From: an uncultured bacterium
GTDB lineage: Bacteria > Krumholzibacteriota > Krumholzibacteriia > LZORAL124-64-63
Assembly: GCA_903912525.1 (NCBI GenBank)
Contig: CAIWHK010000060.1
Span: 1 to 64,000 of the forward strand
DNA: 64,000 bases
Reading direction: 5' to 3'
Shown here: positions 1-64,000 of the stretch, piece after piece
How positions within the stretch are numbered: the first letter of the stretch is position 1
Layout: every line of letters starts with the position of its first letter
The notes under the pieces: model-generated
Told to the model about the DNA's origin: nothing
The model's input: the letters and a program-made list of their open reading frames with translations, nothing else
The model's database searches: none
Position numbers and translations under genes: made by a program

Positions 1-433
1 CGACCATCGCGGATCTGATCCCGTAAAAATTGACGGGCTTTCGCATCGGTACCGTTTTTCCCGATCATGTCCTTGTAAAAGTCATTGATGCGAAGGTTCG
101 GCAAATGCTCGCCGGTTAGATACGCGTACCAATTCTGGTCATCGTCACGCTCGATGACGACATCGGGCAGGATGTAAGGGTTGCCGGTCGGGTCGAACTC
201 TCCGCCGGGGTTGGGGGTCAGGCGGCCGATCCGTGAGGCGGCTTCCGCGATGCGCTCGACAGTGGTGCCAAGGGCGCGGGCAATCTGCGGATGGCGCTTG
301 CGGGCGAGATCGGATAGATGGTCGCGGACAATCCTGTATTCGATCGTTTCCGTGCCGGTCTCGCGCTCTAACTGGAGCAGGAGCGACTCGGGAATCCCGG
401 AGGCGCCGATCCCCGCGGGATCGAATGTCTGGA

Positions 434-2857
<2,424 letters not shown>

Positions 2858-2866
2858 CGCGGCGCC

Positions 2867-4438
2867 CTACTCGACGAAGCCGTGCAGGTACCAGCGCTGC
2901 TCGGCCTCCACGTGGAAGACCCAGAGCACGCGACCGCGTTCGTCCTCGAGGTAGTGGTAGGCGCGCCGCACCTCGCTGGACCACCAGCCGCCCGCCAGCA
3001 GGAAGGGGCCGTGCACGCGCAGGACGCTGTCGGCAAATGGCGCGGCACCCGGTACAGCCGCCGCCTGCAGCAGCCGCCGCGGGTTGGTGCGGATCAGTTC
3101 AAGGCCGCCGCCCAGCAGGGGGCGCGGCCGCGGCAGCACGCGGCGCACCAGCAGCGGCCGCGCGACCGCAGCCGGCGGTACAGGCGTCGCGAATGCCGTT
3201 ACCTCACGCCATCCGTAACTCTGCTCGGGCAGGTGGCCGGGCCGCAGTTCGGCGCAGGCGACGGCGCGATCGCCCAGCTCGGCGCGCACCCGCGCCACCG
3301 CGCGCATCGCGGCGTCGAGGTCGCGGCGCGGGCGGCGGCGGAACAGTTCGAGCGCCTCGGGCGGCGCCGCGGCGGGCTCGATGGTGATGACCATCTTCTC
3401 CACGCCCGCCTTCAGGTCCAGGTTCTCCAGCCGCAGGCGCACCAGTTCGGCCAGCAGCACCGCGTCGAGCGTGGGGGTGGCCGGCCGCAGCCCGTGCTTC
3501 AGTTGCGTGGCGGCGCGATCGCCCAGCGTCAGCTCCAGTTCCAGCAACGCGACGGCCTGCTGCCGGTCGGCCAGCCGGTCGAGCAGCGGGTGCAGGTGCC
3601 GCTTGATGGCGAACAGCAGGCGCCAGGCGTCGTTCTCCGGTTCGTCGAAGCGCTCTTCGGCGCGCACCGGCTCGGGCGGCAGGCTCGGCTGCAGCGGGTC
3701 GAAGCCCAGGCCGCGCGCCAGTTGTACCAATCGCAGGGTCCCGGCGCCGAATCGTGCGCCCAGCCCGGAAGCCGGCAGGCGCAGCAGGTCGTCGACGGTC
3801 GCCAGCCCCAGCCGCGCCAGGTCATCGCGCACCGCAGGCGCCAGGTCCAGGCGTGAGAGCGGCACGCGCCGGCAGGTCGCCAGCTCGGCCGCGGCCGTGT
3901 CCAGGACGAGCACCTCGCGATGCGCGCGGCTGAGGCAGCAACTGCCGAAGCGCGACCAGCCGACGGTGACGCCGGCGACCAGTTGCGCGCGCTTCAGCGA
4001 CCGCCACAGCCGCGCGGCCCACTGCTGCGGCGTGCCGCCCACGCGTTCGAGCCCGCCGGCGTCCAGCCAGAACACGCCCGGGTCATCGGGCGACGGTTCG
4101 ACGCGCGGGCTGTAGCGCAGGAAATGGCGGTGCAGCGCGGCCACGGCCTGGTCGCGCTCGGCATCGCTCACGGTCGTGGCATGCAGGCGATGGTCGACCG
4201 ACAGGGCCGCCGCGTAGCGCATCCCCGGCAAAATACCGAGTCGCAGCGCCGTCTCGTTGACCCACAGCAGGGGTGACAGCGGGTTGTCCTCGCCGAGCAC
4301 GGCGGCCGGTTGCCCGCGCCAGTCCGGCTCTCGGCGCAGCACCAGTTGCAGCGGGAACGCGGGCAGGGCGACGCAGGCGATGCGGTCGGTGTGGGCGATG
4401 GCATCGGCACGCGGCTCAGGCGAGGCCGTCCGGGCCAT
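2867..4438 (-). CDS. imuB: ImuB, Y-family polymerase-like mutasome adaptor
   Basis: This 523-residue protein is a catalytically inactive Y-family polymerase homolog. In the family, ImuB bridges ImuA, the beta clamp and DnaE2 in damage-induced mutagenesis. The N-terminal strand where active DinB proteins carry D-x-D-x-F-F reads V-A-L-P-A-F-P-L-Q, so the metal-binding aspartate is absent, as expected for ImuB. Palm/finger features follow, for example W-L-D-A-G-G-L-E-R and helix-hairpin-helix-like T-V-D-D-L-L-R-L-P. The C-terminus ends with the ImuB-typical Y-H-Y-L-E-D-E-R then L-W-V-F and W-Y-L-H-G. Its start overlaps the end of imuA by 23 bp and its stop lies 9 bp before dnaE2, indicating translational coupling inside the SOS cassette. 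Length is normal for the family. Confidence 0.92.
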   Translation of the reverse strand: MARTASPEPRADAIAHTDRIACVALPAFPLQLVLRREPDWRGQPAAVLGEDNPLSPLLWVNETALRLGILPGMRYAAALSVDHRLHATTVSDAERDQAVAALHRHFLRYSPRVEPSPDDPGVFWLDAGGLERVGGTPQQWAARLWRSLKRAQLVAGVTVGWSRFGSCCLSRAHREVLVLDTAAAELATCRRVPLSRLDLAPAVRDDLARLGLATVDDLLRLPASGLGARFGAGTLRLVQLARGLGFDPLQPSLPPEPVRAEERFDEPENDAWRLLFAIKRHLHPLLDRLADRQQAVALLELELTLGDRAATQLKHGLRPATPTLDAVLLAELVRLRLENLDLKAGVEKMVITIEPAAAPPEALELFRRRPRRDLDAAMRAVARVRAELGDRAVACAELRPGHLPEQSYGWREVTAFATPVPPAAVARPLLVRRVLPRPRPLLGGGLELIRTNPRRLLQAAAVPGAAPFADSVLRVHGPFLLAGGWWSSEVRRAYHYLEDERGRVLWVFHVEAEQRWYLHGFVE

Positions 4439-5177
4439 GGCGCACCTCCTGCCAGGTCCAGCCGGGCCCGCGGCGCTTGTCCTTCAGCGTGGTGAGGCGG
4501 CAGGTGAAGCGGCGGCCGTCGCGCGAGCGGCGGCGCACGGCCTGCCCGCGCAGCGAGACGAGCGAGCCCAGCGAGGCATCATCGGGCTTCTTCGTGGTCA
4601 GGCAGACCACGGCCGTGTCGTGCTTGAGCGCCAGTTGCACGAGGCGCCCCTGCAGGGGCGTGGGCATGGCGGCACTCGTCCCCAGATCGAGCACCACCAG
4701 CCCGAACGCCCCCGAGCGCAGGAGCACATCGGCTGCGCGGCCGGCCGTCGGTCCGTCATTCACCTGCACGACGACCAGCGCCGCCAGGTCCACGCCGCAG
4801 GCCGCGGCATCGGGCGGGAAGAAGGTCGCGTGCGATGCGCTCACCCAGGCGACGGGCTCGCCGTCCTTCTGCGCATCGGTCACCAGTCCCATGCCCACCG
4901 ACAGCAGCACGCCGTCCACGCCGGCGCTCAACTCGCACAGCCGCCCGGCCAGTTCGGCGCGCGACCACGCGGGCGCTTCGGTCGGCGTGGGCTCGAGCGA
5001 TTCACCCAGGCGACGCAGCGCGGGGTGATGGAAGATGTCGAGAGCGAGATTGCCGTTGAACACGTTGCCGCTCATCGCCGCCTCGGCGACATCCGCAACA
5101 ACGGAGGGGGCCGGCGACAACGACGGCGACGCCAGTCGCAGGGACGACGATGCAGGACCATGGGCCAGGGTGGCCAT
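4416..5177 (-). CDS. imuA: ImuA-like RecA-fold protein of the SOS mutagenesis cassette
   Basis: The 253-residue protein lies between lexA and imuB, where the RecA-like partner of ImuB is found in the known lexA-imuA-imuB-dnaE2 cassettes. It contains RecA-fold-like strands, such as W-S-R-A-E-L-A-G-R-L-C-E-L followed by L-V-V-L-D-L-G, and a C-terminal S-L-R-G-Q-A-V-R-R-R segment. I see no P-loop, so it probably does not hydrolyse ATP like RecA. The ATG at 5177 is chosen because a GGAGG lies about 8 nt upstream; an in-frame extension 16 codons longer lacks such a site. It starts 124 bp after the lexA stop and overlaps imuB by 23 bp. The family assignment rests mainly on context plus weak fold-level similarity. 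Confidence 0.8.
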   Translation of the reverse strand: MATLAHGPASSSLRLASPSLSPAPSVVADVAEAAMSGNVFNGNLALDIFHHPALRRLGESLEPTPTEAPAWSRAELAGRLCELSAGVDGVLLSVGMGLVTDAQKDGEPVAWVSASHATFFPPDAAACGVDLAALVVVQVNDGPTAGRAADVLLRSGAFGLVVLDLGTSAAMPTPLQGRLVQLALKHDTAVVCLTTKKPDDASLGSLVSLRGQAVRRRSRDGRRFTCRLTTLKDKRRGPGWTWQEVRHGPDGLA

Positions 5178-5301
5178 GACCGAACCTCCACAGGGGACGG
5201 TGACCGGGCTGATCCTCAGCTTCATCGTCCCGGCGCTGGGGGCGCCGGGTTGTCGCCGGCCGAATGGAACCCGCTGCAGGCGTGGGCTTCGGGACAGGCC
5301 G

Positions 5302-5940
5302 TCAGGCCAGCCGTCGGCGCACTTCCACGACCCTGCCCAGGATCCGGATCTCCGTATCCGGCGCGAAAATCAACGGCGCGAAGGCAGGGTTCTCCGGCTG
5401 GAGGACGATCTGCCCGTCGCGCAACCGCAAACGCTTGACCGTGGCTTCGTCGCGGACCTGCGCGACGACGATCTCGCCGTCACGCGCGGTGTCCTGCCGA
5501 CGCACGATGACCGTATCGCCCGGCAGGATGCCGGCGCCGGTCATGCTCTCGCCCCGCACGGTCAGGGCGAACATCTCTTCGCCGGTCGCCGGTCCCTCGA
5601 CCGCCAGCCAGCCATCCGGATCTTCGATCGCCTCGCGCAGGCCGCCGGCCTGCACGCGTCCCAGCCGCGGGATCAGGCGCACGTTCAATTCCGGGCCGCC
5701 GTCCGCAGGCAGGCGATACCCGCGGGAACGTCCCGGCGACTTGGCCAGGCTTCCTTCGGCCACCAGCGCCTCGAGGTGCTGCCGCGCCGACTCCACGGCC
5801 TTGAACCCGAACGCCTGCTGCACCTCGCGCACCGTCGGCGGCGACCCGGCGGCCAGCCGACCGCGCACGAACGCCAGCACCTCGCTGCGGATGGTGCCGC
5901 GGGGGCGGGTGATCGACCGGGGTGTGGGGCGTCGGGGCAT
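5302..5940 (-). CDS. lexA: LexA SOS repressor
   Basis: This 212-residue LexA has an N-terminal winged helix (residues about 12-75) and a C-terminal self-cleaving serine peptidase domain. The cleavage pair is Ala98-Gly99 in G-R-V-Q-A-G-G. The catalytic serine is Ser132 in G-E-S-M and the general-base lysine is Lys169 in A-T-V-K-R-L. The ATG at 5940 follows an AGGAAG ribosome-binding site by about 9 nt. The same reading frame continues upstream through a 15-bp tandem repeat but has no better start. It heads the operon with imuA, imuB and dnaE2, so the repressor probably controls itself and the mutasome from one operator at 6036-6053. Known LexA proteins repress until RecA-stimulated autocleavage. 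Confidence 0.95.
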   Translation of the reverse strand: MPRRPTPRSITRPRGTIRSEVLAFVRGRLAAGSPPTVREVQQAFGFKAVESARQHLEALVAEGSLAKSPGRSRGYRLPADGGPELNVRLIPRLGRVQAGGLREAIEDPDGWLAVEGPATGEEMFALTVRGESMTGAGILPGDTVIVRRQDTARDGEIVVAQVRDEATVKRLRLRDGQIVLQPENPAFAPLIFAPDTEIRILGRVVEVRRRLA

Positions 5941-5957
5941 CGGCGGTCGCTTCCTGA

Positions 5958-6002
5958 ATGAGTGCTGCCTGGATGAGTGCTGCCTGGATGAGTGCTGCCT
6001 GG
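5958..6002. repeat. Three exact tandem copies of a 15-bp unit in the lexA leader
   Basis: The unit ATGAGTGCTGCCTGG occurs at 5958-5972, 5973-5987 and 5988-6002, followed by a diverging partial. It lies between the lexA promoter/operator and the lexA start codon, so it would be in the 5' untranslated region on the minus strand. A 15-bp period can change copy number by slippage. Its function is unknown. Confidence 0.95.
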
Positions 6003-6029
6003 CCGAGGTGTGGCATTGCTCACAGGGAT

Positions 6030-6060
6030 TAGTTAAACAGACATATGTCTGTTCTGTCAA
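6030..6060 (-). promoter_or_regulatory. Probable sigma-70 promoter of the lexA operon
   Basis: On the minus strand TTGACA (6060-6055) is followed by either TTTAAC at 17-nt spacing or TAACTA at 19-nt spacing. The surrounding 60 bases are markedly AT-rich compared with flanking genes. The spacer is almost entirely the 18-bp palindrome. Confidence 0.6.
6036..6053. promoter_or_regulatory. Perfect 18-bp palindrome, probable LexA operator (SOS box)
   Basis: AACAGACATATGTCTGTT is its own reverse complement over all 18 bases. On the minus strand it sits immediately after a consensus -35 (TTGACA, at 6055-6060) and before a weak -10 (TTTAAC at 6032-6037 with a 17-nt spacer, or TAACTA at 6030-6035 with 19). 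This is where a repressor would block polymerase. It is about 96 bp upstream of lexA. LexA is known to be autoregulatory, so this is the natural operator candidate for the whole lexA-imuA-imuB-dnaE2 transcript. Confidence 0.75.
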
Positions 6061-6245
6061 TGGAAAAAAGCGAAAAAAACACGAATAAATGAGATGGAAT
6101 GGCGCTCGCAATGGGTAGGGGGGTGTGGCACCGTCGGGCCACAAGATCGGGTAGGCGCGACACATGAGTGAGGGTTGCCTCGCGCCGGTGTGTGCGGAGG
6201 GAGCCCGCCCGGCCGACTTGGGACGGGTTCGCAGGCTGTCCATGA

Positions 6246-6261
6246 CTTGCGCCGGCGCAAG
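6246..6261. repeat. Palindrome CTTGCGCCGGCGCAAG, copy 1 (upstream of the zinc-ribbon gene)
   Basis: A perfect 16-bp palindrome in the non-coding region 5941-6360, about 100 bp before the gene at 6361. Identical copies occur at 24146-24161 and 32149-32164. An operator or a highly iterated palindrome are both possible. Confidence 0.9.
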
Positions 6262-6360
6262 CGTTGGATATGGACGCGTGGTTGCGCGCGCTCGGCGCGA
6301 CTCCCGATTGCCGCCGCCGCGCACCTGTGCCACGATGCCCCCTCAAGGAGGACCGGCACC

Positions 6361-7128
6361 GTGAGCACAACACCAGAACAGTCCCCGGATCCCGCGGCCC
6401 GCCTGCGCGAAGCGCGTCTGGCCGGCCACCTGAAGCAGGCCTTCGGCGAAGTTTCCTTGCTCCTGTCCTCCGGCGCCGCCACGCCCGCCGCGCTGGCCGA
6501 GGCCGTGCGCGTGCTGGTGGCGGCCGACCAGCCCGGGACCGCCATGCGCCTGCACGCCATGCTGGCCGCCGCCGCCCCGCCCGGCGCTGGTCACGCGCTG
6601 GAACCCGAGGTCCTGGCGCGGTTGGCGCTGCAGATCGGCCAGCGCGGGTTGCTCGAGGGCCTGCCGGCCGTCACGGCGCCCGCCTGGCTCGTGGCCCTGC
6701 AGCGCGATGGCCACGACCTGGTGTCGCCGTTCGTCATCAGTGACCTGAAGGTCACCGTGGCCAACGGCCCGGCCGTGTACGCCATCACGGGCGCCTGTCC
6801 CCACTGCGGCCACGGGCGCGCGTTCGAGCTGCGCGCCAACCTGATGGTGCGCGTGGACGGCCTGTGTCCGTCCTGCTTCGGCGGCTACGAGGTGGCGTGG
6901 GAGGCCCTGCGTGCATTCCTGCTCGCGCGCTTCCCGGACCTGCTTGCCGACCGCGCGCGCGACGCCGACTGGGAACTGGTCGAGCACGTGCGCCACCGCC
7001 TGCTCGAGGCGGACGACGTGCCCGAGCTCGTGCGCGCGCTGGGGCAGGAGTACCACTTCCTGCTGAACGAGATCATCGCGTGCCGCCTGATGGACGATGC
7101 CAACGCCGATGGGGGGCAGTGCGCATGA
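6361..7128 (+). CDS. Zinc-ribbon-containing protein of unknown function
   Basis: The GTG at 6361 follows AAGGAGGA by about 8 nt and fixes the start; the product is 255 residues. The first 80 residues are helical and rich in alanine and leucine. Two close cysteine pairs, C-P-H-C near residue 146 and C-P-S-C near residue 172, form a zinc-ribbon-like site. The remaining C-terminus is acidic and helical. I do not recognise a named family. The stop overlaps the ATG of the next gene (ATGA), so the two are translationally coupled, and the partner is glycosyltransferase-like. The zinc site may bind nucleic acid or simply stabilise the fold. Operon control from the upstream palindrome at 6246 is possible but unproven. 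Confidence 0.75.
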   Translation: MSTTPEQSPDPAARLREARLAGHLKQAFGEVSLLLSSGAATPAALAEAVRVLVAADQPGTAMRLHAMLAAAAPPGAGHALEPEVLARLALQIGQRGLLEGLPAVTAPAWLVALQRDGHDLVSPFVISDLKVTVANGPAVYAITGACPHCGHGRAFELRANLMVRVDGLCPSCFGGYEVAWEALRAFLLARFPDLLADRARDADWELVEHVRHRLLEADDVPELVRALGQEYHFLLNEIIACRLMDDANADGGQCA

Positions 7129-8483
7129 GCCTGCTCGTCCTCAACGGCCTGATGCCCGAGCGCCACGAGTGCTTCATCCGCACGCTCGGTCGCGCCCACA
7201 CGCTGGCCGCCACGCGCTGGGGCAAGTTGGCGGGCGACCCGGCGCTGGACGTCATCGACTACATGGACGACAGCCGCCTGCAGGGTTCGCCCGAACTGGC
7301 CGCGTTGCCGGCGCTCGTGGTCGCGCAGATGCGCGTGCTGGCCGACAGCCTGGCGGCCGACCTCGGCGCCAACTCCCTGGCCCCGCGCGTCGACCGGCCG
7401 CTGACGACGGCCGAAATCAACGACCTCGTCCGGCCGCGCGTCGAGCGCCTGCTGCTGGAGGAGCTGCGCTTCCGCCGCTTCGCGCAGGAACACCAGGTCG
7501 GCATGGTGGTCAGCGGCTCGGATTTCTCGAGCCACTCGCGCCTCATCGCGCGCACGGCGCGCACCCTCGGCATCCCCACGCTGGACATCGAGCACGGCTT
7601 CTTCTTCAGCCGCCTGGCCGGCGACTGGTGCCGCACCCGCGGGCGCATGCCGCTCATGTTCACCAGCGAATACGTCAACCTGGACAACGCGCTCGAGGTC
7701 GAGCTGCTCGGGCACGAGCAGGACCTGTTCCTGCCCCGCGATCCCGCCCATCGCGTGACGTTCCTGGGCCTCGGCACGCCCATCGATACGGTGGCGCGCC
7801 AGAGCCTGCCGCGCGAGCAGGCGCTGGCGGCGCTGGGACTCGATCCCTCGCGGTTGCAGGTCCTGCTGGGAGGCTCGTGGATCGAGGCGCGCTCGGTGCA
7901 GAAGCTGCTCGGCGCCCAGGTCGACGTCATGGACCTGTACGTGGACCTGTTCCGCTCGCTGGCCGCCAGCGACTTGCGTCACGGGATGCAGTTGACGATC
8001 AAGCTGCACCCGGCCGACACGCGGCCCGACGTGCTGCCGGGCGTGACCGCCGCGATCATCCGGCTGGCCGCCGACTGCGGCCTGCCGCGCCCGCTCATCC
8101 TGTCCGACCGGCTGGCCGAGGCGATGAGCGCCTGCGACCTGCTGATGGCCACCAGCTTCTCGAGCGTGCTCTACGATGCCTTCATGATGGGCAAGCCGTC
8201 GCTGGTCGTCTTCCCGCGCTACCTCGTGTTCAGCGACGACGATCGCTGGCGGACCGAGTGCACGCTGCCGCTGCGGGCGGGCGTCTGCGAGGCGGCCGTC
8301 GACGGCGCCGACGCGTGGCGCCGCGCCGGGGCCTGGCTCGATCCCGCGCGCCGCGAGCGGTTCGTGCGCGATCGCGAGGCCTTCAGCCGCCGTTACGGCC
8401 TGGTCGATCGCCCGGTGCAGGAGAAGTGCGAGGCGATTGCCGCCTGGATCGCGACGCAATTGGCCGCACGGCCCGGCGCGTGA
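7125..8483 (+). CDS. Glycosyltransferase-like (GT-B fold) surface polysaccharide protein
   Basis: A 452-residue protein whose second half resembles the CDP-glycerol glycerophosphotransferase / capsule polysaccharide transferase group. A phosphate-binding region reads L-T-I-K-L-H-P-A-D, followed by S-D-R-L-A-E-A-M-S-A-C-D-L-L-M-A-T-S-F-S-S and D-A-F-M-M-G-K-P. The last element is the donor-binding GT-B motif seen where a serine-rich loop precedes a glycine-lysine-proline. The N-terminal half has L-D-I-E-H-G-F-F, another motif of this group. There is no signal peptide or membrane segment, so it is probably cytoplasmic. It overlaps the preceding zinc-ribbon gene by 4 bp. The exact donor and acceptor cannot be read from sequence. 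Confidence 0.65.
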   Translation: MSLLVLNGLMPERHECFIRTLGRAHTLAATRWGKLAGDPALDVIDYMDDSRLQGSPELAALPALVVAQMRVLADSLAADLGANSLAPRVDRPLTTAEINDLVRPRVERLLLEELRFRRFAQEHQVGMVVSGSDFSSHSRLIARTARTLGIPTLDIEHGFFFSRLAGDWCRTRGRMPLMFTSEYVNLDNALEVELLGHEQDLFLPRDPAHRVTFLGLGTPIDTVARQSLPREQALAALGLDPSRLQVLLGGSWIEARSVQKLLGAQVDVMDLYVDLFRSLAASDLRHGMQLTIKLHPADTRPDVLPGVTAAIIRLAADCGLPRPLILSDRLAEAMSACDLLMATSFSSVLYDAFMMGKPSLVVFPRYLVFSDDDRWRTECTLPLRAGVCEAAVDGADAWRRAGAWLDPARRERFVRDREAFSRRYGLVDRPVQEKCEAIAAWIATQLAARPGA

Positions 8484-8489
8484 TCGCGC

Positions 8490-9584
8490 CTACTTCTTCT
8501 TCAGGTAACTGTCCGAATCCACCAACCGAGTCCCGCCTTCGGCATCCGTGATCGCGTACTGGAACCACGGCTGGATATCGTACGCGCCCACGTTGCCGTG
8601 CCGGTCGATGGCCAGATAGGCCACCTGCACCTGCGACAGGTCATCGTCGCGGTGGCGGTGGCGGATGCGGGCGATGCCCTCCTCGCAGGCTTCCTGCGGC
8701 GTGGCGCCCTGGCGCATCAGTTCGACGATGAGGAAGCTGCCGAGCGTCTTCATGACCTCTTCGCCGATGCCCGTCGCGCAGGCGGCGCCCACCTCGTTGT
8801 CGACGAAGAGCGCCGCCCCGATGATGGGCGAGTCGCCCACCCGGCCGTGCATCTTGTACGCCAGCCCGCTGGTGGTGCAGGCGCCCGAGAGGTTGCCGTC
8901 GGCGTCGATGGCCAGCATGCTGATCGTGTCGTGGTTGCCGCTCGCGGACGGTTTCGCGCTGCTGGTGCTCCTGGGGTCGGTGGGCGGCGTCCACGGCTTG
9001 TACTCGGAGGACTTCAGCCATTCCCGCCACTCGGTGCGCGCCTTGTCCGTCAGCAGGTCCTGTTCGGGAAAGCCCTGCGCCACGGCGAAACGGCGGGCGC
9101 CCTCGCCGACCAGCATCACGTGCGGCGTCAGTTCCATCACCTTCCGCGCCACGCTGATCGGGTGCATGATGTTCTCGAGGAAGGCGACGGCGCCGGCCTG
9201 GCCGTGTTCGTCCATGATGCAGGCGTCGAGCGTGACGTGGCCTTCGCGGTCGGGGCGGCCGCCGTAGCCGACGCTCATCACCTCGGGGTCGGCCTCGGGC
9301 ACGCGCACGCCGGCCTCGACGGCGTCCAGTGCGCGGCCGCCGTCGGCGATCACCTTCCACGCCGCCTCGTTGGCCGGCAGTCCGTGCCGCCAGGTGCTGA
9401 CCACCAGCGGTTTGCGGCCGAGGCCTTCGCCGGGCGGCACGATGCGGTCGACCAGGGGCATGCGCGAACCGGCGCCCTGGCCGACAGGCTGTGCGCCTGC
9501 CAGCCGCGCGCCCATTGCCTGCGTGACGCCCAGGGCCGTCAGCCCGGCGCCCGTCCCGATCAGGAATTCCCGCCGCGTGGTCAT
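8490..9584 (-). CDS. N4-(beta-N-acetylglucosaminyl)-L-asparaginase (glycosylasparaginase), Tat-exported
   Basis: This 364-residue Ntn hydrolase cleaves the GlcNAc-asparagine bond that links N-glycans to protein. The autoprocessing site and catalytic threonine lie in G-N-H-D-T-I-S-M. Downstream, M-H-G-R-V-G-D-S-P-I and A-T-G-I-G-E-E match the substrate pocket of human and bacterial enzymes. A twin-arginine signal (R-R-E-F-L-I-G-T-G, then a hydrophobic stretch) predicts folded export to the periplasm. The ATG at 9584 follows AAGGAG. It is the last gene of a four-gene minus-strand operon starting at 14602; the GH38 stop lies 23 bp upstream. Length and motifs are complete, so an active enzyme is likely. 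Confidence 0.92.
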   Translation of the reverse strand: MTTRREFLIGTGAGLTALGVTQAMGARLAGAQPVGQGAGSRMPLVDRIVPPGEGLGRKPLVVSTWRHGLPANEAAWKVIADGGRALDAVEAGVRVPEADPEVMSVGYGGRPDREGHVTLDACIMDEHGQAGAVAFLENIMHPISVARKVMELTPHVMLVGEGARRFAVAQGFPEQDLLTDKARTEWREWLKSSEYKPWTPPTDPRSTSSAKPSASGNHDTISMLAIDADGNLSGACTTSGLAYKMHGRVGDSPIIGAALFVDNEVGAACATGIGEEVMKTLGSFLIVELMRQGATPQEACEEGIARIRHRHRDDDLSQVQVAYLAIDRHGNVGAYDIQPWFQYAITDAEGGTRLVDSDSYLKKK

Positions 9585-9607
9585 GGTCGCGTCTCCTTGC
9601 AGGCGCC

Positions 9608-12409
9608 TCAGGGCGCCGGTTCGATGGCTACAGTCGCGATCTCGCCACCCGCCAGGGGCACCTGCACCGCGCGGCCGCCGTCGGCCAGAACGGCTGCCCC
9701 CCGTGCGAGCGCCAGTTCGTCCTCGAGCAGCCCCGTCTTGCGGCACGCCGCCGCCGCGAAGCCCAGCGCCAGCGTCGCGGTCACTGGTCTATCGTCCAGG
9801 TTGTACAGGCGCACCACCAGCGCGCGGCCGTCGTCGGCCCGCTTGACGGCCGACACGCTGACCCGCGGTTCGTCGCAGCGCAGCAGCGAGGCGCCGCCGG
9901 GCACGCAGCCGGCCGGCACGCCCTGGTGCGTCGGCGGCTCGGCGCGGTAGCGCTCGCTCTCGAATTTCACATCGTCGGCGAAGATGTCGCCGCCGCCCGG
10001 CAGCACGGCGTACCGGAACGAGCGCCGGCCGATCAACTGGGCGTCGGGAGTGAACAGCGTGGGGCCGGCGTTGGTGTTCTTGCGCGCCGCGAAGTCGTCG
10101 CGCGACAGCCAGTCCACGCAGCGCATCAGGGTCAGCGCGAAGATGGCGCCACCCTTGCCGTCGTCCAGCACCTCGAACTCGGGCAGGCCGCGGTTCAACA
10201 CGGCCAGCGAGGCTGCGCCGTCGCCCAGCACGCTGAAGTCCTGCTGCGGCCAGGTTGGCGGCGCCGGCTGCGGCCAGGCGGGATTGGTCGGGCGCGCGCA
10301 GGGACGGCGGTTCAGCATGAAGGCGCCGTCGCTGACGACCTCGCCGCAGGCCAGCCCCGTCGGAAACCAGGCGCGCAGGCGGTGGTCGAACGCCCGGTTA
10401 TTGACCGTGGTCTCGATGTCCAGCCGCCGCGATCCGCAGGCCAGCGTCACGCGCACCTGCACGTCGCAGGGCGTCGTCTTCGGGTCGCGCGAGCGGCGTC
10501 CCCGCGCCAGCGAGCGCGGCAGGTCGTAGCGGAACGTCGTCTCGGCCACGCCCAGCAGCGGCGAGGCGTCGCCCAACTGCGTCTCGCCCGGCGCGCCGCC
10601 CGAGAACACCATCTGGGGCACGGCCGCCGGGCCGAAGTCGTACTCGTCGCCGGCGTCCTCGCTGTCCTCGAGCAGGTTCAGTCCGTCGTAAGTGCGGCCA
10701 CCGGCGAGATCCGTCAGGTCGATCGTCCCGTCCGGGTGCAGCACCGCGCGCACCAGGCCGTTGTCCAGCACCGCGTCGTCGCCGTCCAGCCGGGCCGTCA
10801 CCGGCACGAACGCATCCGCGGGCGCCGCCGGTCCGTCGTCATCGACCAGCCGGTACAGTGCATGGCCCACGGCCGGCAGGTCCCGCGCCAGGAATCGCAG
10901 GTGCAGGAAGCAGTCCTTCACGTCCTTGTCGCGTTCGTCGCCGATGATGCGGTCGCCGAAGCGCCGCAGGTAGGTGTCGAGCATCGCCAGCTGGTTTTCG
11001 GCCGACAGCTCGGCGCGGTAGTCGATGCCCCAGAAGCGCTCCAGGAAGCGCCGCCGCACGATGTCGCAGGGCACGGTGCGTCCATGTTCGTCCACCAGCC
11101 GCAGCCGGTCGAGGTCGTAGCCGAACGGCTGCAGCACCACGATGCGCTCGACCACCTCGGTGCGCGAGCGCGGCAGCGGATTGGCCACGGCCACCACCGT
11201 GCCGCGGTCGTCTTCGGGCTGCGGACCGAACATGGGGCAGATGCGGTTCAGCCGGCGCGCCAGCCAGTGCTCGCCGGTCTGCCGCACGGTGGCGAAGCGC
11301 GTCGCCATCTCGCGGTGCACCTCGTCGGTGCTGCAGCCGCAGATGGAGTCGTGCGGGTGGTTGCGCAGCAGTTCCTTCCAGGCGATGTCGAGCAGGCCGG
11401 CCGGCCACTGCTCGCCACCGAGGAAATGCGCTGCCGCAGCCAGCGGCTCGACCACGCGCGCGAGCAGCCCCTGGCAGGCCTCGTTCTCCTGCTTGAGCGG
11501 CATGCGCGCCGACCACACGCCCGACAGGATCAGGTGGTCACGCCCGCCCAGCAGCTCGCCCTGCCACGCCGGTCGCGCGGCGTCGGCCGCCTCGGCGCGC
11601 ACCGCGGCCAGGAAGTCCTCGAAGCGGCCGTGCGCGAACGTCGTGTCGGGGAAGGCCGCGCGCAGCGCCGCCAGGATGTCGCCGAACCGTTGCTGCGGGC
11701 CGAAGTGGTCGCAGCCGTTGTTCAGCAGCGCCGGTTCGCTTCCGGGGCGCAAAGACATCTTCCCGAACAATTCATCGACGCGCGCCACGGCGCGGTCGGG
11801 GCAGGGGATGCGCGCGGTGTGGGCGTGCCAGATCTCGGCGAAGCCCAACCCGCCGGCGTTGCAGTAGCCGTCGCACTGGTTGACCGCCAGCACCTCGCTG
11901 CCGTCGGGCGCCGCCCAGCGGAACAGCCAGCCCAGCTGGTCGGCCTCGTCGCCGAGCCCGCGCGTGAAGATGAACGAGTCGATGCCGCACAGCCGCAGCA
12001 GCTGCGGCATCTGCGCAATGTGCCCGAAACTGTCGGGCATGTAGCCCACGCGCTGCAGGCCGCCCGCGGGCGCCGCCGCGCAGCCGTAGCGCAGGTTGCG
12101 GGCGGTGGCCTCGCCGCTGACCAGGAACTCGTCCGGCAGGATGTACCACGGCCCGACGGCCAGGCGCCCCGCGGTCGCCAGCCTCGTGACGCGCGCCGAT
12201 TCATGCGGCGCCGCGGCCAGGAAGTCCTCCAGCGCGCAGCCCTGGCCGTCCAGGACGAAGGCGCGGAAGCCGGGGTCGGCGTCGAGTTGATCCAGCACGC
12301 GCGTGACCGCCTCCAGCAGGTGCACGCGGAAACGGCTGAACGTCAGGTACCACTCGCGATCCCAATGGGTGTGCGAGACCAGGAAGGCCTGCCGCGGTTC
12401 GTTGGCCAA
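9608..12409 (-). CDS. Alpha-mannosidase, glycoside hydrolase family 38
   Basis: A 933-residue class II alpha-mannosidase. The N-terminal catalytic domain opens with S-H-T-H-W-D-R-E-W, whose His and Asp bind zinc. The nucleophile aspartate is in Y-M-P-D-S-F-G-H, and L-L-R-N-H-P-H-D-S-I-C-G follows near residue 355, also conserved zinc-site sequence. The long C-terminal beta-sandwich part includes F-V-P-V-T-A-R-L-D and Y-D-F-G-P. There is no signal peptide, so it is predicted cytoplasmic, acting on imported oligosaccharide. It lies 34 bp downstream of the GH130 gene and 23 bp upstream of glycosylasparaginase. In N-glycan breakdown it would remove alpha-linked mannose from the core. Confidence 0.93.
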   Translation of the reverse strand: MANEPRQAFLVSHTHWDREWYLTFSRFRVHLLEAVTRVLDQLDADPGFRAFVLDGQGCALEDFLAAAPHESARVTRLATAGRLAVGPWYILPDEFLVSGEATARNLRYGCAAAPAGGLQRVGYMPDSFGHIAQMPQLLRLCGIDSFIFTRGLGDEADQLGWLFRWAAPDGSEVLAVNQCDGYCNAGGLGFAEIWHAHTARIPCPDRAVARVDELFGKMSLRPGSEPALLNNGCDHFGPQQRFGDILAALRAAFPDTTFAHGRFEDFLAAVRAEAADAARPAWQGELLGGRDHLILSGVWSARMPLKQENEACQGLLARVVEPLAAAAHFLGGEQWPAGLLDIAWKELLRNHPHDSICGCSTDEVHREMATRFATVRQTGEHWLARRLNRICPMFGPQPEDDRGTVVAVANPLPRSRTEVVERIVVLQPFGYDLDRLRLVDEHGRTVPCDIVRRRFLERFWGIDYRAELSAENQLAMLDTYLRRFGDRIIGDERDKDVKDCFLHLRFLARDLPAVGHALYRLVDDDGPAAPADAFVPVTARLDGDDAVLDNGLVRAVLHPDGTIDLTDLAGGRTYDGLNLLEDSEDAGDEYDFGPAAVPQMVFSGGAPGETQLGDASPLLGVAETTFRYDLPRSLARGRRSRDPKTTPCDVQVRVTLACGSRRLDIETTVNNRAFDHRLRAWFPTGLACGEVVSDGAFMLNRRPCARPTNPAWPQPAPPTWPQQDFSVLGDGAASLAVLNRGLPEFEVLDDGKGGAIFALTLMRCVDWLSRDDFAARKNTNAGPTLFTPDAQLIGRRSFRYAVLPGGGDIFADDVKFESERYRAEPPTHQGVPAGCVPGGASLLRCDEPRVSVSAVKRADDGRALVVRLYNLDDRPVTATLALGFAAAACRKTGLLEDELALARGAAVLADGGRAVQVPLAGGEIATVAIEPAP

Positions 12410-12443
12410 GGCGGATGCTCCTCGTGTCGGGGCCGCCGCGCGG

Positions 12444-13451
12444 TCAGGCGCGGCAGGCGTCCAGCAGCGCAGCGACCGTCGTCATCGCCACGCAGACAGC
12501 CGTGTCGGCGGCGCCGTAGTAGACGCAGACGCGCGCATCGTTCGGCGCGCACCCGTCCGGACCGGCGTGATCGACGGTCAGCCCGCTGGGGAAGACCACG
12601 TTCGGCACCTGGCCGGTCAGCTCGTACAGCGCACGCGGCTCGAAGATGTTGTCGTCCGCGCGAGCCAGCACGCGGCGCGTATCGTCGCGGTCCAGGAGCG
12701 CCACGCCCACCTGGTAGATGTTCACGCTCTGGAAATGGGTGGCCACGCCGTGGTAGAGCAGCAGCCAGCCTGCTTCCGTCAGCAACGGCGGCGGACCCGC
12801 TCCCAGCAGTTCGTCCCAGAACCGGAACCGGCCCTCGAGCACCGTGCCTTCGGGCTGCCAGTGCGCGAAGTCATCCGACGACGACAGCGTGATGGTGCTG
12901 CCCGACGGCGGCACGCCCGGGCCCTGGGGATTGTTGGGGCGCTCGAGCATCAGCCAGCGGCCGCCGATGCGCTGCGGGAACAGCACGCCGTTGCGCGTGT
13001 TCGTGCTGCCGGTCACCGCGAGCGGTTCGAGGCGATCGAGGCCTGCGAAACCGGCGGCCGCGTCGCCGGCCGCGCGCCAGACCACCAGGCGGCACCCGCG
13101 GTCGGTGTCCACCGCAGTGACGACCATCAACTGCCCGTCGCAGACGGTCAGCCGCGGGTCGTAGACGTGGAAGACCTCGAGGTCGCGGTCCTGGCCGGGC
13201 TCGCGCAGCCGGTCGACCCCCACCAGTTCGGTCACGGCGCCCGCGCAGGTGAAGCTGCGGTCGGTGCGCCCGCGCGCCGGCACCAGGAACGTGCGGCGTC
13301 CGCGGCTCTGCACGCGCAGCAGCAGGTAGGTCACGCCGTCGATGCGGATGGCGCCGGGGTTGAAGACGGCGCTCGAGTCGATGAGCCCCGGCATGGGTGG
13401 CAGGTCGCGCCGCGTGATGATCGGGCCATTGGGATGCCGGCGAAGGATCAT
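12444..13451 (-). CDS. GH130 beta-mannoside phosphorylase
   Basis: A 335-residue five-bladed propeller protein of the GH130 family, which phosphorolyses beta-1,4-mannosides such as mannosyl-GlcNAc or mannosyl-glucose. The N-terminal sequence N-P-G-A-I-R-I-D-G and L-L-L-R-V-Q-S-R-G match family features, as do Y-D-P-R-L-T, V-F-P-Q-R-I-G and L-L-Y-H-G-V. The C-terminal V-Y-Y-G-A-A-D-T closes the propeller. There is no signal peptide. The ATG overlaps the upstream stop by 4 bp (ATGA). Next to GH38 and glycosylasparaginase, the likely substrate is Man-beta-1,4-GlcNAc from the N-glycan core; this is inference from neighbours, since subfamilies differ in acceptor. Confidence 0.88.
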   Translation of the reverse strand: MILRRHPNGPIITRRDLPPMPGLIDSSAVFNPGAIRIDGVTYLLLRVQSRGRRTFLVPARGRTDRSFTCAGAVTELVGVDRLREPGQDRDLEVFHVYDPRLTVCDGQLMVVTAVDTDRGCRLVVWRAAGDAAAGFAGLDRLEPLAVTGSTNTRNGVLFPQRIGGRWLMLERPNNPQGPGVPPSGSTITLSSSDDFAHWQPEGTVLEGRFRFWDELLGAGPPPLLTEAGWLLLYHGVATHFQSVNIYQVGVALLDRDDTRRVLARADDNIFEPRALYELTGQVPNVVFPSGLTVDHAGPDGCAPNDARVCVYYGAADTAVCVAMTTVAALLDACRA

Positions 13452-14602
13452 GGTGTTCTCTCCAGTTTGCCCTTGTCGTCGATCACGGCCACGCCGAGCG
13501 GCGTGGTCAAGGTGGCGCGGAACCAGTCGGCCCCGCCTGTCATGTCCAGGGTCCATCCGCCCGGCAGCGGCGCCGGCGGCGCATCCGGCGTATCGCCCGG
13601 CCACAGCAGCCACTGGCCGTTCGGCACGCCCAGTTCCGCGAGGCTCGCCGCATACGAGCCCTTCGCCTCGCGGCGCGCCTGCTGCCGATAGTAGAGCGGC
13701 ATCAGCCCGTTGGCCATCGCCAGTCGCGCGTGTTCCCGCAAGCCGTCCGCTTCCTCTGCCGGGCCGCCACCGTCGTTGAACAGCACCTCGCCCCACATCT
13801 CGGGGCAGTGCATCGCGATGAGGCCCTGCGGCGACCAGACCCAGTTGTCCTCGGGCAACGCGCGGCCGGTCGTCGCGTCGGTGAGCTTGCGGTAGGCGCC
13901 GCCCTGCACCTCGGTGCGCCATTGCACGCGCGAGAAGTTGATCCGCCAGACGTCGCCGGGCAGCGGCGGGCACGCGCGCCCCGCAATGGGCGCGAGCGCC
14001 TTCCAGGGGATGGCCAGTTCGACCGTCCAGCCGCGGTCCTGGTCGCGCGGGTCGTTCAGCGTGCCGTCGATGGCCACCGCCGACTTCAGCCCCGCGATGT
14101 CCCACTGGTCGATGGCCGGCCCGCCGTCGCGGTACGGCCGCGCCAGCAGCAGGTCCCACACGGTGCCCAGCGCATTGATCTCCAGCTCGCCGTACAGGTG
14201 GTTGTCGCCGTCCGGGTCGATGAAGACCTCGAAGTCGTTGTCGTGGTAGATGACCGCATCGCGCTCGACGAGCGTGCCCCAAACGTGCGGCTCGTCCAGC
14301 TTCGCGGCCACATAGAAGTAGTCGGCGTCCCAACCCATGCGGACGCGTGTTCGGAACCGCGGCTGAGGGACGAGGGGGCCCTGGATGTCGGTGAATGGCT
14401 CGCTCCACGGCGCCGCCGACCAGGCTCGGTCGTCGGGTTGGCCGTCGATGGTCGGCGGGGTCCCGAGGTGTGGACAGGTGTATGTTGCCGGTCCCCAGGG
14501 GATCGCCGGCGCCTCGAAGGCGGCGGCGGGCATTCCCAGCCCAAGCACGATGCCTGACACGAGGGCCACGGCATGGCGCGCAGCGGGTCTTCGGGGGTGC
14601 AT
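13448..14602 (-). CDS. Secreted CBM9-like carbohydrate-binding family protein
   Basis: The 384-residue product starts with a signal peptide: arginines, then A-L-V-S-G-I-V-L-G-L-G-M and A-A-A. It continues with a CBM9-like domain (residues about 35-260), recognised by P-P-T-I-D-G-Q-P-D-D-R-A-W, Y-F-Y-V-A-A-K-L, D-N-D-F-E-V-F-I-D-P-D-G and W-T-V-E-L-A-I-P-W. The C-terminal 120 residues are not assigned. ATG 14602 is chosen as it gives a tidy signal peptide; a GTG nine codons upstream is an alternative, and neither has a strong ribosome-binding site. It is the first gene of the four-gene operon. It may bind glycan at the cell surface, though members of this group also occur as part of sugar-degrading enzymes. 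Confidence 0.78.
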   Translation of the reverse strand: MHPRRPAARHAVALVSGIVLGLGMPAAAFEAPAIPWGPATYTCPHLGTPPTIDGQPDDRAWSAAPWSEPFTDIQGPLVPQPRFRTRVRMGWDADYFYVAAKLDEPHVWGTLVERDAVIYHDNDFEVFIDPDGDNHLYGELEINALGTVWDLLLARPYRDGGPAIDQWDIAGLKSAVAIDGTLNDPRDQDRGWTVELAIPWKALAPIAGRACPPLPGDVWRINFSRVQWRTEVQGGAYRKLTDATTGRALPEDNWVWSPQGLIAMHCPEMWGEVLFNDGGGPAEEADGLREHARLAMANGLMPLYYRQQARREAKGSYAASLAELGVPNGQWLLWPGDTPDAPPAPLPGGWTLDMTGGADWFRATLTTPLGVAVIDDKGKLERTP

Positions 14603-14914
14603 CCGGTGAGGCAAGGGGACTCTTCCCACGGCTGGGGATGGCGCACGGGCATCCGGTTAAATGACCGTAGCATATGGTCCAACGTGAGGGTAGCGGCAGG
14701 TCGCCGATGCCGGGTGACGCCGGGCGCATCGGACCGACGGGCTCGGATGCGCGGTGAGTGCATTGGTCGTTTCGTGCGTTGGTGTGGCCATTGCTCCTTT
14801 TTATTGTTGAAATGAATGTTTTCCTGTGATATGATCTCTCCAATCAGATGGATGGCACCAGCTTCCAGACAGACAATTCGGGGCCCCTGGCGGGCCAACT
14901 TCAGGAGAACACCC
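14603..14914. other. Divergent intergenic region with a strong promoter
   Basis: This 312-bp gap separates the minus-strand N-glycan operon from the plus-strand gene at 14915. The right part (14770-14850) is AT-rich and holds the promoter at 14807-14835. The left part must contain the operon's promoter, but I cannot point to convincing -35/-10 boxes for it. Confidence 0.6.
14807..14835 (+). promoter_or_regulatory. Near-consensus sigma-70 promoter
   Basis: TTGAAA at 14807-14812 and TATGAT at 14830-14835 are separated by exactly 17 nt. Transcription would start near 14842, leaving a leader of about 70 nt before the GTG at 14915. Confidence 0.75.
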
Positions 14915-15523
14915 GTGAGGACGCACTTGTTACGCGTGGCCGTCATCGCAGCCCTTGCCATGGCCATCCCCGCCTTCGCCTCGGCGACCGGCAACACGTG
15001 CAGCATCGACGGGACGGTCACCGCATCGCGCAACACGGACCCGGCGTGGCCGGCGTGGAAATACACGATGGTGATCAACTACGACACCGGGAATCGCTAC
15101 CAGCTCAGCCACCTCGATGTCCTGCTGGACATCGCCGGCGGCACCTGCAGCTGCCAGAACTTCTACGATGCACTCGTGCTGCCCCCGGTCATCGGCCAGA
15201 GCGGCACCGCTTGCAAGACGTACTACACGCCCGAGCTCAACTGCCAGGGAGACCCCAGCATCCCGAACGTCAGCGGGATCGCGCTGAAGCTGAATCCGAC
15301 CTGCACCAGTTGCGACCCGGGCACGAACGGCACGGCCACCTTCGTGTTCTACAGCCGCCTGTCGCCCGGCGTCATCGACGAGGAAGCCCTGACGCTCGCC
15401 GACAAGTCCGGCAAGACGTACTGCTTCGGCCACCTCTCGGGCGCTTTCCCCGCCATGCCCTGTGACCCGGTGGGCAACGAGGACTCCGAGACCTGGGGCT
15501 CGCTCAAGGGGATGTACCGCTAG
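14915..15523 (+). CDS. Secreted cysteine-rich protein with C-terminal TWGSLKGMYR tag
   Basis: The GTG at 14915 follows CAGGAGA by 6 nt, giving a 202-residue product with a signal peptide (A-V-I-A-A-L-A-M-A-I-P-A-F-A-S-A). The mature part has about ten cysteines, including C-S-C-Q-N and C-T-S-C-D, which suggests disulfides in an extracytoplasmic protein. No named domain is recognised. The last ten residues, T-W-G-S-L-K-G-M-Y-R, closely match T-W-G-G-I-K-G-L-F-R at the end of the secreted protein at 43724-44338. A near-consensus promoter lies upstream and a terminator directly after, so it is a single-gene unit, probably well expressed. It interrupts two N-glycan gene groups, but I see no functional link. 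Confidence 0.8.
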   Translation: MRTHLLRVAVIAALAMAIPAFASATGNTCSIDGTVTASRNTDPAWPAWKYTMVINYDTGNRYQLSHLDVLLDIAGGTCSCQNFYDALVLPPVIGQSGTACKTYYTPELNCQGDPSIPNVSGIALKLNPTCTSCDPGTNGTATFVFYSRLSPGVIDEEALTLADKSGKTYCFGHLSGAFPAMPCDPVGNEDSETWGSLKGMYR

Positions 15524-15545
15524 GCGCCACAGTGAACGAATAAAG

Positions 15546-15578
15546 AAGCGGGGCCCGGGCAACCGGACCCCGCTTTCG
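15546..15578. terminator. Intrinsic terminator between convergent genes
   Basis: A stem of 13 bp with one mismatch (AAGCGGGGCCCGG against CCGGACCCCGCTT) with a 4-nt loop, followed by TCGTTTG. It lies 23 bp after the gene at 14915 and 28 bp before the end of the convergent GH20 gene, so it may serve both. Confidence 0.8.
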
Positions 15579-15605
15579 TTTGCCCATGCCCGTCGCCGGC
15601 GCCGG

Positions 15606-17885
15606 TCAGCCGCGCACGACAATCTCGTCGGCCAGCACCCAGGCGGGGCCACCGGCATTCGGATGCCACGCCGGACAACCTGCGCGCACCCCGGCCTGCA
15701 CGCGCACATGGCGCGCCGTGGCGCGCGCCGCGAGCATGAAGGCATGGATCACCTTGCCCTGCACGCGGTCGTCGACGTCGTGGGTGCAGGCGCCGAGCTC
15801 CTGCCACGCAATGCCGTCGCGCGACACCAGGAACCTCACTTCATCCGGCAGGAAGATGCGCTCGTTGGCGTCCTGCAGGCAGCGCAGGCTGATGGAGCCG
15901 ATGGGCGTCGGCGCACCAAGGTCCACGCAGGCGTCCAGGTCGGCGCCTTCGCAGCCGCACCAGCGGCCGTCGTCGCGGCGCCACGAGCCGTGTGCGCCGT
16001 CGGTGAGCAGGCCCGGTTCACCGCGACCCGGCGCCGTCGCCAGCGTGACCGGCGCGCCGACACCCAGATGCCCATCCAGTTCGATCACCTCGGGCGCGCC
16101 GCAGTCGTGGCCGTCGACGACCCACTGCAGCCGGACGAACAGGCCGCGGCCGCGGGGGGCCAACTCGACGCAACCGCCCACGACCGGCACGCGCGTCGCC
16201 TTCATGCCCGCCGGCAAATGTGCGTCTTCAGGGCGGGCGCCGGGCAGGTAGCCGTGCACCGACTCGGTCGGCGCGGAGGTCGCCGAGACAGTGGCAACAT
16301 GTCCGGCCATGGCCTCGGCCAGCGCGCCGCAAGTCGTTACCCGCAGCACGTGCCTCCTCTTGGCGGCGTCGAACGCCGCGGTCACCAGCAGCGGTCGCCC
16401 GGTCACGCCCGGCTCGATCCCCAGCGCGTGCCACACCGGCGCCTGCACGCGCAACCGCGTCAGGAACGCGTTCACGTCGGGCGCCGCCGGCGCGGTCCAC
16501 AGCGCCTCGGCCATCGCCGGCAGCCGCGGGAACAGCTGCCGGTCCAGCCGTCCGGCGGGCGCATACTCGGTCCACAGGTTGCAGGCGCCGCCCAGCACGC
16601 GCACGGCCTGGACCGCCGGTAATCCCGGAGGCACGGGGGTGAAGGCGAGCACGCGCGCCACGTCCAGCACGCCCGGGTCATAGTCGAAGTAGGCGTGCGA
16701 CGTCGGGGAAACCACGGTGTCGTGCCCGGCGGCGACCGCCGCGCGCGCACCGTCGAACCCGCGCCACGACTGCACCACGGCTCCGGGCAGCGAACCGGCC
16801 AGGCCGCCCTCGAGGATCTCGTCCCAGCCCACCAGCCGCCGCCCGCGCGCGGACAGCCACGCGCCCATGCGGCGGATGAACCAGCTCTGCAGTTCGTGCT
16901 CGTCGCGCAGGCCCTCGGCGCGCAGGCGCTCCTGACAGCGCGGGCACGCCTGCCAGCGCTCCTTCGGCGCCTCGTCGCCGCCCACATGGATGAACGGCGA
17001 GGGGAACAGGTCCAGCACGTGCGCCAACACCGTCTCGAGGAACGCGAACGTTTCCTCGCGCCCGGCGCAGTAGATGTCCGGGAAGACGCCCCACTGCGTC
17101 TGCACGGCGAACGGCCCGCCCGTGCACGACAGTTCCGGATAGGCGGCCAGCGCCGCCTGGCTGTGGCCGGGCATCTCGATCTCGGGCACCACGGTGATGC
17201 CGCGCTCGCCGGCGTACGCCACGACCTCGCGCACGTCGGCCGCGGTGTAGAATCCCTCGTGGATGCCGCCGCCCTGCTGGTGCGCGCGCCGCGCGCCGAC
17301 GGACGTCAGATTCGGCAGCCCCGGCACCTCCAGGCGCCAGCCCTGGTCCTCGGTCAGGTGCCAGTGCAGCACGTTGAAGCGGTACGCAGTCAGGCGGTCG
17401 ATCACCGCGCGCACGCGCTCGACAGGCTGGAAGTGGCGGCCGCTGTCCAGCAGCAGGCCGCGCCAGCCGAAGGCCGGGCCGTCGTCGATCGCGCCGCAGG
17501 GCAGGTCGTAACCGGTCGCCGCGTGGATGATGAAGAGCTGGTACAGCGACGCCAGGCCGCGCGCGAAGCCCGGCCGCTCCGCCGCCGTCAGCGTCAGCGA
17601 CCGCGGGGCGATGTCCAACCGGTAGTGCTCCGGGGACAGGGCGGCGTCGGCAACCAGGTCGAGCGCACCGCCGGCCGCGAGGTCGGCCGGGCCGGTCACG
17701 GGGGCGAGAGATCGCCTCAGGGCGGGGGCCAGGAACGAGGCCGCGAAGGAGGCCAGGTCGCCGTCGGCTGCGCGCACGACCGACAGGCCGGCCAGCGCAC
17801 ACGCACCCTCTGCGGCACGCCAGTGCCGGGGCGCTGGAATCAGGGTCTGCAGGGGACTGGGGCGTTCCATGGTGGGGAACATCAT
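15606..17885 (-). CDS. Beta-N-acetylhexosaminidase, glycoside hydrolase family 20
   Basis: A GH20 enzyme of about 755-760 residues that releases terminal GlcNAc or GalNAc. The catalytic Asp-Glu pair is in H-V-G-G-D-E-A. Other family motifs are W-R-G-L-L-L-D-S-G-R-H, L-H-W-H-L-T-E-D-Q-G-W-R, E-I-E-M-P-G-H and L-G-G-A-C-N-L-W. A GH20b-type alpha/beta domain precedes the barrel. After the barrel, residues about 610-755 resemble a galactose-binding/F5-8 type C sandwich (I-G-S-I-S-L-R-C near residue 675, W-V-L-A-D-E-I at the end). No signal peptide is visible. The start could be 17885 or 17870; neither has a clear ribosome-binding site. It fits the N-glycan pathway by trimming antenna GlcNAc. Confidence 0.93.
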   Translation of the reverse strand: MMFPTMERPSPLQTLIPAPRHWRAAEGACALAGLSVVRAADGDLASFAASFLAPALRRSLAPVTGPADLAAGGALDLVADAALSPEHYRLDIAPRSLTLTAAERPGFARGLASLYQLFIIHAATGYDLPCGAIDDGPAFGWRGLLLDSGRHFQPVERVRAVIDRLTAYRFNVLHWHLTEDQGWRLEVPGLPNLTSVGARRAHQQGGGIHEGFYTAADVREVVAYAGERGITVVPEIEMPGHSQAALAAYPELSCTGGPFAVQTQWGVFPDIYCAGREETFAFLETVLAHVLDLFPSPFIHVGGDEAPKERWQACPRCQERLRAEGLRDEHELQSWFIRRMGAWLSARGRRLVGWDEILEGGLAGSLPGAVVQSWRGFDGARAAVAAGHDTVVSPTSHAYFDYDPGVLDVARVLAFTPVPPGLPAVQAVRVLGGACNLWTEYAPAGRLDRQLFPRLPAMAEALWTAPAAPDVNAFLTRLRVQAPVWHALGIEPGVTGRPLLVTAAFDAAKRRHVLRVTTCGALAEAMAGHVATVSATSAPTESVHGYLPGARPEDAHLPAGMKATRVPVVGGCVELAPRGRGLFVRLQWVVDGHDCGAPEVIELDGHLGVGAPVTLATAPGRGEPGLLTDGAHGSWRRDDGRWCGCEGADLDACVDLGAPTPIGSISLRCLQDANERIFLPDEVRFLVSRDGIAWQELGACTHDVDDRVQGKVIHAFMLAARATARHVRVQAGVRAGCPAWHPNAGGPAWVLADEIVVRG

Positions 17886-17928
17886 GCCCGGACTTGGCGC
17901 GGCTGTAAACGGCGCTTATCGTCCGGGG

Positions 17929-18837
17929 ATGAACACCGCCCGCAAGCGCGCCAACCTGCTGCTGCTGACCGCCGCCTTCATCTGGGGAGTGGCCTTCGTC
18001 GCGCAGCGCGTGGCCATGCGCCACCTGCCGCCGCTGACGTTCAACGCCGCGCGCCTGATCCTCGGCGCGCTGGTCCTGCTGCCGTTCCTGGCGCGATCGG
18101 GACGCCGCCCGCCCGGCGTCGCGGTGGCCGGCCGCGGCGAGACCATCGGGGCCTCGGTCCTGCTGGGCCTCGTGATGTTCGCGGCGGCCTCGTTGCAGCA
18201 GTTCGGCATCGTCAGCACGACGGCGGGCAAGGCCGGCTTCATCACCTCGATGTACGTCGTCTTCGTGCCGGTCGTGGGGATGTTCATCGGCCATCGCGTG
18301 GGGCGCTACGCGTGGATCGGCGTTGCGCTGGCGGTCGGCGGCCTTTACCTGCTGAGCGCGCGCGGCCTCATGAAGCTGGCGCCGGGCGACGGGCTGGTGC
18401 TGTTGTGCGCCGTGTGCTGGACGGCCCACGTGCTGCTGGTGGGCCGTTTCGTCAAGCGTGTGCCCGCGGTGCGCATGGCGTTCGGCCAGTTCACGACCGC
18501 GGCCGTCCTGTCTACCATCGGCGCGCTCATCTTCGACCATGTCCAGTGGGCCGACGTGCGGGCGGTGGCCTGGCCGATCATCTACTCGGGCGTGTTCTCG
18601 ATCGGCGTCGCCTTCACGCTGCAGGTGGCGGGGCAGAAGAACGCCCGCCCCACCGACGCCGCCATCATCATGAGCATGGAGTCGGTGTTCGCGGCCCTCG
18701 GCGGCGGCCTTCTGCTCGGCGAGCGGCTGGGGTTGCGCGAACTGGCCGGCTGCGTGGCGATCCTGACGGGCGCCGTCGTGGCTCAGCGCGACCTCGTGGA
18801 CACCCCGCCGGCGCCTCCGACCCGCGCCTCCACCTGA
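17929..18837 (+). CDS. EamA/DMT-family transporter
   Basis: A 302-residue integral membrane protein of the drug/metabolite transporter superfamily with ten predicted membrane segments in two EamA repeats. Typical features are the first helix ending W-G-V-A-F-V-A-Q-R, G-K-A-G-F-I-T-S-M-Y-V-V-F at the end of the first repeat, and A-A-I-I-M-S-M-E-S-V-F-A-A-L-G-G near the C-terminus. The substrate cannot be predicted. The ATG at 17929 begins just before the first helix. It is transcribed divergently from GH20, with only about 45 bp between the starts, so the two promoters would overlap. Confidence 0.88.
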   Translation: MNTARKRANLLLLTAAFIWGVAFVAQRVAMRHLPPLTFNAARLILGALVLLPFLARSGRRPPGVAVAGRGETIGASVLLGLVMFAAASLQQFGIVSTTAGKAGFITSMYVVFVPVVGMFIGHRVGRYAWIGVALAVGGLYLLSARGLMKLAPGDGLVLLCAVCWTAHVLLVGRFVKRVPAVRMAFGQFTTAAVLSTIGALIFDHVQWADVRAVAWPIIYSGVFSIGVAFTLQVAGQKNARPTDAAIIMSMESVFAALGGGLLLGERLGLRELAGCVAILTGAVVAQRDLVDTPPAPPTRAST

Positions 18838-19074
18838 CCGCCTTCTGGGCAGGCGCCCCGGTTGTTGTCAGGCTTTGGACCGCATGCCGCCGCCATCCAG
18901 TGGCTTGGCGATTTCATAACTGACACATTCACAACACCTTGCGAGCCGTCCCGGCGGGAGGCCGCTGCGGGGCGCCCGGTACGCTTCGTGCTGAATGTAG
19001 CGCAGAGCATTCCGGCAACCGGCCACGGTCGCCCGGCGCGACATCGCCGGCCGCCGACAGCGAGGAGGACGAGG

Positions 19075-19266
19075 ATGGGATTCGACGTCAACAAGGCCCG
19101 CGCTCTGCACTTCACGAAGCTGCAGCAGGCACTGGAAGAGGGCCTCAAGGCCATCGAGGTGGCGCGCTCGCCGAACGAAGCCGACGCCGCCCGCCAGCGC
19201 GCGCAGCGTCGCCTGGAGGATCTGAACCGCAAGTGGGCGGAGACCTTCGGGGACGACGACAACTAG
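19075..19266 (+). CDS. Small hypothetical helical protein (63 aa)
   Basis: The ATG at 19075 follows GAGGAGGACGAGG, a clear ribosome-binding site. The 63-residue product is charged, with one long helix (F-T-K-L-Q-Q-A-L-E-E-G-L-K-A-I-E) and a second half ending in W-A-E-T-F-G-D-D-D. It has no cysteines or membrane segment. GC and codon use match neighbours. I do not recognise a family. The gap 18838-19074 holds nothing else I can support. Confidence 0.6.
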   Translation: MGFDVNKARALHFTKLQQALEEGLKAIEVARSPNEADAARQRAQRRLEDLNRKWAETFGDDDN

Positions 19267-19272
19267 GCTCCT

Positions 19273-19294
19273 GAAGCCCCGGCAACGGGGCTTC
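19273..19294 (+). terminator. Hairpin after the small gene, no U-tract
   Basis: GAAGCCCC and GGGGCTTC pair perfectly around a 6-nt loop, 7 bp after the stop at 19266. The following bases (CGCGACTC) are not T-rich, so termination strength is uncertain. Confidence 0.45.
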
Positions 19295-19374
19295 CGCGAC
19301 TCAAACGACGGGTCCGACGACCGCTTCCATGTGCTATCATTTTCCCCGGCCTGCATCCGGAGGATCTGACGCCC

Positions 19375-22227
19375 ATGAGCCTGCGCCGCGCCCGTCGTTG
19401 CCTTTTTTCCCTGTGCCTGCTGATCGCCGCCGCGGCCCTGTTGCCGCCGGCTGCCACCGCCGCCACCGGCGTCCACACCACCTGGCTCTGGCACATGCAC
19501 CAGCCCATCTACTGGCCCACGCAGAGCACCTGGACGCCGGGCCGCTACGAGACCGCCTACGAGACGATCACGCTGGGCCACAGCCAGAACGACGAGTTCA
19601 CGATCTTCAACTCCGATGACCGCGTCGCCGACTACCAGTGGTACCCGAAGGACGCGCTCTCTTCGGTGCTCGACCTGCCGGATGCCGGCGCGCAGGTCTC
19701 GTTCGCCGGTTCGCTCATCGAGAACATCAACAGTCTCGGCAGCGCGGGCTGGAACGGCGGCCGCTACGCCGCCAACTGGACCAGCCACTACCGCACGGCG
19801 ATGGGCTGGAGCACTTCGCAGGGCCAGCGCCGCCTCGACCCGGTCATCTCCGGCTTCCACCATGCGATCAACCCGCTGCTGGACGACAATGCGCTGCGCA
19901 TGGAACTGGCCTGCGGCCGCGAGATCTGGGACGACGCCTGGGGCGCGGGCCCGCTGTCGACAGGGTTCTTCCCGGCCGAGATGTGCTTCAGCGAGCGGAT
20001 GATCCCGGCGCTGCTGGACGCGGGCGTCACCTGGACCGTCGTGCCCGACCTGCACATCGGCCGCGCCTGCGCGAACTACCCGTACCAGGCCAACCTCGAC
20101 AACTGCGACCCGCCCAACCGCGCGGACCAGGTGAACCCGGCGCAGGCGAACTGGACGAACCACACCATCTCGCGCGGCGTCACGCTGAAGGTGCCGTACC
20201 CGTACGGCTTCACGCCGCACCGCGCGCAGTATGTCGACCCGGCGACGGGCGTGGCGCGCAACCTCGTCGTGGTGCCCGCGGCCGACGCGATGGGCTGGGA
20301 AGAGGGCTATTCGCTGTTCGGCACCGGCGGCATCGACGCCATCGCCCCGGCCAACAACCCGGCGCAGCCGATGCTGGTGCTGTTTGCGCACGACGGCGAC
20401 AACGCCTGGAGCGGCGGCTACAGCTACTTCCGCGAGAACGTCACGCAGTTCGCGCACGCCGCGGCGAACAAGGGCTACCGCCCGAGCACCGTTGCCACCT
20501 ACCTGGCCGAGCACCCGGTGCCGCAGTCCGACATCGTGCATGTGGAGGACGGCGGCTGGGTGAACGCCGACGGCGACTTCGGCTCGCCGCAGTACATCAA
20601 CTGGAACTGGCCGCTGGTCAACGCGTCCGGGTCCTTCGACATCGCCGGCGGCTGGGCCGAGGACGAGCGCAACTGGGCCGTGCTGACCGCCGCGCAGAAC
20701 CGCGTCGAGACGGCCGCCGCCATCGTCGGCACGGTCAGCCCCGCGAAGGTCGTCAACCCGCTGCTGGGCGCCAATGCCGCCGAGCGCGCGTGGCACTACC
20801 TGCTGGCCGGCTACGAGAGCGGCTACATGTACTACGGTTCGTCGCTCGACATGGAGATCAAGGCGACGATGGCCTGCAACCAGGCCGTGGCGCTGGCTGA
20901 TCCGGTGGTGAGCGGCGGCGCCGACACGGTCGCGCCCACCGTGTGGCTGCCGCAGCGCCTGCCCTGGAACCCGGGCGGGTACGGCGGCGGCGCGCTGTGG
21001 GGCTGGCCGTCGGGCGCGGGCGCCGTGATGTCCTCGACGTTCAACGTGTGGACCTTCGCGCACGACGTTTCTGGGCTCGTGCGCGTCGAATTGATGGTGC
21101 GGCAGGACGCCGACGGCATCAATGACACCGCGACCACCGCCAACGAGACCTATGCCGGCGGCGCGGGGGTGGGCGCCTGGACGGCGCGCGCCATGACGAG
21201 GCGCGTCATGCCCGCGGGCGAGCCCTGGGACATGGCCGGCATCGACCTGACCGTGCTGCCGACGCACATCGCGGATGAGTACTGGCTGCAGTTGAGCGGC
21301 TACAGCGACGTGCTGCTGGACTACTACATCGAGGCCGAGGATGCGCACGGCAACCTCAAGCGCGCGCCCATCCAGCACGTCTATGTCGGCACCAACGGCA
21401 CGGGCGGCGGCGGCACCGGCACCGGCTTCACGATGGACGGTGCACTCGACGCGGGCGCATCGCTGCTCTCCACGGCGGGCGGCGTCTCGCTGTGGGGCAA
21501 GCTCGACGGTCGCAAGTTCTACCTGGCCACCGATGCGCCCACGCAGTTGCCGGGCCGCGACGTGTTCCTGGTGATCGGCAACGGCTCATCCACGATGCGC
21601 GCGGCGCCGTGGGCCAAGGCCGGCCAGTGGGCGCCGTGGATGCAGTTCCTGGCCCGGGAGTCCGGCAACGGCTGGTCCGGCTGGTTCAACGCGACCGGCG
21701 GCGTCATGGCGGCCGATGCTTTCCACGGCATGGCCAACGGCGTGGTGTTCGAGGGGTGGATCGACCTGGACTCCGTCTACCCCGGCGGGGTCGGGCAGCC
21801 GCCCACGCTGCCGGTGGCCGTCGTGGCCTGCGCGACGAGCGATGGCGGCGCACTGCAGGGTCAGGCGCCGGCGGGCGACGGCGACGGCGACCTGGACCTG
21901 ATCGAGTACGCCGGAGCGCCGCTGTCTGCCGCCTCGACGCCGCCGCCCGTGGCGGCGGCCGTCGCCCGGTTGGTGGCTTTCCCGACCCCGTTCAACGCGC
22001 AGGTCCGGCTGGCGCTCGAGGGCGCCGAGGACGGTCCGGTCACCGTGACCATCCACGATGCCCGTGGCCGTACCGTGCGACGGCTGTCCGCCGGGGTTTC
22101 CGGCGGCCAGGCGCAGTTGATGTGGGACGGGCGCGACGAGGCCGGCCGGGTGATGGCCAGCGGCACCTATTTCGCCCGCAGCGGCGGCGCGCGACCCGCA
22201 GTGGCGCGCCTGACGATGGTAAAGTAG
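19375..22227 (+). CDS. Secreted GH57-like glycosidase with FlgD-like C-terminal domain
   Basis: A 950-residue exported protein. A signal peptide (residues 1-29) is followed by W-L-W-H-M-H-Q-P, the first conserved region of GH57. The nucleophile region reads F-F-P-A-E-M-C-F-S-E-R near residue 201, and a second acid may be in H-D-G-D-N-A-W-S-G near residue 340; both fit GH57. Residues about 540-690 hold an Ig-like region, and about 700-840 a cargo-like sandwich. The end (about 865-950) is a FlgD-type Ig domain with F-P-T-P-F-N-A-Q-V and W-D-G-R-D-E-A-G-R-V, a C-terminal type used by FCB-group secreted proteins. GGAGG lies about 12 nt before the ATG. The substrate (alpha-glucan or similar) is inferred only from the family. 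Confidence 0.82.
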   Translation: MSLRRARRCLFSLCLLIAAAALLPPAATAATGVHTTWLWHMHQPIYWPTQSTWTPGRYETAYETITLGHSQNDEFTIFNSDDRVADYQWYPKDALSSVLDLPDAGAQVSFAGSLIENINSLGSAGWNGGRYAANWTSHYRTAMGWSTSQGQRRLDPVISGFHHAINPLLDDNALRMELACGREIWDDAWGAGPLSTGFFPAEMCFSERMIPALLDAGVTWTVVPDLHIGRACANYPYQANLDNCDPPNRADQVNPAQANWTNHTISRGVTLKVPYPYGFTPHRAQYVDPATGVARNLVVVPAADAMGWEEGYSLFGTGGIDAIAPANNPAQPMLVLFAHDGDNAWSGGYSYFRENVTQFAHAAANKGYRPSTVATYLAEHPVPQSDIVHVEDGGWVNADGDFGSPQYINWNWPLVNASGSFDIAGGWAEDERNWAVLTAAQNRVETAAAIVGTVSPAKVVNPLLGANAAERAWHYLLAGYESGYMYYGSSLDMEIKATMACNQAVALADPVVSGGADTVAPTVWLPQRLPWNPGGYGGGALWGWPSGAGAVMSSTFNVWTFAHDVSGLVRVELMVRQDADGINDTATTANETYAGGAGVGAWTARAMTRRVMPAGEPWDMAGIDLTVLPTHIADEYWLQLSGYSDVLLDYYIEAEDAHGNLKRAPIQHVYVGTNGTGGGGTGTGFTMDGALDAGASLLSTAGGVSLWGKLDGRKFYLATDAPTQLPGRDVFLVIGNGSSTMRAAPWAKAGQWAPWMQFLARESGNGWSGWFNATGGVMAADAFHGMANGVVFEGWIDLDSVYPGGVGQPPTLPVAVVACATSDGGALQGQAPAGDGDGDLDLIEYAGAPLSAASTPPPVAAAVARLVAFPTPFNAQVRLALEGAEDGPVTVTIHDARGRTVRRLSAGVSGGQAQLMWDGRDEAGRVMASGTYFARSGGARPAVARLTMVK

Positions 22228-22366
22228 GCTCCCGGGGGAACGACCCCCGAAAATATGTGCGGCAGCAGGCAACCTCCCGCCGCGGGCGCGCGTCTATGGT
22301 GGGTCAGTCCTTTTGGCCGGCCCCTGGCCGGGCCCCGGAACCCGCACCATCCCGCGGAGGAGCGTT

Positions 22367-23470
22367 ATGAACCGCCGTCGGTATCTTCCCGTTGTTGTCC
22401 TGCTGTTCGTCATCGCCCTGCTGCCCACGCTGCTGGCGCCGGCGCGGGCCCATGGCGCCGAGATCTCGCGCGACTTCACGTTCGCTGCGGGCAACCTCGA
22501 CCTCGTGAACCTGATCGGCGCCATCGATGTGCGCCAGGGCGCGGGCAACCAGTTCCGCGTCACTGTCAACCTGCGCGGCGACGACATGACCGCCGACCTG
22601 GTCAAGCTGGAGCAGGATGCCGGTACGCTGAACATCCGCTTCCCGCTCGAGCAGCACAGCACCTACGTCTACCCGGCGCTGGGTCGCAATTCGAGCGCCA
22701 CGACCACGCTCCACGAGAAGGACGACAGCGAGCGCAGCTGGCTGCGCCGCACGTTCGGCATGCTGGCCGGCAAGCGCGTCACGGTGCGTGGCAAGGGCAG
22801 CGGCCTCGAGGCGTGGGCCGACGTGACGATCGAAGTGCCGGCCGGCAGCACGCTGACCGTGCGCAATACGGTGGGCGCCGTCTCGGCGGCCGACCTGAAG
22901 GCCGATCTCGACCTGCAGACCTCCGTCGGCGGCATGGATGTGCAGAAGCTGCAGGGCAACCTGATCCTCGACACGGGCAGCGGCTCCGTGACGGTCACGG
23001 GTGTCGAGGGTGACCTCAACGTCGACACGGGCAGCGGCGACGTCTCGTTGCGTGACTGCAGCGGCCAGAATGCGCTGCTGGACACGGGCAGCGGCCATGT
23101 CGAGGTGAACGGCCTGCGCGTCACGACATTGAACATCGACACGGGCAGCGGCAGCGTCGTCGCCCGCGGCCTGGGCGCCGACGAAGGCAAGATCGATACC
23201 GGCAGCGGCGACGTGGAGATCCAGATGGACCGGATCGGCGAGGGCCGCTTCCTGCTGGACACCGGCTCCGGAAACGTTGAACTGGTGCTGCCGTCGGACG
23301 CCTCGGTCCAGGTCACGGCCGACACCGGTTCGGGCGACGTCGACAGCAAGGTGCCCGGCAAGAGCTTCGAGAAGCTGGACGATGGCCGCCGCCGCCTGGT
23401 CCTGGGCGATGGCGCGGCCGAGGTGCGGATGGATACCGGCAGCGGTTCGGTGACGGTCAGCCGGAAGTAG
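22367..23470 (+). CDS. DUF4097-type beta-repeat protein with eight DTGSG motifs
   Basis: A 367-residue exported protein starting at the ATG 6-7 nt after GGAGGA. The signal peptide runs to about residue 31. The rest is a repetitive beta structure of the DUF4097/DUF4098 type, where short strands stack into a solenoid or head domain. From about residue 200 the motif D-T-G-S-G followed by a polar residue and valine recurs eight times, about every 17-25 residues. DUF4097 proteins are envelope-associated and of unknown role. It follows the GH57-like gene by 139 bp, on the same strand; a bidirectional terminator lies downstream at 23567. Confidence 0.85.
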   Translation: MNRRRYLPVVVLLFVIALLPTLLAPARAHGAEISRDFTFAAGNLDLVNLIGAIDVRQGAGNQFRVTVNLRGDDMTADLVKLEQDAGTLNIRFPLEQHSTYVYPALGRNSSATTTLHEKDDSERSWLRRTFGMLAGKRVTVRGKGSGLEAWADVTIEVPAGSTLTVRNTVGAVSAADLKADLDLQTSVGGMDVQKLQGNLILDTGSGSVTVTGVEGDLNVDTGSGDVSLRDCSGQNALLDTGSGHVEVNGLRVTTLNIDTGSGSVVARGLGADEGKIDTGSGDVEIQMDRIGEGRFLLDTGSGNVELVLPSDASVQVTADTGSGDVDSKVPGKSFEKLDDGRRRLVLGDGAAEVRMDTGSGSVTVSRK

Positions 23471-23566
23471 GGTCCAGGCGGGATCCTTGCGCCGGAGGCT
23501 GTTGCGCCGGGCGGGGATTCCGTACCTTCACTTGCGGTCCGTGTCCTGCACGCTGTCGGATCGTTG

Positions 23567-23601
23567 AACCGGGTCTCTCATCTTCGGGTGGGGACCCGGT
23601 T
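23567..23601. terminator. Bidirectional terminator between convergent genes
   Basis: AACCGGGTC (23567-23575) pairs with GACCCGGTT (23593-23601) around a 17-nt loop, with TCTCT after it on the plus strand. It lies between the DUF4097 gene and the convergent methyltransferase gene, whose stop is at 23605. Confidence 0.6.
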
Positions 23602-23604
23602 TCT

Positions 23605-24480
23605 CTATGCCAGCGGCTTCCGCAGCGCCTCCAACTGGTACGGCCAGGTCCCCGGCGGCAACGGCTTGCCCAGCGCGTTGAAGCTGCCGGCATGTTCCAG
23701 GGCCGAGGCGCCCACCAGCTTCCGCCACTGCTTCTCGTCGTAGCAGCGCAGGTCGTACGCATCGTCCAGGTCGACGGCGCCGCCGGGCCGCGTCACGGTC
23801 AGGTGGCTGAGCGCGCGCTCGAGCCGTCCGCGCGGCGTCCCCGGTTCGGGCGGCAGCCAGTTGATGACCTGGCTGACCTTGCAACGGCCGCGCGTGCCGG
23901 CCCAGGTGTCCTCGTCGGGCCAGAGCCAGTCGTAGTCGGTCAGGCTGATGCCGACCACATACAGCGCGCCCGGCCGCAGCAGGTCGGCGACCTGCGCGAA
24001 ATGGGCCTTCATGTCGCGATCCGATTCCAGGTGCCGCAGCGAGTTGACCGTCATGAACGCGAAGTCGACGGTGCCCGGCTTGAGGCCCGCGCGGCCCGCC
24101 GGCTCGGCGAAGTCGGCCAGCTCGGCCTCGAAGAGGCGCCGCGCACTTGCGCCGGCGCAAGTCGCCAACCGCTTCCGCGCGTACGCCAGCATGGGCGCCT
24201 CGCGGTCGAACCCCGCCACCCGGCGGCCCCTCCGGGCGGCCACCCGCAGGCAGCGACCGGTGCCGCAGGCGGGCTCGAACCACAGGCGGTCCTCGCGCAG
24301 GCGCCCCGTGGCCAGCGTCCGCTCGATCCGCTCGAGCGCGTCGATCTCCGCCGCCGTGCCGGGGGTGTAGAGGATGTCGTAGATGGATGGGTCGGCGTAG
24401 AGGCTCTGGCTGGCCTCGGAGCCCGCCGCGGGGGTGGCCTCGGACACCGTCACATCATCAATTTTGCGCTTTGCTGCCAC
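23605..24480 (-). CDS. Class I SAM-dependent methyltransferase
   Basis: A GTG at 24480, 7 nt after GAGGT, gives a 291-residue protein. The SAM-binding motif I reads F-E-P-A-C-G-T-G-R and is followed by G-F-D-R-E-A-P-M-L-A-Y-A-R, the acidic ribose-binding loop, and later V-D-F-A-F-M-T-V-N-S-L-R-H-L. These are the class I Rossmann features of small-molecule or protein methyltransferases. Longer in-frame forms up to 24726 exist but include repeat-free arginine-rich sequence without a ribosome-binding site. The coding sequence contains copy 2 of the 16-bp palindrome, read as T-C-A-G-A-S. It is divergent from the tricorn-like gene. The substrate is unknown. Confidence 0.8.
   Translation of the reverse strand: MAAKRKIDDVTVSEATPAAGSEASQSLYADPSIYDILYTPGTAAEIDALERIERTLATGRLREDRLWFEPACGTGRCLRVAARRGRRVAGFDREAPMLAYARKRLATCAGASARRLFEAELADFAEPAGRAGLKPGTVDFAFMTVNSLRHLESDRDMKAHFAQVADLLRPGALYVVGISLTDYDWLWPDEDTWAGTRGRCKVSQVINWLPPEPGTPRGRLERALSHLTVTRPGGAVDLDDAYDLRCYDEKQWRKLVGASALEHAGSFNALGKPLPPGTWPYQLEALRKPLA
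24146..24161. repeat. Palindrome CTTGCGCCGGCGCAAG, copy 2 (inside the methyltransferase gene)
   Basis: Identical to copies 1 and 3, here extended to 18 bp (ACTTGCGCCGGCGCAAGT, 24145-24162) and located within coding sequence. Presence inside a gene argues against a purely operator role. Confidence 0.9.
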
Positions 24481-24661
24481 CGTCAAGACCTCGCTATTGC
24501 GGGCACGCAAGGGCCCCAGCCGCTCGCCGGTTATCACGACCCCGAGAACCTTGCCCCACCCCCGGCGACCGTGCAACATTCTTCCCTGCCGGGCGCGTAC
24601 ACGCTGTTTGCGCACCATGCGCCTTGGCCCCGGCCCGCCAACACCGCCAGGAGGTTCCCCT

Positions 24662-27600
24662 GTGAAGCGCCTCAGCCTGTTGCTCGTTCTCTTGACGTCC
24701 CTGCTGCTGGGCATTGCGGCCGCCAACGCCGCCGCGCCCGACCAGCCCGGGTACCTGGCCCGCTACGCCGACATCGGCGGCGGCAACATCGTGTTCACCT
24801 ATGAGGGCGACCTCTGGCTCGTGCCCGAGCAGGGCGGCGAGGCCCGCCGCCTGACCACGCATGCGGGCAGCGAAGTGATGGGCAAGATCAGCCCCGACGG
24901 CAAGCTCATCGCGTTTACCGCCGAGTACGACGGCGGCAACGACATCTACGTGATGGATGTCCTGGGTGGCGAGCCGAAGCGGCTGACCTGGCACCCGGCG
25001 GCCGACACGATGCTCGACTGGTGCCCCGACGGCAGCGGCGTCGTCATCTCGAGCAACCGCGAGTACCCGAACCGCGGGCAGCTCTTCAAGGTGTTCCTGG
25101 ACGGCGGCATGGAGATGCGCCTGCCCGTGGATCGCGGCTCGCTCGCCTCGGTGGCGCCCGACCACAGCGGCCTGGCCTACAACCGCATCAACCGCCAGAC
25201 CGCGACCTGGAAGCGGTACGAGGGCGGCATGGCCCAGGACATCTGGGTGAAGGACCTCAAGGGCGGCGACATCACGAAGATCACCGACTGGACCGGCACC
25301 GACAGCTTCCCGATGTGGGGACAGGGCGCCATCTACTTCATCAGCGACCGCGAAGACGGCACGCTGAACATCTACGCCTACGACACCACGACGAAGCAGA
25401 CGAAGCGGCTCACGACGTTCAAGGACTACGACGTGAAGTGGCCGTCGTACGGCGAGGGCAAGATCGTCTTCCAGTACGGCGCCGGGCTGAGCGTGCTCGA
25501 CTGCGCCACCGGCCAGGTGCGCCCGGTGCCCGTCACGGTGCACTCGGACCGCCGCCACGTCCGCGAGGAGTTCATGGACGATGCGCCGAGCATCGGCTCG
25601 TTCGGCCTGTCGCCCGGCGGCGAGCGCGCGGTGCTCGAGTCGCGCGGCGAACTGCTGAACCTGCCGGCCAAGGACGGCGACGCGGTGAACCTGACGCAGA
25701 GCAGCGGCTCGCGCGAGAAGTACGGCACCTGGAGCCCCGACGGCGGCCGCATCGCCTTCGTCAGCGACCGCACGGGCGAGGAGCAGATCTACATCATGCC
25801 GGCCAAGGGCGGCGCCGCGAAGCAGCTGACCACCGGCACCTTCGGGTTCACGATGCAGCCGGTATGGTCGCCCGACGGCAAGAGCCTCATCTTCGCGGAC
25901 AAGTTCCTGCGCCTGAACCTGGTCGATGTCGCCACGGGCAAGACGTCGGTCGTCGTCCAGGGCGAATACGACGATGCCTGGGAGCGCTGGGGCATCATGG
26001 ACTACGTGTGGTCGTCCGACAGCCGCTGGATCGCCTACACGAAGCAGACCGGAAACATGAACGAGGAGATCTGGCTGCACGACACGAAGACGGGCACGGG
26101 CACGATGGTGACCGACAACATGTACAACAGCTGGTCGCCGAGCTTCTCGCGCGACGGCAAGTACCTGTACTTCCTGTCCAACCGCACGTTCAACCCGATC
26201 ATGTGCCGCATCGACCAGCAGCACATCTTCCTCGACGTGGCGCGCCCCTACATGGTCCTGCTGCAGGCGGGCGGGCGCTCGCCGTTCTACAAGGGCGACA
26301 CCGACGTGCCGGTGACCGTGCTGGGCGCCACGACCGAGGGCGCCAAGGACGTGCCGGCGGCGAAGAAGTCGGCGGGCAAGGGCGCGGCGTCGCCCAGCTT
26401 TGCACCGGTCAACATCGACCTGGCCGGCCTCGGTGACCGCATCCTGGCCTGTGACGGCGTCGACGCCGGGAACTGGTTCCGGCTCGAGGCCTGCGACGGC
26501 GGCTTCCTGATGCTGCGCAGGAACGATCCCGAGTTCCTCAAGTACCAGAACGTCGATGACCGCACCGGCGGCGAGCTGGACCTGGTCAAGTACGACCTGG
26601 GCGACAAGGAGCTCACCGACCTGATGACCGGCATCGCCAACTATCACCAGAGCGCCGACGGCAAGAAGCTCATCTTCCGCGCCGGCTCGAAGTACGGCAT
26701 CGTCGACTGTGGCAAGGCCGCCAAGACCAGCGACGGCAAGCTGGCCACGAACGGCGTCAAGCTGCGGGTGGACCACCTGGCCGAGTACCGCCAGATGTTC
26801 GACGAGACCTGGCGCATCCAGCGGAATTTCTTCTACGACAAGAATATGCAGGGCACCGACTGGCAGGCCATGCACGACAAGTACGCGCCGTTCGTGGCCG
26901 GTTGCGGCTCGCGCGGCGACCTCAGCTACCTGCTGGGCGAGATGATCAGCGAGCTGAACCTGGGCCACACCTACGTGCAGGGCGGCGACTTCGAGCCCGG
27001 CCCGGCGCCCATCCGCACCGGCCTGCTCGGCTGCACGTTCACGCGCGAGGGCGAGCAGCCGTTCTACCGCTTCGCCGGCATCGTGCCGGGTGTGGCGTGG
27101 GACCCGAAGTACGTCTCGCCGTTGCGCGAGCCCGGCGTCGACGTCAAGAACGGCGACTACCTGGTGGCCATCGACGGCGAGCAGGTGAAGTACCCGGACA
27201 ACGTGTACGCCCACCTGGTGGACAAGGCGGGCCAGAACGTGACGCTGACGGTGGCAAGCGACGCGGCCGGCAAGGTCACGCGCACCGTGCGCCTGAAGAC
27301 GCTGCGCAGCGAGGGCGACCTGCGCTACCGCGCGTGGGTCGATGCGAACCTCGACTACGTGACGAAGAAGTCGGGCGGCGACATTGCCTACCTGCACATC
27401 CCGAACATGGGCGAGGAAGGCCTGGTCGAGTTCGGCCGCAGCTACTACGCGCAGACCGAGAAGCCGGCGATGATCATCGACGAGCGCTACAACGGCGGCG
27501 GCTTCACCGGCGACATGATCATCGACCGCCTCGAGCGCGTGCTGTGGTCCATGACGCAGCCCCGCGAGGGCAAGTCCGGCCGCAATCCCGAGCGTGTTTT

Positions 27601-28018
27601 CCACGGCCCGCTGGTCGTGCTGATCAACGAGGACACCGGCAGCAACGGCGAGTTTTTCGCCGAGGCCATCAAGCGCCTGAAGCTGGCCAAGGTCATCGGC
27701 ATGCGCACGTGGGGTGGTTCCATCGGCATCGAGCCGCACCAGGACCTGGTCGACGGCGGCGGCATCACCCCGCCGCAGTTCGGCCTCTTCGGCCTGGACG
27801 GCAGCTGGCCCATCGAGGGCTGGGGCGTCGAGCCGGACATCATCGTGATGAACATGCCGAAGGACGTCGTCGACGGCAAGGACACGCAGCTGGACTACGC
27901 CATCGACTACCTGCAGAAGGAACTGGCGACCAACGGCGCGCAGTGGAAGATCCCGGCCGCGCCCGCGTACCCGGACAAGAGCAAGCCGCGGATGAGCGCG
28001 GACTACCAGGGGAAGTAG
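24662..28018 (+). CDS. Secreted tricorn-like S41 protease
   Basis: A 1,118-residue protein with a signal peptide (residues 1-26, ending A-A-A-N-A-A). Residues about 30-700 carry WD40/PD40-like propeller blades, visible as repeated S-P-D-G-K and W-S-P-D-G motifs; these form the two propellers of tricorn proteases. Residues about 740-820 are the C1 core (E-T-W-R-I-Q-R-N-F-F-Y), 830-920 a PDZ domain, and 930-1085 the S41 peptidase core. The catalytic serine is in D-T-G-S-N-G-E-F-F. The GTG at 24662 follows AGGAGG by 8 nt. The family degrades peptides left by other proteases; a periplasmic place is inferred from the signal. A strong terminator follows. Confidence 0.92.
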   Translation: MKRLSLLLVLLTSLLLGIAAANAAAPDQPGYLARYADIGGGNIVFTYEGDLWLVPEQGGEARRLTTHAGSEVMGKISPDGKLIAFTAEYDGGNDIYVMDVLGGEPKRLTWHPAADTMLDWCPDGSGVVISSNREYPNRGQLFKVFLDGGMEMRLPVDRGSLASVAPDHSGLAYNRINRQTATWKRYEGGMAQDIWVKDLKGGDITKITDWTGTDSFPMWGQGAIYFISDREDGTLNIYAYDTTTKQTKRLTTFKDYDVKWPSYGEGKIVFQYGAGLSVLDCATGQVRPVPVTVHSDRRHVREEFMDDAPSIGSFGLSPGGERAVLESRGELLNLPAKDGDAVNLTQSSGSREKYGTWSPDGGRIAFVSDRTGEEQIYIMPAKGGAAKQLTTGTFGFTMQPVWSPDGKSLIFADKFLRLNLVDVATGKTSVVVQGEYDDAWERWGIMDYVWSSDSRWIAYTKQTGNMNEEIWLHDTKTGTGTMVTDNMYNSWSPSFSRDGKYLYFLSNRTFNPIMCRIDQQHIFLDVARPYMVLLQAGGRSPFYKGDTDVPVTVLGATTEGAKDVPAAKKSAGKGAASPSFAPVNIDLAGLGDRILACDGVDAGNWFRLEACDGGFLMLRRNDPEFLKYQNVDDRTGGELDLVKYDLGDKELTDLMTGIANYHQSADGKKLIFRAGSKYGIVDCGKAAKTSDGKLATNGVKLRVDHLAEYRQMFDETWRIQRNFFYDKNMQGTDWQAMHDKYAPFVAGCGSRGDLSYLLGEMISELNLGHTYVQGGDFEPGPAPIRTGLLGCTFTREGEQPFYRFAGIVPGVAWDPKYVSPLREPGVDVKNGDYLVAIDGEQVKYPDNVYAHLVDKAGQNVTLTVASDAAGKVTRTVRLKTLRSEGDLRYRAWVDANLDYVTKKSGGDIAYLHIPNMGEEGLVEFGRSYYAQTEKPAMIIDERYNGGGFTGDMIIDRLERVLWSMTQPREGKSGRNPERVFHGPLVVLINEDTGSNGEFFAEAIKRLKLAKVIGMRTWGGSIGIEPHQDLVDGGGITPPQFGLFGLDGSWPIEGWGVEPDIIVMNMPKDVVDGKDTQLDYAIDYLQKELATNGAQWKIPAAPAYPDKSKPRMSADYQGK

Positions 28019-28050
28019 GGGCCAAGGTTCGCCCGAACAGTTGGATGAAC

Positions 28051-28083
28051 AGGGGCCCCGGCTGTCGAGCCGGGGCCCCTTTC
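28051..28083 (+). terminator. Strong intrinsic terminator
   Basis: AGGGGCCCCGGCT and AGCCGGGGCCCCT form a perfect 13-bp stem with a 4-nt loop (28051-28080), followed by TTCTT. It ends the tricorn-like transcript and faces the convergent subtilisin-like gene. Confidence 0.85.
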
Positions 28084-28151
28084 TTGTGGCATGTCGCAGC
28101 AGGCGACGGCAGACCATCGTCGTCCACGCTGCCGCTTCGGACAGGCCCCCG

Positions 28152-31100
28152 TCAGCGCAGCAACATCATCTTCCGCTCCACGCGCTGCCCGTCCGCTTCC
28201 AGCCGGCTCAGGTACAGCCCGCTGGCGACGTCACGCCCGCTGTCGTCGCGCCCGTCCCACGCCACGGCGTGGACGCCCGCTTCCAACGGCGTGTCGGCCA
28301 GCAGCACCCGCACGAGCGAACCGCGCAGGTCGTAGATCGCCAGACCGGGGCTCGCGGCCTTCGCCAGCTCAAAGCGGATCTCCGTGCGCGGGTTGAACGG
28401 GTTCGGCCGGTTCGCCAGCAGGCCGAAGGCGGGCGCGGGCGTGCCGGGCGTCGCCGACGGCGCCAGCGCGTAGGTCAGGTGCAGGCCCCACGAGTTGAGT
28501 GTCCCGGTGTCGGTGCTGGCCGTGTCCGAGACGAACAGCGTCCAGTTGCCGAAGGCCGGGCCGCCGGCGAAATCGGCCAGCGCGCCGGGGCCGTCCACCG
28601 TCAGCGTCGTCCCGTAGGTGCCGTTGATGTTGTCGGCCGAGCTGCCGGTCCGGTTGTGCAGCCGCACCACCGTGCCGTTCGGCGAGGTCAGCGAGACGGT
28701 CAGGTCGCCGCGCCAGGTGTGGGTCACCGAGATATCGACGGTGACGGCCGAGACGTCGGCGTTCAGCGGCACGTTGATCACCGACGTGATGCCGGTCGCG
28801 TTGTTGTCGGGAATCGCCACAGGCACCGCGCGCACATAGTCCGCCGTGGCCACCGGGTAGATCTGGACGTCGTGGCGGAGAGCCTGTCCTTCCTCGAGCA
28901 CCAGCGGGCGGCTGCTGGCGCCGACGCCGGGCGCGGTCACCGACAGCGTGTAGGCGCCCGCGTAGAGGTTGTCCAGGACATAGGAGCCGTCGGCGCCCGA
29001 CGTGGTGGTGTGACCGGCGCCCACGCTCACGGTCGCGCCGACGACGGCCGTCGAACCGCCCGCGGTGACGGCCAGGATCCGCCCGTAGACCGAGGCCGTC
29101 GAGGCGCCCTGGTCGGCCAGCAGCCAGGAGGCCGCGTTCTCCACGAGATGCCGCGCCGCCGTCGTGTCGGCCAGCGCGCCGACGTTGAAGGCCAGCACGA
29201 CGATCTGCCCGGCGTGCGGCACCACATCGTTGTCGTAGGCCAACACGCCCGCCGCATCGGCGTAACCCGAGGTGCCGAAGACCACCGTGGCGTCCGCGGC
29301 CGGCGAGAGCGCGTCCTGGTCCCCGTAGCCGCCATAGGTCAGGTTGAGCACGGCCGGGAGCGCGTGCGGCGTCTTGGCCAGCGGATGCGTCGGCTGGGCG
29401 ACCTGCAGCGTGCCGGCATTGTCGGCGCGCCAGGTCGTCGCGTGCAGCACGCCGGTGGCGAACGCCGGGTAGCCGGGCGACGAGATGGCGTCGTAGCCGA
29501 CCTCGCCGCCTTCGACGACCAGCTTGCCGCCGCCGGCGGTCCAGTCCTGCAGCAGGGTGCGCAGGGAGGCGCTCGCGACCGGCGCCGTGTTGGCGCCGCT
29601 GGTCAGCACCACGAACTGGGGACCGACAAAGTCGGTCGCCACCACGGAAGTCGCGGCGACCTTGCGCGTCACGTAGCCGGCCTGCCGCAGCCAGCGGTCG
29701 ATGTCGGCCGGCGCCGCCTTGTCGGCAGCGGGTGCGGGCAGCGGGCGCTTGTCGTCGTCGTACTTGAGGTCGTCGCCCAGCGATTTGGCGGTCGTGTCGT
29801 CGATGACCAGGGCCACGCCCAGCGCATCGATGATGGCGAAGGCGTGCGGGCCATCGTTCACGGTGTTGGGAGCAGCAGCGACATCCGTGGCCGCCACCGA
29901 GTAGCTGAAGGCGTCGCCGGTCGCCAGCGAGCCGGCCGCGACCGGGAACGGCGCCGCGTAGCTGCCGCCGCCCTGCGGCGCCAGCGTGAAGCCGGCCTGG
30001 GCGACGCCGTTGATGCTGTAGGCCACGGTCACCGAACCGATGCCGAGGTTGTCCGTCACCTGCGCGCGGACGATCACCGGCCAGGTCAGCAGGGGCTGGT
30101 CGCCGATCGGCGTGTGCGCGATGACCGGCGCCGTCACGTCCGGCCCGACATGGAAGGTGAAGGGCGCGCCCGCGCCGCCGGTCGGCAGCGACGTGACGAT
30201 GCCGCCCGCGTCGCCGGCCGACAGGTAGTACTCGACGTCCGTGCCGGACGCCTGGGCCGGAATGGGGGCCGAGTAGCTGCCGCCGCCGCCGGATGCGAGC
30301 GTGACCGCCTGCCACGCGCCGCCGCCGGCGCGCCAGTGCAGCTGCAACTGCGCCGGATCCAGCGCCAGGCGGTCGGTGATCGTCGCGGTCACGAGGTAGT
30401 CCGAACCCGTATTCTCGGTGTCGGCCAGCGGCGTGTGCGCGATCGAGGCGCCGAAGTAGAACACGGCGTTGTAGGCGTTGAGGATGCCCCAGCCGTAGTC
30501 GTTGTCGGGCGCGCCGGCGCGACTGGCCGTCGCGCGCATGGCCTCGCGCACCTGCATCGGCGTCAGCGTCGGCACGCGCGACAGCACCAGGGCGGCGACG
30601 CCCGAGGTGAGCGGGCACGAGAACGACGTCCCGGACGCCGTCTCGTAGCCGTTGATCGTGCCCACCGAAGCGACGTGGTTGCCCGAGCCCAGCGCGGCGA
30701 CGTCGGGCTTGATGCGCCCGTCGGCGCTCGGTCCGGGCGAGGAGAACGAGGAATAGGTGCCCGTGCTGGTGACCGCGCCGACCGCGATCACGCTGTCGCC
30801 GTCCGCCGGCGCGACGATGTGGTTCCAGGCGGCGCCGCGCTCGTTGCCGGCCGAGTTGCAGACGACGATGCCCTTGCCCGCGGCCAGGTCGGCCGCGATG
30901 GTGCAGGCGGCGGTGTTGCCGTCCATGTCCGCGAAGGTGAACCAGTCGATGTAGCCCAGCGAACTGGAGACGACGTCGACGCCGAAGGTGTCCAGCCACT
31001 CGATGCCCGCCACCCAGTTGTCTTCCTCGGCCGGCACCTCTTGCGACGTGTCCTCGGTCTTCGCCAGCACCAGCGTGGCGCCGTAGGCGGGCCCGACATG

Positions 31101-31931
31101 GCTCCCCGGCGCGTAGCCGGCAACCGTCGACATGGTCATCGTGCCGTGGCTGTCCTGGCCGGACGGGTCCCCGGGCTGGTTCTCGACGACGCCGTCGTTG
31201 TTGACGAAGTCCCAGCGCGCCAGGACCGGCAGGGGCGACAGGCACTCGTGCGTGGTGCGGAAGCCGGAATCGAGCATGCCGATGATCACGCCCTGGCCGT
31301 GGAAGCCCGCTTCATGCACCTGGGGCACGGCGATCTGCTCGAGGTCCGCGAGGTTGCCGCCGTAGTTGATGGTCCACTGGGCGCTGTCGGCCGCGTACGG
31401 CGCCGCGGCGGCGGGCGCGGTCACGATCGCCGGCGCCGGCTGGGCGCGCCGCACCAGCGTCACGGCGCGCACCTGCGGCAGGGACGCCAGCGCGTCCACC
31501 TGTGAGGCATCGACGTCGAAGCTCGCGGCGTTCAGCCAGCGTGAGACGCGGCGCAGGCGGGCGCCGGTCGCCGCGACCGCATCGACGTGGGCCGCGGACA
31601 CCGGCAGGTCGGTGACGTCGACCAGGCGGGCCTGCCCGTCCAGTGACTTGTCGTCCGTCATCACTTTGGCGCGCCGCGCGACGGCATGGTCGCCGAGCTG
31701 CTCCTGGGCCCGTGCCAGCGCCGCGTCCAGGTCGCGCCCGGTCAGCCCCTTGTCGGTGAACCAGACCCACACCGCGACCGTACCGTCGGCATTGCGCCCC
31801 GCGAACGCCGGATCGGCCAGGGCTGCCGTGGCGCCGGGTGAAACGACGGGAGTGTTCGCAGACTCGGCGCTGCCCGCAAGCAACGCGGTGAGCAGGCCGG
31901 CCAGGATCAGGATGCGGGCACGACGATTCAT
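28152..31931 (-). CDS. Secreted multidomain subtilisin-like (S8) protease with FlgD-like sorting domain
   Basis: A 1,259-residue exported protein; the ATG at 31931 follows GGAGG by about 9 nt. A signal peptide and a propeptide-like region (to about residue 180) precede the S8 domain. The catalytic triad is Asp in G-M-L-D-S-G-F (about 220), His in D-S-H-G-T-M (about 260) and Ser in G-T-S-F-S-C-P (about 432). Residues about 530-690 are Ig-like. Residues about 700-940 look like a class I glutamine amidotransferase fold. A carboxypeptidase-regulatory domain follows (about 943-1025), then a P-type proprotein convertase domain (about 1030-1155) and a FlgD/T9SS-like end (N-P-F-N-P, W-D-G-R-D). Likely anchored outside the cell, role in protein degradation. 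Confidence 0.9.
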   Translation of the reverse strand: MNRRARILILAGLLTALLAGSAESANTPVVSPGATAALADPAFAGRNADGTVAVWVWFTDKGLTGRDLDAALARAQEQLGDHAVARRAKVMTDDKSLDGQARLVDVTDLPVSAAHVDAVAATGARLRRVSRWLNAASFDVDASQVDALASLPQVRAVTLVRRAQPAPAIVTAPAAAAPYAADSAQWTINYGGNLADLEQIAVPQVHEAGFHGQGVIIGMLDSGFRTTHECLSPLPVLARWDFVNNDGVVENQPGDPSGQDSHGTMTMSTVAGYAPGSHVGPAYGATLVLAKTEDTSQEVPAEEDNWVAGIEWLDTFGVDVVSSSLGYIDWFTFADMDGNTAACTIAADLAAGKGIVVCNSAGNERGAAWNHIVAPADGDSVIAVGAVTSTGTYSSFSSPGPSADGRIKPDVAALGSGNHVASVGTINGYETASGTSFSCPLTSGVAALVLSRVPTLTPMQVREAMRATASRAGAPDNDYGWGILNAYNAVFYFGASIAHTPLADTENTGSDYLVTATITDRLALDPAQLQLHWRAGGGAWQAVTLASGGGGSYSAPIPAQASGTDVEYYLSAGDAGGIVTSLPTGGAGAPFTFHVGPDVTAPVIAHTPIGDQPLLTWPVIVRAQVTDNLGIGSVTVAYSINGVAQAGFTLAPQGGGSYAAPFPVAAGSLATGDAFSYSVAATDVAAAPNTVNDGPHAFAIIDALGVALVIDDTTAKSLGDDLKYDDDKRPLPAPAADKAAPADIDRWLRQAGYVTRKVAATSVVATDFVGPQFVVLTSGANTAPVASASLRTLLQDWTAGGGKLVVEGGEVGYDAISSPGYPAFATGVLHATTWRADNAGTLQVAQPTHPLAKTPHALPAVLNLTYGGYGDQDALSPAADATVVFGTSGYADAAGVLAYDNDVVPHAGQIVVLAFNVGALADTTAARHLVENAASWLLADQGASTASVYGRILAVTAGGSTAVVGATVSVGAGHTTTSGADGSYVLDNLYAGAYTLSVTAPGVGASSRPLVLEEGQALRHDVQIYPVATADYVRAVPVAIPDNNATGITSVINVPLNADVSAVTVDISVTHTWRGDLTVSLTSPNGTVVRLHNRTGSSADNINGTYGTTLTVDGPGALADFAGGPAFGNWTLFVSDTASTDTGTLNSWGLHLTYALAPSATPGTPAPAFGLLANRPNPFNPRTEIRFELAKAASPGLAIYDLRGSLVRVLLADTPLEAGVHAVAWDGRDDSGRDVASGLYLSRLEADGQRVERKMMLLR

Positions 31932-32209
31932 CTGGGTGGACCTCCGGATGCAACATATGACACCATCGGAAACAGGCCGCGATGGTAGCACACGGGCTCG
32001 GTGAAGTGCGCGTTCAAAGCCACCGGAGGTGATGCCGATGGTGCGCACTGTCGGGACGATTTTGTGATAAATGTGCCGAAGATATGCTTGATTTGCACGG
32101 CGTCCCGGTAGGACGATGACGCCGACGACCGGACGGCAGTCCGCAATACTTGCGCCGGCGCAAGTCGTCGTCGGTCGAGGCGATCCACATGGTTGCGTGA
32201 GGTGTTCCG
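31932..32209. other. Divergent intergenic region containing palindrome copy 3
   Basis: This 278-bp gap separates the subtilisin-like gene (minus) from the small membrane protein gene at 32210. The AT-rich part, 32055-32100, may hold promoters. The palindrome at 32149-32164 lies 45 bp before the small gene. Confidence 0.6.
32149..32164. repeat. Palindrome CTTGCGCCGGCGCAAG, copy 3 (upstream of 32210)
   Basis: Exact copy of the palindromes at 6246 and 24146; here also extended to 18 bp (32148-32165). It is 45 bp upstream of the next start codon, a typical operator distance. Confidence 0.9.
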
Positions 32210-32542
32210 ATGTCACCCGAAAGCGATGAGGCCACATCGAACCCGACACCTCGGCCCTGCGAACCTGCGGAGGACTTCGATCCCGATCTCCTCCCTACTC
32301 AATGGGGCCCGCTCATGTTCCGTTGCGGTCGATTGACCTTCGAGGAACTGTTGTGGAGCACGGGCATCACCTGTTTCGGCGGCTACATGGCGTACGACGG
32401 CATCACGAGTTCCATGGTCATCTCGAAATACGCGGGGATCCTCTGCGGCTCGGGCGTCGCGCTGGCCGGTCTCGGCATCTTCTTCAAACTCATCAAATCC
32501 GGTGATCTGTCCTTCCATCGCGTCGGGACACGCGATTCGTAG
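32210..32542 (+). CDS. Small predicted membrane protein of unknown function
   Basis: The 110-residue product has a polar, acidic N-terminal 45 residues, then two hydrophobic stretches (G-I-T-C-F-G-G-Y-M-A-Y-D and Y-A-G-I-L-C-G-S-G-V-A-L-A-G-L-G-I-F-F). These suggest one or two membrane passes. A GAGGTGTTCCG precedes the ATG. Two cysteines, in T-C-F-G and L-C-G, lie in the hydrophobic parts. No family is recognised. It could be a real small gene or an unused frame; the codon use and ribosome-binding site support the former moderately. Confidence 0.55.
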   Translation: MSPESDEATSNPTPRPCEPAEDFDPDLLPTQWGPLMFRCGRLTFEELLWSTGITCFGGYMAYDGITSSMVISKYAGILCGSGVALAGLGIFFKLIKSGDLSFHRVGTRDS

Positions 32543-32763
32543 CGATCTCGGCGGCGTACCCGAACCGGCGCCACCGTCCCTGCAGGAACACCCGGCGACC
32601 CGGTCCCGCACGACGAAGTGATCGCGATCCGGCGCATGTCGCCGTTCCGCAACAGGTTGCCCGATCGGCGCCGTTCTGGCCCCAACCCTGCTTGGCTACC
32701 GTCGCGACAGCAGGCCTGGATATCGCCCAGGCTCGAGTCCCGACACCGAACCGGAGGGTCCTC

Positions 32764-33924
32764 ATGAAACGCATCCTGACCATCGCCGCCGCCCTCGGCC
32801 TGCTCCTGTTCCTGACTGCCGGGTGCAGCCAGGACGGCACGCCGGCCGGGTCGGAGACCAGCGCCACCGATGACTACTCGACGATCGACCTCAGCCAGGA
32901 CTTCGGCGGGCTGACCGTCACGGACGAGAACACGGCCTTCGACGATCCCGAGATGAAGGCGATGCTCGCCATGGAAGCGCAGGATGAGGTCGCCGATCCC
33001 GTCGCCGTCATGCCGGACGTGGTGGCGATGGACCGGATGGGCCGCGAAGCGAGCTCCGTGCCGGACAGCCTGCGCCCGCAGTTGACGTTCCTGTCCCTGC
33101 GCTGGGGCCACCTGGCGGGTCTGCGCGACGCGCTCGACGACAGCGTGGCATGCGACGTCACCGACTGGACCGGCTCGCTCAGCGTGGATCGCGGCGTGCT
33201 CGTGGTCCGCCGCAAGATCGCCTTCGAGTCTCCCCGCGACCATCTCGTCTTCCCGCGCATCGATCGTCGCACCGTGGCGCTGGTGTCGCACACCGGTTGC
33301 GGCTTCGACGGCCTCGTGATCCAGGTCCTGGAGCGCCCGGACACGACCGGAGCGGTGCTCGAGCCCAACCGGCTGCACATCAACCTCGGTCCCTACACCG
33401 CCGACTTCGATATCGCCGACCTGGCGACGATCGAGGAAGTCGTCGCTGTCGACGCGTTCGGCAACAGCATGGAGCTGACCGGCTTCAACCCGCGCGAGGC
33501 GCGCGCGTGCCCGAAGGGCTTCCTGTCGGCCCGCTACCGTCACCTGCCCGCCGACCGGCCGGACTCGCTGGCGGGCGGCGGCACGATCCTGGGGCACTAT
33601 GCCGGCGCGTGGCGCACGCTGGACGGCCGGCTCGACGGCTTCATGCGCGGCGCCTACGGCCTCGACGCCGACGGCCAGCACGTGTTCGTCGGCAAGTACA
33701 TCGGTCGCAACGGCCACTTCCGCGGCCGCATCCGCGGCACCTGGGCCGAGGGCGCGGCGGCTGACGACCTGGTGAGTTTCGAAGGCCAGTGGTTCGGCGC
33801 CGCCGGTGCCGCCGAGGGCGTGCTGGCCGGCGACGGTCACCCGGTCGAGGGTTCGGCCGGCGGGTTCCTGGTCGGGCGTTGGGCGACGCTCTGCGACCCG
33901 GACGCCGTCGACACCGTGCGCTAG
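32764..33924 (+). CDS. Lipoprotein of unknown function
   Basis: A 386-residue protein with a lipoprotein signal: M-K-R, a hydrophobic run, then L-T-A-G-C, so Cys20 would be lipidated and the protein anchored to a membrane. GGAGG lies 6 nt before the ATG. The mature N-terminus is acidic and probably flexible. After residue 130 the sequence becomes a beta-rich region containing repeated G-x-Y/F-x-G turns, such as G-H-Y-A-G-A-W and G-R-W-A-T. I do not recognise a domain. A strong terminator follows at once, so it is transcribed alone or as the last gene after 32210. Confidence 0.8.
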   Translation: MKRILTIAAALGLLLFLTAGCSQDGTPAGSETSATDDYSTIDLSQDFGGLTVTDENTAFDDPEMKAMLAMEAQDEVADPVAVMPDVVAMDRMGREASSVPDSLRPQLTFLSLRWGHLAGLRDALDDSVACDVTDWTGSLSVDRGVLVVRRKIAFESPRDHLVFPRIDRRTVALVSHTGCGFDGLVIQVLERPDTTGAVLEPNRLHINLGPYTADFDIADLATIEEVVAVDAFGNSMELTGFNPREARACPKGFLSARYRHLPADRPDSLAGGGTILGHYAGAWRTLDGRLDGFMRGAYGLDADGQHVFVGKYIGRNGHFRGRIRGTWAEGAAADDLVSFEGQWFGAAGAAEGVLAGDGHPVEGSAGGFLVGRWATLCDPDAVDTVR

Positions 33925-33935
33925 AGCGATTCCCG

Positions 33936-33972
33936 AAGGCGCCGCCCCTTGCCGGGCGGCGCCTTCTTTTTT
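33936..33972 (+). terminator. Strong intrinsic terminator after the lipoprotein gene
   Basis: AAGGCGCCGCCC (33936-33947) pairs perfectly with GGGCGGCGCCTT (33954-33965), followed by CTTTTTT. Confidence 0.88.
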
Positions 33973-34034
33973 CGGCTTGATATCGCCGTTGCCGCAGCCG
34001 CCCGGGGTGGCTATGCTGGCGCCCATGGAGGCGA

Positions 34035-35435
34035 ATGACGCATGACGACCGACGACCGGACATGACCCGCGGTCGCCGCTGGCTGGCATGGGCGGCCCTG
34101 GCCTATGCCTCCATCCTTCTCGCTGTCTTCCTCGGCCTGAACTACCTGTACGTCGGTGCGCGCCAGAAGCTGGACGACGCGATGGGGCAGCGCCTGCTGG
34201 GCGTGGCCCGAAGCGTCGCGCTGATGTGCGACGGCGAGCGCATCTTCCTCGCCACCCTCGGCGACAGCCTCGGGCTCGACTACCTCGACGGACTCGCGGC
34301 GGTCTGCGACACCATTCGGCAGTCGGAGTCGCTGGCCGAGATCACGCTTACCGACCCGGTGGACGAGCGCGTGCTGATGTCGACGTCGCAGGCCCTGCGC
34401 CGCGGCGATCACAACGACTTCCTGGCGCTCGATCCCGGGGCGGTCGCCTCGGCGAGCGGCGGCGTGGCCGCTGCGGGGCCGCTCTACCGGGACCCGCGCC
34501 TGCCCGGCTCGTTCCAGAAGTCGGCCCACGCGCCGGTGTTCAACTACTCGACGGAAGGCGCCTACCAGGTGGGGCTGCTTACGGTCAGCGGCAGTCCCGA
34601 CTTCTTCTCGGCGCTGGGGCGCCTGCGCCGCGCCGCCTGGCTGACCGCCGCGGTCGTGCTGGCCGTGCTGGCCGCGCTGGGCGTCGTCCTGCAGAGGATC
34701 CATGTCGCGCTGGCGCGCTACCGCGCTTCGGTCATGCGCCAGGAGAATCTGGCCGCGATGGGACGCATGACCGCGGGCATCGCCCACGAGATCCGCAATC
34801 CGCTGGGGATCATCCGCGGCGCCGGGCAGCATCTCGAGCGCGTCCTCGGCGAAGCCGGCATCCAGGACGAGGTGGCCTCCTTCATCCCCGAAGAGGTCGA
34901 CCGCCTGGACCGCATCCTGACCGGCTACCTCGCCTTCGGCGCGGGGCAGGACGCGCCTCCCGAGGACTTCGACCTGGGCGACTGCCTGCGTCGCAGCGCG
35001 CGCCTGTCGGCCGGCGAGCTGCAGAAGCAGGGCGTGGAGATCGACCTGCCGGGCGTCGAGCCGGGCTTGATTGTGCGCGGCGATCCGCGTCGCCTGCAGC
35101 AGGTGTTCCTCAACCTGCTGTTCAATGCGCGCGACGCCATGCCGGACGGCGGGCGCATCAGTGTGCAGGCGGTTGCCGAGCCGGGCGCCGCGCGCGTGGT
35201 CGTGACGGTGACGGACGAAGGCACGGGCCTGGGCGGCGTCGATCGCCAGAAGTTGTTCGAGCCCTTCTGGACGACCAAGGAGAAGGGCAGCGGCCTGGGG
35301 CTGGCCATGTCCCGCCGGATCGTGGAGGATATGGGCGGTACGCTGGAGCTCCGCGACCGGCCTGACGCCCGCGGCGCCCAGGCCGTGATGGCGCTGCCGT
35401 TGTCGTCGGCCCAGGCGCCGAACCGGGAAGGATGA
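34035..35435 (+). CDS. Membrane sensor histidine kinase
   Basis: A 466-residue two-component sensor. Membrane segment 1 (about residues 15-37) and segment 2 (about 197-219) enclose an extracytoplasmic sensing region of about 160 residues. The HisKA domain has the H-box G-I-A-H-E-I-R-N-P-L, with the phosphorylated histidine, and the ATPase domain has the N-box F-L-N-L-L-F-N-A-R-D-A, then G-T-G-L-G and G-S-G-L-G-L. A GGAGG lies only 3 nt before ATG 34035; ATG 34062 is an alternative. The response regulator starts 4 bp after its stop, so the two are certainly co-transcribed. The architecture matches the NtrB/AtoS-type partner of a sigma-54 activator. The stimulus is unknown. Confidence 0.92.
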   Translation: MTHDDRRPDMTRGRRWLAWAALAYASILLAVFLGLNYLYVGARQKLDDAMGQRLLGVARSVALMCDGERIFLATLGDSLGLDYLDGLAAVCDTIRQSESLAEITLTDPVDERVLMSTSQALRRGDHNDFLALDPGAVASASGGVAAAGPLYRDPRLPGSFQKSAHAPVFNYSTEGAYQVGLLTVSGSPDFFSALGRLRRAAWLTAAVVLAVLAALGVVLQRIHVALARYRASVMRQENLAAMGRMTAGIAHEIRNPLGIIRGAGQHLERVLGEAGIQDEVASFIPEEVDRLDRILTGYLAFGAGQDAPPEDFDLGDCLRRSARLSAGELQKQGVEIDLPGVEPGLIVRGDPRRLQQVFLNLLFNARDAMPDGGRISVQAVAEPGAARVVVTVTDEGTGLGGVDRQKLFEPFWTTKEKGSGLGLAMSRRIVEDMGGTLELRDRPDARGAQAVMALPLSSAQAPNREG

Positions 35436-35439
35436 CTTC

Positions 35440-36792
<1,353 letters not shown>

Positions 36793-36842
36793 GCCGGCCG
36801 TTCCCGGGGCGGCGGAGCGTACCGCTGCGTACGGGGCCGGCT

Positions 36843-36857
36843 GCGAGCCTTGCTCGC
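36843..36857. promoter_or_regulatory. Inverted repeat upstream of the sigma-54-like promoter
   Basis: GCGAGC-CTT-GCTCGC is a perfect 6-bp inverted repeat with a 3-nt spacer, about 80 bp upstream of the -24 element. This is a usual place for an NtrC-type activator site. No known site is matched; the role is inferred from position. Confidence 0.35.
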
Positions 36858-36925
36858 TGGGGAATTGGGCGTCTTGCAAGTTGTTTTGATGCAGAGGCTT
36901 ACGGTGTTGGCGCCCGCGGTGGGCG

Positions 36926-36941
36926 TGGCATGAAGCCTGCT
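36926..36941 (+). promoter_or_regulatory. Sigma-54-type (-24/-12) promoter
   Basis: TGGCATGAAGCCTGCT matches TGGCACG-N4-TTGCW at 9 of 11 positions, and the invariant GG and GC are separated by 10 nt as required. The start codon at 36998 lies about 57 nt downstream of the -12 box. It sits directly behind an NtrC-type regulator gene. Confidence 0.55.
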
Positions 36942-36997
36942 ACTCCGCACTGGTTCACAAATGTCCGGCAGCAGCGATCAAGCGAATGAGGTGCGCC

Positions 36998-38065
36998 ATG
37001 AGGGGTCAGACACGCGGATTCGGGAAGCCTGCGCTGCGCGCGGCGGTGCTGCCCGTGGTGCTGGCCGCGGCCTTCCTGGCCGTGCTCGCGAGTCCGGGCG
37101 CGGTCCAGGCCCAGACCGGTTCGGGCGAGCAGTTGCGCGCCTACATCGAGCGCACCGACGAGCTGCTGGACTGGGCGTCCGGCCTGGTCGCCGACACGAA
37201 CAGCGAACAGGCACGGATGGTCCTCGAGCAGGCGCAGACGATCCAGCGTCGCGCGACGGCGCTGATGGAACGCGGCCGGCTGCTGGAATCGTTCGCCGTC
37301 GCCCGCCGCGCCCGCGACGCCACGTGGCATGCTGTCCGCCTGGCGCGCGAAGCCGCCAGCCTCGAGGAGCGCATCCGGCTGCGCGCCGAACGCTTTGCCG
37401 ACCAGCATTCGCAACTTCTGGACCGCGCGCGCGACGCCGGTGACCAGCGCGCGCTCGAACTGCTGCAGCGGGCAGGGGAGCAGGCGCGCCGGTCGCAGGA
37501 GCGCTTCCAGCAGGGCGATCTCGAACTGGCGTGGAATCTCCTCGAGCACGCCGAGGAACTGTTGCGGCGGGCGGCTCGCGTGCTGGCGCAGGGCGTCTGG
37601 CCGGAACGCCTGCGGCTCGAGATCGAGCGCACGCACAGCCTGGTCGAGGATGCCGGCGAGCGGCTCGGCGCCAACGCCCCGGCCGCGGCCGCCGCGCTGC
37701 TGGCCGAAGCCGAGGATGCCCTGGCCCGCGCCGAGGAAGCCAGCGCGCAGGGCGATCCCGGCCGCGCCCTGCAGATGGCCGGCCTGGCCCGTCGCCTGGC
37801 GCAGCGCGCCATCGCGCAGGTCGAGCCGAACGCCGATGGCGCGGGGGTGACGCGACTTCTGGAGCGCTTCGACGAGCGCGCCGGCGCGGTCGCCGAAGCG
37901 GTCCTCTCGTCGGGCAACGAGCCGGCGCAACAGGCCTTTGCCCGCGCGCGCGCCCAGCGTGACGGCGCAGCCCAGGCGCTGGTCGAGGGCCATGCCGAGA
38001 TCGCGCTGCGCCAGGTGCGCGCGGCCCACGATCTGCTCGATCAAGTCGAACGAATGCTGCGTTGA
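36998..38065 (+). CDS. Secreted alpha-helical repeat protein
   Basis: A 355-residue exported protein; the ATG at 36998 follows GAGGT by 5 nt (an in-frame ATG at 36986 is also possible). A signal peptide ends near A-V-Q-A-Q. The mature protein is almost all charged helix rich in Ala, Arg, Glu and Leu with heptad-like periodicity, such as L-E-R-A-R-D-A-G-D-Q-R-A. This suggests helical bundles or a coiled coil in the periplasm. No domain is recognised. It is the first gene after the sigma-54-like promoter and is followed with almost no gap by a barrel-like protein, so they may be an envelope pair. Confidence 0.75.
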   Translation: MRGQTRGFGKPALRAAVLPVVLAAAFLAVLASPGAVQAQTGSGEQLRAYIERTDELLDWASGLVADTNSEQARMVLEQAQTIQRRATALMERGRLLESFAVARRARDATWHAVRLAREAASLEERIRLRAERFADQHSQLLDRARDAGDQRALELLQRAGEQARRSQERFQQGDLELAWNLLEHAEELLRRAARVLAQGVWPERLRLEIERTHSLVEDAGERLGANAPAAAAALLAEAEDALARAEEASAQGDPGRALQMAGLARRLAQRAIAQVEPNADGAGVTRLLERFDERAGAVAEAVLSSGNEPAQQAFARARAQRDGAAQALVEGHAEIALRQVRAAHDLLDQVERMLR

Positions 38066-38070
38066 GTCTC

Positions 38071-39375
38071 ATGCCCGGACGCCATCTCGTCCTGCTGTTC
38101 CTGGCGACCGGCGGCCTCGCTGTCTGGCCGTCGGGCGCCGCGCGCGCCGGGGCGGGGGCGGGGCAGACGGCCTGGAACTGGGATCTCACGGCCGGCTTCG
38201 ACAGCTTCACCCACTCGTACGCCCTGGCCAACACCGACACCAGCGAGACCGTGACCGAATTCATGACGCAGGCCGGATTCGAGGGCCGGTCCGCGAACAG
38301 CGGCGCCTCGCGCTGGCGCGTGCGGGGCGAAGCGTCGGCGGGCACGGACCTGTGGCGGGAACGTCTGGAAGCCGATTGGCGGCGGGTCGACCACGGGGGA
38401 TCGACGCGCGTCCGCGCCGCCGGTCGCCTGTGGGGGCGTCAGTACCGGGATGATTCCGACTATGCGCGATCCAGCAACCAGGTCGAAGGCCGCGGCGAGT
38501 TGCAGGTCGTTCCATGGGCTGCGCGTCACGCCGAATTGACGGCCGGCGGCTGGGGAACCTTCACCGGGTTCGCGACGCCGTCACCCCTCGAACAGAACCT
38601 CAGGGAATTCGGGGCGGTGGTGGGCGCACGCTCGCGCGGCCTCACCGGTCCGCAGTGGACCGTGTCGCTGCGCCGCGCCGCGCGGTCCTATCCCGATTCC
38701 GCCGCCATCGATCGCAAGACGTGGAGCCTCGACGGCGACGTCAATCACCAGGCTGCGAACGGCGGTTCGGTGCGGCTCTTCCATCGCAGTGAACGTCGCC
38801 TTGCCGCCGAACCCGACGTCCGCCCGGATGCCTGGTCCCACTGGACGGATGTCGCGGCCGCGGTGCCCGCCTTGGCCGGGCAGGCCACCGTTGAAATCCA
38901 GAGCGAGAGTTGGCGCTACGGTCAACCGACGGAGATCTACCTCGACTGTTGGCGCCTGTCGGGCGTCCTGGGCTACCGGCGCGGCGACATCCTGGGGCCT
39001 CAATGGAGCCTGGGGCTTGCCGGCGAACGTTTCGAAGCGGGCGATTCTCCGGAGAGCTATGCGCAGGCCGGCGTGCGCGCGGGCATCGAGTCGCTCGGTG
39101 GCCGGCTCAACGGCTCGCTCAGCGTCGAGTATGGGCGCCGCGACTACGCCGGCAACGCCGCCGGCGAGGCGACTGCCGACGATGTGACCGGCATCGCGAC
39201 CGACATCCCCTACTCCGACTTCAACTACTGGAAGCTCTGGCTGCTCGGCGAATGGCGCCTGGGCCCCGGCGTGTCGTTGCAGGCCATGGCTAGCTGGGAG
39301 CCCGAACGCCACACCGCGTCGGCCGACGACGCCTCCCTGGGCTTCACCAACCTGCGGCTGGTCTGGCGCCCCTGA
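38071..39375 (+). CDS. Exported beta-rich, barrel-like outer membrane protein
   Basis: A 434-residue protein with a signal peptide (hydrophobic L-V-L-L-F-L-A-T-G-G-L-A, then A-A-R-A-G). The mature chain alternates hydrophobic and polar residues in strands ended by aromatic residues and turns, for example W-N-W-D-L-T-A-G-F-D-S-F and L-W-L-L-G-E-W-R-L-G. The last residues (N-L-R-L-V-W-R-P) end close to an aromatic, as in outer-membrane barrels. A TTG at 38062, overlapping the previous stop, is an alternative start. No family is recognised; the barrel assignment is from strand pattern only. It is the second gene of the probable sigma-54-controlled unit. Confidence 0.65.
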   Translation: MPGRHLVLLFLATGGLAVWPSGAARAGAGAGQTAWNWDLTAGFDSFTHSYALANTDTSETVTEFMTQAGFEGRSANSGASRWRVRGEASAGTDLWRERLEADWRRVDHGGSTRVRAAGRLWGRQYRDDSDYARSSNQVEGRGELQVVPWAARHAELTAGGWGTFTGFATPSPLEQNLREFGAVVGARSRGLTGPQWTVSLRRAARSYPDSAAIDRKTWSLDGDVNHQAANGGSVRLFHRSERRLAAEPDVRPDAWSHWTDVAAAVPALAGQATVEIQSESWRYGQPTEIYLDCWRLSGVLGYRRGDILGPQWSLGLAGERFEAGDSPESYAQAGVRAGIESLGGRLNGSLSVEYGRRDYAGNAAGEATADDVTGIATDIPYSDFNYWKLWLLGEWRLGPGVSLQAMASWEPERHTASADDASLGFTNLRLVWRP

Positions 39376-39393
39376 CGGGTACGGCCGAGCGGG

Positions 39394-40044
39394 TCAGCGC
39401 TCGTCCCGCGGACCGAGCGCATCAGCCGCCCTGTTCACGCGTTCCTCGAGATGCCGCAGGCGTTGTTCGATGCGCCCCAACCCTTCGCCATCCGCGAGCC
39501 CGGGCTCGCTGTGTGCCGTGGCCACCGGCCGTCGGCGAACGAACCGCATGTAGCCCAGCCCCAGCGTGATGGCCAAGGCGACCGTCATCACTGCGAATCG
39601 CGCCACCGAGGTGTCGGTGGCGATGATCCAGCCCACGCCGTAGACCATCGTGAAGACGCCGCCCAGCAGCAGGCCGTTGCTGATCACCGGCAACTGGTCG
39701 GCGCGCACCAGGGAGACGGCCATCACCATCGTGGCAAGTGCGACCAGGATGATGCTCGTGCTGCGGCCCCAGGCTTCGCGCCGGGCCTGCGACTCGTCGT
39801 AGAGCTTGTTTCTCTCTTCGGTGATCCGCTGGACCTCGTCGCGGTCCGCAACCGACAGGTCATCCTGCGGGCTCTTGATGCGGATCGCCTGCTCGCGGCG
39901 GTCCAGTTCCTGGATCCGCAGGTCGGGCTGCTTCGCGGGCGGGTGGAACGTGTAGACGCCCACGCCGAGGAAGGCCGTCAGCATCAGGCCGAGGAAGAAC
40001 GAGAAGATCGTCTGCAGCCCGTTGCTGCGTCCGGCGTGGACCAT
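39394..40044 (-). CDS. Integral membrane protein of unknown function
   Basis: The 216-residue product has an N-terminal membrane segment (F-S-F-F-L-G-L-M-L-T-A-F-L-G-V-G-V), a charged helical region (D-R-R-E-Q-A, D-E-V-Q-R-I-T-E-E-R-N-K), then three further membrane segments ending A-L-A-I-T-L-G-L-G-Y. The C-terminus is a charged helix (R-I-E-Q-R-L-R-H-L-E-E-R), possibly a coiled coil. GGGAG lies 7 nt before the ATG. It is the last gene of the operon started by the lipoprotein at 43566, 57 bp after the glycine-zipper gene. No function can be assigned. Confidence 0.7.
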   Translation of the reverse strand: MVHAGRSNGLQTIFSFFLGLMLTAFLGVGVYTFHPPAKQPDLRIQELDRREQAIRIKSPQDDLSVADRDEVQRITEERNKLYDESQARREAWGRSTSIILVALATMVMAVSLVRADQLPVISNGLLLGGVFTMVYGVGWIIATDTSVARFAVMTVALAITLGLGYMRFVRRRPVATAHSEPGLADGEGLGRIEQRLRHLEERVNRAADALGPRDER

Positions 40045-40101
40045 GGGGACACTCCCGGGGTCGCGGCCATCGGGGGATGCCGCACGTTTTGCGTGTGATG
40101 C

Positions 40102-40644
40102 CTACTCTTCGTCGCAGATGATGGCGCCTGCCGGCCGGTACCCGCTGTTCATGTTGCTGCCCACGGCATAGCCGGCCGCGCCGCCGATGAACATGCCGCC
40201 GACGGCGCCATCCAGGCCGGACATGAGGTCCTTGCCATTGTTCGTCGCGCTCATGCCGACCACGGCGCCGATCGCCGAACCCAGGATGGCCCCGGCAACG
40301 CCGGTTCCTTTCCCGCTCCGCTCGCCGTACTCGTAGCGCTGGACGTCGTCGGCGCTGGCCTGCTGACGCGCCGCGCCAAGTTCGTCCCACTGCTCCAGGA
40401 CCACCAGTCGCTTCTCCAGGTCGAACGAAGCCAGCTTGCCGGAGATGCTGCGGCCGTCGAAGAGGCGGATCGTCAGCGCCTCGCCCGGGTTGACCATCAG
40501 GCTGGCCCGGGTCAGGCAGTCTTCCGGCAGGGCTTCCGTGGTCGCGATCTCATCGGCCACCACGGCTGGTCCCGAAGCCGAAAGCACCATGGCACAGAAT
40601 ACCGCAGCAGGCCGTCCGCGCACGCGGCGTGCATTGTTTGTCAC
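40102..40644 (-). CDS. Exported glycine-zipper protein
   Basis: A GTG at 40644, six bases after AAGGGGGA, gives a 180-residue product with a signal peptide (A-V-F-C-A-M-V-L-S-A-S-G). Residues 40-90 are polar, including L-F-D-G-R-S-I-S-G-K. The last 90 residues hold a glycine-zipper membrane-like stretch (G-V-A-G-A-I-L-G-S-A-I-G-A-V-V-G and G-G-M-F-I-G-G-A-A-G-Y-A-V-G). Such zippers occur in outer-membrane and pore-associated proteins. It lies 47 bp downstream of the radical SAM gene. The role is unknown. Confidence 0.72.
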   Translation of the reverse strand: MTNNARRVRGRPAAVFCAMVLSASGPAVVADEIATTEALPEDCLTRASLMVNPGEALTIRLFDGRSISGKLASFDLEKRLVVLEQWDELGAARQQASADDVQRYEYGERSGKGTGVAGAILGSAIGAVVGMSATNNGKDLMSGLDGAVGGMFIGGAAGYAVGSNMNSGYRPAGAIICDEE

Positions 40645-40691
40645 GATCGATCCCCCTTCTTCACACCGTGGACAATGACATCTGGCGCATC

Positions 40692-41891
40692 TCAGTTCGC
40701 CAACGTCTGCGGGAATCCTTGCGCCGGTCGCGATGCCCCGCACCCCGCCCTGCGCATACCGGCCACCATGGCCGCCAGGTCGCCCGTCAGCGCATTGCCG
40801 ACCGACCCCCGGCAGAACGGGCAGGGGTGGACCTCGGCGCGCGAGTCTGCGTAGACCAGTCGGTTGCCCGCCCCGAAGCAACCCAGCGTGCGGCGGTCGT
40901 GATCGGGGCAGCTGAGCCTCGGCAGGTGGGCCCAGGCCGGGTCGGTATTGACCTCGTCGTGGATGGCGCGCAGCAGGCTCAACTGCAGCGGGTCCAGCCC
41001 CACGGGCCGGCCGGCGTAGCGACCGACCGCGTGGGGCTCCAGGATGCGCACGTAGGCGCCGCCCCAGGAACGCACCAGTTCCAGGTATCGCCACACGTTT
41101 TCGCGGCTGACGAAGTCCCGGACCGCGCAAAGGGCGAATCCCACCAGCAAACCGGCCTGCCCGGCATTGAACGCGGCGTCCCTGGCCCAGGCAAAGGCGC
41201 CGACGCGACCGCGGAAGCGGTCATGCCGCCCTTCATCCCAGTGGTCCAACGCGATCTGCACCGAACGCAGCCCGGCGCGGCGCAGTTGACGCGCCTTTGC
41301 CGCGGTCAGGCCGACCCCCGATGTGAGCAGCGTGAACTCGATGCCCGGGCCGGCGCCGGCAATCAGGCGGCAGACGTCGTCGCATCGCATCAGCGGTTCG
41401 CCGCCGCTGAGGAACACCTGCACCACGCCGAGGTCGCGGAACTTCGCCAGCACCTGCTCGAGCTCCGCAATGGCCAGGTGTTCGCGGGCGCCGAGGTTGT
41501 CCCCCTCCAGGCAGTGCTCGCAAGCCAGGGGGCAGCGGCTGCTGACGGCCAGGACCACGCCGCCGAGGCGGACCTCGTCGGGCCGGAACGGCTGCACACG
41601 GTCGAGGATGGTCTCGACGAAGCGGACGAACGGTCGCGACGGCCACTGGGGAACGGTCGGCGTCCAGGACAGTCGCCACCCGCAGCGGTAGTATTTCTGG
41701 CCGTGTTCTCCGCCCCGCATGGTCCCGTTGAGCTGCTTGATGTGCTGCAGCGATCGCCGGGCCATCCGCGGCGACCGGTATGCCCGCAGCGCGATGATGA
41801 CGACGCTGGCATGGACGAGCCACGTAATGATCCGGGCCCGCGTGCCCGTGATGGGCCCGCGGACCACGGCGGACCGTCCCGGTCCAGTCAT
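40692..41891 (-). CDS. Radical SAM enzyme with SPASM-like C-terminal cysteine motif
   Basis: A 399-residue protein. Residues 15-40 look like one membrane helix or hydrophobic anchor, unusual for the family. The [4Fe-4S] motif is C120-P-L-A-C124-E-H-C127, the CxxxCxxC of radical SAM enzymes. After the barrel, G-G-E-P-L lies near residue 170, another family mark. The C-terminal C-F-G-A-G-N-R followed by H-P-C-P-F-C-R-G-S-V-G-N resembles a SPASM or twitch domain binding further clusters. GGAG precedes the ATG by about 9 nt, and its start lies 1 bp after the upstream lipoprotein stop. SPASM members often modify peptides or proteins. The substrate here is unknown. Confidence 0.85.
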   Translation of the reverse strand: MTGPGRSAVVRGPITGTRARIITWLVHASVVIIALRAYRSPRMARRSLQHIKQLNGTMRGGEHGQKYYRCGWRLSWTPTVPQWPSRPFVRFVETILDRVQPFRPDEVRLGGVVLAVSSRCPLACEHCLEGDNLGAREHLAIAELEQVLAKFRDLGVVQVFLSGGEPLMRCDDVCRLIAGAGPGIEFTLLTSGVGLTAAKARQLRRAGLRSVQIALDHWDEGRHDRFRGRVGAFAWARDAAFNAGQAGLLVGFALCAVRDFVSRENVWRYLELVRSWGGAYVRILEPHAVGRYAGRPVGLDPLQLSLLRAIHDEVNTDPAWAHLPRLSCPDHDRRTLGCFGAGNRLVYADSRAEVHPCPFCRGSVGNALTGDLAAMVAGMRRAGCGASRPAQGFPQTLAN

Positions 41892-41892
41892 G

Positions 41893-43566
41893 TCAACGGC
41901 TCCCGGAGCCGCTGAGTTCGTGGAACAGCTCGCGCGAGAACCCGGTCATGCGTCCCGGCTGGCGGAACGAGGCGACGAACGCCGCCTCCGGTTGCCCCAT
42001 GGGATCGCGCAGGATGTCGTAGTGGCCCTTGGAGTGGAGGATCACCGAGCGCGCCTGCCCCTTGGCCAGGCGCGGGAGGTGGTACGTGAGCGCAGCGGCA
42101 TCGCCAACATTCGGCTGGTGCAGGTAGAGCGCATCGTCGGCCAGGAGATCAGCGGTGACGTCACGTCCATCGCCGGTCACGGCGCGCGCCAGCCCGACCT
42201 TCGTCATTGCCGGCGGGGGCGCCGCGGTGAAGTCCGCCGTGACGCGGTCGATTTCCCAGAACCGGTAGCCGCACTCGAGCTTCACGGTGACCTGATCCCC
42301 CTCGACGCCGGCCAGATCGACGGCGAGCACGGCGTCGCGCTCGGCGATCGGCCCCGGCAGGTCGAACTGGTCCACGCGGCGCCACCCATCGGGCGTCTGC
42401 ACCGAGACCGCCAGCGGCAGGCCCTGATCCCGGCACCACTGCTGCATCGCCGCGGCCGAACCGTTCTTCTGCGCCTGCTGCCAGGGCTTGAACTGGTCGC
42501 CCATGCGCTCGAAGAGGACACTCATCACGTGGTCCAGCCAGGTGCTGTTGCGCGCGTTGACGACCAGCTTCAGCTGCTGCGCGCCGGCGGGGCGGTCGAA
42601 GGTCAGGATCATGCCGTCCATGTCGATGTTCGCGCGGGCTTGGGGGTCCAGGTCCGGCGCGTGGCCGCCGTCGATGAACGGGACGCCGTCGTCGGCCGCC
42701 ACGAGGTCGAGGATGTCGCTCCCTGACAGGGACCGCGCCGTCACCGGGGCTTTCGTGTCCGCCAGGCGGTGGGGTGTCCCGTGCCGGTCGACCAGCACGC
42801 GCTCGCCCTTGGCGTGATCGAGGACCAGCAACTCGGCCAGGTTGGTGTGCTGGACCTCGAGCACCTCATTGGTGATCCGAAGCTGGCAGTCCCCGTCACC
42901 AGCGACCGGCAGCGCCAGGTAGTCGTCGCGCTCCATCGGCGGGTGGATGGCGCCGCTGTAGATCTCGCCGACCAGGACCTCCTCGTCGCCGTTCTGGACA
43001 TAGATGAACGGGCACGAGTCCTTCGTGGCCAGGATGATGACGAAGGCGACGCCGGCGGCCAGCACGGCGGCGCCGAAGGTCTTGACGATGGCGAGGCCCG
43101 TGTCGTTTTCGACCACCTGGACCATGCTGATGTGCGCGAACGGGATGGCGGCATTCCGTCCCGGCGCCGGTTCGCCGTCGGGCACGAGCTCGAACGAGCG
43201 GTCCACGAATACCTGCAGGATGCCGGCGCCGACCTTGCGCGCCGCCTCCGCGTCATGGAATTCCTCCGGAGCGCGGGACGCGGGGCTGGACGCGGGCGTG
43301 AACTCGAACGTCGCGACCTTCTCGAATCGCGGCTCCTGGAGGACTCCCGACAGGACCTCGTCCTTCACCGATGCCTGGCAGAGGGCGAACGTCTGGTCCC
43401 TCCAGAACAGCCTGATGTCGTGTCCCCCCGGATCGAGTGAGGAGTCCACCGGCCGTTGCACAAGACGATGGGCCGAACACGAATTCAGCAGTGACATCAT
43501 CATCGTCAGGAGCAGAAACGCGGCGCCCCTTCGGAGCGTCGGGATGAGCATCGGCTTGTGAGTCAT
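41893..43566 (-). CDS. Large lipoprotein of unknown function
   Basis: A 557-residue protein whose ATG at 43566 follows GGAGG by 5 nt. The signal region M-T-H-K-P through L-L-N-S-C ends in a lipobox, making Cys about 31 the lipidated residue. A membrane-like segment lies near residues 170-190 (G-A-A-V-L-A-A-G-V-A-F-V-I-I-L). The rest is mixed alpha/beta with no recognised domain. The first gene of the operon with radical SAM, glycine-zipper and membrane proteins, it is the obvious candidate partner of the enzyme, but no modification motif is evident. Confidence 0.75.
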   Translation of the reverse strand: MTHKPMLIPTLRRGAAFLLLTMMMSLLNSCSAHRLVQRPVDSSLDPGGHDIRLFWRDQTFALCQASVKDEVLSGVLQEPRFEKVATFEFTPASSPASRAPEEFHDAEAARKVGAGILQVFVDRSFELVPDGEPAPGRNAAIPFAHISMVQVVENDTGLAIVKTFGAAVLAAGVAFVIILATKDSCPFIYVQNGDEEVLVGEIYSGAIHPPMERDDYLALPVAGDGDCQLRITNEVLEVQHTNLAELLVLDHAKGERVLVDRHGTPHRLADTKAPVTARSLSGSDILDLVAADDGVPFIDGGHAPDLDPQARANIDMDGMILTFDRPAGAQQLKLVVNARNSTWLDHVMSVLFERMGDQFKPWQQAQKNGSAAAMQQWCRDQGLPLAVSVQTPDGWRRVDQFDLPGPIAERDAVLAVDLAGVEGDQVTVKLECGYRFWEIDRVTADFTAAPPPAMTKVGLARAVTGDGRDVTADLLADDALYLHQPNVGDAAALTYHLPRLAKGQARSVILHSKGHYDILRDPMGQPEAAFVASFRQPGRMTGFSRELFHELSGSGSR

Positions 43567-43674
43567 GGAGACCTCCCCGGAATCGGCGACCGCCAAGGGG
43601 GCGAGGAGGGGAGGATATCACCGGATGAGCCCGGAGGGAACTGCTTCAGTGCGCCCCGGGAAAGGGAAACAAGA

Positions 43675-43704
43675 CGGGCCGCCTCTCCGAAGAGAAGCGG
43701 CCCG
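43675..43704 (-). terminator. Terminator of the tagged protein gene
   Basis: CGGGCCGC and GCGGCCCG pair across an inner stem (TCTC/GAGA) and a short loop. On the minus strand the tail reads GTCTTGTTTCCC. It follows the stop of the gene at 43724 by about 20 bp. Confidence 0.7.
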
Positions 43705-43723
43705 CCCGGTGGTCATGCCGCGA

Positions 43724-44338
43724 CTAGCGGAACAGGCCCTTGATGCCGCCCCACGTCGACGCCTCGTTCGGAACCAGGGGCTCCTGCTCGACGCGCACGT
43801 TGTCGACGTACATCGTCGACAGGCTGCCGACGTTCGCGCCCGTGTTGGCCATGAACTGGATCGTCACGAAGTCGGTGCCGGCCGGGGCCATGAACGACCC
43901 GGCGTACGTGGCCCAGCCCGACGGGCTGTAGTTGCCCAGCAGCCCGGAGGTGGCGACGATGCCGCCGCCCGTGTGCTCGGCGAAGACCTGGACGAAGAAG
44001 ACGCCGCCCAGCGCCGCCTGGCCCAGCTTGAGGTCGAACGACCAGTAGACCAGACCGGGCGCCGCCGTGCCGGTCGCCGTCGACTGCTTCAGCGTCAGCC
44101 CCAGGGCCTCGGCGTGGTTGTCCATGAACGCGCAGCGCGTTCCGCCCGCCGACGGGCCGTTGTCGGTCGCCACGACGGTGACGGCGGAGTTGCTGCCCAG
44201 GCCGAAGACCTGCCAGCCGGTCAGGTTGCCGGTCTCGAAGTCGTTGTTCGTCAAGACGTTGGTGGCGAAACCGGCCGTGGCGGACAGGGCTAGCAGGGCG
44301 GTCACACAGGCACTCGTGAACAGCGTTCTCATTTTCAT
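43724..44338 (-). CDS. Secreted CBM-like protein with C-terminal TWGGIKGLFR tag
   Basis: A 204-residue exported protein; the ATG at 44338 follows AAAGGAG. After the signal peptide, N-N-D-F-E-T-G-N-L-T-G-W begins a jelly-roll carbohydrate-binding-like domain (DUF642 or CBM4/9 type, residues about 28-185). It ends with the strand pattern M-Y-V-D-N-V-R-V-E. The final ten residues are T-W-G-G-I-K-G-L-F-R, nearly the same as at the end of the protein at 14915. A terminator follows directly. The domain type is fairly clear; ligand and location are not. Confidence 0.82.
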   Translation of the reverse strand: MKMRTLFTSACVTALLALSATAGFATNVLTNNDFETGNLTGWQVFGLGSNSAVTVVATDNGPSAGGTRCAFMDNHAEALGLTLKQSTATGTAAPGLVYWSFDLKLGQAALGGVFFVQVFAEHTGGGIVATSGLLGNYSPSGWATYAGSFMAPAGTDFVTIQFMANTGANVGSLSTMYVDNVRVEQEPLVPNEASTWGGIKGLFR

Positions 44339-44882
44339 GATGGATCTCCTTTGGGCGCGATGACAAGAACAGGGCGGGCCGGAACGCCGCGAGAATGCGT
44401 ACGAGCGGCGGGCCCCTTCAGAAGCAGCCCGAGCGGGGGCGACCACCAGCGGGCTGTAGGCATCATAACAACTTTGTTCGGAATCCGTGCAATGTTTTTT
44501 TGTCTGAAGGGAAGATTGGCGCCCCGGGGCGCCGGCGCCGGCGCCGACGTCCGGCCCGGGACGCGGGACGGACCCCAGACTGACGGTCTGCCCATCAATG
44601 TGATGTCACTCGCCGCCCCTTGTGCCTGCCGATGCGGGCGCCACATCGTCACCGGGTTGCGACCACGCCGCCCGCCATCACGCCGCGGCGCCTCTCATTC
44701 GCCGAATGCCGGCCGGCCTCGCGTCGGTCGGGTCGGTGCGGGAAACCGGCACACCGGTGGCCCACCGCTTGCGATTCCCCAGGTGTTCAACGACGCGGGC
44801 CGACGTCGCGTTCGGGTCGCCGGAGAGCCGGCGCCGGAGCGCCCTCGCCTGCCCGCCGGACTCCGAATCGAAGGAGACCAGC
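44339..44882. other. 544-bp divergent intergenic region
   Basis: It separates the tagged protein gene (minus) from the lipoprotein gene at 44883 (plus). An AT-rich patch at 44460-44515 contains a minus-strand TATGAT at 44462-44467, with TTGCAC 19 nt upstream (44487-44492) as a poor-fit -35. A run of GGCGCC/GCCGGC palindromes lies at 44519-44550. I see no convincing promoter for the plus-strand gene and no gene in the region. Confidence 0.5.
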
Positions 44883-45305
44883 ATGAGGATCAATGGCCTG
44901 GCGATCGCGCTGCTTCTGGCGACCGGTTTGACGACGGCATCGTGCGCCGGATCGAAGGAACTGCGGATGGCGAGCAGCGGGGACATCCCGGCGGCCGAGT
45001 CGACGGTGAAGATCACCACGACCAGCAACGGCAACACCGGTTTCACACTGGCGGTCAAGCACCTGGCGGCGTCGCAGCGCGTCGATGCCAATACGTCCGT
45101 CTACGTCGTGTGGACGCGCGGGAGCGATTCCGCGGCCACCACGCAGAACATGGGCGCGCTCGTGGTGGACGACAACCTGAACGGCAGCTTCGACGGCGTG
45201 ACGCCGTTGAAGTCCTTCGATCTTTTCATCACCGCCGAGCCCACCCAGGCGGCCGCGGCGCCGACCGGCACGACACTCCTCTACACGACCGTCGCCACGA
45301 AGTAG
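44883..45305 (+). CDS. Small lipoprotein
   Basis: A 140-residue protein with a lipoprotein signal (L-A-I-A-L-L-L-A-T-G-L-T-T-A-S-C, lipidation at about Cys21). The mature domain is beta-rich (F-T-L-A-V-K-H-L, V-Y-V-V-W-T-R-G) and may form a small sandwich. No family is recognised. GGAG precedes the ATG at 44883. It is followed 70 bp later by the PRC-barrel gene. Confidence 0.78.
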   Translation: MRINGLAIALLLATGLTTASCAGSKELRMASSGDIPAAESTVKITTTSNGNTGFTLAVKHLAASQRVDANTSVYVVWTRGSDSAATTQNMGALVVDDNLNGSFDGVTPLKSFDLFITAEPTQAAAAPTGTTLLYTTVATK

Positions 45306-45375
45306 CCAGCGACCGGGCGCGTCGCCACCAGAGGGCGAAGGCCATGGCGGTCGCCGCCAACGGAAAGGCAAGACC

Positions 45376-46194
45376 ATGTTGCGAAGCCTCAAGGACCTCG
45401 AGAACTACACGTTGTTCGCCACGGACGGCGAAGTCGGCACGGTGGTCAATTTCCTGATGGACGACGAGTCCTGGACGATCCGGTACCTGGTCGCGGAAGC
45501 GAACGGGTTCTCGGGCGCGCGTGATGTCCTGATGACGCCGATCTCGTTTCGCGCAGTCGACTGGGCGACCCGTTGCTTCCACCTGGCGCTGACCAGGGAG
45601 AGGGTGCGCCTCTCGCCGGGTATCGATACCGACCTGCCCGTCTCCCGGCAGCACGAGCTCGAATACTACCGGTACTACGGATACCCGTCGTACTGGGGCG
45701 GTTCGGGCGTCTGGGGCATGGGAACCTACCCGGCGCTGCTCGCGACCGGCCGCTGGAGCGAGGAGCCGTCGCTGCTCGATGTCGAGCCCAACGGCTTGTC
45801 CGGCGACGGGCACCTGCGCAGCGCCCGCGAAGTGCGCGGCTACCACGTCGAGGGACTCGATGATGCGATCGGGCACATCGACGACTTCATCGTCGACGAC
45901 GAGACCTGGGAAGTGCGCTACCTGGTGGTCGATACCAGCAACTGGTGGTTCGGCAAGAAGGTGCTGGTGGAGCCGCGCTGGGCCATCCGCATCAGCTGGG
46001 CGGACGGGAAGATCTATTTCGACCTGTCCCGGCAGGCCATCAAGGACAGCCCCGCGTGGAACGCGGCCGAAGCCGTCAACCGCGAGTACGAGGTGCAGCT
46101 GTACGACTACTACGGTCGTCCGGTGTACTGGAACAGCGGCGATCGTTCGGCGGCCGCGGAGCCGCCGATGCGGTCTGATCGCGGTCGCGGCTGA
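45376..46194 (+). CDS. Double PRC-barrel domain protein
   Basis: A 272-residue cytoplasmic protein with two PRC-barrel domains: residues about 1-85 ([14 protein letters not shown], then T-I-R-Y-L-V) and about 150-235 ([14 protein letters not shown], then V-R-Y-L-V-V-D-T). A linker contains [10 protein letters not shown]-barrels occur in RNA-processing (RimM) and photosynthetic reaction-centre proteins and as stand-alone stress or electron-transfer-associated proteins; the function here is unknown. GGAAAGG precedes the ATG. It starts the cluster with the Hsp20-like and DnaJ genes. Confidence 0.85.
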
Positions 46195-46211
46195 GCAGAG
46201 GGGGAGCCACC

Positions 46212-46568
46212 ATGCCGCCGTACGACCCCGCGGGACTCGAAAGCGAGATCGGGCGCCTCGAGCGAAGCTACGCAGCCATCCGTCGCGAGTCCCCGGGCGC
46301 GCACGACCTGGCCTGCAGGTGGATCGCCGAGGCGTCCGGGCTGCGCTGGTACGTGATCGTGGCCGACGTGGTCGAAGCGGATATCGACGTGGAGCTCCTG
46401 CGGGAAGTGATCGTCGTCCGGGCCGACCGGACCTGGCCCGAGCCTGCGCTCCTGCTGGGCATCCTGCCGGTGCCGGGCGGTTTCGATCCCGGCCAGGTGG
46501 TGATCCGATTCTCCGGCGAGACCCTGGAGGTCCGCGTCCGTCGGGAACCGGACCGGAGGGCGTCGTGA
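46212..46568 (+). CDS. Hsp20/alpha-crystallin-like protein
   Basis: The 118-residue product begins 6 nt after GGGGGAG. Residues about 45-115 fit an alpha-crystallin-type domain: [11 protein letters not shown], then V-I-V-V-R-A-D, then L-P-V-P-G-G-F-D-P and [10 protein letters not shown]. The first 40 residues form a helical N-terminal arm. It is diverged but the strand order is right. The overlap GTGA with dnaJ couples the two, which supports a chaperone role: small heat-shock proteins hold unfolded chains and DnaJ-Hsp70 refolds them. Confidence 0.6.
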
Positions 46569-47626
46569 AGGACTACTACGCGATCCTCGGCGTCGAACGC
46601 ACGGCCACGCCCGCAGAGATCAAGAAGGCGTACCGGGTCCTGGCGCTGAAGTACCATCCGGACCGGAACCTCGAGGACAAGTCGGCCGAAGCCAGATTCA
46701 AGGACCTCGCTGGAGCCTATGGCGTCCTGTCCGACGCGGGGAAGCGGCGCGAGTATGACGAGGCGCTGGCTCACCGTGACGCGCCGGGGCGCGGGGCGGC
46801 GGGTGCGCCGCCCTTCACGGGCGACGACGAGGGTATGTCGATCGAGGACATCCTGCGCCGGTTCGGCGGCGTCTTCGGTGGCGAATTCGGTGAGCGGATC
46901 CAGCGGGGTCGCGGCGCTGCGCGCGCCGGGCGCGACGCCGAGGTCGATCTCACGGTCGACTTCCGGACCGCCGCCGTCGGCGGCAAGGTCTCGGTATCCC
47001 TGTCGGGAGCGGCGCCGTGTGCGAAGTGCGGGGGACGGGGTGCCGTCGGCGACGATCCCGCGTGCGCGCCGTGCCGGGGTACGGGTCGCGTCACAGCGCA
47101 GTCGCGCGAGGACGGGCAGTTCTTCACCGTGACCAGGCCGTGTTCGCACTGCAACGGCACGGGCATCGATCCGGCCCTGGCCTGCCCGGCTTGCCGTGGC
47201 ATGGGCACGGTGGCGCGGAAGCGCGCGCTGAAGATCAGCGTCCCCGAGGGCAGCGAGGACGGGGCCTTCCTGCGCCTGGCCGGGCTTGGGGAAGCAGGGG
47301 CGGGGGGCGGCGCGCCCGGGGACCTGCTGGTGCACCTGCGGGTGTCGCCCGACCCGGTCTTCCACCGCGAGGGACGCGATGTCCACGCCGAGGTCGCGGT
47401 GCCCATGGCGATCGCCGCGCTGGGCGGCAAGGCCCCCGTGCAGACGCTTCACGGCCGGGTCAACCTGGTCATCCCGCCCGGCACATCGTCCGGCGTCAGG
47501 CTCAAGTTGCGGGACCGGGGGATCCTCGGCGGCGACCACATCGCGCGGATCATGGTCTCCGTACCGGCGGAAATGACGCCCCGGCAGCGCGAACTCATGG
47601 CCGAGTGGATGAAGGCGGGCGCCTGA
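46565..47626 (+). CDS. dnaJ: DnaJ (Hsp40) co-chaperone
   Basis: A 353-residue type I DnaJ; the GTG at 46565 follows GGAGG by 5 nt and overlaps the previous stop. The J-domain (1-68) has the H-P-D motif in K-Y-H-P-D-R-N. A Gly/Asp-rich segment follows. All four zinc-binding CxxCxGxG-type repeats are present: [24 protein letters not shown] and C-P-A-C-R-G-M-G. The C-terminal peptide-binding domains are complete. It stimulates Hsp70 (DnaK), which is not in this window. Being apart from dnaK and grpE, it may be a second DnaJ. Confidence 0.93.
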
Positions 47627-47723
47627 GGCGGCGCGCGCCGACCCGTGGCAGGTGACAGTCGTGCCATTGATGCCTACTATGCGTCGGCAACAGTGATGCA
47701 TGGACACGTCGGGAGGATCCACG

Positions 47724-48899
47724 ATGGCAATGGGTGGCGGTGGCGGCAGGCGGGTGCGCAACGGGATCATCATCGGCGTCGCCGTACTGGTGGCGGTCGC
47801 GCTGGTTGCGCGCGCACTCGCGGGCACGCGCGTGGCCGTGGTGCGCGCCGAGCGGCGCCCCCTGGTGCAGAAGATCGTGGCCAACGGGCGCGTGAACGTG
47901 CCGGTGCGCGTGCAACTGGGTACGCAGGCGGGCGGCGTGCTGGCGCGGCTCCTGGTGGACCAGGGCGACAGCGTGAAGGCCGGGCAGCTGCTGGCCGAGC
48001 TGGTGCCCGACGAGGCGACCGCCGGCGTGGCGCGGGCCGCCGCGCGGCTGCAGCAGGTGCGCGAGCTGGACCTGCGCGTGGCCCAGGAAGACCTCCGGCA
48101 GGCCGAGGTGGCGCTCAGGCAGGCCGAGCGGCAGTTACAGCGCCTGCGCGACCTGGACGACGGGATCTCGGCGCAGGAACTGGAAGAGGCGCAGGATGCG
48201 CGCGACCTGGCGGCGAGCCGGCGCGACGGTGCGACCGCGCGCGTGCGCGGCAACAGCGCGGGCGGCAGCAATGAGCGGCTGGCGGCGGCCGACCTGGCGG
48301 CGGCGCAGGCGAAGCTGGAGCAGACGCGCATCACCTCGCCGGTCGACGGCGTGGTGCTCAAGCGGCTCGCCCAGCCCGGCGACATGGTCACCGCCGGCAG
48401 CGGCGTGCTGGACGTGGCGCCGGCCGGGCGCACCTGGCTGGTCGTGCAGCCGGAAGAGAAGAACCTCGCCTTCCTGCGCGTGGGCCAGCAGGCCCTGGCC
48501 TCGGCCGACGCGTATCCCGACAGCGTGTTCGAGGCCCGCATCACCCGCGTGGCGCCCGCGGTGGACCCGGCCCGCGGCACCGTCGAGGTGGAACTGGTCG
48601 TGGACCGGCCGCCGACGTTCCTGCGGCCGGACATGACGGTGTCGATCGCCGTCGAGGTCGCGCGCAACGAGGCGGCGCTGGTGCTGCCCGGCGAAGTGGT
48701 GCGCGACGCCGACGGCTCGCCGTGGGTCCTGGCCGTGCGCGGGGGGCGCGCCGAGCACCGGGCCGTCGGCCTGGGCCTGCGGGGCGAAGGCATGGTCGAG
48801 ATCACGTCGGGGCTCGAGGCAGGCGACGCCGTCGTGCCCGTCGAGGCCGTGCGCATCAAGCCGGGCGCCCGCGTGCGCGCGGCCTCCGGTGACTCGTGA
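47724..48899 (+). CDS. MacA-like periplasmic adaptor (HlyD family)
   Basis: A 391-residue adaptor. The ATG at 47724 follows GGGAGG by 7 nt; an upstream ATG at 47700 lacks a site. One N-terminal membrane anchor (G-I-I-I-G-V-A-V-L-V-A-V-A) is followed by the lipoyl-like half-motif V-L-A-R-L-L-V-D-Q-G-D-S-V-K-A-G-Q, a coiled-coil hairpin (about residues 105-190) and T-R-I-T-S-P-V-D-G-V-V, which closes the lipoyl domain. The beta-barrel and membrane-proximal domains follow. It links an inner-membrane ABC transporter to an outer-membrane channel. The permease and ATPase follow directly. Confidence 0.9.
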   Translation: MAMGGGGGRRVRNGIIIGVAVLVAVALVARALAGTRVAVVRAERRPLVQKIVANGRVNVPVRVQLGTQAGGVLARLLVDQGDSVKAGQLLAELVPDEATAGVARAAARLQQVRELDLRVAQEDLRQAEVALRQAERQLQRLRDLDDGISAQELEEAQDARDLAASRRDGATARVRGNSAGGSNERLAAADLAAAQAKLEQTRITSPVDGVVLKRLAQPGDMVTAGSGVLDVAPAGRTWLVVQPEEKNLAFLRVGQQALASADAYPDSVFEARITRVAPAVDPARGTVEVELVVDRPPTFLRPDMTVSIAVEVARNEAALVLPGEVVRDADGSPWVLAVRGGRAEHRAVGLGLRGEGMVEITSGLEAGDAVVPVEAVRIKPGARVRAASGDS

Positions 48900-50164
48900 T
48901 GCCCTTCGAGTGGTTCGTCGCCCTGCGTTACCTGCGCGAGGGGCGCATCCAGACGGTGCTGATCCTCCTGGGCGTCTCCACGGGCGTGGGCGTGATCATC
49001 TTCCTGTCGGCGCTCATCACCGGGCTGCAGTCGAGCCTCATCGAGAACACGCTGGGCTCGCAGGCGCACGTGGTCGTGCGTCCGCCCGAGGAAATGCCGC
49101 GCCTGTTGCATGACGGCCGCGTCGAGGGGACCGACCCCGCGGCCGTGGCGCGCGGGCTGGCGCCGGGCGAGGATGCGCTGGCCGTGCGGCTGGAGAAGCC
49201 GGCGCAGCGGCTGCGCTCGATCAACCAGTGGCCGCAGGTGATGCGCGACATCGAGAAGGTGAACGGGGTCACCGCCGTGTCGCCGCTGGTGGCGGGCTCG
49301 GCATTCGTCACGCGCGGCGAGGCCACGCGGTCGGTGGCATTGCGGGGCATCGACCCCGAACGGTTCACGCGCATCATCGACATGCCGTCCCGGATGGCGA
49401 CCGGCGTGTTTCGGGTGGAAGGCACCGAGGCCGTGATCGGCACGGGGCTGGCGATGGACCTGGGCGTGCGCATCGGTGACCGCATCCGCGTGCTGACCGC
49501 CGAGGGGCGCACCGACGTCTTCACGATCGCCGGCATCTTCGACCTGCAAAACAAGGGCGTGAACGACAGCTGGGTGTTGGTGTCGCTCAAGAGCGCGCAG
49601 AACCTGCTCGACCTGTCGGGCGGCATTTCGGCCATCGAGATGCGCGTGGAGAAGATCTTCGCGGCCGAGTCGATCGCGCAATCCGTGGCGCGGCGGACCG
49701 GGCTCATCGCCGAGAGCTGGATGGCATTGAACGGCCAGCTGCTGGTCGGGCTGCGGTCGCAGAGCAGCAGCAGCACCATGATCCAGGCCTTCGTCGTCGT
49801 GGCCGTGGCCCTGGGCATCGCCAGCGTGCTGGTGGTGTGGGTGGTGCAGAAGAACCGCGAGATCGGCATCCTGCGCGCGTTCGGCACGACCAGGCGGCAG
49901 ATCCTGCGGGTGTTCCTCATCCAGGGGCTGCTGCTCGGGGCGGCCGGCTGGATCGTGGGCGTAGGCATCGGCACGGTGTTGTCGCTCATCTTCGCGAGCC
50001 TGGCCACCAATCCCGACGGTTCACCCACGTTCCCGGTCAACCTCTCGGCGCAGTTGTTCCTGGGCACGTTCGCCATGGCGCTGAGCGTGGGGCTGCTTTC
50101 GGCAACGGCGCCGGCGCGGCGCGCGGCGGCCCTCGATCCGGCGGAGGCCATCCACCATGGCTGA
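48899..50164 (+). CDS. ABC transporter permease, MacB/FtsX type
   Basis: A 421-residue permease. An N-terminal membrane helix ([15 protein letters not shown]) is followed by a large periplasmic domain (about 45-280) and three C-terminal helices including [12 protein letters not shown] and the [13 protein letters not shown] motif of FtsX/MacB permeases. Topology is 1+3 with the periplasmic domain between, as in MacB. ATG 48899 shares the A of the previous TGA stop; GTG 48896 is an alternative. In MacB-like systems this domain handles substrate transfer without membrane flux. The ATPase is encoded separately next. Confidence 0.9.
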
Positions 50165-50900
50165 CCTGATCACGGCCGGCCGGGCGGCGACGAAGTCGGA
50201 CGGCACGCAACCGGTGGTCCTGCTTGAGCAGGTCACGCGCGATTTTGGCGAATCGGTGATCACCCGCGTGCTCAAGGGCATCGACTTCCGGCTCGAGACC
50301 GGGGAGTTCACCGCGCTGACCGGGCCGTCCGGATCCGGCAAGAGCACGTTGCTGAACCTGATCGGGTTGCTGGACCGCGCCACCAGTGGGCGCGTGTGCC
50401 TGGACGGCGTCGACACCGCGGGTCTGGACGACACTGCACTGACGCGCCTGCGCGGGCGCTCCATCGGGTTCGTCTTCCAGTTCCACCACCTGCTGCCCGC
50501 GTTCACGGCGGTGGAGAACGTGATGCTGCCGGGCATCGCACGCGACGGGCGGCCCAGCGAGGCGCTGCGCAAGCAGGCCGAACAGATGCTCGTCCGCATG
50601 GGCATGGCCGACCGGCTGCGCTTCAAGCCCGGCCAGTTGTCGGGCGGCCAGCAGCAGCGCGTGGCGATCGCGCGGGCGCTGTGCCTGGGGCCGAAGCTCA
50701 TCCTGGCCGACGAGCCGACGGGCAACCTCGACACCGCCGCCAGCGACCAGGTCTTCGACCTGATGCGGCAGATCAACCGCGAAGAGCACGCGGCCTTCCT
50801 GGTCGTGACACACGACCCGAGCATTGCGGCGCGGTGTGATCGCGTGGTGGAGCTGGTCGACGGCAACATCGTCAGCGACCGTGCGCCGGTGCGGGCCTGA
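50157..50900 (+). CDS. ABC transporter ATP-binding protein (LolD/MacB family)
   Basis: A 247-residue ATPase with Walker [10 protein letters not shown], signature L-S-G-G-Q-Q-Q-R, Walker [13 protein letters not shown] and the H-loop V-T-H-D. It overlaps the permease by 8 bp. Adaptor, permease and ATPase together form an inner-membrane export system of the MacAB/LolCDE class; no TolC-like channel is encoded nearby. Likely substrates are lipoproteins, antibiotics or peptides, but nothing in the sequence decides. Confidence 0.95.
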
Positions 50901-50977
50901 CCAACTGCTCGCGTCCGTTGTTGGGGCGCACCTGGCCGCGGCTCAGCGCGTTGCCGCCGCAGCCCGGCGCCGGGTCC

Positions 50978-53683
50978 TCACCGGGTCTTTTCCAGCACCG
51001 CGCCGACCGCCGTCCGCGTCGTGTCCGCCACCACGGTCCAGGCCGCGGCATCGAGTGCGAACAGGCGCGGCGCCCTTTCGGCCAGCAGGGCCGGGCGCAG
51101 CGTGCACACATCACCCAGCGGATCGGCAGGCACGGCGCCGAAGAGGCCGCAATTCACCAGCAGGTCCCGCGCCCACTCCGGGTCGCCGAGACGGGCGGCG
51201 AGCATGCCGGCCATCCTGAGGCGGGCGCGCGCTTCCTCGTCCGCGTCGACCGGTCGGGCCCGCAAGGCGGCGGACTGGTCCAGCACCAGGGACAGCACGC
51301 CGGCCGTGTGTCGCACCGGCGCCACGACGTCGATTTCGGGCATCACCTGCGCGCCGACCGGGACCATGCCCACCTGGATGCTGAGCGAATCGAACCCGGA
51401 CTCGGCGGCGGCGATCCGAAGTCGGGATGCGAGTACCTCGTTGATCGTTTCCAGGTCCAGGCAGTCGAGGCCGTTCGTCGCCCCGATGCCGCCGCCCGCG
51501 TAGGACACCGTGATCTCGGCCACCTCTGCCGACGGGTTGTGGAACACGCGCCCGGAAGTGCCGGGACGCGGGGCGGGCAGGCTGGGCCCCGGCTCGCGCT
51601 GCGGCGGCATGAGCCGGCCGAACGTGCCATTGAGGCAACGTTCGACCTCCGGAAGCGTCAGGCTGCCCACGGCCACGAGGACCAGGTTGTCCGTTGCGCA
51701 GACCTTGTGGCTCAGCGCCTCGGCCAAGGTCAGGCTCCAGTTCGCGATGCTCTCCGCTTCCGGCTGCGACCAGTGGGCCATGGCATGGTCGGGCCCGAGG
51801 ATGCGGCCGAAACGCCACGCTGTCGCTCGGTTGGGCGCCATCCCGCTTCCCTCCGTGGCCCAGCCCACGGCAGTCTCCGCGATCGACGCGAAGGCATAGT
51901 TGTTCAGGCCGCTGCGCTTCATCCGCTTGTGCATGGCGGCCACCACATCGCACGCTTCGTCCGCGGCGCCGTCGGCGGCGATGGTCATCGAGTGGGGCGT
52001 GACGTCGAGGTGCGTGTTCATGCCGAGGTAGTCGCCCACGGGCGCCACGGCGGCGTCGATCGGCTTGTAGGCCCAGTTGACGGCGTGCTCATAGTGATGG
52101 ATGCGCCCGGCATGGCGCGCTTCGCGGCCCTGGAACAGGCAGGGGAACGACCTGACGCCGCCCAGGCTGAATTCCTCAGCGCCCGGCAGCGTGACCACGC
52201 GCACGGGGATGCCGTTGGGGAGCGTCAACGCCGCCGACCGGCCCAGGGGAACGGCCCGGGCGGCCGCGAGGACCGGCGCGATGAGATCCGCCGTGAGCCT
52301 GTCGCGGGTGCGGCGGAACTCAAGGTACGGATTCACCCGCAAACGCAGGACGTCGCGCCAATCGTACTCCCTGGGCTTGCTGTGCCCCAGGGCGAAGGCC
52401 GCGTAGCCGCGCTCGGGCGTGAAGTACCTGGTGAAGTACGAGGCGACGCGCGCGTGGGCAATCGTGTCGACGACCGCGGCCAGCGTGTCTGCATCGGGAA
52501 GCTCGGCATCGGCGGCGAGGCGCTGGGCCCGCCATTCGGCGCGCTTTCGCGGCTTCGCCGCCAGTTCCCGCAGGTCCTCCACGTTCGCCTTTCGGCTGCG
52601 CTCGAAGCTCCACGAGTCTTCGACGTTGCGCACCATCCGCCGACCCGACTCCCAGTACATCCCGAGGGCCGACTTGGCGGCCTCTGCTTCCCGGCGATCC
52701 TTGATGCCCACGTACTGGACGGTGCAGGTCAGCAGGGCTTCGTTCCCATAGAACTGCAGGAGCGGCCGGGCGTTCTCACGCTCCATGATGGTCCGGGCCA
52801 GATGGGCCATGGCGACGTCCTCGGTCGTCTCGCACGGGAGGCGAAAGCCGATGGCGAGAAAGTCGTCGGCCTGGTCGGTCTTCGTGGTCCAGCAGGGACC
52901 CGGGACCGGGGGCGGGGGCATGGGGCGGGGCTCCATCGCCCCGGGCGTGCCGGGCAGGGCGCCGAGTCCCGTGGCGACGATCGCCGCCACTTCGGCCTCG
53001 GTGACGGGGCCGCTGACCATGACGACCGTGTGCTCGGGTCGGAAGGATTCGGCGATGAATGCCGCGACATCGTCGCCGGTGACGGCGTCGATGTCGCCGG
53101 GGTAGCCCAGCAGGGGATCGCCCGTGGAATCGCCGGCCCCGTAGGCCAGGGCCGCCACGCGCCGGCCGAGGGCATCGGTGATGGCGAATTCTTCGTAGAG
53201 ATTGAATTCGCCCAGCACCCGCCGACGCTGCGTCTCGAGATCGTCGCCGGTCGGCTGCAACCGGGCGAACCGGTCGGCCTCGAGCGCCAGCGCCTGCGGC
53301 AGGCGGGACGGGATGCACCCGCTCCACAGGTGGATCCGCTCGAGCGACGTGTCGGCCCCGAAATCACCGACGTTCATCGACAGCGAATCGACCAGGCTGC
53401 CGTCGGGCGCGCCTGCGGACGAGCAGAACATCAGGTGCTCGACCACGTGGGCCAGCCCCGGCTTGCGCGCGGCGCCCCGCAGCGAGACATAGACATCGAC
53501 CTGGGCGGTCGCCGACTCGGGCTGGGGCAGGACCAGCAGGCGCAGGCCGTTGGGAAACGTCGTGAGGCTGGTCGTGGCGGTTTCCGCGGCCCCGGCGGCT
53601 GCTGCGGCCAGCCACAGCGCCCCGAGGACGAGCCCCGCAAGGCGGGTCAGGGGCGATCCCTTGGCAACGTCGGCACGGCGCAC
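50978..53683 (-). CDS. Secreted M16-family zinc metallopeptidase (two-domain)
   Basis: A 901-residue protein starting at GTG 53683, which lies 6 nt after GGAGG and opens directly with a signal peptide (L-T-R-L-A-G-L-V-L-G-A-L-W-L-A-A-A-A-A-G). The first M16 half has the inverted zinc motif H-V-V-E-H, with the third ligand probably in G-E-F-N-L-Y-E-E-F. A second M16-like half begins near L-P-N-G-I-P-V-R-V and ends near residue 900. The second half lacks the HxxEH motif, as in many pitrilysin-type dimers. Longer upstream in-frame starts lack a ribosome-binding site. Degrades peptides outside the cytoplasm by family. Confidence 0.9.
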   Translation of the reverse strand: MRRADVAKGSPLTRLAGLVLGALWLAAAAAGAAETATTSLTTFPNGLRLLVLPQPESATAQVDVYVSLRGAARKPGLAHVVEHLMFCSSAGAPDGSLVDSLSMNVGDFGADTSLERIHLWSGCIPSRLPQALALEADRFARLQPTGDDLETQRRRVLGEFNLYEEFAITDALGRRVAALAYGAGDSTGDPLLGYPGDIDAVTGDDVAAFIAESFRPEHTVVMVSGPVTEAEVAAIVATGLGALPGTPGAMEPRPMPPPPVPGPCWTTKTDQADDFLAIGFRLPCETTEDVAMAHLARTIMERENARPLLQFYGNEALLTCTVQYVGIKDRREAEAAKSALGMYWESGRRMVRNVEDSWSFERSRKANVEDLRELAAKPRKRAEWRAQRLAADAELPDADTLAAVVDTIAHARVASYFTRYFTPERGYAAFALGHSKPREYDWRDVLRLRVNPYLEFRRTRDRLTADLIAPVLAAARAVPLGRSAALTLPNGIPVRVVTLPGAEEFSLGGVRSFPCLFQGREARHAGRIHHYEHAVNWAYKPIDAAVAPVGDYLGMNTHLDVTPHSMTIAADGAADEACDVVAAMHKRMKRSGLNNYAFASIAETAVGWATEGSGMAPNRATAWRFGRILGPDHAMAHWSQPEAESIANWSLTLAEALSHKVCATDNLVLVAVGSLTLPEVERCLNGTFGRLMPPQREPGPSLPAPRPGTSGRVFHNPSAEVAEITVSYAGGGIGATNGLDCLDLETINEVLASRLRIAAAESGFDSLSIQVGMVPVGAQVMPEIDVVAPVRHTAGVLSLVLDQSAALRARPVDADEEARARLRMAGMLAARLGDPEWARDLLVNCGLFGAVPADPLGDVCTLRPALLAERAPRLFALDAAAWTVVADTTRTAVGAVLEKTR

Positions 53684-53742
53684 GGCGGACCTCCGGTTGG
53701 CTTGCCTCATCGTCGCTGCCGCCGCCGTGGCGCGCGACATCT

Positions 53743-55377
53743 TCACGATGCGCGGACGAACACCCTGAGCACCACCCGCGCCCGCGAAGCGCCCACGTAC
53801 ACGAACCGGCGCCAGTTCTCGGCATCGTACACCCGGCTCGGCTCGCCGATGCCCACCAGCAGCACCGCGTCGGCTTCCAGGCCCTTGAACTTGTGCACGG
53901 TCGAGTAGCGGATGGTGTTCGGCGCGTCCGGGTCGGCGACATCGCGCACGGTGAAGTTGCCCAGCTTGCGCACGTCGGCGAACGACGAGTTCTCCAGCTT
54001 GTGCGCGCCGAGCATCACCACCTGCGCCGGCGCCAGCCCCTGTTCGTGGATCAGCTCGTGCAGGGCGCGGCGAACGGCGTCGCGCTCGGCCTCGGGCGTC
54101 GCCACCTCCACGACGACCGGGGCCGGGCCCTCGGGCAGGCCGCGCAGGCCAGCCTCGTCGCCCTGGCCGATCGCCGCGCGCGCGTAGGCTGCGATGGGGC
54201 GCGTGTTGCGGCAGTTGCGGCGCAGGCGATACACCGGCTCGGTGAACGGCAACTGCACCTCGCGGCCGTAGAGGTTCTGCTGGTCGTCCAGGAACAGCTG
54301 CAGGCGCGAGGCGTCGCGGTCGGCCAGCAGTTCCTCGACCAGCAGCCACCAGTCGGGCTCGAAGTCCTGCGCCTCGTCGACCAGCACGGCGTCGAAGCGG
54401 CGGCGGGTCTTCGGCAGGGCGGACAAGGCGTCGTCGGCCAGGCGGGCCCAGCGGCCCGGCTCACCCTCGGGGGGCGCCGGCAGGCCGGCCTCGGCGAGCA
54501 GCGCCAGGCAGTGGTCGTGGAACGTGGCGGCGGTGACGTGGTCGATCACGTCGGCCAGCTGCTCGCGCAGGTGGGCGGCCAGCGGGCGGTTGAAGCACAG
54601 CACCAGGACGCGCTTGCCCTCGGCGGCCAGGCGCCGGGCCTCGGCGACGATCAACAGCGACTTGCCGGTGCCGGCGCCGCCGCGCACGACCAGGCGCTTG
54701 TTGTCGGCCAGGCCTTCCAGCAGTTCGGCCTGCTCCCCGGTCAGGCGGACCAGTTCGCGGTTGGCCAGCGCGATGGTCGGCGCCAGCGTCGCCACCAGGC
54801 GGAACGAGGGCTTCAGCACGTCGAGCACCGAGCTGACCACGTCCGGACGCGGCGCGCGCAGCGCCTCGCCGAAGCGGCCCAGCACCCTGATGACGCGGGA
54901 CTGCGCGTCGTCGAGGTCCTGCTCGAGCAGGAGCAGGTCCTTGTCCATGTCCGGCCGCAGGGTGCCGCGCACGGCGCGCGCGTCGGGAAACGCCACGGCG
55001 TAACCGAACGCCATGGCCGACTGCCGCCAGGGCTGCGAGCGGTCGCCCAACAGCTTGTCCAGGTAGTGCGCGCTGCGCCGTGCCTGCGCGAAGGGGTCGG
55101 TCAGGGGCGCGCCGTCGTCGAAGCGCCACTGGTCGGTGGCGCCGTTGTACTCGGGCAGCCCCGACTTGGCCTCGAGCGCCAGCATCCCGTAGCGCGGGTG
55201 CAGGAGCACGAAGTCGCACTCGCCCTGCTGCAGGCGCAGCCGTTCGCCGTCGAGCCAGGGCAGCGTGTGCAGGACGGTCCAGTCATCGTCGAGATAGTCC
55301 TGCAGGCGGTAGTACAGGAACGACTCGGCGTGGCTCGTCGTGGCCGCGTCAAAGCGGTCGGGGATCATGCGGGCCAT
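53743..55377 (-). CDS. NERD domain / UvrD-type helicase
   Basis: A 544-residue protein. The N-terminal 120 residues form a NERD nuclease-related domain (E-C-D-F-V-L-L-H-P-R-Y-G-M-L-A-L-E-A-K-S). A superfamily I helicase follows: Walker A G-G-A-G-T-G-K-S, Walker B V-L-V-D-E-A-Q-D-F, and R-N-C-R-N-T-R and V-Y-V-G-A-S-R-A-R in domain 2. The fused form is known in many bacteria, with DNA repair or defence roles proposed. GAGGT lies before the ATG. It ends 59 bp before the M16 gene. No partner genes typical of a defence island adjoin it. Confidence 0.88.
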   Translation of the reverse strand: MARMIPDRFDAATTSHAESFLYYRLQDYLDDDWTVLHTLPWLDGERLRLQQGECDFVLLHPRYGMLALEAKSGLPEYNGATDQWRFDDGAPLTDPFAQARRSAHYLDKLLGDRSQPWRQSAMAFGYAVAFPDARAVRGTLRPDMDKDLLLLEQDLDDAQSRVIRVLGRFGEALRAPRPDVVSSVLDVLKPSFRLVATLAPTIALANRELVRLTGEQAELLEGLADNKRLVVRGGAGTGKSLLIVAEARRLAAEGKRVLVLCFNRPLAAHLREQLADVIDHVTAATFHDHCLALLAEAGLPAPPEGEPGRWARLADDALSALPKTRRRFDAVLVDEAQDFEPDWWLLVEELLADRDASRLQLFLDDQQNLYGREVQLPFTEPVYRLRRNCRNTRPIAAYARAAIGQGDEAGLRGLPEGPAPVVVEVATPEAERDAVRRALHELIHEQGLAPAQVVMLGAHKLENSSFADVRKLGNFTVRDVADPDAPNTIRYSTVHKFKGLEADAVLLVGIGEPSRVYDAENWRRFVYVGASRARVVLRVFVRAS

Positions 55378-55618
55378 GGATACCTCGTCTGATGGAGGAC
55401 GCGGGAGCCAGCATACCACGGGGCCTGTGGATCGTCGCGCCTGCCGTCCGGGGCCTGCCGGGCGGGGACCAGGACGCCGGCAGGCAGCTTGTGGCCCATT
55501 TAATCTGTTGTGAAACAACGAGATGCGATTTTTCCCGAATATTCCTAAATATTAGTCATTGCTTTACGACAGTACAGGTGTATTATATCCGCATCCACCC
55601 CAACCCTGGAGCCCGAAG
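55378..55618. promoter_or_regulatory. Divergent AT-rich regulatory region before the MerR-like gene
   Basis: Lying between the helicase and MerR-like genes, it has a -35-like TTGCTT (55559-55564) and -10-like TATTAT (55581-55586) with a 16-nt spacer. Two palindromes lie upstream: GTTGT-GAA-ACAAC (55507-55519) and AATATT-CCTA-AATATT (55538-55553). The GC content is far lower than in the flanking genes. Autoregulation by the adjacent MerR-like protein is inferred from position. Confidence 0.5.
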
Positions 55619-56065
55619 ATGACGATCGCGCCGCCCCCGGAACACTGCGAGCCGACCGGCCGCCGCTTTTCGCTGGAGGACCTGTCGGGCCTGACCGGCC
55701 TGAGCGCGCGCACGATCCGCTTCTACATCCAGGAGGGCGTCGTCGACCGGCCGGAGGGGATCCGGCGCGGCGCCTGGTACACCGAGCGGCACCTCGAACA
55801 GCTGCTGATGATACGCCGCTGGCAGGCCGCCGGCCTGTCGCTCGACCGCATCCGTGAACTTGTGCATCGACACGCGGACGATGTCGATGTGCCGCCGGTC
55901 CGTCGTCGTCCGGGAGATATCGAAGTGTGGAGTCATATCGCGCTGGCCGAGGGGCTCGAGCTGTTGATCGAGCCCGGCCGCGCCGGACTGTCGCCGGAGC
56001 AGTTGCGCCGGCTGGCGGTCGAATGTGTCCAGGTCGCCGACCGCATCCGGTCAGGCAAGGAGTAG
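55619..56065 (+). CDS. MerR-like transcriptional regulator
   Basis: A 148-residue protein beginning with the winged helix-turn-helix of MerR regulators: residues 20-90 contain L-S-A-R-T-I-R-F-Y-I-Q-E-G and W-Y-T-E-R-H-L-E-Q-L-L-M-I-R-R-W. There is no effector-binding cysteine pattern, so it is not a metal sensor like MerR itself. The C-terminal half is helical. The next gene begins almost immediately, with its AAGGAG inside this gene's end. The pair MerR-like regulator plus VIT/VWA protein is a recurrent arrangement; the signal sensed is unknown. Confidence 0.82.
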   Translation: MTIAPPPEHCEPTGRRFSLEDLSGLTGLSARTIRFYIQEGVVDRPEGIRRGAWYTERHLEQLLMIRRWQAAGLSLDRIRELVHRHADDVDVPPVRRRPGDIEVWSHIALAEGLELLIEPGRAGLSPEQLRRLAVECVQVADRIRSGKE

Positions 56066-56067
56066 GC

Positions 56068-58275
56068 ATGAGTATCTATCCGCTGCAGGACAAGGCCCAG
56101 GCCCCGTCGTTGATGTGCTGCATCCCCAACCTGCCGATGCCCGTGCTCGAGAAGGTCTCGCTGAAGGCCGTGCTGGAGGACCTGCTGGCGCAGGTGGAAG
56201 TGCGGCAGGTGTTCTTCAACCGCGGGCACGAGCCCATCGAGGCCGTCTACACGTTCCCGGTGCCGCGCGGCGCCGTGCTGCTGTCGTTCACCGCGCGGCT
56301 GGGCAAGCGCGACCTGACGGGGCGCATCATGGCCGCGCCCGAGGCCGAGGACGGCTACGAGGAAGCGGTCACCTCGGGCGACGCGGCGATCCTGCTGCAG
56401 GAATCGTCTCCGGGGCTGTACACGGTCAACGTGGGCAACCTGCTGCCGGGCGAGGACGCCGAGCTGACCTACCGCTACAGCCAGCTGCAGTACTGGCAGT
56501 CGGGCGCGCTGCGCTTCGCGCTGCCGACGGTCATCGCCCCGCGCTACGGCGACCCGGCGCAGGCCGGCCTCGAGGAGCACCAGGTGCCCGAGCACGACTT
56601 CTTCACCGTGCGCCACGCCGAGTTCCGCGCCAGCATCCGCGGCGCGCTGCAGGACGCCGAGATCACCTGCCCGACGCACGGCATCGTCGTCGAGCGCCAC
56701 GCCGACCACGCCGTGGTGCGCTTCGAGGACAGCCCCACCTGCACCATGGACCGCGACATCGTGCTGAACCTGAAGCGCGCGGCGGCGACGCCCGCGGTGG
56801 CCGTGGTCGAGCCGACGGCCGCCGGCGGCGAGTGCGTCGGCCTGCTGACCTTCTGCCCGGACCCGGGTCGGCCCACCTCGGCCGAGCCGCGCTTCGTCAA
56901 GATCCTGGTCGACTGCTCCGGCTCGATGCAGGGCGATTCCATCGCGCAGGCGCGCGTGGCCCTGCGCCGCATCCTCGATTCGCTGCGGCCGCAGGACCGG
57001 TTCACGATCATGGCCTTCGGCAGCACGCACCGCTTCGTCACCGCCGAATGCGTGGCCTGCACGCCGGCCGCGATCAGCGCGGCGCGCGACGCCGTCAAGA
57101 CCATCGACGCCGACCTGGGCGGCACCGAACTGCGCTCGGCGCTGCTGGCGTTGATGAATGTGCGCGCGCCGGGCCACGAATTCGCCAACGTGCACGGCGA
57201 CGTGCTGCTGATCACCGACGGCGAGACCTTCGACGACGACCTGGTCAAGAAGGCCGCCAAGGCGGGCGGCCGCGTGTTCACCGTGGGCGTCGGCTGCGCG
57301 CCGGGCGAGAGCCTGCTCGGCCGCCTCAGCGAGAAGACCGGCGGCGCCGCCGAGTACGTGACCCCGACCGACGACATGGCCGCGCGCATCCACCGCCACT
57401 TCCAGCGCCTGTACCAGCCGCGCGTCACCGGGCTGAAGATCCAGTGGCCGGGCCGCGTCGTGCAGGAGCTGCGCGACCGCCAGGGCGGCCTCTTCGCCGG
57501 CGACACCGTGCACGTGCTGGCGCGGCTGCAGGACGCCGCGGCCGGCGAGGTCGGCATCAGGTGCGAGCTCGAGGACGGCTCGAGCGTGAACACCTCGGTG
57601 GCCCTGCGCCGCCTGGTCGATCCCGCCGGTGCATTGCCCGAGGCCGGCTTCCTGGAGCGGCTCATGGCGGCCTCGGAGCTGGCCACGGCCCGCGACAGTG
57701 AGCCCACGGCGGCCGACGTCAAGCGCCTGACGGCGCTGGCCGTGCGCTGCCAGCTGATGAGCAAGTGGACGTCGTGCCTGATGGTCGCCCTGCGCGACTG
57801 GAACGAGAAGACCGACGGCATGCCCGCCTTGACCAAGGTGCAGCAGATGCTGGCGGCGGGGTGGCAGGGGAACGGGATGCATATGCAGGTGAGGTACTCC
57901 ATGGCGATGCCTCTGGCGATGCGGAACTGCACGGAAGTCCTCCGCTGCCGCATCGAATCCGCGATGCCCGAGGATTTCTACGTCAGCCGGGCCAGCGTCA
58001 CGATGCCCTCGTGGAGCCTCGACAAGCTGGCCTTCATGGGTGTTCAGGTCTCGGTGCTGGACGTCCTGCGGGTCCTGGTCGATGGCGGCGCCGACGAGGA
58101 GACGGTCTGCCTGCTGGCCATGCACGAACTGCTGCGGGGCAAGGTGAAGCTGCCCCTCGACCGGGGTCGTTCGCGGGACATCCGGCGCGACGCGAAGGCG
58201 GCTGCGAAGGCCAGTCCCGACCTGGCCCGGCAGGTAGCGGCGGCGGTGGCATCCGCGCTGGGGGCCAATCCGTAA
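56068..58275 (+). CDS. VIT and von Willebrand factor A domain protein
   Basis: A 735-residue protein starting 2 bp after the previous stop, with AAGGAG before it. The VIT domain occupies residues about 15-135 (V-E-V-R-Q-V-F-F-N then V-Y-T-F-P-V-P-R-G). The VWA domain begins near residue 285 and has the metal-ion motif D-C-S-G-S, with the second acidic site in L-L-I-T-D-G-E. The C-terminal 300 residues include a second beta domain and a helical end. No signal peptide is evident. VWA domains bind partner proteins via Mg. The function of VIT-VWA proteins in bacteria is largely unknown. Confidence 0.88.
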   Translation: MSIYPLQDKAQAPSLMCCIPNLPMPVLEKVSLKAVLEDLLAQVEVRQVFFNRGHEPIEAVYTFPVPRGAVLLSFTARLGKRDLTGRIMAAPEAEDGYEEAVTSGDAAILLQESSPGLYTVNVGNLLPGEDAELTYRYSQLQYWQSGALRFALPTVIAPRYGDPAQAGLEEHQVPEHDFFTVRHAEFRASIRGALQDAEITCPTHGIVVERHADHAVVRFEDSPTCTMDRDIVLNLKRAAATPAVAVVEPTAAGGECVGLLTFCPDPGRPTSAEPRFVKILVDCSGSMQGDSIAQARVALRRILDSLRPQDRFTIMAFGSTHRFVTAECVACTPAAISAARDAVKTIDADLGGTELRSALLALMNVRAPGHEFANVHGDVLLITDGETFDDDLVKKAAKAGGRVFTVGVGCAPGESLLGRLSEKTGGAAEYVTPTDDMAARIHRHFQRLYQPRVTGLKIQWPGRVVQELRDRQGGLFAGDTVHVLARLQDAAAGEVGIRCELEDGSSVNTSVALRRLVDPAGALPEAGFLERLMAASELATARDSEPTAADVKRLTALAVRCQLMSKWTSCLMVALRDWNEKTDGMPALTKVQQMLAAGWQGNGMHMQVRYSMAMPLAMRNCTEVLRCRIESAMPEDFYVSRASVTMPSWSLDKLAFMGVQVSVLDVLRVLVDGGADEETVCLLAMHELLRGKVKLPLDRGRSRDIRRDAKAAAKASPDLARQVAAAVASALGANP

Positions 58276-58300
58276 CCTGCGCCTGTCCAATGTGTTGAGC

Positions 58301-58335
58301 GCGGCCCGGGCCCTCAGGTCCGGGCCGCCGCCTTT
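58301..58335 (+). terminator. Terminator of the MerR/VWA unit
   Basis: GCGGCCCGG (58301-58309) pairs with CCGGGCCGC (58320-58328), followed by CGCCTTT. It lies 25 bp after the VWA gene stop. The remaining gap to motA (58336-58549) shows no clear promoter. Confidence 0.6.
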
Positions 58336-58549
58336 CCGGGACCCGGGGCGGGCGCCCGCTCCGCCCCCAACCGGCCAATTTTCACCCAAGTGCTGATTCC
58401 ACGCAGGGATCCGTCCGCATCGCTCCCAATTGTTCCTCAAGCCACCCCATCGGGGGTCGATGATTCCGGACGGGGCAGGGTCTGTCGTGTGGTACGGCAG
58501 ATTGACCGTGGAACGGTGACTGCCTCGGAAGGATCGTCAGGGGAACAAC

Positions 58550-59410
58550 ATGATCGCGATCGTTGGCATTCTGATCGTCATCTTCTCGGTGCTTGGGGGC
58601 TATTCCATGGCGGGGGGCCCCTTCGCCGTGCTTTTCCAGCCGGCCGAGTTGGTCATCATCATGGGCTCGGCATTCGGCACCGTGCTGCTCGGTACGCCGC
58701 CCAAGGTCCTGCGCGCCCTCGGCGTCGCCCTGCCGGTCGTATTCAAGGGCTCGCCCTACTCCAAGGCCGCGTACGTCGAGCTGCTGACGATGCAGTTCGA
58801 GGTCTTCTCGAAGATGCGCAAGAACGGCCTGCTGGCCCTGGAAGAGGACGTGGCCGACCCGATGGCCAGCCCGACGTTCCAGAGCTATCCGAAGTTCCTC
58901 GGCAACAAGAAAGCCGTCACGTTCTTCTGCGACTCGTTGAAGCTGCTCATCGACGGCACCGACGCCGGGGACGCCGAGCACATCATGATGTCGGACATGG
59001 CGACGCAGGCGGAGGAAAGCGTGCTGCCGGCCGGCGTACTCACGAAGGTCGGTGACGCCATGCCGGGTCTGGGCATCGTGGCGGCCGTGCTTGGCATCAT
59101 CGTGACCATGCAGAGCCTTGACGGTCCGCCTGAAGTGCTGGGTGAGAAAATCGGTGCGGCGCTCGTCGGCACCTTTCTCGGCATCCTTGTTTCATACGGC
59201 TTCTTCCAGCCGATCGCCGGCTCGCTCGAGGCCATCACCCGCGACGAGAACAAGTACCTGCAGTGCATGATGGTGGGCCTGATCAGCTCCGCCCAGGGCG
59301 CTTCGCCCCGCACGGCCATCGAACAGGTGCGCCGCGTCATCTACACCGCCGAACGGCCGACCACCGTCGACATGGCCGAGGCCGTCAATTCGCTCAAGGG
59401 CAAGACGTGA
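58550..59410 (+). CDS. motA: Flagellar motor stator subunit MotA
   Basis: A 286-residue MotA with four membrane segments (starting I-A-I-V-G-I-L-I-V-I-F), a cytoplasmic loop and a C-terminal tail. The conserved R-rich/E loop and two Pro-containing segments are present; P-G-L-G-I-V-A-A-V-L-G-I-I-V-T and V-G-T-F-L-G-I-L-V-S-Y are typical of the third and fourth helices. MotA and MotB form the ion channel driving the flagellum. An AGGGGAACAAC precedes the ATG. It ends 53 bp before motB; the two are co-transcribed. Confidence 0.95.
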   Translation: MIAIVGILIVIFSVLGGYSMAGGPFAVLFQPAELVIIMGSAFGTVLLGTPPKVLRALGVALPVVFKGSPYSKAAYVELLTMQFEVFSKMRKNGLLALEEDVADPMASPTFQSYPKFLGNKKAVTFFCDSLKLLIDGTDAGDAEHIMMSDMATQAEESVLPAGVLTKVGDAMPGLGIVAAVLGIIVTMQSLDGPPEVLGEKIGAALVGTFLGILVSYGFFQPIAGSLEAITRDENKYLQCMMVGLISSAQGASPRTAIEQVRRVIYTAERPTTVDMAEAVNSLKGKT

Positions 59411-59463
59411 TGAACCCGGCGCGCCGCACGGCGTGCCATCCCGCGTAAGCAGAGGCGGTCCCG

Positions 59464-60411
59464 ATGTCGGGCAAGGAGAAATCGCACCGGAGGCGGGCTC
59501 ACCACGGCGGCGGCCACGGCGGTGGCGGTCACCATGGCGGCGCCTGGAAGGTGGCGTACGCCGACTTCACGACCGCCATGATGGCGTTCTTCCTGCTGAT
59601 GTGGATCCTGGCCGCCAGTTCGCCCAAGCAGAAGTCGGCGATCGCCCAGTATTTCCGGTCGGAAGGGCCCTTCAAGAACGGTGGCGGCACCATGTCCGGC
59701 ACCTTCAAGGGCGGGCAGGGCCTGTTGTCGGCGCCGATCAGCAACAGCGTCATGAACGAGACCCAGTCGCTGGAGATGGTCGCGCGCGAACTCGGCGAGG
59801 CCATGTCGAGCGGCGCCGAGGCCGGCGCCGAAGGCGGGGCCGAGGCCGGCACCAGCGACCTCAAGGACCAGATGAGCGTCACGCTGGGTGACGACGGGCT
59901 GATCATCGAGATCACCGACGACAAGCAGGACGAACTGTTTTCCGTCGGCGGCGACGCCATGAACCCGAAATTCCAGAAGGTGCTGGACGCCGTGGCGTCC
60001 AAGCTCAACGGCCTGCCCAACAAGGTGCGCGTGGAAGGCTACACCGATGCGCGGCCGTATCCCCAGGGCGTGGATTACTCGAACTGGGAACTGTCGTCGG
60101 ACCGGGCCAATGCGGCGCGCCGGTACCTGGAGAAGCGCGGACTGACGCGTGACCGCTTCGAGAGCGTCGTCGGCTACGGCGACGGTCGCCTGGCCGCGCC
60201 GGCCAGCCCGATGGCGCCGGCCAACCGCCGCATCACCATCACCGTGCTGCGCGACAACCCGATCAAGCCGGTCGCCGACTCGTTGGGCGGGGGAGCCCCG
60301 GACGAGGGATTCCAGCCGTTCGGTCAGATGGTCGACCCGCACTCGGTCGAATCGGCGCCGATCGAAAGCGCGCCGCGCACCCCGGCGGGGCACGATCGCA
60401 ACGAGCGCTGA
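59464..60411 (+). CDS. motB: Flagellar motor stator subunit MotB (OmpA domain)
   Basis: A 315-residue MotB. A basic, histidine/glycine-rich N-terminus (residues 7-28) precedes the membrane helix V-A-Y-A-D-F-T-T-A-M-M-A-F-F-L-L-M, where the aspartate in A-D-F is the proton/sodium-binding residue. A linker rich in Gly, Ala and Glu follows (about 110-135). The OmpA-like peptidoglycan-binding domain is at about 170-265 (V-R-V-E-G-Y-T-D-A-R and N-R-R-I-T-I-T-V-L). The His-rich stretch is of variable length in homologs and may bind metal. Confidence 0.95.
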   Translation: MSGKEKSHRRRAHHGGGHGGGGHHGGAWKVAYADFTTAMMAFFLLMWILAASSPKQKSAIAQYFRSEGPFKNGGGTMSGTFKGGQGLLSAPISNSVMNETQSLEMVARELGEAMSSGAEAGAEGGAEAGTSDLKDQMSVTLGDDGLIIEITDDKQDELFSVGGDAMNPKFQKVLDAVASKLNGLPNKVRVEGYTDARPYPQGVDYSNWELSSDRANAARRYLEKRGLTRDRFESVVGYGDGRLAAPASPMAPANRRITITVLRDNPIKPVADSLGGGAPDEGFQPFGQMVDPHSVESAPIESAPRTPAGHDRNER

Positions 60412-60432
60412 TCACCGGCAATAGCCCGCAGC

Positions 60433-62778
60433 CTAGCGCGTGGTCGGGTCCGCCTGCCGCAGCCAGCGGTACAGCGTCATGCGCGAGACGCCCAGCTGTC
60501 GCGCCGCCCGCGCCTTGTTTCCTCCCGTTCGCGCCAGCACCGAATGCAGCGCCGTACCGCCCGGTCGGCGGGCGCCGGTGTTGAGCGCCGGCTCGCAGGC
60601 GTCATCGACGCACAGCGTATCGAGTTCCTCGTCGCGGCGCAGGATGACGGCCAACCCCTGGCGACGGTTGAGCCACGCCTGCTGCGCCAGCAGTTCCAGT
60701 TCGGCCACGTTGCCGGGCCAGGCATGTTCGGCCAGGGCCACAAGGGCCGGCGTGTCGAACACGGAGCGGGCCGTCAGGGCCGAGCCCTCCAGCCGCGTCA
60801 GGAAGTGGTCCAGCAGCGGCAGCAGGTCTTGCCGACGCTCGCGCAGCGGTGCCACCCGTACGGTCATCAGGCGCAGGCGGAAGTAGAAGTCCGGACGGAA
60901 TCGTCCGGCTTCGGCCAGCGTGGCCAGGCTGTCGTCGGCGGTCGCGACGATGCGGATGTCCAGCGGCTGCTCGCCGCCGTCGCTGCGCCGTCGCCAGGAA
61001 CCGTCGCGCACCAGGCGCAGCATCTCCATCTGCAACGCCGGGGGCAGGGCCGCGACGTCGGTCAACACCAGGGTGCCGCCGTCGGCGCGCGCCAGCAGGC
61101 CGTTCGAACCGTCGCCGGCTTCGCCTTCCAGCTCCCACGACAGCGTCGACGTGTCGCCGCCGGCGCAGTCCAGCCGCAGGAAGGGCTGGCCGCCGCGGGG
61201 GCCATTCTCGTGCAGGCGACGCGCCAGCAGCGAGCGCCCGCTGCCCGGCTCGCCCACGACCAGCGCGGGGCCGGCGTGGCGCGCGAAGCCGTCGCACCGG
61301 CGCAGCGACTGCTGCAGGGCGGGCGACACTGCCACCACGCGGGTGCCCGGCGCACGGCGCGCCGAGAACGTGCGCCACAGGGACTGGTCGCCGCCGTCGC
61401 GCAGGCGGCGGCGCGAAAGCTCCGCCACCACGGCGGCGATCTCACCGGCCAGGCCGGGCACGCCCAGGTCCTGGCTGGCCTGTTGCGCCCGCAGAGCGCT
61501 GCGCCAGGCCGTGTTCAGGGTGTCGGCCCCGGCGCCCTGGGGCCCGGCGCCTTCGGGGGCGCGACCCAGCAGCCGCGCCAGGTGGTAGTCGCAGATCATT
61601 GCTTCGTGCCGCGCCGTCATCGCCAGCAACTCGACCGCAGCCTCTTCCAGTTCGCGACGGGCCACGGGCAGCCGCCCCAGGTTTGCCGCGTTCAGGCCGA
61701 GGCAACGGCGGATGATCGCCGTCTCGTAGCGGTCGCCGACCTCGTGCGCCAGCGACAGGGCCTCGTCCAGCACGCGCAGTGCATCGGCGTGGCGCCCCTC
61801 GAGGTCCAGGCACTCTCCCTCGCGACGCAGCAGCTCCATCACCAGGTCGCCGCGCGGCGCCAGGCGGCGGGCCACGCCCATCGCGCGGCGATAGTAGACG
61901 CGCGCCTCGGCGGGGCATCCCTCGTCGCGGCAGACATCGCCCAGGAATTCCAGGGCCAGCGTCTCCTCGCGCGCGAAGCCGTGCTCCTTCGCCATCGCGT
62001 AGGCGTCGAGCAGTTCGGCGCGTGCGGCGTCGAACTCCTCGCGCAGCCGGCGCACGTTGCCCAGGGCCAGGCGGGCGCGGCAGTTCATGTCGGGCAGGCC
62101 GGCGACCAGGGTGAGCTCGGAAGCGAGCAGCTCGGCCGCGGGCTCGTAGTCGCCCTGCTTGTAGCAGACGATCGCCAGGTTCTGGTAGTTCTGGGCCAGG
62201 CGCGGCCGGGCGCCCAGCTGGCTGTTGATGGCCAGGCTCTTCTCGAACCAGCGGCGCGACTCGTCGAGACGGCCCGCCGACAGGTACGTCCAGCCCAGGA
62301 AATTGGCGGCGACGGCGCCGCGCACGGGTTCGTCGAGCACGGTGAAGGCGGAGCAGGCGTACTCGACGTGGCCGGTCGCCTCCTGCAGGCGCCCCTGCCA
62401 GCGCAGCGCGGCACCCAGCAGCAGGCGCAGTTCCGCATGGACGGCGTCGGGAACAGACGTCCCGTCGTGGGCAGCCAGCAATGCGCGGGCGGCGACCTCG
62501 ACCTCGACGTAACGCCCGTCCAGCAGGGCCAGGTTGAGTTCGAGGGCCCGCAGCGCGGGATCCCCGGCAGCGGCGATGCCCTGCGTGACCATCTCGCGCA
62601 AAGCTTCGCGGACCTCGTCGTGGCGCTTCAATTCGACCAGGCACCACGCGCGCAGCAGGGCGGCCTCGCGGCGCACCGCGGGGTTGTCGTCGGATCTGAG
62701 GGTCGCCTCGAGCACGACCAGCGCCTCGGCATGACGGCCCTGGCGGTGGAGGCGGCGGGCATCGCGGTCAGGGCGCAC
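60433..62778 (-). CDS. TPR-AAA+ regulator with degenerate sigma-54 activator domain
   Basis: A 781-residue protein; GTG 62778 follows GGAGG by 7 nt (an ATG at 62820 is a weaker alternative). Residues about 1-430 are tetratricopeptide repeats. An AAA+ domain at about 490-705 resembles NtrC-type activators, but the Walker A reads G-E-P-G-S-G-R-S with arginine for lysine, the GAFTGA loop is absent, and the Walker B region is T-L-V-L-T-D-V with the usual D-E lost. The arginine-finger region F-R-P-D-F-Y-F-R-L is kept. A Fis-type helix-turn-helix (S-R-M-T-L-Y-R-W-L) ends it. It probably regulates without contacting sigma-54. Confidence 0.85.
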   Translation of the reverse strand: MRPDRDARRLHRQGRHAEALVVLEATLRSDDNPAVRREAALLRAWCLVELKRHDEVREALREMVTQGIAAAGDPALRALELNLALLDGRYVEVEVAARALLAAHDGTSVPDAVHAELRLLLGAALRWQGRLQEATGHVEYACSAFTVLDEPVRGAVAANFLGWTYLSAGRLDESRRWFEKSLAINSQLGARPRLAQNYQNLAIVCYKQGDYEPAAELLASELTLVAGLPDMNCRARLALGNVRRLREEFDAARAELLDAYAMAKEHGFAREETLALEFLGDVCRDEGCPAEARVYYRRAMGVARRLAPRGDLVMELLRREGECLDLEGRHADALRVLDEALSLAHEVGDRYETAIIRRCLGLNAANLGRLPVARRELEEAAVELLAMTARHEAMICDYHLARLLGRAPEGAGPQGAGADTLNTAWRSALRAQQASQDLGVPGLAGEIAAVVAELSRRRLRDGGDQSLWRTFSARRAPGTRVVAVSPALQQSLRRCDGFARHAGPALVVGEPGSGRSLLARRLHENGPRGGQPFLRLDCAGGDTSTLSWELEGEAGDGSNGLLARADGGTLVLTDVAALPPALQMEMLRLVRDGSWRRRSDGGEQPLDIRIVATADDSLATLAEAGRFRPDFYFRLRLMTVRVAPLRERRQDLLPLLDHFLTRLEGSALTARSVFDTPALVALAEHAWPGNVAELELLAQQAWLNRRQGLAVILRRDEELDTLCVDDACEPALNTGARRPGGTALHSVLARTGGNKARAARQLGVSRMTLYRWLRQADPTTR

Positions 62779-63199
62779 GGTGCCACCTCCCCACGGGGGA
62801 CGCGGGCCGGGCGCCGACATTGGTGAACGAACCGGTGGACGGGTCGATGCGGATGAGGCGGAACGTCAGCCAGGGCTGGCCGCCGGGATTGAAGCACGGC
62901 AGCAGCGCCCAGGTGCCCGTGGTGGCCTGCAGCGTGGTCGTCACGCCTGCGTCGCTCGCAACGACAGGGCTGGCCGGGGCGGACGAACCCTGCGACGTCG
63001 CCGATTGGATGGGCCCCATGTGCGAGATGTCGGCCGGGCGCAGGACGCCGTCGCCCGGGTCGCCGGCAGGTTCGTCGCTCAGGATGGGGAGCGCGGCCTG
63101 TGCGCGGTGGTCGGGCCACGTTCCGGCCGACAGAAGCGCCGCCGTCAGGAGTGTGGCCAACCCGCGATGCAGGCGACGAGACGTAAACGTGCGAGCCAT
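62768..63199 (-). CDS. Small secreted protein of unknown function
   Basis: A 143-residue product starting at ATG 63199; a weak GGA lies 6 nt upstream. A signal peptide (R-L-H-R-G-L-A-T-L-L-T-A-A-L-L-S-A) is followed by a proline-rich, acidic stretch and a beta-rich end (W-L-T-F-R-L-I-R-I). The stop overlaps the start of the TPR-AAA+ gene by 11 bp, so it precedes that regulator in one transcript. No family is recognised. It might be the regulator's extracellular partner, but that is speculation. Confidence 0.6.
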   Translation of the reverse strand: MARTFTSRRLHRGLATLLTAALLSAGTWPDHRAQAALPILSDEPAGDPGDGVLRPADISHMGPIQSATSQGSSAPASPVVASDAGVTTTLQATTGTWALLPCFNPGGQPWLTFRLIRIDPSTGSFTNVGARPASPVGRWHRAP

Positions 63200-63430
63200 G
63201 GTTGCTCCAGTGAGGGGGAGCCCGATTCCGATGGTCCGGCAAGTTCCTTCTCGTCCGGCCGCGAAGCCCGGGTGGCCGCTGCATCCGGCCGGCAGCTTCC
63301 CGGGGCTCGCCATGAGTGTCCCACGTGTGCCACGCTGGACCGGTGGAGACTAGCACCAGGTGTTCAAAACCGTCAAGGAAATTTTCTTTTTAAGTCCATT
63401 ACCTGCCTGTATGGCATCAATTTAGGCGTG
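63200..63430. other. Upstream part of the intergenic region before resB
   Basis: GC-rich at 63200-63350, then AT-rich at 63361-63430 (for example a T/A-rich stretch at 63380-63395). I see no gene. The AT-rich part can serve as promoter region for the minus-strand gene at 63199 and for the plus-strand transcript at 63431. Confidence 0.5.
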
Positions 63431-63458
63431 TTAACAGATTTTCTATTTGTCGTATTGT
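63431..63458 (+). promoter_or_regulatory. Candidate promoter of an orphan transcript
   Basis: TTAACA (63431-63436) and TATTGT (63453-63458) with a 16-nt spacer in an AT-rich stretch. Immediately downstream, TGTCACATC occurs twice (63468-63476 and 63482-63490), 14 bp apart start to start. Confidence 0.4.
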
Positions 63459-63464
63459 GCGCAA

Positions 63465-63655
63465 TGTGTCACATCGCGGGTGTCACATCAGGGGGCTGCC
63501 CAGGGAGGCAATTTTATCCGCACTCGGGGAACCTGTACCGCCGCACCGACGTTCTCCTTCGTCCCCGGGACGGAAACTGCCGCATGGGACCGGCCGACCG
63601 CGCCGCGCTGACCAAACGCCAAACGCCATCCCCGTGGAGGGCGGTCGGCTTTTTT
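63465..63655 (+). ncRNA. Candidate non-coding RNA or leader ending in a terminator
   Basis: From the candidate promoter to the terminator at 63593-63655 is about 190 nt with no open reading frame I can support. The hairpin GCCGACCGC / GCGGTCGGC plus six T residues is a good terminator, yet no gene lies upstream on this strand. Hence either a free small RNA or an attenuated leader of resB, whose start is about 106 bp further. The length is about that of 6S RNA, but I cannot show the 6S fold. Confidence 0.4.
63593..63655 (+). terminator. Intrinsic terminator without an upstream gene on this strand
   Basis: GCCGACCGC (63593-63601) pairs with GCGGTCGGC (63641-63649) across a 39-nt loop, followed by TTTTTT (63650-63655). 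Confidence 0.6.
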
Positions 63656-63761
63656 GGGCGTGACTGGCGATCGGTCGTTATATTTGGCGCCGCACCGTTT
63701 GGTACCGGCCGGGTGCCGGAAGCCGCGCGGCCCCCGCGTGGACCGGGCCCGACAACCCTGG

Positions 63762-64000
63762 ATGGTCACCGTGAAAGGTTTCTTCAAGAACCCGGTCATC
63801 GCCTTCATGACGTCGCTGAAGACCAGCGCGTTTCTCATGGCGGTGGTCGCGCTCGCGTCCGCGAATGGTACGTTCATCGAATCCGGCATCTGCCGTTGGG
63901 TACCTGAAGCATCGGGCCGTGACGCAGCGTACGCGCTCGTGTACAACGTCTGGTGGTTCAACGCGGTGTTGGCCATGCTTTCAATCAGCCTCGTGCTGTT
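63762..64000 (+). CDS. resB: ResB-like cytochrome c biogenesis protein, 5' part
   Basis: A reading frame starting at ATG 63762 (or GTG 63771) runs open to the right edge, 79 codons. It encodes a basic N-terminus (F-F-K-N-P-V), a hydrophobic helix with S-A-N-G-T-F-I-E-S and, after A-A-Y-A-L-V-Y, the motif V-W-W-F-N-A-V-L-A-M-L-S-I-S-L-V-L. The A-x-G-T-F-I and W-W-F elements in this order are characteristic of the ResB N-terminus, which in system II delivers haem to apocytochrome c with ResC/CcsA. The rest of the gene lies beyond the window. No strong ribosome-binding site is visible. Confidence 0.75.
   Translation, partial: MVTVKGFFKNPVIAFMTSLKTSAFLMAVVALASANGTFIESGICRWVPEASGRDAAYALVYNVWWFNAVLAMLSISLVL

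Follow-up and report, generated by a model that had tools for sequence, protein, structure and literature searches.

Two secreted proteins encoded in the window, i.e. the whole stretch of 64,000 nucleotides of an uncultured Krumholzibacteriota bacterium that we analysed, end in the same tail of about 16 residues, which is a real and so far unrecorded C-terminal sorting signal. Whether it is, more precisely, a short type IX export or surface-docking signal seems to us an evenly balanced matter, the machinery being what we infer. We lean towards the view that such a peptide, lying outside any membrane helix, is by itself the complete address label for much of the exported proteome in several phyla, and that its reader is either a tag-specific PorV-type shuttle or a wholly unknown outer-membrane sorting machine. 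If this is true, a C-terminal sorting signal would exist with neither the membrane helix of the PEP-CTERM type nor the folded domain of type IX secretion system (T9SS) cargo; the tail thus probes how short a sequence can serve a Gram-negative sorting system.

Identification of the tail

The original prediction concerned two ORFs with almost the same ten terminal residues, and both are present with the ends claimed for them: 14915..15523 (+), ending in ...NEDSETWGSLKGMYR, and 43724..44338 (-), ending in ...PNEASTWGGIKGLFR. The first, with a GTG start (alternative starts at 14816 and 14936), encodes a Cys-rich, putatively Sec-exported protein whose signal peptide was called by a heuristic and for which a Pfam and NCBIfam scan gave no match. 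Its 16-residue tail, GNEDSETWGSLKGMYR, at 15473..15520 (+), is an exact pattern match followed by the stop at 15521-15523, with a PSSM score of 33. The second, recognised from its ORF and signal peptide, encodes a beta-sandwich (CBM-like), putatively Sec-exported protein with the 16-residue tail VPNEASTWGGIKGLFR at 43727..43774 (-), again an exact match, the stop being at 43724-43726 and the PSSM score 46; its AF2 model, which is poor (mean pLDDT 57.8), is all-beta apart from a short C-terminal helix (residues 182-188) of low confidence. An N-terminal signal peptide was thus found in both products. In the window, the pattern WGxxKxx[YF]R followed by a stop occurs exactly 2 times, against 0.01 expected from dinucleotide shuffles.

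The search of the proteome and of relatives proposed with the prediction returned 51 strict matches at ORF ends in the whole genome (4.29 Mb), with 0 for the reversed pattern used as a control, and matches to the tail profile in 78/78 genomes of the phylum. All the 30 loci examined among the 51 were C-termini of long ORFs sharing a longer consensus, VPxExx[ST]WGx[ILV]K[AS][LM][YF]R, of about 16 residues; the shared tag is therefore borne out, but the conserved stretch exceeds the ten residues first described. In 316 distinct tagged proteins, the percentages at the final 16 positions were V63 P71 V47 E84 x x [S55/T40] W98 G96 x [I53/V28/L16] K100 [A49/S35] [L59/M18] [Y72/F26] R91, with an aromatic residue in 98% at the Y/F position and no conserved Cys in the core. 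The final Arg, present in 91%, is less strict than the W, the K or the aromatic residue. In fact, the tails of family f8 often have non-basic ends (YQ, YD-N, YA-E), and also YK. As the last residue in f8 may be Q, K, D, N, E or A, the core is the terminal [ST]WGx[ILV]K[AS][LM][YF] rather than the final Arg; the same ends weaken the Arg carboxylate as the recognised feature.

We scanned 1026 genes lacking the strict pattern with a PSSM derived from 184 tails. The PSSM recovered about two dozen extra tails, all at most 9 residues from the C-terminus, and none inside proteins. The scores were bimodal, with tails at 18 or more, the next best match at 11.8 and then values below 6, these being interior or non-tail matches. 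The variants included W replaced by F, G replaced by S, and extra residues past the Arg. As a separate observation, in cassettes of families f5 and f6 (L143, L145, L157, L195) paralogues of tagged proteins end in WGAIKSMMD, WGAIKSMME, WGAIKSLINE or WGAIKKQY; such natural end variants are of use for mapping the requirements of the reader protein.

Unrelated bodies and association with export

That the bodies are unrelated, as had been stated for the first two proteins, holds generally: 148 tagged proteins fell into 61 BLAST clusters, and in a larger set 211 fell into 89 body clusters, between which the tails were still 49% identical over 11 residues. Shared ancestry of whole proteins, or chance, was considered as the origin of the common end and can be regarded as refuted, with a probability close to nil. 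Some tagged genes are indeed tandem paralogues, but against this explanation stand the 61-89 body clusters, the zero count of the reversed-pattern control and a search of the tail profile against all PDB sequences, which was empty at E<=1.

Tagged proteins carried a Sec signal peptide far more often than untagged genes of the same stretches, from which the background rates were taken (194/229, or 85%, versus 218/734, or 30%, by a strict home-made heuristic). The loci had been selected around tags and the sequences share ancestry, so that the p-values are no more than indicative. In the window's own genome the values were 27/32 tagged versus 82/280 untagged. The motif is hence enriched at the C-termini of signal-peptide proteins and, as seen above, was not found in protein interiors; the outcome that would have refuted the prediction, no such enrichment, did not occur. 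The proposal that the tag might be an export, anchoring or processing signal stands as far as the enrichment and the distinction from FlgD-like ends are concerned, while for the window's family an exosortase can be excluded as the means of anchoring, as described below.

The bodies recognisable with Pfam and NCBIfam include beta-helix, CHRD, choice_anch_J, choice_anch_W, ScyF, ExeM, diheme GEGP and lamin-tail types, among others, and M36 peptidase models also match. Several are choice-of-anchor types, which elsewhere come with PEP-CTERM, GlyGly-CTERM or T9SS tails; elsewhere, too, ScyF is a PEP-CTERM protein and ExeM a GlyGly-CTERM one. The mixture is that of other C-terminal sorting tags.

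Distribution among genomes

The strict pattern was found in 78 of 80 Krumholzibacteriota genomes (8 families, 43 genera), with a control of about zero. The tail profile, which also matched both genomes without strict matches, counted 4-73 tails per genome, 73 of them in the window's genome; the window's family, f1 (36 genomes), is the richest in tails. A stringent, nearly chance-free pattern was also run on 85,000 species genomes. Among the matches listed, the titles were Krumholzibacteriia, Eisenbacteria, Effluviviaceae, Latescibacterota or unnamed, plus a few odd labels; at least one of the oddly labelled genomes is a member of Krumholzibacteriota. A second phylum, that of a Candidatus Effluviviaceae genome, Effluviviacota, which PMC11323493 separates from Eisenbacteria, had 16-71 strict tags in 20/20 genomes.

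Some public titles, of the records behind L075, L087, L102 and L038, look wrong. The SprA matches of 'Gemmatimonas sp.' SW.020 are identical to those of genome G069, of the window's family. Two 'Latescibacterota' chromosomes match the Krumholzibacteriota genomes G074 and G075, and an 'Eisenbacteria' record was placed in the Effluviviacota set.

With about 70 proteins in the window's genome, and as many as 71 strict matches in one Effluviviacota genome, the tail offers a means, readable in the sequence, of picking out exported and surface proteins in phyla that are represented chiefly by metagenome assemblies. A tail model could enter the family libraries immediately, and thousands of 'hypothetical' proteins would then be recognisable as exported.

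Comparison with membrane-helix tags

The tail has no transmembrane helix: of 283 tagged C-termini, only 2.5% contained a 17-residue stretch whose mean hydropathy exceeded 1.6, and a transmembrane segment with an Arg cluster behind it was not found in them. Accordingly, the hydropathy rules out a tripartite membrane tag. No Pfam or NCBIfam model matched the tail. In an AF2 model for one tagged family, from 28 sequences, a beta-sandwich body with pLDDT mostly above 90 is followed by a linker and by a separate C-terminal helix (176-186) with pLDDT of about 52; the poor model of the window's second protein resembles it. The helical moment of the tail barely exceeded that of shuffles (0.43 against 0.32), 24% of which attain it, and the strand moment was as high. 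An amphipathic membrane helix is hence not supported, and the modelled C-terminal helix is not securely predicted, a strand being equally compatible with the sequence.

As in PEP-CTERM systems, a C-terminal tag occurs dozens of times per genome on many unrelated bodies, choice-of-anchor domains included, and its VPxE recalls VPEP; the tail differs in having no transmembrane helix or basic cluster, and exosortase is missing from the tag-rich family f1. That the tail is a variant PEP-CTERM-like signal which an exosortase cleaves, VPxE corresponding to VPEP, is therefore refuted for f1, where exosortase (PF09721) was found in 0/36 genomes, and very improbable overall. The resemblance of VPxE to the PEP motif, tagged bodies of PEP-CTERM types and exosortases in many genomes of other families, chiefly f3, f5 and f6, speak for it, but neither a transmembrane segment nor an Arg cluster accompanies the tail.

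GlyGly-CTERM/rhombosortase and MYXO-CTERM/myxosortase are likewise many-to-one tags and share body types with the tail (ExeM-GG and M36 peptidase models). Both are tripartite, with a motif, a membrane helix and basic residues (PMC3237569, PMC11980579), and MYXO-CTERM also occurs throughout its phylum, dozens of times per genome (PMC11980579). Unlike these tags, the tail is free of a membrane helix, and it lacks the invariant Cys of MYXO-CTERM.

T9SS genes and type A domains

SprA and C25 (PorU-type) peptidases were each found in 78/78 Krumholzibacteriota genomes, with clean controls, and the PorV family also in 78/78, with 2-17 copies, about ten each, and one sub-cut-off Bacteroides match in the control. 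In the window's genome, porU (L174 13307..17794, +) is directly followed by a PorV-family gene (17863..18882, +); PorU scored 464 bits (cut-off 420), and SprA, located elsewhere, 493 bits (cut-off 200). By sequence similarity and gene order, the adjacent porU-porV, SprA and about ten PorV-family genes probably constitute a type IX secretion system in Krumholzibacteriota. According to a review, C-terminal domain cargo is limited to Bacteroidota (PMC10202324). Our literature search returned no papers on C-terminal sorting or T9SS in Krumholzibacteriota or Eisenbacteria, and the term 'C-terminal' is never mentioned in the paper describing Effluviviacota (PMC11323493).

SprA was also found in 19/20 Effluviviacota genomes, one match being weak, and in six genomes titled Eisenbacteria. 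Two tagged genomes, G086 (13 strict tags; L064, L263) and G087 (2 strict tags; L099), gave no SprA and no full PorU match, and two others (G085, G114) have PorU with no convincing SprA. These four may be incomplete assemblies or real counter-examples.

The original prediction also held the tag to be distinct from the FlgD-like ends of two large secreted proteins, and this was upheld: the end of a subtilisin-like secreted protein at 28152..31931 (-) reaches the cut-off for a T9SS type A/FlgD-like C-terminal domain (TIGR04183 Por_Secre_tail, 23.2 bits, cut-off 23), while the T9SS models of NCBIfam and Pfam matched none of 60 tails and none of 69 whole tagged proteins. The second large protein, at 19375..22227 (+), was assigned as FlgD-like from its sequence end, ...MASGTYFARSGGARPAVARLTMVK. 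The tail resembles type A (TIGR04183, Bacteroidota) in being C-terminal, in having no transmembrane helix, in sitting on diverse Sec-exported bodies and in occurring where T9SS genes are present. The C-terminal domains of T9SS cargo are about 70-100 residues long. They fold as beta-sandwiches (PMC10994853), whereas the tail is some 16 residues long, is built around a near-invariant core, W-G-x-x-K, and does not match type A in sequence.

There are nevertheless links between the two kinds of end. A body of the cohesin-like tagged family heads an FlgD/T9SS-tailed protein (L054 419..3334), two more tagged beta-helix proteins match FlgD-tailed ones, and a short exported protein (L076:6374-6835, -) has an FlgD-like (T9SS-type) domain and then the tail plus 8 residues, i.e. 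both C-terminal signals. PorU-type C25 peptidases adjoin tagged cassettes in several loci. Between tail and PorV counts the correlation was only weak (rho 0.29, p 0.045, not corrected for relatedness), and between tail and C25 counts there was none; at the tagged loci, moreover, neither a shuttle nor a translocon gene is a consistent neighbour of the tagged genes. As precedents, the last 22 residues of one Porphyromonas T9SS C-terminal domain suffice for the export of GFP (PMC10202324), and the signal that is read differs between the shuttles of Flavobacterium (PMC12618676). Domain exchange, C25 neighbours and precedents are no more than suggestive of a connection between tail and T9SS.

Proposed mechanism

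The tail follows a variable linker, and in the mechanism that we propose it would, after Sec export, stay accessible in the periplasm, where a protein receptor would read it and either move the protein through the outer membrane or dock it there. The likeliest receptor would be the type IX machinery, i.e. the SprA translocon with PorV-family shuttles; every Krumholzibacteriota genome tested has it, and copies of the PorV family number about ten per genome. In this case, the tail would stand in, as a short signal, for the folded, FlgD-like type A domain. The roughly ten PorV-family paralogues per genome would leave room for a tail-specific shuttle, and a PorU-type C25 peptidase may cleave the tail. 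To our knowledge, the T9SS of Bacteroidota runs without such a tail, so the T9SS alone would be insufficient.

A surface or outer-membrane sorting signal could also be read by a dedicated, non-T9SS machine or receptor limited to these phyla, which we regard as a tentative and rather less probable explanation. The range of the tag is narrow among the matches listed and that of the T9SS far wider, so the tail must have a reader peculiar to these phyla; moreover, G086 is tagged yet without an SprA match, and FlgD-type domains already act as T9SS signals in the window's genome. However, no candidate gene emerged: at the tagged loci we found no dedicated enzyme or receptor gene adjoining the tagged genes, and the consistent non-substrate neighbours were dockerin-like proteins, with C25 peptidases in a few loci. 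Besides, the restriction would be explained with no new machine by a PorV-family member confined to these phyla.

Cohesin-like tagged proteins and their neighbours

The largest tagged family (L032:960-1523, with about 30 relatives including L038, L078, L123, L131 and L249) has a cohesin fold, the top PDB matches of its confident AF2 model in Foldseek being nearly all cohesins. These most numerous tagged proteins are usually encoded beside genes for dockerin-like proteins with only a Sec signal, which suggests complex assembly; together with the strict W, G and K, which argue for a protein receptor, this is what favours the tail as a docking peptide, bound non-covalently to a periplasmic or outer-membrane partner, an assembly tag and not an export signal. 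We consider this unlikely, given that tagged body types are known elsewhere as extracellular or surface proteins and given the domain exchange with T9SS-tailed proteins.

Untagged dockerin-like genes lie at most 600 bp from tagged genes in 14/16 cases (8/9 and 6/7), e.g. L249:7309-7869, L123:3295-3852 and L195:298-939; they have duplicated dockerin-like ends, with motifs that score under the Pfam cut-off, and no visible outer-membrane signal. This arrangement suggests that the tagged cohesins hold partner proteins, possibly as a cohesin-dockerin surface system outside the known cellulosome bacteria.

Follow-up and report, generated by a model that had tools for sequence, protein, structure and literature searches.

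The window analyzed here, a 64,000-nucleotide stretch on contig C60 of the 4.29-Mb genome of an uncultured bacterium from the class Krumholzibacteriia, very probably contains the central locus of a two-component sigma-54 regulon of NtrC type that serves the cell envelope and extends across the class. Consecutive genes encode a membrane kinase (HK), a response regulator (RR), an exported helical protein (HEL) and a predicted outer-membrane barrel (BAR), and they are preceded by the gene for a lipoprotein (LIP) that appears to be a second target (Table 1). Gene order, the predicted promoter and enhancer, and a shared site before LIP emerge from sequence comparison with related genomes. Through the adjacency of RR, the promoter and the enhancer, this comparison strongly supports the original prediction that the system exerts sigma-54 control over its own neighbors, and the exported targets are in keeping with a role in the envelope. 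The circuit is, however, not as self-contained as had been proposed: LIP, which lies elsewhere in most relatives, is apparently controlled too, as are a few exported proteins in some genomes. The outcome is a putative regulon, with one regulator, one enhancer sequence and at least two conserved targets, in a lineage represented here by metagenome assemblies alone. Three protein families that match no known family thereby gain a proposed mode of regulation, and a joint role in the outer envelope is suggested for them.

Table 1. Features of the locus, with positions counted from the first nucleotide of the window
Feature	Position	Strand	Description
Enhancer (UAS) of LIP, CGTCCCTGCAGGAACA	32575-32590	+	predicted by composite scan; its centre is 94 bp upstream of the -24 element
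-24/-12 sigma-54 promoter of LIP, TGGCCCCAACCCTGCT	32677-32692	+	predicted by composite scan; start predicted at ~32703
LIP	32764-33924	+	lipoprotein of 386 aa without a match in Pfam or NCBIfam
Terminator-like hairpin	33935-33966	+	13-bp stem, T tail; between LIP and HK gene
HK	34035-35435	+	membrane histidine kinase; HisKA and HATPase_c (Pfam)
RR	35440-36792	+	NtrC-type sigma-54 activator: receiver, AAA+ with GAFTGA, Fis HTH
Conserved enhancer (UAS) of HEL-BAR operon, CGTACCGCTGCGTACG	36818-36833	+	predicted by alignment on the -24 element and family models
Inverted repeat of the original prediction	36843-36857		chance-level, not conserved; unlikely to be where the regulator binds
AT-rich stretch between enhancer and promoter	36876-36901		lower GC when averaged over 33 loci
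-24/-12 sigma-54 promoter of HEL-BAR, TGGCATGAAGCCTGCT	36926-36941	+	predicted by motif scoring and conservation between RR and HEL
HEL	36986-38065	+	exported, helical repeat; start may be ATG 36998
BAR	38071-39375	+	predicted outer-membrane beta-barrel; ATG 38071 (ORF list: TTG 38062)

The sensor kinase contains an extracytoplasmic part flanked by two hydrophobic segments (read by eye), and the Pfam matches of the regulator comprise Sigma54_activat (231 bits), Response_reg (84.2 bits), HTH_8 (40.6 bits) and an AAA lid. In alignment A5, D9, D52, K102, Walker A and GAFTGA, which an active NtrC-type regulator should have, are intact, with D52 and K102 invariant. Together with the domains of both proteins, this bears out the notion of an intact NtrC-type pair. 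Found alongside the receiver, the AAA+ domain with GAFTGA and the C-terminal Fis-type HTH are an adjoining membrane kinase, one RpoN with an activator-interacting domain in the genome, and an enhancer upstream of a -24/-12 promoter, for which the usual distance is given as 80-150 bp in PMC4987338. A fragment of a second RpoN lies at the contig start (window 3-476, minus strand; Sigma54_CBD 120 bits), without the N-terminal half, at 36% identity to the RpoN of contig C32 and with a stop just upstream; it could be a truncated paralogue, a pseudogene or an assembly join. Further along the window, a TPR protein (60433-62820, minus strand) has a weak Sigma54_activat domain, a Fis HTH and no receiver, and a motif search at this locus (L054) found no GAFTGA-like motif.

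The HK-RR-HEL-BAR order recurs throughout the class. A protein search returned HEL homologues in 41 of 58 relatives, and the loci of 32 of the 40 other HEL genomes were compared (G032, G035, G051, G052, G053, G054, G056 and G057 were left out). RR is located immediately 5' of HEL in all 32, HK is present in 28, with contig ends in the other four, and BAR follows HEL in 27, with four contig ends and one case in which it was not detected; as the loci are related by descent, these counts are not independent. The order holds even where HEL identity falls to ~28-30% and BAR identity to ~22-27%, and relatives retrieved with the BAR alignment are titled Candidatus Krumholzibacteriota, Krumholzibacteriia or only "bacterium".

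The same modules can be recovered from DNA signals alone. The pattern GTAC-N6-GTAC, followed after 85-115 bases by TGGC-N8-TGC, occurs at 20 places in 19 of 80 genomes, and its single place in the genome of the window is the present locus. Complete or partial modules were found in this way in G072, G074, G075, G076 and G078, which were outside the 58-relative HEL protein search. A control in which the promoter spacing differed by one base gave six places, none of them at a module.

Between RR and HEL, we took the best site having GG and GC at the right spacing and obtained a -24/-12 site scoring at least 9/12 in 33 of 33 loci (the window and 32 others). Its score was matched by no more than 4% of shuffles in 31 of these (p <= 0.04), and the best score on the opposite strand was 9 in two loci and at most 8 in the others. 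The site of the window, TGGCATG-N4-CTGCT, scores 10/12 by our own count and begins 133 bp past the RR stop, consistent with the promoter that had been proposed within 200 bp of the pair; transcription is predicted from the GC at 36939-36940 to start at ~36952, in agreement with the earlier estimate of about 36953. Elsewhere, on contig C31 of G000 (L094), strict sigma-54 sites at 9570 and 5962 precede a gene for a FliA-like sigma factor and fall within the last part of an FlhB-like gene (gene names assigned by eye).

Upstream of this promoter, the class shares an enhancer with the consensus TGTACC-N4-GGTACA, located just past the RR stop in most loci and centered mostly 82-131 bp above the -24 element, with a distance of only 49 in two HEL loci. 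Leave-one-out models within f1, the family of the window, recovered the enhancer in 24 of 25 loci at p <= 0.008, the remaining locus (L061) giving p 0.052. A model built from f1 only, applied to the other families, recovered it in seven of eight loci (p < 0.03). The exception, L086, has no enhancer by the model, and the composite scan gave two weak candidates there that reach into the end of the RR coding region. Both enhancers of the window are degenerate, each matching 9 of 12 positions.

This palindrome replaces the inverted repeat originally proposed as the regulator's binding site and as a motif to look for before other genes. The repeat exists, upstream of the promoter as described, but at least one of its size arises in 43% of shuffles of that stretch, and it was found in none of the 32 other loci; as a regulator site it was rejected, and it is probably not bound by RR. 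With the predicted site corrected to 36818-36833, an experiment would address the right 16 bp. Between enhancer and promoter, the mean GC content of the 33 loci drops to 0.39-0.43 versus ~0.62, and this AT-rich stretch is a possible bending or IHF/HU-like site, in a position where looping proteins often act.

A second predicted target is LIP. Homologues occur in 70 of 80 class genomes, most of which carry the gene away from the module. In the window, the score of its composite enhancer-promoter site was reached in none of 300 shuffles. Equivalent sites are present at 25 of 27 testable LIP loci (of 30), each unmatched in 300 shuffles, and scanning 533 kb of sequence, chiefly module loci, for composite sites yielded 61 versus 11 in reversed sequence. 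The two loci without a site belong to G001 and G002, of the same genus and 100% and 96% complete, in which searches found neither RR nor HEL. Among LIP loci of other families, a cut of UAS >= 10/12 and p <= 0.005 is passed by 26 of 34 testable ones and missed by eight; L216, with its match inside the estimated gene, was counted as a miss, and L217, which is too short, stayed outside the count. Two of three LIP loci scanned in families f4 and f8 (those of G037 and G055) lack the site. LIP is separated from HK by a terminator-like hairpin, the longer-stemmed of two such sites found in the scanned stretch versus 1.9 expected, and just before LIP the window encodes a tricorn-type protease (24617-28018, plus strand) and a large subtilase with a P-domain and an FlgD_ig end (28152-32237, minus strand).

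The LIP enhancer-promoter distances cluster at 83-86, 93-96 and 103-107 bp, i.e., about one helical turn apart. Phasing gave R 0.86 at period 10.5 for LIP (53 values; L192, L193, L205, L207, L209, L213 and L214 left out, the below-cut L186, L196 and L216 kept) and R 0.45 at period 11 for HEL (32 values; L086 left out), both descriptive only, since the sequences are related. Such distances in helical steps fit action by DNA looping.

Additional predicted targets, in some genomes only, are mostly exported, judging by eye from signal sequences. They include a lipoprotein with a weak DUF4890 match, beside ZnuA/ABC-3 genes and preceded by two enhancers, in G048 and G052; a bacterial serpin lipoprotein (L227 1678-2937, 383 bits) with an enhancer and a sigma-54-like site upstream; a lipoprotein in L233; and small exported proteins in L234 (WXXGXW match) and L231. 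Candidates in L237, L243, L147, L152 and L154 are unclear or probably due to chance. With a looser promoter and a stricter palindrome, 36 places were obtained versus 13 in the reversed control (own count), so that single matches of this pattern are weak. As a side observation, the leader of a predicted target lipoprotein contains a near-identical block of ~50 bases in two genomes (L145 ~6925-6975 and its L146 counterpart); a known RNA element was considered for the leader of the extra target and rejected, an Rfam search giving no matches up to E 1.

Neither NCBIfam nor, above threshold, Pfam offers a match for LIP, HEL or BAR. Structure predictions nevertheless support the original description of the downstream products as a helical secreted protein and a barrel-like protein. 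After its signal sequence, HEL is modeled as regular helices in four units of ~80 aa (mean pLDDT 87, pTM 0.44). Taken singly, the three-helix units resemble DUF357-like bundles (Z 12.7, rmsd 1.8 over 77 residues), although the arrangement may simply be a common one. A known fold for the whole protein was sought and rejected, the best Foldseek match being a designed protein at E 0.0042, and the only Pfam match, to DUF4398, scored 16.7 bits against a gathering threshold of 27.9. BAR is predicted to form ~20 strands with no plug domain (mean pLDDT 84, pTM 0.75). Its nearest folds are TonB receptors minus the plug, Occ porins and AlgE, with best Z of 17-19 at 7-12% identity, and it has no sequence match in the PDB and no named family by sequence. 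The LIP profile matched no PDB sequence better than E 0.5.

The regulatory signals admit other explanations. If the -24/-12 motif were a chance match, the genes would be driven by another sigma factor. The strict pattern is indeed no commoner than its control, with five occurrences in the 4.29-Mb genome versus seven for the reversed pattern; the motif alone is not rare, and the site is convincing because it is conserved across loci, being kept at the same place in every HEL locus and also at most LIP loci. Other strict matches in the genome precede a type IV pilin gene and one for a FliA-like sigma factor, typical sigma-54 targets, and a sigma-70 promoter for the module genes was rejected, as no sigma-70-like site was found in 32300-39600. 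We therefore regard a chance match as very unlikely. Least probable of all is that the palindrome acts as RNA, i.e., as a terminator or hairpin ending the RR transcript, and that there is no enhancer. In most loci it lies close behind the RR stop, and it is built of 6-bp arms inverted around a 4-base gap, both of which would suit this role; but the same sequence stands before LIP, which most genomes carry at another place, with fixed spacings to the -24/-12 site. In several loci, moreover, the palindromes are paired 22-23 bp apart, and conservation extends to the letters themselves and not just to their pairing.

A rival that accepts both enhancer and promoters is that another NtrC-type activator serves them, RR adjoining HEL-BAR by operon history and having other targets. 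The genome offers 17 strong Sigma54_activat matches, and four f1 genomes (G016, G020, G025 and G032, of which G025 is 96% complete) keep the LIP site although no orthologue of RR was found in them. Against this, RR adjoins HEL in every locus compared, and the site is present in all 22 f1 genomes with RR and a testable LIP (G006 being counted as RR-bearing from a partial match). The complete f1 tally is 22 genomes with RR and site, none with RR only, four with the site only and two with neither; it is only suggestive, because both "neither" genomes, the G001 and G002 that also lack HEL, share one genus. The recognition helix of RR (around GITRR-x-x-YSR) shows only small changes among class orthologues, being conserved along with the site, and is absent from 13 other activators of the same genome (the 13 readable tails among 17 other loci tried). 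On balance, control by a different activator appears unlikely. For the exceptions at LIP, which include G043 and G044, where the site is kept and HEL was not detected, gaps in the assemblies, use of a second activator, and loss of HEL-BAR from genomes that keep RR would each account for a part.

In the preferred reading, RR itself would act at both promoters. HK would sense an extracytoplasmic condition and phosphorylate RR, an oligomer of which would bind the TGTACC-N4-GGTACA enhancers, mostly 82-131 bp above the -24/-12 promoters. With the DNA bent at the AT-rich stretch, RR would loop to RNA polymerase-sigma-54 and remodel it, switching on transcription of HEL-BAR and, from the second promoter, of LIP. 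HEL, BAR and LIP might then act jointly in the outer envelope. As a more speculative extension, which we put forward only tentatively and hold to be doubtful as yet, the three proteins could form a new trans-envelope assembly of an exported helical scaffold, a plug-less ~20-strand barrel and a lipoprotein, tuned by a dedicated sigma-54 envelope-stress system that would be the Krumholzibacteriota counterpart of ZraSR, Cpx or Psp.

A literature search combining the phylum with sigma54 found nothing on sigma-54 in Krumholzibacteriota, and the main text of a 2025 survey of sigma-54 regulons (PMC12316311), in the portion consulted, does not mention Krumholzibacteria. HK and RR score far below the NCBIfam cut-offs of AtoSC, ZraSR, NtrC and PrsKR. 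AtoS-AtoC is the best match of both proteins (181 of 646 and 419 of 714 bits), and PEP-CTERM PrsK-PrsR, likewise a kinase with an NtrC-type regulator, is among the best (90 of 300 and 366 of 502.6 bits). PilS-PilR-pilA shares the kinase-activator pair followed by a sigma-54 promoter and target gene, yet HEL and BAR are no pilins and the recognition helix differs (L038); a separate PilSR-pilA-like locus in the same genome (L093 3396-6536, contig C28 of G000) has its sensor-activator pair ahead of a strict -24/-12 site and a gene for a type IV pilin. The system that works most like the present circuit is enterobacterial ZraSR-ZraP, in which, according to PMC4987338, a membrane kinase and an NtrC-type activator drive the periplasmic chaperone ZraP from a sigma-54 promoter under envelope stress. 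ZraS is the second best NCBIfam match of HK and ZraR the third best of RR, but the circuit is no member of this system: the scores stay below the equivalog cut-offs (HK 174 of 479, RR 367 of 760 bits), zraP and zraSR are arranged divergently whereas HEL-BAR follows RR on the same strand, and HEL has no ZraP-type Pfam match and is joined by a barrel and a lipoprotein. A link between sigma-54 and the bacterial exterior was proposed earlier (Francke et al. 2011, PMC3162934), and the predicted targets, mostly exported or envelope proteins, share this theme. The present locus adds a specific putative regulon to it: the type of circuit is familiar, but the enhancer is its own and the cell-envelope response apparently undescribed.
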